Part shown: positions 1 through 22,030 of the stretch, piece after piece
Layout of the letters: the number at the start of each line of letters is the position of its first letter
How positions within the stretch are numbered: position 1 is the first letter of the stretch
Origin: a virus
Virus record (IMG/VR): IMGVR_UViG_3300020205_000254
Coordinates: 1-22,030 of that record
Direction: 5' to 3' (one strand)
Length of the DNA: 22,030 nucleotides
Notes under the pieces: generated by a model
What the model was told of the DNA's origin: nothing
Database searches by the model: none
Seen by the model: only the letters and a program-made list of their open reading frames with translations
Made by a program: the position numbers and the translations under genes

Positions 1-801
1 ATTATTGTTGGTTTTCCGTTTGATGCACAACTTATTGATCAAATTAAAACATTTGCCAAGGACAGTCACGGAACAATGACATGGGATCGTAACAACAAAT
101 TATGGACAGCGGCATTGACGGAGTACAACCTAAGTTGGTTAGAGACTTGGGCAACGTTGAATCAATTTGAAATTGATTGTACTATAGTTGATATAATGAT
201 GCAAATTAAAGCAGTTGAGCAAACTGAATATAACATAGAATTGTATATTGATAATGATACACTTGATATACATAATTGTCCCAACACTCTTAAAGAGTAT
301 ATTGATTCTACGCAGGGAGGATTTGTGTTAGATAATATATTACGTTTAGTAGATATAAGTTCGACTCTAGGGTATACCGTTGCTGGTAATATACGAGAAG
401 TGATTATTAAAGAATATGGAGCCAGATTTTATCATTTGTTAACACATCGAGAAATTAAAATTAATCCCGGCACGTTATTGACTGGTAAAGATTTTGACAG
501 CGTACTCGATTATGCCGAAACAATGGGACGGTGGCCTATTGTGGTATATGAACCTGACCTAAGTAACCGTATGCTGACAAAGTTGACTCAACGATATGGT
601 GCTGAAAATCAGAGTAAATACATACATATAATTCGTCCTATACGCAATCTAGAACACATTCCAATATTGATTAGTAGTGCTGGTATGGTATTTGGAGGAG
701 ACAAACAATTGATGCTACAACGTGCCGAAAAGATTGTATATTGTGTTGAAGATGTTTATAATAAGAAATCACCAGGACGAGTAAAATTAATTGCGAGCTA
801 A
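1..801 (+). CDS. HARP-like domain protein, 5'-truncated by window edge
   Basis: The frame is open from base 1, so the true start lies left of the window; at least 266 residues are present. The first ~50 visible residues (IIVGFPFDAQLI..., then WDRNNKLW and a LTEYN motif) resemble the HARP domain that sits beside SF2 annealing helicases such as SMARCAL1: a hydrophobic strand, F-x-[FY]-D, then W-D-x-x-N-K-x-W and an L-x-x-Y-N turn. The remainder is alpha/beta (RWPIVVYEPDL, HIPILISSAGMVFGGD) with no Walker motif. The gene overlaps uvsW by 11 bp, so the two are probably translationally coupled and may act together in replication-fork remodelling. The HARP assignment is by eye; the C-terminal part is not recognised. 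Confidence 0.6.
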   Translation: MIVGFPFDAQLIDQIKTFAKDSHGTMTWDRNNKLWTAALTEYNLSWLETWATLNQFEIDCTIVDIMMQIKAVEQTEYNIELYIDNDTLDIHNCPNTLKEYIDSTQGGFVLDNILRLVDISSTLGYTVAGNIREVIIKEYGARFYHLLTHREIKINPGTLLTGKDFDSVLDYAETMGRWPIVVYEPDLSNRMLTKLTQRYGAENQSKYIHIIRPIRNLEHIPILISSAGMVFGGDKQLMLQRAEKIVYCVEDVYNKKSPGRVKLIAS

Positions 802-2248
802 ACTAATAATCCGAGATGAAGTAAATGTCAAGATAGAAGGTCTTGATCTATCCACACGTAAAAAACTTGTAGACAAATTCAAATTTGAAATCCCGGGTGC
901 AAGATATCAACCTAGCGTTAGACTAGGTCGGTGGGATGGCAAGGTTGCATTTTTTCAATTGAGCGGTAGTAGCTATATTAACTTACTACCAGAAATATTA
1001 CCCATATTAGAAGATCAAGGATATGATGTTGATATTGAAGACGCAAGAACTTATTCAACCAATTTTGAATTTGATCAAGTAGCCGAAGATAGTTTTGCTG
1101 ATACAGTATGGCCCAAAAGCCATCCACGTGCTGGTGAACCAATCATGTTACGGGATTATCAAGTTGAGATACTTAATTGCTTCTTATCTAATCCACAAAG
1201 CGTACAGGAAATTGCAACTGGTGCTGGCAAAACTATTATGACTGCGGCATTGAGTAAAAGTGTTGAACCATATGGACGTAGTATTATTATTGTGCCCAAC
1301 AAAAGTCTAGTAACACAAACAGAAGAAGATTACATTAACTTAGGATTGGATGTTGGTGTTTACTTTGGAGACCGTAAGGAGTTTGGTAAAACACATACTA
1401 TATGTACTTGGCAAAGTTTAAACATATTGTTGAAGAACACCAAGAACTATGAAGCAGAAGTTACTATTGGCGACTTTATTGAGGGTGTGGTTTGTGTTAT
1501 GGTAGATGAAGTGCATATGGCCAAAGCCGACGCACTTAAAACATTGTTAACTGGGGTATTTGCTCATGTGCCTATTCGTTGGGGACTAACTGGTACTATA
1601 CCTAAAGAAAAATACGAGCACGTTAGTATATTTTGTAGCCTTGGCAACGTAGTAGGAAAACTAAGTGCCAGCGAACTACAAGAAGCTGGACATCTAGCCA
1701 ATTGTCATGTGAATGTAGTACAGTTAATAGACCATGTTGAGTACTCAAACTATCAAACAGAACTTAAATACTTAACAGAAACACAAGGCAGGATTGATTA
1801 TCTTGCTAATTTAATACAAACGGTTAATGAAACAGGCAATACATTGGTATTAGTAGATCGTATTGCCACAGGAAAATTATTAGCTGAGCGTCTAGGTGAT
1901 CGAGCTGTATTTGTGTCGGGCTCAACCAAAGGCGCCGCACGAAAGGAAGAATATGATGAGTTTGCCATCTCTGATGATAAGATTGCTATTGCTACCTATG
2001 GCATTGCTGCTGTTGGCCTTAATATACCTAGGATATTTAATCTTGTGTTGCTTGAACCGGGTAAATCCTTTGTCCGTGTTATCCAGTCGATCGGTAGGGG
2101 TATACGGAAGGCGGAGGACAAAGACCATGTACAAATCTGGGACATAACCAGTACTTGTAAATTTGCAAAACGACATTTAACTAAACGTAAACAATTTTAC
2201 AAAGAAGCCAACTATCCATTCACAGTAGAAAAAGCAGAATGGCAATGA
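791..2248 (+). CDS. uvsW: UvsW-type ATP-dependent DNA helicase
   Basis: Superfamily 2 helicase, 485 aa, close to the ~500 aa of T4 UvsW, which unwinds and anneals branched DNA and supports recombination-dependent replication and origin R-loop removal. Visible motifs: RDYQ Q-like motif (121-124), Walker A ATGAGKT (142-148), DEVH motif II (239-242), GLTGT motif III (275-279) and QSIGRGIR motif VI (432-439). The ~110 residues before the Q motif correspond to the UvsW N-terminal domain. The start is TTG at 791, overlapping the upstream gene by 11 bp; the next in-frame Met falls at the Q motif and would delete the N-domain. The stop overlaps the next gene. All helicase motifs are intact. Confidence 0.95.
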   Translation: MRAKLIIRDEVNVKIEGLDLSTRKKLVDKFKFEIPGARYQPSVRLGRWDGKVAFFQLSGSSYINLLPEILPILEDQGYDVDIEDARTYSTNFEFDQVAEDSFADTVWPKSHPRAGEPIMLRDYQVEILNCFLSNPQSVQEIATGAGKTIMTAALSKSVEPYGRSIIIVPNKSLVTQTEEDYINLGLDVGVYFGDRKEFGKTHTICTWQSLNILLKNTKNYEAEVTIGDFIEGVVCVMVDEVHMAKADALKTLLTGVFAHVPIRWGLTGTIPKEKYEHVSIFCSLGNVVGKLSASELQEAGHLANCHVNVVQLIDHVEYSNYQTELKYLTETQGRIDYLANLIQTVNETGNTLVLVDRIATGKLLAERLGDRAVFVSGSTKGAARKEEYDEFAISDDKIAIATYGIAAVGLNIPRIFNLVLLEPGKSFVRVIQSIGRGIRKAEDKDHVQIWDITSTCKFAKRHLTKRKQFYKEANYPFTVEKAEWQ

Positions 2249-2853
2249 AGATATATGTATGTGGCGACAGTTTTATGAGTCGTGATCCTGATCACCCCGG
2301 AGAACATTTCAGTGAATTAATGTCTTCTAAATTTGATATAGTAAATCTAGCACAAGGTGGCGTTGGAAATATTGATATTTGTTTTCAAATCAAATCGGCC
2401 ATTGACAATCGAGCAGAATATGTTATAATAGGTAAAACAGACTCAGGAAGAACTGAAATGTTATATCCAATAGGGCAGGCAATCACAGGTATTATCAGTA
2501 TAGAGCATTTTAGGGCAGGCCCCGACCAAAGATTTTTGTCAAGGACTTTATCTACATTGATGGGCGAAAATCAAGACATAACACATAATTTAACAAAAGA
2601 ACAACAAAAAGCAGCTCAACTTTATTTTAAATACATGTTTGATATTACGCTAAAATGGAATATAGATTTTTGGGCTATAGGATATTGGTTAATGAAATTA
2701 AGAGAAAACAATATTAAATATTTTGTTATACCAGACTTTTTTTGTATATATGATTATGCTGTACAGTATCCGCACTCACCAAGATTGTTTCACACTGATT
2801 TAGCAACACAACAACAAGCAGCAGAACTATTAACTAAAGAAATAACACCATGA
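2239..2853 (+). CDS. SGNH/GDSL hydrolase-like protein
   Basis: 204 aa. The N-terminus has the SGNH block I signature CGDSF after a hydrophobic strand, with the candidate nucleophile Ser11, and a block II-like NLAQGGVGN segment near residue 37. SGNH enzymes are esterases or lipases acting on acyl or acetyl groups, often on glycans. The C-terminal DxxH dyad is not obvious: the end reads FHTDLATQQQAAELL, so the protein may be degenerate or use another geometry. Two ATGs are possible, 2239 and 2245; the second forms an ATGA overlap with the uvsW stop and is about equally likely. A sampled row has about 23% GC (14 of 60), lower than uvsW. The substrate is unknown. Confidence 0.65.
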   Translation: MAMKIYVCGDSFMSRDPDHPGEHFSELMSSKFDIVNLAQGGVGNIDICFQIKSAIDNRAEYVIIGKTDSGRTEMLYPIGQAITGIISIEHFRAGPDQRFLSRTLSTLMGENQDITHNLTKEQQKAAQLYFKYMFDITLKWNIDFWAIGYWLMKLRENNIKYFVIPDFFCIYDYAVQYPHSPRLFHTDLATQQQAAELLTKEITP

Positions 2854-3350
2854 GAATATTAACACTGGATAATACAGCCTACGAAATGAATGACATTCCG
2901 GAGGAAATAGATGAAGTTAGATTTTGTGTATTAGATAACAGTGATCCCAAGGACCCTGATTATTTTTATATACCGTTAATATTTTTAGAGTCATTTAATA
3001 GTCCAGCACTGGTATTGCGTATTGGACCAAATACTATTCGTATGCCAGTGGATTGGCAAATACTAATTGGTGAGCCAGACTTTGGTGATCTAGAAGTAGT
3101 ACCGTTAACTAGTATTAACGATCGTGGATTTAGTGTGTTTACATTTAATCCGTTAAAAAGTTTTAGACCAGAGTTTCATCCAGTGGAGATTGTTGACATT
3201 TATCAAGATGTTAAATGGTATTTTCCAAAATTAAAACCTGGACAAATGTTAGCGGTCCCTTTAACAGAAGGACATAATCCAATGTGTGCATACTTTATTA
3301 AAGACATCAGTAGACAAAGCGAAGTAGTGGATTATAGCAAAATTTGGTAA
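2850..3350 (+). CDS. Conserved hypothetical T4-like phage protein
   Basis: 166 aa, beginning MRILTLDN, with an ATGA overlap at the previous stop. It looks like an all-beta-rich globular protein with alternating hydrophobic strands (DEVRFCVLDN, PDYFYIPLIFLESF, PALVLRIG, TIRMPVDWQILIG) and a conserved-looking end (FIKDISRQSEVVDY). No catalytic motif, signal peptide or membrane segment is visible. The sequence style resembles uncharacterised proteins of marine T4-like phages, but I cannot name a function. Its place in the uvsW/clamp-loader operon suggests expression with replication genes. Confidence 0.75.
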   Translation: MRILTLDNTAYEMNDIPEEIDEVRFCVLDNSDPKDPDYFYIPLIFLESFNSPALVLRIGPNTIRMPVDWQILIGEPDFGDLEVVPLTSINDRGFSVFTFNPLKSFRPEFHPVEIVDIYQDVKWYFPKLKPGQMLAVPLTEGHNPMCAYFIKDISRQSEVVDYSKIW

Positions 3351-3364
3351 ACAATGGAGTTGAC

Positions 3365-3853
3365 ATGAAAATTGGATTTAATTGTAGTAGTTTTGATCTG
3401 TTACATGCTGGACATGTAACAATGTTAAAAATGGAAAAACAACTTTGTGACTATCTTATTGTGGCGTTACAAACTGATCCTACTATAGATCGTCCGGGCA
3501 TAAAAAATAAACCTATACAAAGTACCTACGAGCGTTATATACAATTACAAGCATGTCGGTATGTAGATGAAATTCTAGTATACGATACCGAATACGATCT
3601 TATGCAGTTGTTACAAACACAGACTATACATATACGCTTTTTAAGTGATGAATACATAGATCGAGACTTTACTGGACGACAATATTGCATAGATAATGAT
3701 ATAGAATTGCATTACCATAAACGTAGTCACAATTATAGCAGTAGCGAATTGCGATCTAGAACTGCACGACTAGAAGCAGAGAAGGCACTGGACCAGCCAA
3801 CAGCACTACCACAATATAGTCCAGAATTAATCAATAATCCGCTTAAATATTGA
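3365..3853 (+). CDS. Cytidylyltransferase-like (HxGH nucleotidylyltransferase) protein
   Basis: 162 aa. It starts KIGFNCSSFDLLHAGHVTML: HAGH (14-17) is the HxGH nucleotide-binding motif of the nucleotidylyltransferase family that includes glycerol-3-phosphate cytidylyltransferase (TagD/TarD). The second signature, normally R-x-x-[GE]-[IV]-S-[ST]-[ST], appears as NYSSSELRSR (123-132). These enzymes join CMP or AMP to a phospho-substrate to give an activated CDP- or ADP-ligand plus pyrophosphate. The start is ATG 3365, with GGAG at 3356-3359 five bases upstream; an in-frame TTG at 3344 lacks such a site. The C-terminal ~25 residues (QPTALPQYSPELINN) are Pro/Asn-rich and outside the fold. It lies between two SGNH-like genes. 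The substrate is unknown. Confidence 0.8.
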   Translation: MKIGFNCSSFDLLHAGHVTMLKMEKQLCDYLIVALQTDPTIDRPGIKNKPIQSTYERYIQLQACRYVDEILVYDTEYDLMQLLQTQTIHIRFLSDEYIDRDFTGRQYCIDNDIELHYHKRSHNYSSSELRSRTARLEAEKALDQPTALPQYSPELINNPLKY

Positions 3854-3855
3854 TT

Positions 3856-4131
3856 ATGGGACATCTTAATGTAGGCGCAACTTATATCTATGAACGAAAT
3901 GGTGAAGAAATTTACGCCAGAGAAGCTGGCCAAACAAATCGTGTACTAATTGGATATCAATATGAAGGTAAGACTGATCCAAGAACTGATGACGGTCGCC
4001 CATTGCATGAACACATGCAGGAAGAACAACTTTGGAATAAAATTCGTCGTACTGCTCGAACAAATCCTGTTTTACAATCAGAACTAGAACGTGTTATAAT
4101 GTTGTATAACTTAATTAACAGTGAAAAGTAA
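3856..4131 (+). CDS. Small conserved hypothetical phage protein
   Basis: 91 aa from ATG 3856; an in-frame TTG at 3850 is possible but adds only two residues. The N-terminal half carries a beta-type YIYERNGEEIYAREAG segment, with charged residues before the loop DPRTDDGRPL. The C-terminal half is helical (EEQLWNKIRRTARTNPVLQSELERVIMLYNLI). No cysteine pairs, membrane segment or enzyme motif are present. It overlaps the next gene by 11 bp. The type is familiar from marine T4-like genomes but has no function I can state; a small DNA- or replisome-binding role is speculation from context only. Confidence 0.7.
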   Translation: MGHLNVGATYIYERNGEEIYAREAGQTNRVLIGYQYEGKTDPRTDDGRPLHEHMQEEQLWNKIRRTARTNPVLQSELERVIMLYNLINSEK

Positions 4132-4834
4132 AATATTATTAACATTTGGTGACAGTTGGCCGGCCGGAGCAAAGTTGGATGATAAGTCTTTGGCCTTTCC
4201 TAAGTTACTTGCTAATAAATTAGAAATAGAGTTGATGGATCTAAGTGAACCGGCAACTAGCATAGATCATGCAGTAATGGCTTTTTTGAATTTTTTAGAA
4301 AATACATATAAAGTTGACGCAACTTATACCGCATTATTTTGTTTAACAGATGTTAGTAGAGCAATGGCCTGGCGTAATGGTGATAATGAAATTCCTCCTA
4401 GGGATCAACTATGGGCACCAAATTGCTTTACACAAGAATTACAAATTAATAATATAGATCCTATGTCACAAACGTATTTTAAAAACATACATTCCACTAG
4501 ATTAGAAAATTATACCTATCATAAGAATATTGTACTTTTAAAATTATTATGTGAGAAATATAGCATTCGAGACTTTTACGTTCATAATTTTTATGATCCT
4601 AATTTTGAATTTAAAATAGTTAATAAAGATAGAATATATCCACATACACTAACGCAACTACTTGATACTAAAATGTACAAAGAATATATTCCAACTCTAA
4701 TTGCGCCAATAGAACAGGATAAATTAAAACGACCCATATGGGAAGAGCCTTTTGTGTTTATGAATCCAGATGGGCATCCAACTGAATTAGGGCACCAACG
4801 TATTGCAGAGGAATTGGCACAATGGATAAATTAA
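4121..4834 (+). CDS. SGNH/GDSL hydrolase-like protein
   Basis: 237 aa from GTG 4121, overlapping the previous stop by 11 bp. Block I is LLTFGDSWPAGAKL with predicted nucleophile Ser12; the C-terminal catalytic block is NPDGHPTELGHQRIAEEL with Asp217 and His219. Unlike the SGNH-like protein at 2239, both ends of the active site are visible, so activity is plausible. GDSW-type SGNH proteins with a D-x-HP ending recur in marine phages; I know of no established substrate. The gene is very AT-rich (hand counts of 10 and 14 G+C per 60 bases in two rows). It overlaps the gp62-like gene by 13 bp. A glycan or lipid deacylase is the likeliest chemistry. Confidence 0.75.
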   Translation: MKSKILLTFGDSWPAGAKLDDKSLAFPKLLANKLEIELMDLSEPATSIDHAVMAFLNFLENTYKVDATYTALFCLTDVSRAMAWRNGDNEIPPRDQLWAPNCFTQELQINNIDPMSQTYFKNIHSTRLENYTYHKNIVLLKLLCEKYSIRDFYVHNFYDPNFEFKIVNKDRIYPHTLTQLLDTKMYKEYIPTLIAPIEQDKLKRPIWEEPFVFMNPDGHPTELGHQRIAEELAQWIN

Positions 4835-5289
4835 ATATTGCAAATGAAATGGCTCGATTTGATCTTAAGGATCGAGACTTTTATGACGATCTTTCTGAAG
4901 AAGAACAAAAGAAGTTTAGTCCTTATTTGATGATACGGTGGGGAGCCGCAGTGGAAGGTCCGGCAGAATTGCAAGCCTATTACTTAATGAGCTGTAACGA
5001 AAACTTAAATAAAAATTTCTTTGACATTAACACTACACAGCATAAAAAGTTGCAATGGTTATTGGCAACAACAGTAAGTCCAGGTATGGGCAAACAGTAT
5101 CACAAATGGTTAGCGGCAAAAAAGAAGGATACTGCTAATAACAAATCAGAAAAAATACTACGTGAACTGTATCCTAATGCCGCTCACGATGAAATTCAAT
5201 TGATGGCAGATTTAAACGACAAAGCAGAACTTCGAGAATTGGCAAAGAAACATGGATGGGATGATCGTAGAATCAAAGAGTACCTATAA
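4822..5289 (+). CDS. 62: Clamp-loader small subunit, gp62-like
   Basis: 155 aa. In T4, gp62 is the single non-ATPase subunit that joins four gp44 subunits to load the gp45 sliding clamp. The sequence fits the short marine-phage version: an acidic N-terminus, SPYLMIRWGAAV (34-45), then HKKLQWLLATTVSPGMGKQYHKW, where the L-x-W-L-L ... K-x-x-x-K-W layout matches the core helix and basic motif of gp62 relatives. The C-terminal third is helical (AELRELAKKHGWDDRRIKEYL). The gene for the gp44 partner is not in this window. The identification rests on pattern and length, not on alignment. It overlaps the next gene by 38 bp. Confidence 0.65.
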   Translation: MDKLNIANEMARFDLKDRDFYDDLSEEEQKKFSPYLMIRWGAAVEGPAELQAYYLMSCNENLNKNFFDINTTQHKKLQWLLATTVSPGMGKQYHKWLAAKKKDTANNKSEKILRELYPNAAHDEIQLMADLNDKAELRELAKKHGWDDRRIKEYL

Positions 5290-5962
5290 ATGTCGCTATT
5301 GTGAGAAATCCTTTAGCAAGGAGTCGACCTTGGTGGTGCATCTCTGCGAACCCAAGCGTCGGTGGCAACAGGAAAAAGAAGTAGGAGTACAATTAGGACT
5401 TAAAGCATATTTAAGATTTTATGAAATAACACAGGGATCAGCAAAGTTAAAAAACTATGAAGACTTTGTTAAGAGTTCTTATTACAATGCCTTTATTAAG
5501 TTTGGTAGATACAGTCAAGATATACGCTGTATTAACTATACTAATTATCTAGAGTGGCTGTTACGAAACAACAAGAAAATAGATAATTGGTGTAGCGACA
5601 GACTTTATGAAGAATGGTTACCAGGATACTTACAAAAAGAAGCAGTACAAGATGCATTAGAACGAGCACTAAAGGAAATGCAAGATTATGCAGAAGCTAA
5701 TACAGATCTTAAAAACGGTTTTACAGACTATTTTAGGTTTGGTCAACCTAATAGGATTCTCTTTCACATTACTAGCGGGAGGATTAGTCCTTGGGTTGTT
5801 TATAATTCCGAGAGTGGTGTGGCTTTTTTGGATGGACTGTCGGAAGAACAAATTCAAATAGTGTTGCCCTGGATTGATCCTGAGCATTGGCAACGTAAAT
5901 TTACGGACTATATGGCCGATACTGAATGGGTCAAGGATATATTAAAAAAGGCTGGACTATGA
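5252..5962 (+). CDS. C2HC zinc-finger protein of T4-like phage type
   Basis: 236 aa from ATG 5252; ATG 5261 is an alternative. A C2HC finger lies at residues 14-32: Cys14-x2-Cys17, aromatic Phe21, then His30-x-Cys32, within YKCRYCEKSFSKESTLVVH, followed by basic EPKRRWQQ. A helical, aromatic-rich middle (LKAYLRFYEITQG, YTNYLEWLL) and the helix EAVQDALERALKEMQDYAEANTDL come next. The end (FLDGLSEEQIQIVLPWIDPEHWQRKFTDYM) is also helical. A finger plus basic patch suggests nucleic-acid binding. Its 38-bp overlap with the gp62-like gene implies coupled translation. The role is unknown; a replication or transcription accessory factor fits the context. Confidence 0.75.
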   Translation: MDGMIVESKSTYKCRYCEKSFSKESTLVVHLCEPKRRWQQEKEVGVQLGLKAYLRFYEITQGSAKLKNYEDFVKSSYYNAFIKFGRYSQDIRCINYTNYLEWLLRNNKKIDNWCSDRLYEEWLPGYLQKEAVQDALERALKEMQDYAEANTDLKNGFTDYFRFGQPNRILFHITSGRISPWVVYNSESGVAFLDGLSEEQIQIVLPWIDPEHWQRKFTDYMADTEWVKDILKKAGL

Positions 5963-6522
5963 AATTTAAAGGCGACATTGACATAGACTTCCCCAATAGA
6001 GATCAAGCATTGACCCTATTACAACATCATCCCGCAGGTATTGTACGTGATGGTAGATTAATTAAACACAATACTGGAGTTTATGTAACTGATATTCCAA
6101 CAGATCCATTAACTGGTACATCCAGCATTGACTATCAGCAGGCCGAAGACCTTGGATATATGAAGTTAGATTTTTTAAATGTATCGTTATATACGCAGAT
6201 AAAGAGTGAACAACATCTGACTGAATTACTTGCAAAAGAACCTGAATGGGATCGGCTATACGATCCTGACTTTTGTAGTCAGCTTATACATATTGGAAAT
6301 CATTATGACTTACTAATTAAATGTCCAGAAGCAGTTAACAGTATACCACGAATGGCCATGTTCCTGGCTCTAATACGTCCTGGTAAACGACATTTGGTTG
6401 GAAAACCTTGGTCAGAAATTGCTCGTACTGTATGGGAATCTACTGACGAAGGATATATATTTAAGAAAAGCCACGCAGTGGCCTATGCACATCTTGTAGT
6501 AGTTAATATGAATTTATTGTAG
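5959..6522 (+). CDS. Miniature DnaE-like (PolIII alpha palm/fingers) protein
   Basis: 187 aa from ATG 5959, forming ATGA with the upstream stop. Segments match bacterial replicative polymerase DnaE in order: GDIDIDFPNRD (5-15) resembles the palm PDFDVDF block, placing Asp8 and Asp10 as the two catalytic aspartates; HNTGVYVTD (37-45) resembles HxCGVVI; LGYMKLDFLNVSLYTQI (65-81) resembles the KFDFLGL block, with Asp71 as the third aspartate; FLALIRPGK (125-133) resembles ALFRPGP; and GYIFKKSHAVAYAH (155-168) resembles GYGFNKSHSAAYA of the fingers. DnaE itself exceeds 1,000 aa: the PHP, thumb, clamp-binding and OB parts are absent, as is most of the sequence between blocks. Whether it polymerises is unknown. 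A structural relic or replisome regulator is the alternative. Confidence 0.7.
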   Translation: MKFKGDIDIDFPNRDQALTLLQHHPAGIVRDGRLIKHNTGVYVTDIPTDPLTGTSSIDYQQAEDLGYMKLDFLNVSLYTQIKSEQHLTELLAKEPEWDRLYDPDFCSQLIHIGNHYDLLIKCPEAVNSIPRMAMFLALIRPGKRHLVGKPWSEIARTVWESTDEGYIFKKSHAVAYAHLVVVNMNLL

Positions 6523-7242
6523 TTTTTGGTAAACAAAATACAAACGATCATTGGCATCACGCTTGAATGTTAGTAATTTTAAATTATAAATGTCGGCAAA
6601 TTCGTTAACTATTTCAAACGTCCAAGGGAATATTTCCACATATGGTCCTGTCTTGTGTGCTATGCCTGGATTAGCCCTTAGATAAAACTTTCCAGCTGGT
6701 GCCAACAAATTGACACAGTGAGCAAATCTTGCTTCAACTTCGTCTCGACTGTTAAAGTTAATAGATCCTAGTGCAATAATATGATCGTGTTTATGCTTTA
6801 CACGGTATTCTAAAACATCAACTTCGTAGTCGGCGCAGTTGTTGTAAGGATCAATTCCAATCAGGTTAGGAATACGACCTTTAAAAGGATGATATCCGCA
6901 ACCTACATCAAGTACCGCTTGCGGATTTTGTTTAGTTATTTCTTCAGCTAGGGCCCAACCAGTATAATCATAGTCGCCGGTCCTGGGCTTCCAAATTTCA
7001 CTAAAGAATCTCAGGATGTAACGCTCGCTGAGATCATTGACTATATCTTTTAAAGAGCCTATATAATCACAAGGCAAACTGAGTTCAGTTTCGACTGCAT
7101 CTTTAAATTTACGATAGCGAGCTGGAGTCCAGGGCAATTGATCTACTAGTGTGTTTATATTAATATCAAGATCTTGATATTTGGGCAAGGCAAATGCCAT
7201 AGTTAAATTTTCTTGGATTAGATTAAAAATTTTAGTATTCAT
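6514..7242 (-). CDS. Class I SAM-dependent methyltransferase
   Basis: 242 aa on the minus strand, overlapping the end of the DnaE-like gene tail to tail by 9 bp. Motif I is VLDVGCGYHPFK (110-121), the SAM-binding glycine loop, and LIGIDPYNN (127-135) supplies the acidic residue after beta2. HDHIIALGSINF (142-153) stands where motif IV is expected but lacks an NPPY/DPPY signature, which argues against a DNA N6-adenine enzyme. The N-terminal ~100 residues are helical and specific to this protein. Substrate is unknown; a small molecule or a protein is likeliest. Upstream, GAGAAA before the start is a weak ribosome site, and no clear promoter is seen. Confidence 0.8.
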   Translation of the reverse strand: MNTKIFNLIQENLTMAFALPKYQDLDININTLVDQLPWTPARYRKFKDAVETELSLPCDYIGSLKDIVNDLSERYILRFFSEIWKPRTGDYDYTGWALAEEITKQNPQAVLDVGCGYHPFKGRIPNLIGIDPYNNCADYEVDVLEYRVKHKHDHIIALGSINFNSRDEVEARFAHCVNLLAPAGKFYLRANPGIAHKTGPYVEIFPWTFEIVNEFADIYNLKLLTFKRDANDRLYFVYQKLQ

Positions 7243-7311
7243 TGAATTTTTCTCATATTTGATAAATATTTTTGTAAAAAGTTAAAAAATTTTTACTCTT
7301 ACAAAATTTTC

Positions 7312-7319
7312 TATAAGTA
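7312..7319 (+). promoter_or_regulatory. Candidate T4-type late promoter for the Bug gene
   Basis: TATAAGTA differs from the T4 late box TATAAATA at one base. It stands 21 nt before the ATG at 7341, with AAAGGA at 7328-7333 as ribosome site. No acceptable sigma70 -35 box lies at the right distance. Confidence 0.5.
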
Positions 7320-7340
7320 TTTAACACAAAGGACAACTCA

Positions 7341-8294
7341 ATGAAAAAATTACTAGCCATATTCCTATTAGTGCCAATTCTAGCATTTGCTTGGGAACCT
7401 CGACGACCAGTTACAGTTGTATTTCCAAATGGTCCCGGTGCTGGAAATGAAATCAGCTTTAGATTTGTAGCCAGCATAGTAGAAAAGAAAACTGGTGCCA
7501 CGTTTGTAAGCGAATACAAACCTGGTGCAGATGGCAATATCGCCATGAATCATTTTGCCACTGTGCCTGCTGATGGGCATACTATTGCTGTACCGGCTTG
7601 CCAGAGCAACTGGGTGACTGGTGACATCTGGTACAGTAACATGATTCGATATGATGCTCAGGACTTTGAGCCCGTGGCCAATATTGCTCGTAGTCCACTA
7701 GCATTTTGGGCTCATCCCAGCAGTCCTATAAACACTCCACAAGAACTAGCAGAACTAATACACTCTCAAAAACGACCGGTCAATATTGCCATTGGTGGTG
7801 GCGGGCATCGACTGGCAATACAATATCTTGTTGATGCCTTACGGGTACCAGCCAATACGGTGTCAACTCCCATGTACAAAGGTCCAGCACAGGCCCTGCT
7901 AGATGTCCTAGGCGGTCATGTGGAATTTGGTGTGACTCCTGTCACAGTTGGATGGCCGCATGTGCAAGCTGGAAAACTAAAATTAATCGGTATCGCCAAT
8001 GAACAACCGTTAAAAGGACTAGAACGTGCACCATTGATGCGTACAGTTGCTCCAGGCTTGTCCATACATGGCTGTTGGAATATCGTATTACCCAAAGGCA
8101 CACCTGCTGATATACAGGCCTGGTATCGTGATCATTTTGTGCCGGCTATTAGAAGTGCCGAAGCCGGAGAAAAGTTTGCAGAAAACATGATGTTTATCAC
8201 TCCTGCAGAACACACACCTGCGGGTGTTAGGGCCAGCATGGCTCGGTTACGAGAGGTGTGGCAACCGGTTGCTAGAAAGATAAAACCTGAATGA
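7341..8294 (+). CDS. Bug/TctC-family periplasmic substrate-binding protein
   Basis: 317 aa with a clear Sec signal peptide (MKKLLAIFLLVPILAFA, cut near residue 17). It has the family's N-terminal pattern: PVTVVFPNGPGAGNEISFR matches the [IV]-x-[FY]-x-x-G-x-G-x-x-x-x-x-x-R motif, then VSEYKPGADGNIA and VPADGHTIAV. Its length equals the usual ~320 aa. Bug proteins bind carboxylates for TctAB-type transporters and are greatly expanded in Burkholderiales. No transporter membrane subunits are encoded here, so it would have to serve the host's. It is flanked by phage genes on the opposite strand. A sampled row has 47% GC (28 of 60), higher than nearby phage genes, which suggests recent host origin. 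The ligand cannot be told from sequence. Confidence 0.9.
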   Translation: MKKLLAIFLLVPILAFAWEPRRPVTVVFPNGPGAGNEISFRFVASIVEKKTGATFVSEYKPGADGNIAMNHFATVPADGHTIAVPACQSNWVTGDIWYSNMIRYDAQDFEPVANIARSPLAFWAHPSSPINTPQELAELIHSQKRPVNIAIGGGGHRLAIQYLVDALRVPANTVSTPMYKGPAQALLDVLGGHVEFGVTPVTVGWPHVQAGKLKLIGIANEQPLKGLERAPLMRTVAPGLSIHGCWNIVLPKGTPADIQAWYRDHFVPAIRSAEAGEKFAENMMFITPAEHTPAGVRASMARLREVWQPVARKIKPE

Positions 8295-8304
8295 AATACA
8301 GTAT

Positions 8305-8682
8305 CTATTGATTAATTTTACGAATTAAAGTAATTGATTTTCTTTTGCTACGTTTAGTGCTCATTTCTTTAAGACTTACGTAAGGACCCATTTTAATTTC
8401 TACGTCCTTACTATTCATAGTGCGTAGACATGTTTTAAACCCTACCCAGTCTGATTTTAAAAATACATTAATTGGTATTAATCGATTACTTTCCCACCAC
8501 CAGGTATCCCCTAGTTGTAGAAAAATACGTTTGACTTCAGCGTCTTTAAGAAGCCCAAAGTCGTAAATTGTTGTAATAATTTCGTCTGAATTTTGTATAA
8601 TACCAATGTAATCATTACCGCCATATGTTATATAGCTAATGAACGGGTATTGTGCGAGTAGTTGCTTGTAGTGGTCTTCCAC
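8305..8682 (-). CDS. Conserved hypothetical phage protein
   Basis: 125 aa on the minus strand from GTG 8682. Visible features are a beta-type YITYGGNDYIGIIQNSDEIITTIYDF stretch (18-43, quoted as motif positions YGG 20-22 and IIQN 28-31), a striking LGDTWWWESNRLIPINVFL core with three tandem tryptophans, and a basic tail (STKRSKRKSITLIRK) that could touch nucleic acid. It resembles small proteins of unknown function in marine T4-like phages. Its 3' end faces that of the Bug gene with a 10-bp gap. Function is not recognised. Confidence 0.7.
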   Translation of the reverse strand: MEDHYKQLLAQYPFISYITYGGNDYIGIIQNSDEIITTIYDFGLLKDAEVKRIFLQLGDTWWWESNRLIPINVFLKSDWVGFKTCLRTMNSKDVEIKMGPYVSLKEMSTKRSKRKSITLIRKINQ

Positions 8683-8689
8683 GTTGTCC

Positions 8690-8697
8690 GATAAATA
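8690..8697 (+). promoter_or_regulatory. Candidate late promoter for the virion genes at 8719-10031
   Basis: GATAAATA fits the xATAAATA late box of T4-like phages. It lies 21 nt before the GTG at 8719, with AAAGG at 8706-8710 as ribosome site. Confidence 0.5.
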
Positions 8698-8718
8698 TAG
8701 TTAATAAAGGTGATCAAA

Positions 8719-9207
8719 GTGATCGTTGTCAAAACATATTTATACCCAAATACAGCCGAGGTGCAGGTTTTTGACTCCTCGATATTTACTACAAGGAATC
8801 GCGTCGTGTACAGTCGTCCAATTAAAGTTTATCAAGGGATTGATAATCCCGTACAAGTTGTTGTAAAAAATCAAGATCAAAAAAGTGTTAATCTCACTGG
8901 ATATACCATGCAAGCCGCAATACAAGATTCAACTAATGGTGTTACTATAGAAACGTATGCTGTGACATTTTCTGACATTACTAAAGGATTGGCCAACTTT
9001 ACCTTAGACAGACTGACAATTAACACCTTGGAGCAACGTTTTTACAAACTGACGTTTAAAACAATTAAATCAAGCGATAATACTGAACAACCTATTTACA
9101 TTGATGATAACTATGGTGTTCCGTTAGATTTAGAAGTATTACCTGCTTATTATGCAGATGCCGCTAGTGACTCTAGCGAAGTTATATTTGATGGTGGGAT
9201 AATGTAA
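8719..9207 (+). CDS. Putative virion structural protein, Ig-like/BppU-N-like
   Basis: 162 aa from GTG 8719, chosen because AAAGG (8706-8710) gives 8-nt spacing; GTG 8710 overlaps that site. Sequence is beta-rich: IKVYQGIDNPVQVVVKNQD, then VNLTGYTMQAAIQD, then TFSDITKGLANFTLD. The pattern of a short linear-ligand strand, DG/DQ turn, V-[ND]-L-T-G-Y-x and A-x-I is that of the Ig-like N-terminal domain of baseplate upper proteins and related fibre-attachment proteins. It is followed directly (TAATG overlap) by a fibre-like gene, so it probably belongs to the same tail or fibre structure. The exact virion position is unknown. Confidence 0.65.
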   Translation: MIVVKTYLYPNTAEVQVFDSSIFTTRNRVVYSRPIKVYQGIDNPVQVVVKNQDQKSVNLTGYTMQAAIQDSTNGVTIETYAVTFSDITKGLANFTLDRLTINTLEQRFYKLTFKTIKSSDNTEQPIYIDDNYGVPLDLEVLPAYYADAASDSSEVIFDGGIM

Positions 9208-10031
9208 TGACACAATACGCAAATGTAGGACATATTTTATTAAAACGTGGCAATACTGTACAAAGCAGTACATATACTGGACCTATAGGTGAACTAACAC
9301 TTAATACAGATACAATTACTGTTAGTGTGCATAATAATGCTACCGCAGGTGGTGCTAAAACATTAGCCACTGTTCACGGTGCGTTAGGCAATGTTACTGC
9401 AAACTCTATGGTTATTAGTAGAACACTTACAGCCAATACTGGCTCAAACTCAACACTTAGAGTTACAGGTACAATTGGCTCCACGTTTGGTAGTAATACC
9501 AAAACTGGGCCAGCTGCCGCCTACAGTATGCTTGGAATACTTAGTGGCAGTGATCTTACTAAAACCAGTAATTATATGGCAGGTGTTCTTGGTGCATATA
9601 ACATTACAGGAACTAATGCCAGCACTTTCCCCAAAGCAGGTGTTATTGGATTTATTGCCGATACAACGGTTACTGCTGATGCGGCTGTTATGGCCTATTT
9701 AGATGGCGATGGTGGTAACACTAGAGCCAGAGCTGGATTTGGTATTACTATGCAAAATACTACTCCATCTAGTGGCTTTGAATACGGTATGGATTTAAAC
9801 ATGGCCGATATAGATCCATCAGTTCCATACGTTCGTCCCTATAAAAAGGCCGAATGGCGTGTATCAAATGATGTGGTATTTTTAACCGGTGCTGGAGTCC
9901 CAACCAATGGTGACACCGGAGCTGGATTTGCTGGCCCGGGATCAATCTGTATTGATATTAGTGCTGGAAAAATGTATCTAAACGGTGGCACCAAAGCAGC
10001 TCCAGTTTGGAAAATAGTAACATCAGCCTAA
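9207..10031 (+). CDS. Putative tail-fibre / virion structural protein
   Basis: 274 aa, starting at the TAATG overlap with the previous gene. The N-terminal HILLKRGNTVQSSTYTGPIGELTLNTDT is the common phage-fibre attachment motif (K-R-G-x-T ... G-x-L-x-x-x-T-D). The middle is Gly/Ala/Thr/Asn-rich with repeated AGVLG-, AGVIG- and GFGITMQ-like strands, and the C-terminus (SICIDISAGKMYLNGGTKA) is the usual fibre-end repeat. Very low Cys and charge fit a beta-helical or beta-structured fibre. It probably contributes to host adhesion or to the collar, assembled late in the cytoplasm. No receptor-binding tip or chaperone gene was recognised nearby. Confidence 0.7.
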   Translation: MTQYANVGHILLKRGNTVQSSTYTGPIGELTLNTDTITVSVHNNATAGGAKTLATVHGALGNVTANSMVISRTLTANTGSNSTLRVTGTIGSTFGSNTKTGPAAAYSMLGILSGSDLTKTSNYMAGVLGAYNITGTNASTFPKAGVIGFIADTTVTADAAVMAYLDGDGGNTRARAGFGITMQNTTPSSGFEYGMDLNMADIDPSVPYVRPYKKAEWRVSNDVVFLTGAGVPTNGDTGAGFAGPGSICIDISAGKMYLNGGTKAAPVWKIVTSA

Positions 10032-10035
10032 TTTG

Positions 10036-10064
10036 TTGACCTAGTCCAAAAATTCTGCTATACT
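10036..10064 (+). promoter_or_regulatory. Sigma70-type promoter of the primase gene, leaderless
   Basis: TTGACC (10036-10041), a 17-nt spacer and TATACT (10059-10064), with an extended TGC before the -10. Expected transcription start is about 10071; the ATG is at 10072, so almost no leader is left. Confidence 0.75.
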
Positions 10065-10071
10065 AGTAGAA

Positions 10072-11106
10072 ATGTTGAACTCTATTCAAGACGCAGTTAA
10101 ATTATTATTGCCTGCAAAACGGAAAACCAATTCTACGTCTGGTTGGATTAGTTTTAATGCACCTTGTTGCCACCATAATGGTGAATCTGCAGACACACGT
10201 GGCCGTGGCGGATTTAATTTTGACCCCGATGGCTCTGTTGGATATCATTGTTTTAATTGTAATTTTATAACTGGATTCCAGCCTGGACGACACCTAACTT
10301 ATAAATTTCGTAAGTTATTGTCCTGGTTAGGTGCAGATGATAACACAGTTAAACGGTTAGTTATAGATGCTATTCGTATACGAGAATTAGTATCACCCGA
10401 ACAACGTATAGAAGCAGTAGTACAAGAAGCGATTGTATTTAAACCCCGACCGTTGCCTGAAGAAGCACAGACATTTCATACACTAAGTACATTTTACACA
10501 TTAAACAATGATCAAGATGTACCACCAGAGTTTCATACCGCAGTAATATATTCAGCCACTAGAGGAATAGATCTTACTCGGTACGATTTATATTGGACGC
10601 CAGAACGACAGTACAATTTAAATAGACGACTTATTATTCCGTTTACTTGGCATAATGAAATTATTGGGTATACAGCTAGAGCAATAGATGATGGGGTAAA
10701 ACCAAAGTACCATAACAGTCATGAGCCAGGATATGTGTTTAATGTAGATAAACAATTATCCACAAGTCAATTTGTTATTGTGGTCGAAGGGCCATTTGAT
10801 GCTATGAGCATCAATGGTGTGGCTATATTAGGTAATGAGTGCAGTGAACAACAAGCAGACATTATTGACAGTTTAGGCCGTGAAGTTATTGTAGTACCAG
10901 ATGCAGATCGTGCTGGAACAAAATTAGTAGATGCCGCATTAGAATACGGCTGGTCGGTTAGTTATCCAATTTGGCATCAGGATTGTAAAGATGCAGCATC
11001 TGCTGTTACCAAATACGGAAAGTTATTTGTGTTAAAAAGTATATTGGCCGGTAAGGAAACTGGCAGACTTAAAATTGAGTTATTAAAGAAGAAACTATAT
11101 AATTAA
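10072..11106 (+). CDS. DNA primase (CHC2 zinc finger + TOPRIM, gp61-like role)
   Basis: 344 aa, about T4 gp61 length (342). The N-terminal zinc-binding site is formed by Cys32/33, His34/35, Cys60 and Cys63 (PCCHHNGES ... YHCFNC). The TOPRIM catalytic domain shows VIVVEGPFDAMSI with Glu239 and Asp243, and IVVPDADRAG with Asp277 and Asp279, the metal-binding DxD. It makes RNA primers for lagging-strand synthesis with the gp41-type helicase encoded at 12946. The start at 10072 keeps the zinc finger whole; a sigma70 promoter ends 7 nt upstream and no ribosome site fits between, so translation of a leaderless mRNA is expected. The 3' end carries the promoter of the next gene. Confidence 0.9.
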   Translation: MLNSIQDAVKLLLPAKRKTNSTSGWISFNAPCCHHNGESADTRGRGGFNFDPDGSVGYHCFNCNFITGFQPGRHLTYKFRKLLSWLGADDNTVKRLVIDAIRIRELVSPEQRIEAVVQEAIVFKPRPLPEEAQTFHTLSTFYTLNNDQDVPPEFHTAVIYSATRGIDLTRYDLYWTPERQYNLNRRLIIPFTWHNEIIGYTARAIDDGVKPKYHNSHEPGYVFNVDKQLSTSQFVIVVEGPFDAMSINGVAILGNECSEQQADIIDSLGREVIVVPDADRAGTKLVDAALEYGWSVSYPIWHQDCKDAASAVTKYGKLFVLKSILAGKETGRLKIELLKKKLYN

Positions 11107-11113
11107 ACTATGA
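11074..11113 (+). repeat. 40-bp promoter repeat, copy 1
   Basis: This 40-bp segment matches 12910-12949 at 33 of 40 positions by hand alignment without gaps. The last 16 bases, including the shared TATAATTAAACTATGA, are identical. Copy 1 spans the end of the primase gene and the start codon of the radical SAM gene. Confidence 0.85.
11075..11103 (+). promoter_or_regulatory. Sigma70-type promoter, leaderless, for the radical SAM-SDR pair
   Basis: TTGAGT (11075-11080), 17-nt spacer, consensus TATAAT (11098-11103). Six bases later comes the ATG at 11110, exactly where transcription should begin. Confidence 0.75.
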
Positions 11114-12249
11114 ATCCTAAAAAGAAGTTTTTTTTATTTAAACAATCCAAACATTTTTGTGCCGTACCATGGAACCATTTAAAAATTCACACATCGGGAG
11201 AAGTAACCACATGTGTGAATGGGCTATACCAGTTAGGAAATGTACATGATAATTCATTCAATGAAATTTTATCTAATCCAATATTACATACAATTAAAAA
11301 TAATGTAGTACAGGATTTGCCAGACATTAATTGTAAAAAATGTCAAACATTAGAAAACACAGAAGATTATTCATACAAATTTTTAAGAGATTTGTATAAT
11401 CCCATGTTTATAAAATCTACAGCGGACTATGATAGTAATACAGATTTTGTTCTAAACGGGGTAGATTTACATTGGGGTAGTACTTGCAATTTAAAATGTA
11501 TTACCTGTTGGGGAGAACAAAGCAGCTCAATTGCACAAGAATTAGGTGAACCAATTAGAACAGTATCTGCTGAGGCAGCAAATAGCACAATAGATTTTAT
11601 AGTCAAGAATCAAATCACACTTAAAGAAATATATATGAGTGGCGGAGAGCCTACATTAATAAAACATAATCTTAATTTATTAAAACAACTACGCAAAGAT
11701 TTAGACTTTACCATTCGAATAAACACCAATATGACTTTTATGGATAATAATCCAGTCATTAATGAATTAAAGAAATTTCCAAAAGTGTTATTTACGATCA
11801 GCGCCGACGCATTGACTAATAGATTTAACTATATTAGACGTGGCGCTGATTGGAAAAATTTTATATATAACTTAGAACAACTAAAAAAATTACATTTTGA
11901 CTGGAGAGTTAATTCAGTGTTTTTTGTAGGCACAGCATTGCATTTAGCTAATACTCAAGAATTTTTTATGAATAATTTTGAAATTAACGATTTCACAATT
12001 AATCAAGTTGGTATGGGGCACGATAGTATTAGATGCCGCAATCTTCCAATCAATGTAAAAGAGTTGGTAACGGATAAATTACAAACACATAGAGAAAAAT
12101 ATAAACAAAATATAAATTTATATGGACAATTAACAAATTGTATGAACGAAGTTACGCAACCCACTGAAGAATCGTATATAGCATTCTTTGATGACATTGA
12201 TAAGCGTGCCGGCACAAACTGGCGGCACATATTTACAGAACTCATATGA
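11110..12249 (+). CDS. Radical SAM enzyme with N-terminal twitch/SPASM-like cysteines
   Basis: 379 aa. The radical SAM cluster site is STCNLKCITC: Cys126-x3-Cys130-x2-Cys133, followed by the SAM-binding GGEP (178-181). Before it, Cys17 (FCAVPWNHL), Cys35 (EVTTCVNG) and Cys75/Cys78 (INCKKC) form a SPASM/twitch-like auxiliary cysteine set at the N-terminus, as in the phage and marine-bacterial twitch subfamily. Such enzymes use a 4Fe-4S cluster and S-adenosylmethionine to start radical chemistry. The substrate is unknown; a peptide, sugar or nucleotide is possible. The start is an apparent leaderless ATG. Sampled rows are 22% and 32% GC. The SDR gene follows with an ATGA overlap and may act on the product. 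Confidence 0.85.
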   Translation: MNPKKKFFLFKQSKHFCAVPWNHLKIHTSGEVTTCVNGLYQLGNVHDNSFNEILSNPILHTIKNNVVQDLPDINCKKCQTLENTEDYSYKFLRDLYNPMFIKSTADYDSNTDFVLNGVDLHWGSTCNLKCITCWGEQSSSIAQELGEPIRTVSAEAANSTIDFIVKNQITLKEIYMSGGEPTLIKHNLNLLKQLRKDLDFTIRINTNMTFMDNNPVINELKKFPKVLFTISADALTNRFNYIRRGADWKNFIYNLEQLKKLHFDWRVNSVFFVGTALHLANTQEFFMNNFEINDFTINQVGMGHDSIRCRNLPINVKELVTDKLQTHREKYKQNINLYGQLTNCMNEVTQPTEESYIAFFDDIDKRAGTNWRHIFTELI

Positions 12250-12914
12250 AAACAGCGTTACTTATTGGGTGTGGATCTAAATTTGGGTTAACTTTATTAA
12301 AAAATCTATTAGATCAAAATTGGACAATATATTCTATTTCTGGGACATCCGTTGACATTCAATCACACAATTTATATCAAAAGATTGTTGACTGGGACAA
12401 TTTCAATGTTGGGATTATAGAGAAATTTTTAAAAAATTGTCCAAAGATGGATTTAATCTTTTTTAATCAAAATTCATCAGCATTAGATAAAGATTATTTT
12501 ACAAAAAATTATTATTCCACTTTGGAATTATGGAAACAAGAAAAAACATGGTCACAATCTTATTTTGTTAGTTGCATTTTGCCATTCCATATTATTCATT
12601 CCTTAGGCGACCGGTGTGATAACAATACCAAAGTTGGGTGGATGTTATCAACTTACATTTATAACCATACAAATATTAGTAACGCTGATTACATAGGCAA
12701 TAAGTACCAAAACTATTTAATAATGAAAAACTTTAGCCAAGTACATCCATCATGTTTTATTGGTATCAATCCCGATACTTTAAGTGAAACAGGCACAATA
12801 GATAATATAAAAAAGTTAATAACATTTATTGAAAATGCAACAACGGTGATTTCTGGTAAAGTAATAAAATTTGATGCATCCGAAGATGACAACTTTCAAC
12901 AATTTATTAATTGA
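12246..12914 (+). CDS. Short-chain dehydrogenase/reductase-like protein
   Basis: 222 aa, with ATGA overlap at 12246 to the radical SAM gene. A Rossmann start ALLIGCGSKFGLTLLKNLL holds the GxGxxxG motif (Gly8, Gly10, Gly14). FFNQNSS (72-78) sits where the NNAG segment occurs. The catalytic candidates are Ser135 in WMLST and the Y-x-x-x-K pair Tyr149/Lys153 (DYIGNKY). NAD(P)(H)-linked oxidation or reduction of an alcohol or ketone is therefore likely. It is slightly shorter than the usual ~250 aa and highly AT-rich (30%, 20% and 27% GC in three rows). Coupling to the radical SAM gene suggests a two-step modification pathway; the substrate is unknown. Confidence 0.75.
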   Translation: MKTALLIGCGSKFGLTLLKNLLDQNWTIYSISGTSVDIQSHNLYQKIVDWDNFNVGIIEKFLKNCPKMDLIFFNQNSSALDKDYFTKNYYSTLELWKQEKTWSQSYFVSCILPFHIIHSLGDRCDNNTKVGWMLSTYIYNHTNISNADYIGNKYQNYLIMKNFSQVHPSCFIGINPDTLSETGTIDNIKKLITFIENATTVISGKVIKFDASEDDNFQQFIN

Positions 12915-12949
12915 GATATTATTAAATATACTGTATAATTAAACTATGA
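12910..12949 (+). repeat. 40-bp promoter repeat, copy 2
   Basis: Second copy of the promoter segment at 11074-11113 (33 of 40 identical). The two copies bracket the radical SAM-SDR pair, and this copy drives the helicase. Confidence 0.85.
12911..12939 (+). promoter_or_regulatory. Sigma70-type promoter of the helicase gene, leaderless
   Basis: TTGAGA (12911-12916), 17-nt spacer, consensus TATAAT (12934-12939). The ATG at 12946 lies at the expected +1. Confidence 0.75.
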
Positions 12950-14385
12950 CAAAAGAATATTCAACCGATTTACAAAGATTGTTTTTAGAAATGATGTTAA
13001 CCGACGCACAAAGTTATGTGCGAGTACAAAACATTTATAATCCTGAAAACTTTGATCGCAGTCTTAGAGCTGTGGCAGAGTTTGTGAAAACACACAGTGA
13101 AGATCATAAGACCCTTCCTACATTTGAACAGATCAAAGCCACAACTGGAGTAGATCTTAAAGCAGTTCCAGACCTTGTTGATGGCCACTATAATTGGTTT
13201 ATGCAGGAATTTGAAGGTTTTAGTCGACGTATGGAATTAGAACGTGCTATTTTAAAAGCGGCAGACTTATTAGAAAAAGGTGACTACGATCCTGTAGAAA
13301 AATTGATTAAAGATGCAGTACAGATTAGTTTAACTAAAGACATGGGCACTGATTACTTTGCTGATCCGAGAGCACGTATTGACAAATACTTTAACAGTGG
13401 TGGGCAAGTAAGCACAGGTTGGCCCACTATGGATAAGATACTGTATGGTGGTATGAGCCGCGGCGAACTCAATATCTTTGCTGGCGGATCGGGCTCGGGT
13501 AAGAGTCTTGTTATGATGAACATTGCTCTTAGTTGGTTACAAGCAGGACTCAGTGGGGTGTATGTTACATTGGAACTCAGTGAAGAATTATGTAGTTTGC
13601 GTACAGATGCTATGCTTACAGGTATGGGAACCAAGGACATTCGCAAAGATGTTGACACTACCGAACTTAAAGTTCGTATGGTATCTAAAAAAGCTGGACA
13701 GTATAGAGTAAAAGCATTTCCAGCACAGAGCACAATTAATGATATTAGAGCATACTTAAAAGAAGTGCAAATACAAACAGGGATCAAAGTTGATTTTGTT
13801 ATGGTTGATTACTTAGACTTATTAATGCCAGTAAGTGTTAAAGTTAATCCCAATGACCAGTTTATTAAAGACAAATACGTAGCAGAAGAACTGCGTAACA
13901 TAGCACAAGAATTAAATGTGTTATTGGTTACAGCAAGTCAGTTAAATCGTAGTGCTGTAGAAGAAATTGAGTTTGATCATAGTCATATTGCTGGTGGTAT
14001 TAGTAAGATTAATACTGCGGATAACGTATTTGGTATTTTTACAAGTCGTGCTATGAAAGAACGTGGGCGGTATCAAATACAATGTATGAAATCTCGTAGT
14101 AGTACTGGAGTTGGTATGAAGATTGATTTAGAATACAATATAGAAACTATGCGTATTACTGATCCAGGGCCCGAAGGGCAAGAAGGGTATTTACAAGCAG
14201 GGGGTCCGCCCAAAGTTACTAGTATTATGAATCAAATTAAAGCCAGTACAACAGTAAATCAATTTGATGTAAAAGCCAAAGATGGGTTCAATCTAGAAAG
14301 AGATGCTGGGCCACCTCCAGGGAGTAGTCTTGAAAGCAATAAGTTAAAACAGATGCTTGCTGGATTAAAAAGTAAAACCGATTAA
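12946..14385 (+). CDS. 41: Replicative DNA helicase, gp41/DnaB-type
   Basis: 479 aa, close to T4 gp41 (475). The N-terminal ~150 residues are helical and correspond to the primase-contacting domain. The RecA-like domain begins at STGWPTMDKILYGGMSRGELNIF. Walker A is GSGSGKS (181-187); the glutamate of ATP hydrolysis is probably in VTLELSEE (207-214); Walker B is FVMVDYLDLL (284-293, Asp288); the sensor motif is TASQLNR (329-335). The Pro/Gly-rich C-terminal tail (GPPPGSSLESNK) may bind partners. It unwinds DNA 5'-3' as a hexamer ahead of the fork and works with the primase at 10072. Transcription starts from its own promoter, with an apparently leaderless ATG. Its end overlaps the minus-strand gene by 21 bp. 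Confidence 0.95.
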   Translation: MTKEYSTDLQRLFLEMMLTDAQSYVRVQNIYNPENFDRSLRAVAEFVKTHSEDHKTLPTFEQIKATTGVDLKAVPDLVDGHYNWFMQEFEGFSRRMELERAILKAADLLEKGDYDPVEKLIKDAVQISLTKDMGTDYFADPRARIDKYFNSGGQVSTGWPTMDKILYGGMSRGELNIFAGGSGSGKSLVMMNIALSWLQAGLSGVYVTLELSEELCSLRTDAMLTGMGTKDIRKDVDTTELKVRMVSKKAGQYRVKAFPAQSTINDIRAYLKEVQIQTGIKVDFVMVDYLDLLMPVSVKVNPNDQFIKDKYVAEELRNIAQELNVLLVTASQLNRSAVEEIEFDHSHIAGGISKINTADNVFGIFTSRAMKERGRYQIQCMKSRSSTGVGMKIDLEYNIETMRITDPGPEGQEGYLQAGGPPKVTSIMNQIKASTTVNQFDVKAKDGFNLERDAGPPPGSSLESNKLKQMLAGLKSKTD

Positions 14386-15438
14386 CTCACAAAATTCTGG
14401 CAGGTAGTTAACCATACAAATACCTTTTACTTCATCTTGTTTTTTGATTATTTTTAAAAATCTAGTAAAATCGTAATTGTCTTTGTCAGTGTGAGTGCCT
14501 ATAAAAAATTCTAAATCCTGTGATCGGCCACGTTTGCGAAATATTTCTTCTTTAACTGATTTGGGTAAAGCCCCGGGCCTAAAGTATGTGGGGTTAATAA
14601 CGGGATTATAATGATAATTTAACTTTTGTTCTTTAAACCAGCTAATAGTCTCATGATGATAAAGCACATTCATATTACTAGTAGTACTACTAACACTAAC
14701 ATTATCTGTAATAGTTCTAAAAAATTCTAAGTTTTCTAATAGAGTATCCCATGACAATGGATATCTTAGGTATTCAAATATTGGGCCCACTCCGTCAATA
14801 CTGACATTAAAATTTATATTTTTAAATTTTTTAAGTAGCTCTTTGTTATTATCACTTATATTAACTGATCCATTGGTTGTGACTGCAATAAAACATTTAG
14901 TGTTATTATTTTTAATTAATTGTTCAAGAATATAAAAATTTAACTTTTCATATAAAGGTTCGCCACCAACAAAATTTAACATGACTAACTCTTTAAAATT
15001 AAGATTTTCGTGAATGTCAGTCTTAGTCATGGATTTTATGGGTAGTGCAGTTAGATTCATTTTCTTTTCTAATGGTCCCCATGCACTTGATGGTCCAGAA
15101 TTACAAGTAACACAAGTAGAATTACAAGTGTTACTTGTAACATTTTTTACCATTATGGTTTTATATTTTCCTTGTATAACATCCTCTTCGATATATCTAA
15201 GGTCTTTATCCCAGTAAAAATCTAAAGCAGAGTTTTTAAGTTTACGATCACTAATTAGCCCAGCATCTTCTAGGTTCCAACACGCTGAGCAAAACGGTGA
15301 TCTTTCCTGATTCAGGATGCTACTTTTTATGGATTCTATGTTATAATTCTTAGGTAGTAAACAACAATGAGTTCCATATCGACGGTCAGTAGAATATTCG
15401 TACCCAAAAAACGGTAGAACACAAAAATAATTATTCAT
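14365..15438 (-). CDS. Second radical SAM enzyme with twitch/SPASM-like cysteines
   Basis: 357 aa on the minus strand. Core: NTCNSTCVTC gives Cys105-x3-Cys109-x2-Cys112, then NFVGGEPLYE with GGEP at 158-161. N-terminal cysteines at 6, 25/26, 50 and 53 (FCVLPFFG, THCCLLP, FCSACW) form the auxiliary set. It shares architecture, but little sequence, with the radical SAM protein at 11110, so it is not a recent duplicate. The inner part has the radical SAM strands VTTNGS and NVSIDGVG. Two sampled rows are 23% and 30% GC. The gene lies alone and opposite to its neighbours; upstream TATAAT and TATAAG sequences exist without good -35 boxes. The substrate is unknown; peptide or sugar modification is possible. 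Confidence 0.85.
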   Translation of the reverse strand: MNNYFCVLPFFGYEYSTDRRYGTHCCLLPKNYNIESIKSSILNQERSPFCSACWNLEDAGLISDRKLKNSALDFYWDKDLRYIEEDVIQGKYKTIMVKNVTSNTCNSTCVTCNSGPSSAWGPLEKKMNLTALPIKSMTKTDIHENLNFKELVMLNFVGGEPLYEKLNFYILEQLIKNNNTKCFIAVTTNGSVNISDNNKELLKKFKNINFNVSIDGVGPIFEYLRYPLSWDTLLENLEFFRTITDNVSVSSTTSNMNVLYHHETISWFKEQKLNYHYNPVINPTYFRPGALPKSVKEEIFRKRGRSQDLEFFIGTHTDKDNYDFTRFLKIIKKQDEVKGICMVNYLPEFCELIGFTF

Positions 15439-15486
15439 ACGATTATTTAAGCTGACTTAACTTATACATAAATTAAATTATACATA

Positions 15487-15494
15487 CTAAATAT
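15487..15494 (+). promoter_or_regulatory. Candidate late promoter (CTAAATAT) for the 15515-18411 operon
   Basis: CTAAATAT shares the TAAATA core of the perfect late boxes at 18441 and 19431 and lies 20 nt before the TTG start at 15515. GGAG at 15504-15507 is the ribosome site. Confidence 0.4.
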
Positions 15495-15514
15495 AACTAA
15501 ATTGGAGTGAAATT

Positions 15515-15766
15515 TTGCAAAAGAGAGCCCGCAGTATACTTGATGAATTAGATAGTATGCTAGTACACAAGGATCGTGAGAATCTTGTGGAAAGCCGCGC
15601 TAGTAATGTTATTGCTGGCGCAATTAATCTAATCAAATATATTCGTGAAAACTATGATCCTGTGCAGTCCGATGAGCTCGAACGTCGATTAATTAACAGT
15701 ATACGCACTCAAGAGCCAGAGAAATTTACTCGCGGAGTTAGGAGAATGCGTAGTGAAAATAAATGA
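15515..15766 (+). CDS. Small helical phage protein, unknown function
   Basis: 83 aa from TTG 15515, which has a good GGAG ribosome site at 15504-15507 with 7-nt spacing. Nearly all helical and strongly charged: RARSILDELDSMLV, ESRASNVIAGAINLIKYIRENY, DELERRLINSIRTQ, then a basic tail (RGVRRMRSENK). The type recurs in marine T4-like phages without known function. It is the first gene of a four-gene operon and overlaps the next by 14 bp. A scaffold, core or packaging-related role fits the late box, but nothing in the sequence proves it. Confidence 0.7.
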   Translation: MQKRARSILDELDSMLVHKDRENLVESRASNVIAGAINLIKYIRENYDPVQSDELERRLINSIRTQEPEKFTRGVRRMRSENK

Positions 15767-16562
15767 TATAGTTAACGAAGGTGTTGCATCGGGGTTTCTT
15801 CGTGGAGTTGGAGCAGCAGATACTGCAAACGCTGCAGACCGTTATAGTGATGCCCAGAGAAGAAACAACGCCCAAGGGCCAGACACTATGTCAACTGCTG
15901 ATACTCGTGCCAGTATAGCAAAAAACATGCCAAGCGATTTTATGCAACAGTTTAATCTCATTGACCCAGATTTAGGTATTGTAAAATATGGTAATACACA
16001 GTTCCAACGTGACGACAATGGCAAGTGGATTGATTATAGGACTGGTAAGCCTGCTCCTGGACGATTTATCCCTGCGTTAGATTCTACTAGCCCTCCAACA
16101 GTCCCGGGCGCCAAGACACCAAAATCAAACAATGGCTCAACTGTACCAGACTACAGCATTAAACGTAAAACAGTTCCTACATCTCCGGCTGTGCTTAAAC
16201 CAAACCCAGCTAGATCAGCACCAACACCATCTCCAGTGGCTGCAAATATCCCATCCGCGGATACAGCAGCAACTACTACAGATACTATAGAAACATTGCC
16301 GGACGGTAGTGTTAAATTGACTGACAAAAAAGGGCAAGCCTGGACTAAATCCACAACAGCACCTGGTTGGAAAGGTCCCGGGGGAGTATATATTCAAGGT
16401 GGTGCAGATTATGATGCACTTGAAAAAGTTGCCGCAGAATTGCAAACACAACAACCAAAAAAAACATCTAGTCTAATAGATCCAAAAACTGGACAACCAT
16501 TTGTATACGAAAGTATTGATCTTGCACAAGTTCTTTGGAATAAAATGAAAAGTAAACAATAA
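15753..16562 (+). CDS. Pro/Thr/Ser-rich late protein with T4-style capsid-targeting-like N-terminus
   Basis: 269 aa from GTG 15753 (GGAG at 15741-15744 as ribosome site). The N-terminus MKINDIVNEGVAS resembles the T4 internal-protein targeting peptide MKTYQEFIAEA: basic residue at 2, acidic-aromatic/aliphatic-aliphatic, then x-E followed by Gly or Ala. After a short folded-looking part (residues ~60-105) comes a low-complexity linker of Pro, Thr, Ser and Ala (~110-180: TSPPTVPGAKT, PNPARSAPTPSPVAA), then a basic-aromatic domain (GQAWTKSTTAPGWKGPGGVYI) and a helical tail. No enzyme motif is seen. Late box, operon and N-terminus suggest a head-internal or virion protein. Confidence 0.65.
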   Translation: MKINDIVNEGVASGFLRGVGAADTANAADRYSDAQRRNNAQGPDTMSTADTRASIAKNMPSDFMQQFNLIDPDLGIVKYGNTQFQRDDNGKWIDYRTGKPAPGRFIPALDSTSPPTVPGAKTPKSNNGSTVPDYSIKRKTVPTSPAVLKPNPARSAPTPSPVAANIPSADTAATTTDTIETLPDGSVKLTDKKGQAWTKSTTAPGWKGPGGVYIQGGADYDALEKVAAELQTQQPKKTSSLIDPKTGQPFVYESIDLAQVLWNKMKSKQ

Positions 16563-17353
16563 TGTATTATCTATTTGAAGGCGGCAACGCAATACCTACA
16601 AGTAGTCCCGTAAACCAGGAAGATGTTCCGCAGGTTATTGCTATTGCTAGACGTGAAATGCCACAACCATTATTAAAAAATTTACAAGCAGACATTGGTA
16701 GTGCAGGATATAAACAAGTACCCAGTGGCGATATTGACCTAATGGTTGAAGCACAAGATACAGTAGATTTATTTCAAACACAAGATAATCCCAAGGATCC
16801 AGTATTAGCCGCCAAGAAAGCAATGCAGACATGGTTTGCAGCCAAGGGTATTGAAGCTAATGTCAATGGACGTAATGTTAGTATCGGAATAAAATATAAA
16901 GCCAAAAACGGCAAGCCAGGATATGCTCAAGTTGACCTAATGGTTATACACGATGCCGCTATAGTTGCACCTTGGCATCAACACGGTCCACGTGGTATGT
17001 ATAAAGATGCTGGCTTTAAGGGACAACAGAACTTTCTTCTAATGGCCAGTATTGCTAAACATCTTAACTTAAAGTTTGATCCATTTGGTGCAAAATTAAT
17101 TAATCGTGACACTAATGCAGTTGTTGGCCGTACACGTAAAGAAGTTGCTAAGATCTTACTTGGCCCAAAAGCAAAAGAAGATTCGTTAAACAGCGTTGGT
17201 ACTATGCTAGCCGCCTTAGAAAACGATCCCGATCGAGAAGGTAAGTTAGCACAGGCTCGACAAGATCAAGCTAAAGGATTGTTGACACTTCCTGAAGCTG
17301 CACCTACTCCGGGCACAGCCGCCTGGTTTAGAAAAATGGGACACGTTGTATGA
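16562..17353 (+). CDS. Pol-beta-superfamily nucleotidyltransferase-like protein
   Basis: 263 aa, starting at TAATG overlap. The nucleotidyltransferase signature G-S-x(9)-D-x-D is present: Gly46-Ser47, then GDIDLMV with Asp57 and Asp59; the third metal-binding residue is Asp125 in AQVDLMVIH. The later helical region (NFLLMASIAKHLNL, RTRKEVAKILLG) fits the downstream domain. Family members add nucleotides to RNA ends, proteins or small molecules; the acceptor is unknown. The N-terminus MYYLFEGGNA has a L-x-E/G site like T4 prohead protease sites (I/L-x-E, cut before G/A). It overlaps the ligase-like gene by 4 bp, which suggests a joint function. Confidence 0.75.
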   Translation: MYYLFEGGNAIPTSSPVNQEDVPQVIAIARREMPQPLLKNLQADIGSAGYKQVPSGDIDLMVEAQDTVDLFQTQDNPKDPVLAAKKAMQTWFAAKGIEANVNGRNVSIGIKYKAKNGKPGYAQVDLMVIHDAAIVAPWHQHGPRGMYKDAGFKGQQNFLLMASIAKHLNLKFDPFGAKLINRDTNAVVGRTRKEVAKILLGPKAKEDSLNSVGTMLAALENDPDREGKLAQARQDQAKGLLTLPEAAPTPGTAAWFRKMGHVV

Positions 17354-18411
17354 ATTTAGATTTTATACAAACACTAATGGAAGCCGACGAAGGCCCACGT
17401 ATTGTTCATCCCGAAGATACTATATTTGATGGATCTGCTCGAGCTGGGCAATATGTGGAAGCATTGAAAGAAGTGATAAAAAATCCCGGTAGTGTTAGTA
17501 TTAAATGGGATGGCGGAATAGCATTAGTATTTGGTCGTAAGGCATCTGGAGAATTCTTTTGTGCTGACAAATATATGCCTAACAAAGGTGTATTTCCAAC
17601 AAGTCCAGAACAATGGATAGAGTATGATCGTGGTCGTGGTGCTAACCGTAATGACCTATATGCTAAAATTCAAACTGTGTGGGCCGGTTTAGAAGCCGCA
17701 GTAAAAGATCGTGCTACTTATAAAGGTGATTTAATGCACGTGGGTAAATTGCCTTTAGTAAATGGTATGTATGAATTTACTCCCACAACAGTAAAATATC
17801 GTATTCCTCCTAATAGTGCAATTGGACAATTAATTAAAGGCAAAGTTGGTGTGTTAGTTGTACATCAACGCGAAGGCCAGCCTTGGGACGGACAAACAGG
17901 ATTAGCCAATGGTGGCAACGTAGCAATTTTAAATCCTACTGCTGGAATTAAATTTCAAATAAATGATCCTGTACAACTAACTACAGGTGCAACACGAGTA
18001 GTAACACAGTATGGAGCTGTAGTTGATAAATTCTTTGCTGGTATAGACGGTGTTGCTAAAGCTGCAATTAAAAAGTATTTTAATCAGAAAATTACAGGTC
18101 AAACTAAAGAAGATATTGTTGAATGGCTACAACACAATGTTAGTGGCAAACAATTTAAACTACTAGTAGGCGAAAATCAAGGCGGATACTTATATAGGAA
18201 TCAGCAAGGATACGAAGCATTAAAAGCAGTATGGAATGCAATATATCAATTAAAAGTTGGACTAGCATCTCAGCTAGAACAACAGGTAACAGGATTTGAA
18301 CAATGGACTGGTGGACAAAAAGCCGGCGAAGGCTTTGTGGTAAATACTAGTCAAGGACTAATAAAATTAGTAAATCGTGGTGTATTTGGTCAAGCACACT
18401 TTAACAAATAA
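17350..18411 (+). CDS. DNA/RNA ligase-superfamily-like covalent nucleotidyltransferase
   Basis: 353 aa. The motif order of nucleotidyl-lysine enzymes is visible: motif I SIKWDGGIALVFGR with candidate adenylated Lys52 in KWDG (52-55); motif III-like YKGDLMH (124-130); motif IIIa-like VGVLVVHQ (166-173); motif IV EGFVV (327-331); and motif V-like GLIKLVNR (336-343). A long segment of ~150 residues between IIIa and IV is unusual for a classic ligase and may hold a helical insertion. The N-terminus MNLDFIQTLMEADEG contains L-M-E before Ala, a T4 prohead-protease-like site. It overlaps the nucleotidyltransferase gene by 4 bp. Sealing, capping or adenylation of RNA is plausible; the substrate and activity are unproven. 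Confidence 0.65.
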   Translation: MNLDFIQTLMEADEGPRIVHPEDTIFDGSARAGQYVEALKEVIKNPGSVSIKWDGGIALVFGRKASGEFFCADKYMPNKGVFPTSPEQWIEYDRGRGANRNDLYAKIQTVWAGLEAAVKDRATYKGDLMHVGKLPLVNGMYEFTPTTVKYRIPPNSAIGQLIKGKVGVLVVHQREGQPWDGQTGLANGGNVAILNPTAGIKFQINDPVQLTTGATRVVTQYGAVVDKFFAGIDGVAKAAIKKYFNQKITGQTKEDIVEWLQHNVSGKQFKLLVGENQGGYLYRNQQGYEALKAVWNAIYQLKVGLASQLEQQVTGFEQWTGGQKAGEGFVVNTSQGLIKLVNRGVFGQAHFNK

Positions 18412-18440
18412 GCTATAACATACCAATTTTTTCCAAATAG

Positions 18441-18448
18441 TATAAATA
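18441..18448 (+). promoter_or_regulatory. T4-type late promoter (perfect TATAAATA)
   Basis: Exact match to the T4 late box in an intergenic gap, 41 nt before the ATG at 18489. The ribosome site AAGGAG is at 18476-18481, 7 nt from the ATG. Confidence 0.85.
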
Positions 18449-18454
18449 ATTACA

Positions 18455-18466
18455 TGCGGGAACGCA
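18455..18466 (+). other. 5'-end hairpin with GNRA-type loop
   Basis: TGCG-GGAA-CGCA forms a 4-bp stem with a GGAA (GNRA) tetraloop. It starts 7 nt after the late box, so it should sit at the very 5' end of the transcript, where such hairpins protect mRNA. Confidence 0.45.
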
Positions 18467-18488
18467 CATTTAATTAAGGAGATTTAAA

Positions 18489-18920
18489 ATGGCAATTCAG
18501 ACAAGATACGCTGGTGATTCACAAGCCGTAAAAAACGTTGGTGTAACAACAACAAATGCAAACGCAATTCCAGTATTTACTGGTATCGCTGGCCCAATCA
18601 CAGCTTATAAATTAGGTAGTTTTGGTATTACAGCTAACTTAGCTGCAGAACAGATTACTGGTGGCGCTGTTGAAACAATGTTACGTGTAATTTCTGGTAA
18701 CGCTACAATATTAGGTTATCAATGTGACGTAGCTGGTGCTTCAGCACAGTTAAGCGTTCTAGTAGAACGTACTAGCTGGACAGATGCAACATTGACAACA
18801 GCTATTGTTGCTCTAGCAGGTGGTGTTGCTGCTGGTGCTAACATTGGTGCTGCTGCTAACATTTGGATTATGCCTACAGCAACAACTGTAACAAGTACAG
18901 GCGGTATCAAATTAGCTTAA
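18489..18920 (+). CDS. Putative abundant virion structural protein
   Basis: 143 aa. Beta-rich and almost free of charge, rich in Ala, Thr, Gly and Val, with Thr/Val strands ending in VTSTGGIKLA. There is one Cys and a few aromatic residues. It sits alone between a perfect late promoter with strong ribosome site AAGGAG and a strong terminator, the layout of a highly expressed monocistronic late gene. A decoration, head-fibre or tail component is likely; no family-defining motif is recognised. Codon choice is regular and shows many GCT/GGT/ACA codons, which also fits high expression. Not an enzyme by any visible motif. Confidence 0.65.
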   Translation: MAIQTRYAGDSQAVKNVGVTTTNANAIPVFTGIAGPITAYKLGSFGITANLAAEQITGGAVETMLRVISGNATILGYQCDVAGASAQLSVLVERTSWTDATLTTAIVALAGGVAAGANIGAAANIWIMPTATTVTSTGGIKLA

Positions 18921-18944
18921 TAGTTTAATAACTATAAACAAACG

Positions 18945-18969
18945 AGGCACTCTTTGTAGTGCCTTTTTT
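18945..18969 (+). terminator. Rho-independent terminator
   Basis: GGCACT (18946-18951) pairs with AGTGCC (18958-18963) around a 6-nt loop, followed by six T residues (18964-18969). It ends the transcript of the gene at 18489. Confidence 0.9.
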
Positions 18970-18976
18970 GTGGCCG

Positions 18977-18984
18977 CTAAATAC
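18977..18984 (+). promoter_or_regulatory. Candidate late promoter (CTAAATAC), near-leaderless
   Basis: CTAAATAC lies 7 nt before the ATG at 18992 and 7 nt after the terminator T-run. The same octamer recurs at 20523. Some promoter is needed here unless read-through occurs. Confidence 0.45.
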
Positions 18985-18991
18985 TAATACT

Positions 18992-19435
18992 ATGTCAGCA
19001 TCAAATTTACACGTCTATATTGGTTATACCTTAGTTGACATTACACGAACGGGGGTAACTCGTGATTCCATTGGCGGAGAGTTAGAACGAAATCAACATC
19101 GTAATTGGGAAACATTAATTCAATGCATTGGATTACGTACTCAACCACATCATATAAATGGCCCCGAATCTTATCTAGTAGAAAATATCAGCAGTTTAAA
19201 GTTTGGTGATTTTTATTCAGGAAGACCACAACAAGTTTGGACATGGTCTTGGGCAGTAGAACCAGCTGGCATCTATGAAGTTCCACCAGAACCACTGGGC
19301 GGACTTATGCAAGATTTTGAACAAGTTCCTATTATTGCTGGGCTAACAGAAACAGCACGTTTTATGTTGCCCATTTTCTATCCTTACGGTGCTATTAGAA
19401 ATATATACTTTGAACGGTATCTTGGCAAAGTATAA
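18992..19435 (+). CDS. Conserved hypothetical late phage protein
   Basis: 147 aa from ATG 18992. A GTG at 18959 is in frame but lies inside the terminator stem, so it is rejected. The sequence is rich in aromatic residues and Pro: HVYIGYTLVDITRTGVTR, ERNQHRNWETLIQCIGLRT, PQQVWTWSWAVEPAGIY, then RFMLPIFYPYGAIRNIYF. There is no signal peptide or enzyme motif. The style recalls small virion-assembly or neck/tail proteins of marine T4-like phages, but the function is unknown. No ribosome site precedes the ATG, consistent with a near-leaderless late transcript. The stop codon overlaps the late promoter of the next unit. Confidence 0.7.
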   Translation: MSASNLHVYIGYTLVDITRTGVTRDSIGGELERNQHRNWETLIQCIGLRTQPHHINGPESYLVENISSLKFGDFYSGRPQQVWTWSWAVEPAGIYEVPPEPLGGLMQDFEQVPIIAGLTETARFMLPIFYPYGAIRNIYFERYLGKV

Positions 19436-19438
19436 ATA
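19431..19438 (+). promoter_or_regulatory. T4-type late promoter (perfect TATAAATA)
   Basis: Second exact late box, overlapping the stop codon of the gene ending at 19435, followed by a ~90-nt leader before the ATG at 19532. Confidence 0.8.
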
Positions 19439-19458
19439 ATACTTGATGCTACAGCACC

Positions 19459-19493
19459 ATTAAGGCTCACTATTAAGGCACATTTAGGCTCAC
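19459..19493 (+). repeat. Three tandem 12-nt-type repeats in the leader
   Basis: ATTAAGGCTCAC (19459-19470), TATTAAGGCACA (19471-19482) and ATTTAGGCTCAC (19482-19493) are near-copies in tandem. They lie inside the untranslated leader and are too few and too short for a CRISPR array. Role unknown. Confidence 0.6.
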
Positions 19494-19503
19494 CCAAACC
19501 GCA

Positions 19504-19522
19504 TCGCTTAACAGGAAAGCGA
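19504..19522 (+). other. Leader hairpin with AGGA in its loop
   Basis: TCGCTT (19504-19509) pairs with AAGCGA (19517-19522) around loop AACAGGA. The stem ends just before the GAGA ribosome site; the AGGA in the loop is 15 nt from the ATG, so it may only weakly affect translation of the gene at 19532. Confidence 0.4.
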
Positions 19523-19531
19523 AGAGACACA

Positions 19532-19789
19532 ATGTCCTCTACAGAAATAGAAAAGAAAAGCCTTGAGGCGCACGTAGAATTATGTGCTGAAAGGTATGCG
19601 AACTTGGATAATAAACTTTCCAATCTTGAAACTCGTATGGACAAGTTAGAAGGTCATATTGTTGACATAAAAGACAGTCTATCGGGGAATGATAGTGGAC
19701 ACTACAAAACTCTAATCACTGTAGGAACAACCATATTAGGTGTATTAATCGCAGGATTAATTACAGTAATAGTTAACTTAGTAAAATGA
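19532..19789 (+). CDS. Coiled-coil + C-terminal membrane-anchored protein (holin/XhlA-like candidate)
   Basis: 85 aa. The N-terminal ~50 residues are a heptad-rich coiled coil (LDNKLSNLETRMDKLEGHIVDIKDSL); after a SGNDSGHYK hinge follows a single transmembrane segment of ~22 residues (LITVGTTILGVLIAGLITVIV) and a short NLVK tail. The layout, coiled coil then one C-terminal membrane helix, is that of XhlA-type phage lysis accessories and of some holins. A late perfect promoter (19431) and a long structured leader fit tight control of a lysis gene. A membrane-anchored assembly factor is the alternative. GAGA at 19524-19527 is the probable ribosome site. No endolysin gene is seen nearby. Confidence 0.65.
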   Translation: MSSTEIEKKSLEAHVELCAERYANLDNKLSNLETRMDKLEGHIVDIKDSLSGNDSGHYKTLITVGTTILGVLIAGLITVIVNLVK

Positions 19790-19995
19790 AAATAGTAGAA
19801 CTACTCAACAATGTGCAAATAGCCATTACTAATGAGCAAGCAGATCTGCTGGGTCGATTTGACCTAGAAAATGATGTATCAAAAGATGCTTTCAATGAAA
19901 GAGAGCAAGTAATAGCAAATCAACTAGTGATGCAGGATATCCTACATCGCGGTAATAATAATGGCACGATCACGTACAAGAAAAAAATCCAGTAG
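19786..19995 (+). CDS. Small conserved hypothetical phage protein
   Basis: 69 aa, ATGA overlap with the coiled-coil gene. It consists of two helical parts, IVELLNNVQIAITNEQADLLGRF and DAFNEREQVIANQLVMQDIL, followed by a short basic beta tail (GTITYKKKIQ), a pattern like a small winged-helix or ancillary subunit. The type is common in T4-like marine genomes without known role. The next gene begins inside its last 35 bases in another frame. Since both sit in the late unit, a virion-assembly role is possible but unproven. Confidence 0.7.
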   Translation: MKIVELLNNVQIAITNEQADLLGRFDLENDVSKDAFNEREQVIANQLVMQDILHRGNNNGTITYKKKIQ

Positions 19996-20494
19996 TAAAA
20001 TAACCAGCCCTGAAATTAAACAAATAGCTACTATTGCTACTGATTATATCAAGCATTGGACCATGCTTGAGCTCAGCAAACTACAACAAGCAAATCAAAT
20101 TCCTATTTGTATACCAACTGCAAGTGGATACCGCATTGGGGTATATTTGTTAACAATAAAATCAGACAATGCCTGCGAACTTTATAATGCCTACCACGAA
20201 TTGATGCACGTTTTTGAAAGCAAAATTAGTGCAGTACTATATACAATATACATTATAAAACAAAAATATTCATTTGCTGATGAAATATTAGTGTTAGACA
20301 AACAAATAAATAAATCATATATAGAATCTTTAATATTACAACGAACTATAGATCGAGCAAGATTAAATAAGCTATATGATATAGTAGATATTAGGCAATC
20401 TAGACTAGACATTTCACAACGGCAACTAACACAGGCTCGCAATGAAATGGCAACAATATATAAAAGAGCCAAGATTAACCGAGTTTGGGAATAG
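19961..20494 (+). CDS. Helical basic phage protein, unknown function
   Basis: 177 aa, starting within the previous gene (35-bp overlap). The basic N-terminus (ARSRTRKKSSSK) could bind nucleic acid; the rest is nearly all helix, with the segments ATIATDYIKHWTMLELSKL, AYHELMHVFESKISAVLY and a long helix from about residue 120 to the end. The overlap crosses a run of seven A (19981-19987), but the frames differ by +1, so a -1 slip would not join the two proteins. No signal peptide, membrane segment or enzyme motif is seen. Function is not recognised. Confidence 0.65.
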   Translation: MARSRTRKKSSSKITSPEIKQIATIATDYIKHWTMLELSKLQQANQIPICIPTASGYRIGVYLLTIKSDNACELYNAYHELMHVFESKISAVLYTIYIIKQKYSFADEILVLDKQINKSYIESLILQRTIDRARLNKLYDIVDIRQSRLDISQRQLTQARNEMATIYKRAKINRVWE

Positions 20495-20522
20495 CTAAAG
20501 AATTAAAAAACTATTTGATAGA

Positions 20523-20530
20523 CTAAATAC
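20523..20530 (+). promoter_or_regulatory. Candidate late promoter (CTAAATAC)
   Basis: Same octamer as at 18977, 25 nt before the ATG at 20556 in a short intergenic gap; GGGAA (20543-20547) may be the ribosome site. Confidence 0.5.
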
Positions 20531-20555
20531 ATGATACAGTTTGGGAATAAAAACT

Positions 20556-21266
20556 ATGAGACTCTCTGAAATGCACACAGCAGTAACACCACAAAAGATT
20601 AATAAAGTCATGGAAAGCCGATTTGGGTTTACTATTGATTATGATAACTTAACTTATGCTAAAGCACAGCGTTTAAGCAAAGCCTTAAACGAAAACATCG
20701 GTGCCATTAAGCGTAGTTTTGGTGCCCACACCGCTGAAAAGAATGCCAAGTACATGGAATTAATGTTAGTTAAAGAAGGCATTGATCGTTGGTTAAACAG
20801 CGAACAAGGATTGTTTGAATCTGAAATGGGTCGTAGCGAAGCAGTACTAGCCGCCAAAGACATTGTTGACAGCGTTCAAGACATGTTAGAAAAAATTAGC
20901 AAAATTCAAAATGAACAAGTACCTGCATTAATTGACACTATTCGTGATCAAATTGGTGGTGAACAAGCAGAGCAGTTTAAAACAACTATCAGCCCATGCT
21001 TAACAGAATTATATACTGCATTAAGTAGCGCACGTGAAACATCTGATACTAGTGTACGTGCATTAGCAGGAGAAGAAGTTGCAAATACAATGGATATGGG
21101 CTTAGGTGGTGATCAATTACCTTCTATGGCTGACACTGGAATGGGCGATGCTGGTCTTGATGCTGGCAGTGATTTTGATAGCGACATGCCTCCAGCAGAT
21201 GACGCCTTTGGTGCAACTGACTCGGCAGTAGGTGGCCAAGAAGAACTAGGACGTGAACGTCGTTAA
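20556..21266 (+). CDS. Putative prohead-core/virion-associated helical protein
   Basis: 236 aa from ATG 20556 (a TTG at 20541 is in frame but lies in the ribosome-site region). The N-terminal 160 residues are highly charged and helical with heptad repeats (YMELMLVKEGIDRWL, AAKDIVDSVQDMLEKISKIQNEQ). The C-terminal ~60 residues are disordered, acidic and rich in Gly, Asp, Ala and Met, with repeats such as DAGLDAGSDFDSDMP, ending EELGRERR. A coiled helical rod plus acidic tail is the kind of composition found in phage scaffold or core proteins, and it is followed by a gene with a capsid-targeting-like N-terminus. The assignment is inference; I cannot match it to gp22 or another named protein. 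Confidence 0.6.
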   Translation: MRLSEMHTAVTPQKINKVMESRFGFTIDYDNLTYAKAQRLSKALNENIGAIKRSFGAHTAEKNAKYMELMLVKEGIDRWLNSEQGLFESEMGRSEAVLAAKDIVDSVQDMLEKISKIQNEQVPALIDTIRDQIGGEQAEQFKTTISPCLTELYTALSSARETSDTSVRALAGEEVANTMDMGLGGDQLPSMADTGMGDAGLDAGSDFDSDMPPADDAFGATDSAVGGQEELGRERR

Positions 21267-21267
21267 T

Positions 21268-21696
21268 ATGCGTATTCGCGATATTATACTTGAAGATTTA
21301 GATCAGCCCGACATTAACAATAATGATAAGGCTGATGCTCACGGTTACAATGACATTATGAATGCTCTTGTAACTACACAGTCCCAATTAGCATTTACTC
21401 ATGCAATTCCTAGAGAAGAAACAAGCCAGATTGTTAATATGGTTAACTCGGTGCGTGGCGACAATTCATTTCGTTGGACAGATTTAAATGATGCAATCAA
21501 ATCTGGACAATTTAAAGATGTAGTGGAAAAAATTGAACCAGATGACAAAACTGGTATAAACTATGTTTACTTTGTTACACCCGACACACAAGTATCAGCA
21601 GACGCTGCTGGTCAAAACGCTGGTGGTGTTGGGTTTAGTGCAAACAACTCCGACAAAGTAGTAAGCCAAATGGCCAAACGTGCAGCCGGCACTTAA
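21268..21696 (+). CDS. Hypothetical protein with capsid-targeting-like N-terminus
   Basis: 142 aa from ATG 21268, one base after the previous stop; an in-frame GTG at 21253 lies in the upstream gene. The N-terminus MRIRDIILEDL closely parallels MKINDIVNEG of the protein at 15753: basic residue 2, D-I-[IV]-x-E at 5-9. The body is mixed, with the helical segment YNDIMNALVTTQSQLAF and a DDKTGINYVYFVTPD beta part, then a Gly/Asn/Ala-rich end (AAGQNAGGVGFSANNSD). No enzyme motif is visible. It is co-transcribed with the helical acidic protein upstream. A head-internal protein is the best guess. Confidence 0.65.
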   Translation: MRIRDIILEDLDQPDINNNDKADAHGYNDIMNALVTTQSQLAFTHAIPREETSQIVNMVNSVRGDNSFRWTDLNDAIKSGQFKDVVEKIEPDDKTGINYVYFVTPDTQVSADAAGQNAGGVGFSANNSDKVVSQMAKRAAGT

Positions 21697-21707
21697 CCAA
21701 AAATCCA

Positions 21708-21736
21708 TTGACATATCACAATAAATATTGTATACT
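21708..21736 (+). promoter_or_regulatory. Near-perfect sigma70 promoter of the OmpA-like gene
   Basis: Consensus TTGACA (21708-21713), 17-nt spacer, TATACT (21731-21736). Expected start is about 21743, leaving a 14-nt leader with AGGA at 21744-21747, 9 nt before the ATG at 21757. Confidence 0.8.
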
Positions 21737-21756
21737 ATACAATAGGAACTATTGAC

Positions 21757-22030
21757 ATGAAGAAAAATATTATAGCAGTATTATTACTAGCATCGGGATT
21801 AGCACAAGCACACGACAATTGGATCAGCCAAGCTGGACCGGTGGTTAACTCTACTGGCTTATGCTGGAGAGACAGTGCTTGGACTCCAGCCACTGCGGCA
21901 CCTGAGTGTGATGGTGCTCTTAAGCCTGTGACAAAACCTGCATCTGTTGTGACACCACCTGCAAAACCAGTACAACTACAGCCTACAAAACCTGTAGCAC
22001 AAGTGGCTAAGGTAACCTACGCGGCAAAAT
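21757..22030 (+). CDS. OmpA-family outer-membrane protein, 3'-truncated by window edge
   Basis: 91 complete codons are visible. A Sec signal peptide (MKKNIIAVLLLASGLAQA, cut near 18) is followed by DNWI ... GLCWRDSAWTPATAAPECDGAL, the Cys-containing motif of OmpA-type proteins of Burkholderiales. A Lys/Pro/Val-rich linker (repeated KPV/KPA/PPAKPV) comes next, then KVTYAAK, where the C-terminal peptidoglycan-binding domain normally begins (xTYxADxLFDFD). In bacteria these proteins tie the outer membrane to peptidoglycan. No transmembrane barrel precedes the linker. A phage copy could alter the infected cell's envelope or block superinfection; that is inference. The strong sigma70 promoter indicates host-polymerase, probably early, expression. 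Confidence 0.85.
   Translation, partial: MKKNIIAVLLLASGLAQAHDNWISQAGPVVNSTGLCWRDSAWTPATAAPECDGALKPVTKPASVVTPPAKPVQLQPTKPVAQVAKVTYAAK

What the first reader, a model, noticed from the sequence alone, without database searches (positions are those of the whole stretch)
5959..6522. A 187-residue stand-alone DnaE-like palm/fingers protein
The three putative catalytic aspartates (Asp8, Asp10, Asp71), the HxxGV segment, an RPG element and the GYxFxKSH fingers motif of bacterial PolIII alpha appear in the right order, but everything else of the >1,000-residue enzyme is missing. A polymerase core this small, beside a clamp-loader gene in a phage type that normally uses a gp43 family B polymerase, would be a striking reduction: a primer-extension, translesion or regulatory mini-polymerase, or a fossil. 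Related short genes may exist in other marine phages under a generic polymerase label; I cannot check that.
Basis: partly seen in the sequence, partly recalled or inferred. Interest (0 to 1): 0.85.

Follow-up and report, generated by a model that had tools for sequence, protein, structure and literature searches.

The report
Half of a split phage polymerase
This short gene encodes one half of a tiny bacterial-type DNA polymerase that giant phages carry as two separate genes next to their ordinary polymerase; the arrangement was predicted in print in 2021, so this is a new, well-preserved example rather than a discovery, and whether it makes DNA is still untested.

Summary
In detail: 5959-6522 (+) encodes 187 aa matching PHROG 11778 over full length (E 1.6e-59) and DnaE families weakly; an AlphaFold2 model (pLDDT 89.8) aligns end to end with PolC/DnaE. 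The interpretation needs correcting: it is not stand-alone. In related jumbo phages a second short gene supplies the other palm half, with the GRGS nucleotide-binding motif, and ends where this protein begins (E. coli DnaE residue 393 versus 397). Both halves and a family B polymerase were each found in 12 of 12 large related records; no PHP domain was, nor any other DnaE part with the families tried. The residues matching E. coli D401/D403/D555 are D6/D8/D71, not D8/D10/D71, and stand in 77-78 of 78 distinct sequences, so it is no fossil. Iyer et al. 2021 (PMC7824862) already described this split minimal Pol III alpha. The window is a 22-kb fragment in which the partner was not found. Not seen in the text I read: the fitted models, residue-level conservation, and an order in XacN1 and CM1 where both halves lie near the clamp loader. 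Activity and role remain unknown; most likely an accessory polymerase assembled from two chains.

The parts
5959..6522 (+). C-terminal (metal-binding) half of split minimal DNA polymerase III alpha, 187 aa
5974..5988 (+). DIDID motif, residues 6-10; D6/D8/D10 = E. coli DnaE D401/D403/D405
   Evidence: D6 and D8 in 78 of 78, D10 in 77 of 78 distinct sequences, window included
6067..6078 (+). H37-N-T-G40 = E. coli H511..G514
   Evidence: H37 and G40 in 78 of 78; hhalign pairs this stretch with E. coli 510 onward
6163..6171 (+). K69-L-D71 = E. coli K553 and D555 (third catalytic Asp)
   Evidence: 77 of 78 each; the exception L016 lacks both
6376..6387 (+). R140-P-G-K143 element = E. coli R639-P640-G641
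   Evidence: R140, P141, K143 in 78 of 78
6463..6474 (+). K169-K-S-H172 fingers motif = E. coli N757-K-S-H760
   Evidence: H172 in 78 of 78, K169 in 76 of 78
5252..5962 (+). C2H2 zinc-finger-like protein, phrog_11058, conserved neighbour
   Evidence: PHROG 1.9e-60, Pfam zf-C2H2 0.0012, under its cut-off; upstream of the C-half in 80 of 81 loci, within 100 bases in 54 of 81
4822..5289 (+). clamp-loader small subunit-like (T4 gp62-like), phrog_11758
   Evidence: XacN1 homologue hits phrog_225 clamp loader 2.9e-10; upstream in 80 of 81 loci
791..2248 (+). UvsW-type helicase
   Evidence: phrog_16 5.7e-72; upstream in 34 of 35 loci
2850..3350 (+). phrog_11279, unknown function, part of the conserved block
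   Evidence: lies near the N-half in XacN1 and CM1
8305..8682 (-). phrog_11637, small convergent gene of the conserved block
   Evidence: directly downstream of the C-half in Phosso and GAP32
10072..11106 (+). DnaG-type primase
   Evidence: phrog_47 3.8e-41
12946..14385 (+). DnaB/gp41-type replicative helicase
   Evidence: phrog_19 4.4e-71

Best explanation
The gene encodes the C-terminal, metal-binding half of a two-chain minimal DNA polymerase III alpha. Shown by comparison: it holds the second part of the Pol-beta-like palm (DxDxD strand, K-x-D strand) and a stub of fingers; the first part of the palm, with the GRGS nucleotide-binding motif, is a separate gene elsewhere in the genome of its relatives. 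Inferred: the two chains associate without splicing to rebuild one nucleotidyltransferase site, the N-half gripping the incoming nucleotide's phosphates and D6, D8 and D71 of the C-half holding two Mg2+ ions. Inferred: the enzyme is an accessory polymerase at the T4-like fork, working with the family B replicase, clamp loader, primase and helicase, for short synthesis such as gap filling or primer extension, because thumb, most of the fingers, clamp-binding and PHP parts are missing.
For: C-half: PHROG 11778; model pLDDT 89.8 aligns over 182 residues to PolC 3f2c (Z 9.5, rmsd 3.2) and 184 to DnaE 3e0d (Z 9.5, rmsd 3.6); the 13 PolIII entries score Z 6.2-9.5 and the next row 3.1. N-half: model pLDDT 88.4, residues 76-172 align to 16 PolIII entries with Z 7.5-12.2, next row 2.0; Pfam PF07733 above its cut-off in both N-halves scanned. 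The matches abut and do not overlap: E. coli N-half to 393, C-half from 397 or 399; 3e0d to 455, from 458; M. tuberculosis 7pu7 to 413, from 417. N-half, C-half and PolB each in 12 of 12 large records; N-half listed for 59 of the 60 listed C-half phage records. GRGSS in 78 of 78 metagenome N-halves read and in 12 of 13 genomes compared, the other (Atu_ph07) reading GRGSC. Catalytic residues kept; median dN/dS 0.09 on 50 usable pairs of 3003. No PHP domain in 12 of 12; no PolA in 12; no PF07733 hit at E 0.001 or better except at the N-half. Replication neighbourhood conserved. Iyer et al. 2021 had published the same split.
Against: No complex was modelled and no activity is known. Foldseek alone gave the C-half no PDB match at E 0.001 or better (best 3.0e-3). 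A C-half Z of 9.5 is only just above the level the tool calls common. The YQEQ and R709 elements, invariant in the seven DnaE sequences or pieces aligned, have no counterpart in the C-half, so template and dNTP grip may be too weak for a polymerase. One of 78 distinct sequences (L016) has lost K69 and D71. The partner was not seen in the window record, a 22-kb fragment. One C-half record of the two rechecked, PP728206, has no N-half. A DnaQ-like exonuclease is found in only 8 of 12.
Confidence: 0.75

Rival explanations
1. The two chains assemble into a nucleotidyltransferase that is not a templated polymerase: with thumb and main fingers gone it would add or transfer nucleotides without a template, or act on another substrate.
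For: Metal and GS sites are kept while template- and dNTP-gripping parts are lost: D10 to H37 is 27 residues against 106 in E. coli (D405-H511), R140 to G165 is 25 against 116 (R639-G755).
Against: Invariant R140, P141, K143, H172 of the fingers remnant and the clamp-loader, primase and helicase neighbourhood point to fork work.
Confidence: 0.15
2. A catalytically inactive scaffold or regulatory subunit derived from DnaE, held in the replisome for protein contacts only.
For: L016 lacks K69 and D71; heavy reduction.
Against: Metal-binding Asp kept in 77-78 of 78 and GRGSS in 78 of 78 metagenome N-halves; pure scaffolds usually lose such residues.
Confidence: 0.08
3. A stand-alone 187-aa mini-polymerase.
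For: Full catalytic Asp set in one chain.
Against: The GS half of the palm is absent from this chain and encoded separately in 12 of 12 relatives; model residues 1-187 match DnaE only from just before the DxD strand on.
Confidence: 0.01
4. A fossil or decaying fragment of a full DnaE gene.
For: Most of DnaE is missing.
Against: Median dN/dS 0.09, nearly invariant active site, similar length and gene order from rhizobial and enterobacterial jumbo phages to metagenome contigs.
Confidence: 0.01

Closest known systems
Split minimal DNA polymerase III alpha of group 2.2 jumbo phages (Iyer et al. 2021, PMC7824862, section 3.4.1), C-terminal unit; PHROG 11778
   Same: Same motifs and fold class, beside PolB in relatives, partner encoded far away. 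That PHROG 11778 and 11127 are the two units Iyer et al. mean is inferred from their description and the shared phages (Atu_ph07 is in their group 2.2)
   Different: The window's phage is known only from a 22-kb record; its protein lacks the 3 to 15 C-terminal residues that the metagenome relatives have
N-terminal unit, PHROG 11127 (GAP32 247206-247721; in CBB the 172-aa Pol III alpha, CBB_328, called truncated in PMC5259590)
   Same: Other half of the same palm
   Different: Separate gene, near a gp31/GroES-like gene; not found in the window
Bacterial DnaE / PolC (C-family DNA polymerase)
   Same: Pol-beta-like palm with DxD..KxD, H511, R639-P640, H760 equivalents
   Different: No PHP, thumb, YQEQ/R709 fingers, clamp-binding or OB parts in this chain; palm divided over two genes
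Family B replicase (T4 gp43-like)
   Same: Same genomes in 12 of 12 relatives; the presumed main replicase
   Different: Different polymerase family (recalled)

Membership tests
Split minimal Pol III alpha, C-terminal unit (Iyer 2021 / PHROG 11778) | Full-length match to the family | tested here: met
   PHROG 11778 E 1.6e-59, residues 2-187
Split minimal Pol III alpha, C-terminal unit (Iyer 2021 / PHROG 11778) | Partner N-terminal unit in the same genome, at a distance | tested here: inconclusive
   12 of 12 large related records, about 14 to 224 kb from the C-half; not in the 22-kb window, which is a fragment
Split minimal Pol III alpha, C-terminal unit (Iyer 2021 / PHROG 11778) | Accompanied by a family B polymerase | tested here: inconclusive
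   PF00136 in 12 of 12 related records; window record too short
Split minimal Pol III alpha, C-terminal unit (Iyer 2021 / PHROG 11778) | No other Pol III alpha domain in the genome | tested here: inconclusive
   In relatives: PF02811 0 of 12 at E 0.1; PF07733 at E 0.001 only at the N-half; PF17657 at E 0.001 only at the C-half, in 2 of 12; OB and HHH parts not searched separately; window's own genome not held
C-family DNA polymerase (DnaE/PolC) | Catalytic DxD and third Asp in a Pol-beta-like palm | tested here: met
   D6, D8, D71
C-family DNA polymerase (DnaE/PolC) | GRGS nucleotide-binding motif in the same chain | tested here: not met
   Absent from this chain; GRGSS in 78 of 78 metagenome N-halves
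C-family DNA polymerase (DnaE/PolC) | PHP domain, thumb, full fingers, clamp-binding and OB regions | tested here: not met
   Chain is 187 aa with deletions at thumb and fingers; no PHP in 12 relatives
C-family DNA polymerase (DnaE/PolC) | Template-directed DNA synthesis | not testable with these tools
   Needs purified proteins

The most novel reading that the evidence does not exclude
The reconstituted pair is a true second fork enzyme with a palm built in trans from two chains and almost no thumb or fingers, delivered by the phage's clamp loader; XacN1 and CM1 keep an older gene order in which both halves lie near the clamp-loader genes, and the halves later drifted up to about 220 kb apart while staying obligate partners. 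It could be the smallest C-family catalytic unit and a working model of an early Pol III.
Probability: 0.25. Interest if true: 0.8.

Novelty: new member of a known kind. Interest (0 to 1): 0.5.

Why it matters
A polymerase palm cut between its nucleotide-binding loop and its metal-binding strand, yet conserved across jumbo phages of many hosts, is an unusual test of how little of a replicase is needed. Two proteins of about 200 residues or fewer are easy to make and mix, so the question can be settled at the bench. It also bears on whether cellular Pol III grew from a smaller multi-chain ancestor, as Iyer et al. proposed, or whether phages cut it down.

Tried and rejected
Stand-alone enzyme: dropped once phrog_405 hit a second short ORF that proved to be the N-half. 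Fossil: dropped on conservation and dN/dS (the highest of the 50 usable pairs was 0.52). Full DnaE elsewhere in the genome: no PF07733 hit at E 0.001 or better other than the N-half in 12 records; two weaker PF07733 hits (E 0.008, 0.06) and one weak PF17657 hit outside the C-half (GAP32, E 0.016) were taken as chance. In one search one of 6 records, the 108-kb contig G003, gave no hit at all, not even at its C-half, so it says nothing. Intein or trans-splicing: neither half carries extra sequence at the junction, which mostly ends ..EFLK and starts (M)KF..DIDID; not tested with an intein model. PolA: 0 of 12. Bacterial homologues: 5 hits in genome contigs, all in metagenome-assembled bins, taken as misbinned phage (inference). 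Proofreading partner: DnaQ-like exonuclease in 8 of 12, so not strictly linked. Tree-similarity of the halves: r 0.87 over 78 pairs from 13 genomes, but no control gene was run, so it is weak. A scan with the Vibrio phage C-half found no relatives. PDB search by sequence with the C-half profile found only unrelated chains. BFVD fold search: best matches are DnaE-like viral polymerases, best E 3.6e-4; no protein of this size was among the polymerase rows of the 50 shown of 188. Active-site distances could not be measured: model coordinates were not in the box. N-half residues 1-75 lay outside nearly all aligned ranges and were not tested alone.

Dropped rows: L169 and L178 (partial) from the N-half count; L188 (start not resolved), L191 (partial) and the later L213 and L214 from the C-half set; 20 duplicates among 98 C-halves. 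D10 is counted missing in one row of 78; that row was not printed, and L189, whose PDLDIDI start can be aligned two ways, is my guess. The gp31 label of the XacN1 and CM1 genes rests on a profile made here (E 1.2e-9 and 2.6e-11); PHROGs gave the XacN1 one no match.

Papers: searches; of PMC7824862 section 3.4.1 was read and other passages; PMC5259590, PMC6102473, PMC6892783, PMC13282480 and PMC12926913 as passages only. No experimental test of the split enzyme turned up in those listings and passages, which cover open-licence papers only. The catalytic roles of E. coli D401, D403 and D555, and the organism of 3e0d (Taq) and 5lew, are recalled, not from a call.

Full report
What is there. It matches PHROG 11778, labelled only 'DNA polymerase', over its whole length (E 1.6e-59), and the DnaE PHROGs 405 and 11165 over residues 22-88. 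tblastn finds it in 63 phage records, all with at least 80% of the query covered. Of the 60 listed, 57 are records of 284-490 kb and three are short (86-110 kb); they run from Sinorhizobium phage Phosso (51% identity) and Agrobacterium phage Atu_ph07 through PA5oct, Vibrio 2.275.O, 121Q, GAP32, CBB and RaK2 to XacN1 and CM1. In IMG/VR 449 stretches encode a relative, of which the best 80 were kept. The window is itself a virus record of 22,030 bases.

The partner. Searching six related records with the DnaE PHROG 405 profile hit a second short open frame (174-199 aa open) in 5 of 6, over profile positions 360-436, upstream of the part covered by our gene. In GAP32 this is 172 aa and matches phrog_11127 (1.1e-87) and Pfam PF07733 above its cut-off. 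It reads GRGSS in 78 of 78 metagenome relatives (80 loci fetched, 2 partial ones left out) and in 12 of 13 genomes compared, Atu_ph07 reading GRGSC. In most rows it ends ..EFLK or EFLR, where bacterial DnaE goes on to PDFDVDF; our protein starts MKFKGDIDIDF. An AlphaFold2 model of the N-half (pLDDT 88.4) aligns over residues 76-172 to 16 PolIII entries (Z 7.5 to 12.2), with the next row at Z 2.0; residues 1-75 were hardly tested. The C-half model (pLDDT 89.8) aligns over 172 to 184 of 187 residues to 13 PolIII entries (Z 6.2 to 9.5), next row Z 3.1. The two stretches abut: E. coli to 393, then from 397 or 399; 3e0d to 455, then 458; M. tuberculosis 7pu7 to 413, then 417. Foldseek alone was weaker for the C-half (best E 3.0e-3, though its first 12 rows are DNA polymerase entries of this family). 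Profile-profile comparison with seven DnaE sequences or pieces gives probability 95% for each half.

Residues. Against E. coli DnaE (numbers) D6/D8/D10 are D401/D403/D405, H37 is H511, K69 is K553, D71 is D555, R140 is R639 and H172 is H760. The stretch 36-88 is paired so by hhalign; the rest is my alignment by motif. Thus the catalytic set is D6, D8, D71, not D8, D10, D71. Of 98 C-halves, window included, 78 are distinct: D6, D8, H37, G40, W97, R140, P141, K143, H172 in all 78; D10, K69 and D71 in 77. One metagenome sequence, L016, lacks K69 and D71. Compared with E. coli, about 79 residues are missing at the thumb and about 91 in the fingers, including YQEQ and R709, which are invariant in the seven DnaE sequences or pieces. 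Crude dN/dS has median 0.09 on the 50 pairs of 3003 with usable dS. This is a maintained gene.

Genomes. In 12 large records (10 named phages, 2 IMG/VR contigs) the N-half, the C-half and a family B polymerase are each found in 12 of 12, PolA in 0, PHP in 0, PF07733 at E 0.001 or better only at the N-half, and a DnaQ-like exonuclease in 8. Comparing the 60 records listed for each half, 59 are shared. The odd ones: PP728206 has a C-half and no N-half; it is titled an unverified complete genome but is 109.5 kb, against 346 kb for RaK2 of the same genus, so it may be incomplete. OP752703 has both. The halves lie about 14 kb (CM1) to 224 kb (Phosso) apart.

Neighbourhood. In the window and in Phosso and GAP32 the C-half sits in a block UvsW - phrog_11279 - clamp-loader small subunit - zinc finger - C-half - phrog_11637 - primase - helicase, with some other genes between. 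Of 85 C-half loci examined, 81 hold more than 1.5 kb upstream, and 80 of these have the clamp-loader-like and zinc-finger genes upstream, the zinc finger within 100 bases in 54; UvsW in 34 of 35 with more than 6 kb upstream; primase in 23 and helicase in 20 of 32 with more than 7.5 kb downstream. The clamp-loader identity rests on the XacN1 homologue matching phrog_225 (2.9e-10) and following a gp44-type gene after one intervening gene. The N-half has a gp31/GroES-like gene within about 2 kb in 78 of 78 loci and a phrog_14844 gene in 77. In XacN1 and CM1, the most diverged of the ten named phages aligned (37% and 34% identity), one same-strand block holds UvsW - phrog_11279 - N-half - gp31-like - clamp loader small subunit - zinc finger, with the C-half some 10-11 kb further on; in XacN1 a gp44-type gene lies in the same block. 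This brings together the two neighbourhoods that the other phages examined keep apart and suggests the halves were once closer. The parts of Iyer et al. that I read do not mention it.

Mechanism. Shown by comparison: the two chains cover complementary, non-overlapping parts of one PolIII palm, and the residues expected to bind metal (here) and nucleotide phosphates (partner) are invariant or nearly so. Inferred: they assemble and catalyse nucleotidyl transfer. Inferred with less confidence: template-directed, short-range synthesis next to the family B replicase. The missing thumb and fingers leave an untemplated transferase open.

Known or new. [quoted passage not shown] The CBB paper had noted a 172-aa truncated Pol III alpha (CBB_328; passage), which fits the N-half found in CBB. 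So the kind is known and this is a new member. My searches turned up no experimental test; they cover open-licence papers only. The interest score reflects a striking but published, still untested prediction that two small proteins could settle.

Noticed in passing
L211 (XacN1) 3174-3740 C-half, 18637-19185 N-half; L212 (CM1) 6057-6695 and 20759-21310: Both halves lie on one strand about 14-15 kb apart; the N-half sits between phrog_11279 and the clamp-loader small subunit, a different order from the other phages examined.
   Followed up: yes
L016 1996-2580: A C-half relative that has lost K69 and D71 (MTLALLH) but keeps an open frame of 195 residues; an inactive variant, decay or a sequencing error on a 4.5-kb contig.
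   Followed up: no
window 7341-8294 +: TctC-type tripartite tricarboxylate transporter binding protein (PF03401 2.1e-24), a possible host-derived metabolic gene.
   Followed up: no
window 11110-12249 + and 14365-15438 -: Two radical-SAM proteins (PF04055), the first with an N-terminal SPASM match, around the replicative helicase gene.
   Followed up: no
window 3344-3853 +: Cytidylyltransferase-like protein (PF01467 3.6e-13).
   Followed up: no
window 2239-2853 + and 4121-4834 +: Two proteins with GDS-type starts resembling SGNH hydrolases by eye; no Pfam, PHROG or NCBIfam match at the limits used.
   Followed up: no
window 6514-7242 -: Convergent gene overlapping the end of the C-half by 9 bases, methyltransferase-like by eye with no family match; the window C-half is 3 to 15 residues shorter at its C-terminus than its metagenome relatives.
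   Followed up: no
window 17350-18411 +: DUF6267 protein (PF19782 2.3e-27).
   Followed up: no
[quoted passage not shown] it was not tested alone. Possibly a phage-specific contact domain.
   Followed up: no

Follow-up and report, generated by a model that had tools for sequence, protein, structure and literature searches.

Do proteins in the late region of a T4-related jumbo phage carry short N-terminal peptides that would send them into the phage head? The stretch of DNA analysed here (the window, 22 kb) is a fragment of an uncultivated phage of this type, and a first-pass annotation had likened four of its N-termini to the capsid-targeting peptide of the T4 internal proteins. All four were found at the positions given there (Table 1).

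Table 1 Features of the window.
Position	Strand	Feature	Basis
15515..15766	+	Protein of 83 aa bordering the island on the left	phrog_11854 virion structural protein, E 1.6e-14
15753..15779	+	MKINDIVNE, predicted propeptide of the 269-aa protein, with Gly10 as first mature residue	Pattern in relatives
15753..16562	+	Fast-evolving protein of 269 aa that opens the island, GTG start; predicted head cargo	
16562..16579	+	MYYLFE, predicted propeptide of the nucleotidyltransferase, with Gly7 as first mature residue	Site conservation
16562..17353	+	263-aa DNA polymerase X-like nucleotidyltransferase (modelled), ATG start	
17350..17382	+	MNLDFIQTLME, predicted propeptide of the ligase-like protein, with Ala12 as first mature residue	Site conservation
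17350..18411	+	353-aa DUF6267 ligase-like protein, ATG start	PF19782, E 2.3e-27
18489..18920	+	143-aa protein without signal, right border of the island	
20556..21266	+	Homologue of PA5oct gp247	phrog_14154; HMM E 3e-23
21268..21294	+	MRIRDIILE, a weaker propeptide candidate, followed by Asp	Position-wise motif counts
21268..21696	+	142-aa protein, possible head cargo, ATG start	Same position as PA5oct gp246

Four N-termini and the T4 rule

The candidate propeptides are 6, 9, 9 and 11 residues long and fall within the N-terminal ~6–19 residues expected of T4-type propeptides, a range drawn from the lengths of known cases in the available parts of two papers (PMC9026906, PMC5694885). An L/I-x-E ending is present in the 16562 (LFE), 17350 (LME) and 21268 (ILE) proteins; the 15753 protein, with VNE, does not meet it. 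The strict motif, defined as [IL]xE followed by A, G or S, is satisfied at 16562 (LFE/G, the slash marking the predicted cleavage site) and 17350 (LME/A), a better fit than the annotation had allowed. Its reservations also hold: Val at P3 in the 15753 protein and Asp after the Glu in the 21268 protein depart from the T4 rule. The 15753 peptide may nevertheless be said to work like a T4-type propeptide, although we do not file it as a strict member.

Among 31 window genes, listed by hand with four start positions slightly inexact, the strict motif was matched by 16562, 17350 and an upstream gene at 5252 (MDGMIVES). The relaxed motif added 15753, 21268, 6514 (IQEN) and an unlikely match near 20556, which lies at residue 19 when counted from a 20559 start; the true gene start is 20556. 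Taken alone, such a count inside a single window would be weak evidence.

Conservation of the predicted cleavage sites

In relatives of the ligase-like protein, the strict motif was located 5–12 residues ahead of a fixed anchor in 38 of 46 distinct N-termini (3.2 expected from shuffles), and the relaxed motif was present in all 46 segments (11.3 from shuffles). Elsewhere in the same proteins, the strict motif occurred in 2.8% of 1,379 windows. This count left out two sequences without the anchor (L023 and L024) and two with fewer than 12 residues before it (L002, at a contig end, and L083, where the ORF begins just 10 residues ahead of it). These N-termini show almost no variation at P3 and P1, nine different residues at P2, and a predominance of Ala, Gly or Ser at P1'. 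The predicted cleavage site was kept in 33 of 36 distinct nucleotidyltransferase segments, and E6 was invariant in 19 stand-alone nucleotidyltransferases. The conserved-residue alignments of both families were built from hand-picked stand-alone proteins, leaving out fusions and L086.

Two further observations concern the predicted mature ends. Natural fusions still have LNE/A, LSE/A, LME/A or LTE/S where the domains meet. Distant homologues have start sites that coincide with the predicted mature end or lie a few residues from it, as seen for the nucleotidyltransferases of Atu_ph07, PA5oct and L086 and for the DUF6267 homologue of P-SSM4. A resemblance arising by chance in a few genes could draw on the strict rule being met by only two of the four window cases, and on its being met as well by the unrelated gene at 5252 (IVE/S). 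However, the conservation seen in two sets of orthologues (46 and 36 distinct segments), which greatly exceeds that in shuffles, together with enrichment of the motif in the islands described below, disfavours that explanation so strongly that we leave it almost no room.

The peptide might instead target proteins to the virion without being cleaved, or the proteins might be ordinary structural parts. PA5oct gp253, a homologue of the nucleotidyltransferase (E 8.9e-12), bears an ESI-MS/MS note yet lacks the propeptide, and the tag is thus not always needed; in T4, according to the accessible text of PMC9026906, the residues that serve targeting are mostly not those that serve processing, and one mutation stops processing but not targeting. 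Against this stand the nearly fixed P3 and P1, the preference at P1' and the start sites of the distant homologues. In the structural models, residues 1–7 of the 16562 protein and 1–16 of the 17350 protein are also poorly ordered (pLDDT < 50), though this is common for N-termini. We consider an uncleaved or structural role improbable.

A variable island of tagged genes

Genes 15753 to 18411 are best explained as a variable cargo island. Across relatives, the strict motif was found in 12 of 24 island families versus 1 of 163 flanking families (Fisher 1.2e-11), that is, the same short peptide stands on unrelated mature proteins. This comparison left out loci without a right border and families mixed between island and flank, and counted loci sharing a contig, such as L005 and L049, separately. 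At the 15753 position, many relatives begin with MKIN[ED][IV][ILV]xE[AGS]; the 269-aa protein itself matched nothing in Pfam or PHROG at E <= 0.01. A Pfam scan of 20 other tagged or neighbouring proteins returned three matches above the curated cut-off, a GNAT acetyltransferase (L025), a cytidylyltransferase-like protein (G003) and DUF6321 (G001). In a PHROG scan of five such proteins, four were without a match and the fifth, from Atu_ph07, matched only families of unknown function. PA5oct gp259, the counterpart of the 83-aa border protein, is without an ESI-MS/MS note. One locus (L087) carries MKINEILAES twice, on adjacent genes that resemble duplicates.

Similar N-termini could also be a by-product, without any protein signal, of a shared translation-start context or of 5' gene ends being exchanged. 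MKINEI-type starts are very alike among neighbouring genes, and some adjacent genes, those of L087 among them, look duplicated. Yet the site persists within fused proteins, where there is no start codon, P2 varies while P3 and P1 hardly change, the window copies differ in codons (e.g. Ile as ATA or ATT), and nearly all flanking families lack the motif. These data make a by-product very improbable. Judged from sequence comparison, the motif appears well beyond chance across relatives in both island enrichment and orthologue N-termini, and less uniformly so in genome-wide counts. Collectively, the capsid-targeting-like character proposed by the annotation is supported by site conservation, fusions and homologue starts for 16562 and 17350; we judge the tags to be real at these two positions and at 15753.

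The two enzymes

The most stable island members are the nucleotidyltransferase and the ligase-like enzyme, both of which have the look of DNA or RNA repair proteins. In modelling, the 16562 enzyme came out as DNA polymerase X-like: its predicted structure matched Pol lambda in Foldseek (E 3.5e-6) and a viral Pol X in VIA (Z 9.7, 157 residues, 3.2 A), and the catalytic Asp residues of this family (D57, D59 and D125) were invariant, with G46 and G56, in the 19 sequences. By sequence, no Pfam or PHROG match was obtained for it at E <= 0.01, and comparison with PDB sequences gave nothing better than E 0.15.

The 17350 protein is a member of DUF6267 (96.8 bits versus a curated cut-off of 27), a family named in no paper that we found in the open-licence PMC literature. 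K52-x-D54-G55, E327-G328 and K339 are invariant in 25 sequences (L001 was excluded for unknown bases) and satisfy the KxDG, EG and K pattern of the polynucleotide ligase superfamily, which we take to be motifs I, IV and V. Ligases or ligation complexes filled 49 of the 50 rows listed in VIA, at Z values of 5.4–7.1, below the recommended threshold of 8; Foldseek gave no match at E <= 0.001. This protein resembles nucleic-acid ligases, less surely than the 16562 enzyme resembles Pol X. It has a weak link to PA5oct gp256 (HMM E 0.087, hhalign probability 33.5%), which is without an ESI-MS/MS note.

The 21268 protein

Support for the fourth N-terminus is weaker. Genes at this position carried the relaxed motif in 23 of 37 distinct cases and the strict motif in 11; the remaining 14 lacked it, and we rejected the idea that this tag is as strong as the other three. 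For one of the 14 (L042), the gene may have been wrongly picked 138 bases downstream. PA5oct gp246, at the same position, begins with MKIKDILVES and bears an ESI-MS/MS note, but an HMM search found no homology between it and the 142-aa protein, leaving position as the only link. PA5oct gp247, whose homologue lies immediately upstream in the window, also bears such a note. Less certainly than the other three, the 142-aa protein may be part of the same cargo set.

Protease, head proteins and genome-wide counts

Absence of a gp21-type protease would have counted against the annotation's proposal. None is encoded in the 22 kb fragment; in related genomes, S77 (gp21-type) proteases were found in 5 of the 11 records searched, namely G001 (a syntenic relative of 288,815 b), G003, PA5oct, XaC1 and Atu_ph07. 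No S77 match was obtained in the other six, G002 (354,098 b) and five contigs of 57–104 kb. The H, SSRG and D columns of T4 gp21, presumably the catalytic triad, align in all five proteases. G001, G003 and PA5oct each have a putative scaffold with eight [IL]xE[AGS] sites. All five jumbo phages also show sites in the capsid protein, close to residues 7 and 19.

A genome-wide search, suggested by the annotation as a check, showed that the motif recurs across relatives' genomes. Its excess had a z of 4.3 in G001, 3.9 in G003, 3.6 in Atu_ph07 and 3.7 in P-SSM4; for PA5oct z was only 0.9 and for T4 itself only 1.5. Single shuffles equalled the observed count in G003, Atu_ph07, XaC1, PA5oct and T4. 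Control motifs (reversed, or with Asp, Gln or Lys swapped in) gave z values of −2.0 to 2.2 in all eight genomes. The sole negative-control phage, phiKZ, showed no enrichment (z −0.5); its own prohead protease uses S/A-x-E, so it controls for the [IL]xE[AGS] motif and not for processing. The nine strict matches in T4 were ipII, ipIII, gp22, gp24, the DNA end protector gp2 and four others. The T4 record itself annotates gp22 and gp24 as gp21 substrates, and ipII and ipIII are described as such in the accessible parts of PMC5694885 and PMC9026906.

In PA5oct, the link between the motif and detection by mass spectrometry is weak and only marginal. The strict motif was present in 5 of 93 MS proteins versus 3 of 269 others (p 0.029), and the relaxed motif in 10 of 93 versus 19 of 269 (p 0.18), CDS below about 60–65 aa being omitted. 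We do not lean on this result because only the strict form reached p 0.03. Moreover, the MS list includes ribonucleotide reductase, thymidylate synthase and FtsH, and is therefore not a clean list of head proteins. The note on gp253, the PA5oct homologue of the nucleotidyltransferase, counts in favour of the explanation set out below.

A proposed model for loading and injection

Our preferred explanation, which we regard as probable as a whole, is that the 15753, 16562 and 17350 proteins carry removable propeptides that, like those of the T4 internal proteins, target them to the capsid, with processing and injection. Loading, cleavage and injection are inferred, as no virion data exist for this phage. 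The tagged proteins would be made late, and their first 6–11 residues would bind the scaffold core of the prohead. A gp21-type protease would then cut after the Glu of [ILV]xE, as conservation, fusions and start sites suggest, and the mature protein would remain in the head and enter the host with the DNA. The two enzymes are likely delivered together, again by inference without virion data.

A more specific scenario is tentative and, in our estimate, rather doubtful: the Pol X-like gap filler and the ligase would form a repair kit in the virion, injected with the genome. Both enzymes, sometimes made as one polypeptide, would be separated by the head protease; nicks, gaps or cut RNA would be mended at once, ahead of phage gene expression, possibly as counter-defence; and the surrounding island would act as a delivery slot into which other enzymes could be swapped.

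If the preferred explanation is true, a four-residue rule applied to raw sequence would list injected proteins in a large, mostly uncultured jumbo phage group, a Pol X-like and a ligase-like enzyme would be delivered ready-made, and phage heads could be loaded with proteins by means of a naturally occurring, portable tag. In the open-licence PMC literature, as far as its text was available, we found no report of the tag in PA5oct- or Atu_ph07-like phages, nor in the available part of a paper on a PA5oct relative (PMC6892783); the terms 'capsid targeting', 'prohead protease' and 'internal protein' had no occurrences in the accessible portion of a jumbo-phage review (PMC13282480).

Comparison with known systems

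As far as the accessible portions of the cited papers go, the closest likeness is to T4 IPI–III and Alt, in which a short N-terminal peptide ending in L/I-x-E is combined with a gp21-type protease and diverse cargo follows a conserved peptide (PMC9026906, PMC3012670, PMC5694885). Island starts such as MRAREFVIE/G and MKSTEFITE/S resemble T4 MKTYQEFIAE/A. Differences from T4 are the phage group, the occurrence of Val at P3, the internal site in cargo fusions, and the cargo itself, a ligase-like enzyme and a nucleotidyltransferase of Pol X-like type. T4 Alt is likewise an enzyme, an ADP-ribosyltransferase, whose N-terminal propeptide is very short, whereas the enzymes here match other folds. Its propeptide is given as six residues, cut at ITE-6, in the part of PMC5694885 available and as 7 residues in that of PMC9026906. 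In P1 DarB, the first 30 residues similarly form an N-terminal peptide that loads the protein into the phage head (PMC9024508, accessible text). Phages of the phiKZ type, with an S80 protease, also cleave jumbo phage head proteins after Glu and inject proteins with the DNA, according to the available part of PMC13282480. They differ in an S/A-x-E motif (PMC9026906, in part), in several propeptides of more than 100 residues in the phiKZ relative SPN3US (PMC5694885, in part), and in the lack of [IL]xE[AGS] enrichment in the phiKZ genome.

Conservation of the N-terminal site

All four N-termini that the first-pass annotation had likened to T4 capsid-targeting peptides were found, at 15753, 16562, 17350 and 21268. 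PMC9026906 gives the T4 rule, L/I-x-E, with propeptide lengths, and describes targeting and processing residues as partly separate. T4 Alt loses six residues through a cut at ITE-6 according to PMC5694885, and its propeptide is given as 7 residues in PMC9026906. Two are strict matches, in the nucleotidyltransferase (LFE/G, the slash marking the predicted cut) and the DUF6267 ligase-like protein (LME/A), and two depart from the rule as the annotation had conceded, with Val at P3 in the 15753 protein and Asp after Glu in the 21268 protein.

The window covers the whole 22,030-b IMG/VR record. The gp41-like helicase that it encodes shows 47% identity to the corresponding proteins from Agrobacterium phage Atu_ph07 and from Pseudomonas phage PA5oct, and at least 80 viral loci carry helicases 74–84% identical to it, many of them sharing stretches of its gene order. 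Among the matches listed, the closest relative above 200 kb is G001 (288,815 b; helicase 81%), whose gene order matches in the region of interest except at the 15753 position, occupied by another MKIKDVIQES protein.

In the ligase-like protein, the strict motif ([IL]xE[AGS]) was present in 38 of 46 distinct segments, defined as the 22 residues preceding the HPED/HLED anchor, versus 3.2 for shuffled segments; the relaxed motif, which admits for example Val at P3, was present in all 46 (shuffled, 11.3). Elsewhere in the same proteins the frequencies were 2.8% and 5.1% (1,379 windows). The strict Glu lies 5–12 residues ahead of the anchor, and nine different residues occur at P2. Because the segments are related, they are not independent events. 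The nucleotidyltransferase kept [ILV]xE[AGS] in 33 of 36 segments; the misses were a truncated contig end (L001), a protein starting directly with MGGKVF (L086) and one matched only in its inner domain (L025). When 19 hand-picked stand-alone nucleotidyltransferases were aligned, E6 was among 17 invariant columns, alongside catalytic-type G and D residues. Residues 1–7 of the nucleotidyltransferase and 1–16 of the ligase-like protein fall outside the confident fold of the structure models.

Coordinates of features in the window and in related loci
Feature	Location	Observation
Protein starting MDGMIVES, outside the island	window 5252–5962	Strict LxE-type site, by chance or as another cargo; weak C2H2 zinc-finger match
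TctC-type solute-binding protein, phage-borne	window 7341–8294	PF03401, E 2.1e-24
Radical SAM proteins flanking the helicase	window 11110–12249 and 14365–15438 (−)	One with SPASM domain
C-terminal stretch common to 15753-type proteins	window 16500–16559	SIDLAQVLWNKMK
Same stretch, at a fusion joint	L008:8295–10004	EGIDLADILWRKMK
500-aa island protein	L025:13128–14630	Start MKIREVIVES; GNAT acetyltransferase match; a stretch (GDIDLAV) matches the nucleotidyltransferase profile
Nine tandem diverged paralogues, Atu_ph07	L103:21467–29127	17–38% identity to first; invariant M-x-W-x-Q-L-x-E start and YRG, S and E residues
454-aa protein, G003	L153:8495–9856	Start MRIIDLLTEA, then YHYTNLDAAAKILTTG
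Protein annotated cytidyltransferase, P-SSM4	L169:3938–5089	Start MKKFSAFLKEAQ; adjoins DUF6267 gene

A modular tag in a variable island

Gene content varies in the interval bounded by the 83-aa and 143-aa proteins. Closed islands were present at 55 loci, and their 196 genes grouped into 24 families, clustered from residue 26 onward; fusions merge the nucleotidyltransferase and ligase-like protein into one family. Counting a family as motif-bearing if at least half of its members have the motif, the strict form marked 12/24 island versus 1/163 flanking families (Fisher 1.2e-11), and the relaxed form 13/24 versus 12/163 (1.7e-7). Typical starts are MKINEILAEA, MKIKDVIQES, MRAREFVIEGG and MKSTEFITES.

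The site is retained inside fusions. Nucleotidyltransferase and ligase-like protein form a single protein at L012, L013 and L016, with joints LNE/AAPSPRIPHPED, LSE/AAPSPRIPHPED or LME/AAGPRIPHPED, and at L008 and L010 the fusion partner of the nucleotidyltransferase is a 15753-type protein (LTE/SQNVFKD). Further fusions (L095, L100, L097, L090, L086) have joints IVE/A, LVE/A, IIE/A, LIE/N or LKE/D. The L025 island protein is possibly another enzyme fusion, and the C-terminal stretch of 15753-type proteins is perhaps a second functional element.

Nucleotidyltransferase homologues of Atu_ph07 (E 6.1e-16) and PA5oct (gp253, E 8.9e-12) start MGGRAF and MSGNAF, and neither in these two nor in L086 does the in-frame stretch from the preceding stop codon to the start contain [IL]xE. 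In the Prochlorococcus cyanophage P-SSM4, the DUF6267 protein begins MPNKHLEHPED, near the predicted mature end.

Genome-wide motif counts

The genome-wide N-terminal search suggested by the annotation was run in relatives and in T4 and phiKZ, comparing the number of strict motifs with Glu at 5–14 to the average over 300 shuffles within each protein. In a check at a lower length cut-off, the starts called matched the annotated ones for 326/345 PA5oct genes. Excess was clear in G001 (14/351 versus 5.0), G003 (19/429 versus 8.2), Atu_ph07 (25/825 versus 12.4) and P-SSM4 (9/219 versus 3.2), modest in XaC1 (16/534 versus 9.0), weak in T4 (9/253 versus 5.4) and PA5oct (9/421 versus 6.8), and absent genome-wide in phiKZ (5/350 versus 6.1). 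In every genome except G001 and P-SSM4, at least one shuffle equalled or exceeded the observed count.

The invariant residues of the Atu_ph07 tandem paralogues recall an ADP-ribosyltransferase, and these proteins may correspond to T4 Alt; a scan of one member gave no Pfam hit and only PHROGs of unknown function. The YHYTNLDAAAKILTTG stretch likewise recalls an ADP-ribosyltransferase; Pfam and PHROG scans of that G003 protein gave no match. The start of the P-SSM4 cytidyltransferase-annotated protein is close to the T4 internal-protein peptide.

Protease, capsid and virion proteins

Lack of a gp21-type protease would have counted against the proposal. Peptidase_S77 is absent from the 22 kb fragment. 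Of 11 related records, five (G001, G003, PA5oct, XaC1, Atu_ph07) passed its cut-off, and the remaining six had no match: G002 (354,098 b) and five contigs 57–104 kb long. The H, SSRG and D columns of T4 gp21 match in the relatives' proteases. Protease, putative scaffold and capsid protein adjoin one another in G001; Pfam confirms the first and last, and the scaffold is labelled by position only (PHROG of unknown function). The putative scaffolds of G001, G003 and PA5oct have 8 [IL]xE[AGS] sites each, several at matching positions. In each of the five jumbo phages, the capsid protein has sites of this kind around residues 7 and 19, and the pattern also picks up the T4 capsid site LTE/A at 65.

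As a proxy for virion data, we used ESI-MS/MS notes in the PA5oct record. They cover gp253, gp247 (counterpart of the 20556 protein, HMM E 3e-23), gp246 (position of the 21268 protein) and gp258 (position of the 15753 protein); none is attached to gp259 (83-aa protein counterpart) or gp256 (weak ligase-like candidate). Such a note does not prove head location, because ribonucleotide reductase and FtsH are also listed, and the motif is only slightly commoner among these proteins. Since gp253 lacks a propeptide, the tag is not always needed for presence in virions.

Predicted enzyme identities

For the nucleotidyltransferase model (pLDDT 83.9), the top structural matches were DNA polymerase lambda (Foldseek E 3.5e-6) and a minimal Pol X of viral origin (VIA Z 9.7, 157 residues, 3.2 Å). 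For the ligase-like model (pLDDT 88.6), Foldseek returned no match at E ≤ 0.001; in VIA, RNA/DNA ligases or ligation complexes made up 49 of the 50 matches listed, at Z 5.4–7.1, a range within reach of unrelated models too. Its invariant residues are K52xD54G55, E327G and K339. Whether its substrate is RNA or DNA cannot be told.

Proposed mechanism and comparison with T4

A tag pathway is the most likely reading: we observed the conserved site, the relatives' protease, the modular tag and its retention in fusions, and infer expression time, loading, cleavage, injection and enzyme activity. Tagged proteins would be expressed late, bind the scaffold core through the N-terminal peptide and be cut after Glu by the S77 protease; the mature proteins would be retained through DNA packaging and enter along with the DNA. 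On a bolder reading, the virion might carry a gap-filling and sealing kit. By analogy, the mechanism would be of a known kind, that of T4; as far as our literature searches went, what is new lies in the phage group concerned, the pairing of the two enzymes, the fusions that hold the site internally, and the variable island.

Follow-up and report, generated by a model that had tools for sequence, protein, structure and literature searches.

A polymerase X-like protein coupled to a ligase-fold DUF6267 protein: a candidate packaged repair pair in aquatic phages

Two arrangements in which a virus pairs a small nucleotidyltransferase with a ligase are already described. One involves RlaP (PF10127), a nucleotidyltransferase of the Pol-beta superfamily that is encoded beside RNA ligases of the Rnl1 or Rnl2 families. 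It has been proposed to restore nucleotides before sealing, and the pairing is common in jumbo phages (Burroughs & Aravind 2016, as cited in PMC7824862). The other is the minimal polymerase X of ASFV, which is accompanied by a ligase. This polymerase, AsfvPolX, has dispensed with two of the DNA-binding domains of cellular polymerase X (PMC5330486). The internal proteins of phage T4 provide a further point of reference: these carry N-terminal targeting sequences, are cleaved by the prohead protease and are injected together with the DNA (PMC9026906).

In this work we describe a locus that shares features with each of these. The window, by which we mean the whole stretch of DNA that was analysed, consists of 22,030 nt of the IMG/VR record IMGVR_UViG_3300020205_000254 and is a 22-kb fragment of a freshwater phage. 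A first-pass annotation, made from the letters of the sequence, had singled out two overlapping genes, which we call NT and LG. It read them as a Pol-beta-type nucleotidyltransferase and a ligase-like protein that may form an undescribed RNA-repair or RNA-modifying system, possibly pre-packaged in the virion. The open reading frame coordinates confirm both genes at the annotated positions, with a 4-bp overlap. The features of the locus, all on the + strand, are as follows.

15515..15766, +, member of virion structural family PHROG 11854, 83 aa, syntenic with PA5oct
15753..16562, +, gene upstream of NT (open reading frame), 269 aa, low complexity, with the capsid-targeting-like N-terminus MKINDIVNE↓G
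16562..17353, +, NT, 263 aa, predicted minimal polymerase-X-type nucleotidyltransferase with palm and thumb (open reading frame, AlphaFold, Foldseek/VIA, BFVD, hhalign)
16562..16579, +, NT N-terminus MYYLFE↓GG, a capsid-targeting-like propeptide with the putative prohead-protease site LFE↓G; EGGN is conserved
16697..16738, +, NT palm motif G46-S47...S55-G56-D57-I-D59 with two catalytic Asp, aligning with GS...GDxD of polymerase X
16934..16936, +, third catalytic Asp of NT, D125 (QVD125LM), invariant in 84 sequences
17350..17353, +, ATGA start/stop overlap of NT and LG, 4 bp (translational coupling)
17350..18411, +, LG, 353 aa, DUF6267 protein with a predicted polynucleotide-ligase (covalent nucleotidyltransferase) fold (Pfam PF19782, AlphaFold, VIA)
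17350..17382, +, LG N-terminus MNLDFIQTLME↓A, a capsid-targeting-like propeptide
17503..17514, +, LG motif I, K52-W-D54-G55, with the putative adenylated lysine; K52, D54 and G55 are invariant in 70 sequences
18328..18366, +, LG motifs IV (E327-G328-F-V) and V (L-I-K339-L)
20541..21266, +, member of virion structural family PHROG 14154, 241 aa, marking a late/virion gene cluster

The upstream gene shares 1 bp with NT, and comparable low-complexity proteins with a capsid-targeting sequence (CTS) also precede NT in other loci. The two flanking PHROG matches, 11854 and 14154, belong to the 'head and packaging' class. NT and LG are not chance open reading frames, since relatives of each, 52-92% identical, are encoded in tens of viral contigs and LG matches its Pfam family with an E-value of 2.3e-27.

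On its own, NT matched no family in Pfam, PHROG or NCBIfam, and searches of PDB sequences with single proteins and with profiles returned nothing significant. The AlphaFold model of NT (pLDDT 88) matches Pol lambda in Foldseek (E 4.7e-6, prob 1.0), where the best 50 matches are all polymerase X, and again in VIA-align (Z 8.8, 4.4 Å over 179 residues). The minimal polymerase X of ASFV scores Z 8.7 in VIA-align (3.7 Å over 157 residues), and Pol beta, Pol mu, TdT and minimal polymerase X are among the further Foldseek and VIA matches. In a library of viral models (BFVD) the named neighbours of NT are DNA polymerase-like and DNA polymerase X proteins. Profile comparison agrees: with hhalign, NT aligns to a profile built from bacterial polymerase X genes at 93.7% (E 1.9e-7, 130 columns) with the register held over palm and thumb, and each NT subgroup by itself reaches 87-90%. 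The corresponding controls gave at most 0.3% for shuffled or reversed polymerase X and 0.1% for LG against polymerase X. Among 81 members of the NT family, DNA_pol_B_thumb is the commonest weak Pfam match (16 of them). There is no room in NT for the 8-kDa and HhH domains of cellular polymerase X, a reduction similar to that of AsfvPolX.

The fold, the profile comparison and the weak thumb matches all identify NT as a minimal member of the DNA polymerase X family. This identity is more specific than the original 'Pol-beta-type' label. Characterized members of this family fill gaps and extend ends in DNA. We also considered whether NT might be RlaP or a CCA-adding enzyme. RlaP (PF10127) is not among the Pfam families listed for the 81 members, and hhalign of NT against one RlaP sequence gave 0.16%. 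The listed fold matches are filled by polymerase X, a result that bears on the families listed and does not by itself exclude an unlisted one.

The second protein, LG, matches the Pfam family DUF6267 (PF19782) with 96.8 bits against a curated cut-off of 27, and also matches PHROG 455. Its AlphaFold model (pLDDT 94) resembles polynucleotide ligases, in keeping with the ligase-like fold that had been proposed. Nearly all of its VIA-align matches are RNA or DNA ligases, with Z-scores up to 7.7 (4.1 Å over 185 residues): Naegleria RNA ligase 7.7, REL1 7.0, a DNA ligase 6.7, T4 Rnl2 6.5 and a fungal tRNA ligase 6.3, with AsfvLIG also among the matches at 5.5. These are moderate scores in which RNA and DNA ligases are tied, lying within about 1 Z of each other. 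Foldseek alone found no significant match for the LG model, and our assignment combines the consistency of the VIA-align list with the conservation of motifs I, IV and V. By sequence profile, a tie to the RNA ligases (Rnl2/RNA_ligase) was tried and rejected (hhalign 2.4%); a weak Pfam RNA_ligase match occurs in only 2/70 LG members, the best at 0.043.

The catalytic residues named in the first-pass annotation, i.e. Asp57, Asp59 and Asp125 of NT and Lys52 in KWDG, EGFVV and GLIKL of LG, are all present and are invariant or nearly so in homologues. Across 84 NT sequences G46, G49, G56, D57, D59, Q123 and D125 do not vary. Across 70 LG sequences the same is true of K52, D54, G55, Y150 and K302, while E327, G328 and K339 are found in all rows that are not gapped there. 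Of the four ligase motifs that had been read in LG, motifs I, IV and V are conserved; motif III (G126-D127-L) is a fair reading with no textbook match. From the model and the motifs, LG is probably a ligase-fold enzyme of the polynucleotide ligase / covalent nucleotidyltransferase superfamily. A block of helices (residues ~208-310) separates its motifs IIIa and IV. The protein ends ~14 residues past K339 of motif V, so that it has no OB domain. The hallmark of ATP-dependent DNA ligases, a C-terminal OB domain with motif VI, is accordingly absent from LG; DNA ligases make use of both.

The association between the two families is strong. A scan of viral contigs at high identity found 24 LG loci and 5 NT loci, and wider scans, each with a family alignment, found more than 500 NT-encoding and about 500 LG-encoding stretches. 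With so many stretches encoding the polymerase alone, the pair is abundant. When contigs were selected by NT and had enough room (n=74), NT was fused to LG in 45, overlapped or adjoined it in 19 and lay within 3 kb in 6; the remaining 4 lacked LG. Selection by LG (n=59) gave 22 fusions to NT, 28 adjacent pairs, 5 that were near and 4 without NT. The fusion is a single open reading frame of about 620 residues, and the adjacent genes overlap by 4 or 1 bp in 24/24 pairs. The functional coupling that was suspected from a single locus therefore extends to most loci, where the two are fused or adjacent; they are not a rare combination. Fusions occur in both NT subgroups (L012-L015 and L016), which implies that the fusion probably arose more than once, or that the polymerase was swapped.

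With tblastn, neither NT nor type C was found in annotated phage genomes; only the divergent B type reached isolates. In the jumbo phages PA5oct, Atu_ph07 and Phosso a KxDG protein is encoded near NT, with the gene order reversed. The ligase-like proteins of PA5oct and Phosso were assigned by their KxDG/EG/K motifs, position and RNA-ligase similarity. Their match to the LG HMM is circular, because both are in the seed alignment, and against LG alone it is 3.4%. The Atu_ph07 genome also contains an RlaP match, elsewhere from these genes.

NT and LG both have capsid-targeting-like N-termini with ΨxE↓G/A at their end, compatible with the pre-packaging that had been suggested. The pattern [LIF]xE[GAS] falls within 20 aa of the start in 85% of NT proteins and in 69% of those LG proteins that are unfused. 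Its background frequency is 4% in internal stretches, and at the start of primase and DnaB it does not occur (0%). A looser pattern, [LIVMF]xE, was discarded as a mark of head proteins: it is found in 80% of DnaB (LFLEM), and the pattern discriminates only when G, A or S comes next. In three loci (L036, L037 and L112) NT starts at the GG motif with no propeptide ahead, which fits cleavage at E↓GG. The fused proteins carry a hydrophobic-x-Glu site directly ahead of the LG domain, and in most of them the NT part also closes with a conserved PF[LM]E. With a cleavage-like site at this junction, the prohead protease might split the fusion into two enzymes. Each of the nine relatives with a complete or very long sequence encodes a T4-type prohead protease (Peptidase S77). 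The window covers only 22 kb of its phage, whose own protease gene would lie outside it.

Virion data are available for two relatives. In PA5oct the NT homologue, EST35_0231, is annotated as a virion protein detected by mass spectrometry (MS) and is listed as structural, and several of its neighbours were likewise MS-detected. The ligase-like neighbour EST35_0228 has no such annotation and the PA5oct NT has no propeptide. The MS list may include contaminants, since it also holds a ribonucleotide reductase. By our own count, CDS 65-66 of Atu_ph07 are NT and the ligase-like gene. They fall within CDS 31-76, a cluster for which MS confirmed 29 virion proteins, a figure for the cluster and not for individual genes.

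On balance, we consider it somewhat probable that NT and LG are a packaged and injected polymerase-ligase pair that fills gaps or ends and then seals them. Both would be made late, as head proteins, and their short N-terminal propeptides would direct them into the prohead. There a T4-type prohead protease would trim both past the hydrophobic-x-Glu site, and the products would be packed with the DNA. At infection they would be injected and could act ahead of new phage protein synthesis, NT filling gaps or adding nucleotides at broken ends and LG then sealing. What was computed in this work comprises the folds and catalytic residues, the linked or fused arrangement of the genes, and the targeting and cleavage-like motifs; packaging of the pair, cleavage, both enzyme activities, the substrate and the order of action are what we infer. 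As for the substrate, the membership of NT in polymerase X points to DNA gaps or ends, whereas the lack of an OB domain in LG and its RNA-ligase-like structural neighbours point to RNA. We slightly prefer the incoming phage genome over cleaved tRNA. A few observations count against a packaged fill-and-seal pair: LG lacks the OB domain and motif VI of DNA ligases, its profile falls short of RNA ligases (2.4%), Foldseek alone gave it no significant match and a few loci of either gene are unpaired. The same holds for the PA5oct data on the ligase-like neighbour, the absent propeptide and the possible contaminants.

A broader version of this proposal is more tentative. It holds that a polymerase X-ligase polyprotein travels in the heads of many jumbo and T4-like aquatic phages. 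At assembly the prohead protease would cut it into two enzymes, the polymerase and a ligase lacking the OB domain; as the genome comes in, these would mend its gaps and breaks. If true, this would be a phage counterpart of the base-excision or end-joining repair carried by viruses, and the first function for DUF6267.

The alternative that fares best is packaged tRNA repair, in which NT would restore a nucleotide lost to a host anticodon nuclease and LG would seal the tRNA, so that early translation survives. LG offers some encouragement here, as it lacks an OB domain and its top structural neighbours include Naegleria RNA ligase, REL1 and T4 Rnl2 (Z 7.7-6.5). DNA ligases, however, lie within about 1 Z of these. 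The jumbo phage relatives lean the same way: the ligase-like neighbour of NT in Atu_ph07 has a weak RNA_ligase match (E 9.8e-4, below cut-off), and the three ligase-like proteins jointly reach 44.6% to the Rnl2 profile. The principle of a nucleotidyltransferase working with an RNA ligase is established in jumbo phages through RlaP (PMC7824862), and the relatives MIJ3 and PA5oct carry tilS, MIJ3 with 12 tRNAs (PMC6892783). That said, NT is a polymerase X by its predicted fold and not RlaP. The 22-kb window has no tRNA gene, and no kinase or phosphatase gene for end healing was recognized adjoining the pair in it. We regard tRNA repair as rather unlikely. Of the RNA-repair proposal in the first-pass annotation, the ligase fold, the coupling and the head-type N-termini have stood up. 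RNA as the substrate is not supported in the form proposed, given a polymerase X with no RlaP match, and is the somewhat less probable choice.

It is improbable, in our estimation, that NT and LG are injected effectors, which would transfer nucleotides to RNA or protein of the host in order to shut it down or redirect it. The model for such a role is T4 Alt, which ADP-ribosylates RNA polymerase. In relatives the same island does include CTS-bearing ADP-ribosyltransferase-like proteins (an array in Atu_ph07; L011 2684-3997), as well as a GNAT and a GGCT-like protein, all read by eye. The fusion of a polymerase to a ligase, on the other hand, argues for sequential chemistry on nucleic acids and not for two separate modifications. 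Finally, the two genes lie among virion structural genes, and the homologue in PA5oct is entered among structural proteins. It is nevertheless very improbable that NT and LG are structural or scaffold proteins of enzyme descent whose activity has been lost: a dead scaffold would not keep catalytic residues that vary little or not at all over 84 NT and 70 LG diverse homologues, and neither protein looks dead.

How new is this system? Repair by a polymerase plus a ligase is a known principle, and to that extent the earlier claim of an undescribed system does not hold; the pair of families, their fusion and the packaging were not found described. The open-licence literature yielded neither text on DUF6267 nor an account of phages with a polymerase X-ligase fusion, and in a study of prokaryotic polymerase X we found phages unmentioned; an earlier description elsewhere is possible. 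If the packaged pair is real, DUF6267, a family of marine cyanophages and freshwater phages, would gain a function, and phages would be shown to inject repair enzymes, beyond proteins for host takeover or anti-restriction. With P. aeruginosa PAO1 as the host, the isolates PA5oct and Paride would allow a direct test. The fusion of a small polymerase to an OB-less ligase would also be of interest as an enzyme tool.

Among the known systems, that of RlaP differs in both partners, as NT has no RlaP match and LG belongs to DUF6267 and not to Rnl1 or Rnl2. Packaging signals and fusion are features of NT and LG that do not appear in the RlaP description cited above. The DUF6267 (PF19782) / PHROG 455 proteins of cyanomyophages are like LG, being of the same family with the same catalytic residues. 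In cyanophages, however, they sit beside a ~400-aa protein and a HIGH-type cytidylyltransferase and not beside a polymerase X. T4 Alt and IPI-III have an N-terminal capsid-targeting propeptide that the prohead protease removes (PMC9026906), and the putative propeptides of NT and LG resemble it. The cargo here, in contrast, would be nucleic-acid enzymes, whose packaging is predicted. ASFV is similar in that a minimal polymerase X is found with a ligase of the same virus (PMC5330486, PMC6344480). It differs in being an animal virus, and LG is of another family, without the OB domain. AsfvLIG is a full DNA ligase with an OB domain and, to our knowledge, the ASFV polymerase X and ligase are neither fused nor overlapping. 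LigD of bacterial NHEJ has a polymerase of the AEP superfamily, not polymerase X, its ligase has an OB domain and it is not packaged in virions. It is nevertheless like the NT-LG fusion in its design, with polymerase and ligase domains in one polypeptide that combines the processing of ends with their sealing.

The pair formed in the window by the minimal DNA polymerase X-type nucleotidyltransferase gene (NT) and the ligase-fold DUF6267 gene (LG), at 16562-18411, is mosaic as judged by sequence comparison. Against the viral loci L025 and L026, NT is 92% identical and LG just 47%, which argues for recombination between the two genes.

Some loci, though not all, carry a second NTase-like gene, here called type C, between NT and LG:

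L001 728-1762, type C
L007 1246-2265, type C
L011 3994-5004, type C
L025 2006-3022, type C
L026, L038 and L091, also type C

Its sequence motifs are EGGWDT...TGSSAY...GDIDLQM...VQIDFM, and it too has a capsid-targeting-like N-terminus. Type C matched nothing in Pfam or PHROG; its link to NT is weak (34%) and there is none to Pol X (2%).

Where NT occurs without LG, HAD-type phosphatase-like coding sequence (DMDGVLADFF) is found either directly upstream of NT or one gene upstream:

L043 5466-5999
L053 4615-5169
L102 5445-5999

Two jumbo phages have a conserved gene immediately 3' of NT; this gene resembles, by eye, one downstream of LG in L041:

L036 (Atu_ph07) 9773-10561
L037 (Phosso) 9824-10501
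L041 8655-9332, the gene downstream of LG

Proteins with an ADP-ribosyltransferase look, judged by eye, are probably injected effectors:

L036 10558-17832, tandem array of about 10 paralogues with MRWxQLTE N-termini, adjoining NT/LG
L011 2684-3997, single similar gene

Elsewhere in the window, by-eye readings are:

7341-8294, ORF with signal peptide, Bug/TctC-type solute-binding protein-like
11110-12249, plus strand, radical-SAM-like, multiple cysteine motifs
14365-15438, minus strand, likewise

The first, an uncommon phage gene, hints at a betaproteobacterial host. The radical-SAM-like genes flank the DnaB helicase gene on opposite strands.

Cyanophage DUF6267 genes (L030 4724-7721; also L031 and L032) are flanked by a HIGH-type cytidylyltransferase and a protein of about 400 aa with a possible PD-(D/E)XK motif; PHROG 455 itself covers a DUF6267-cytidyltransferase fusion.
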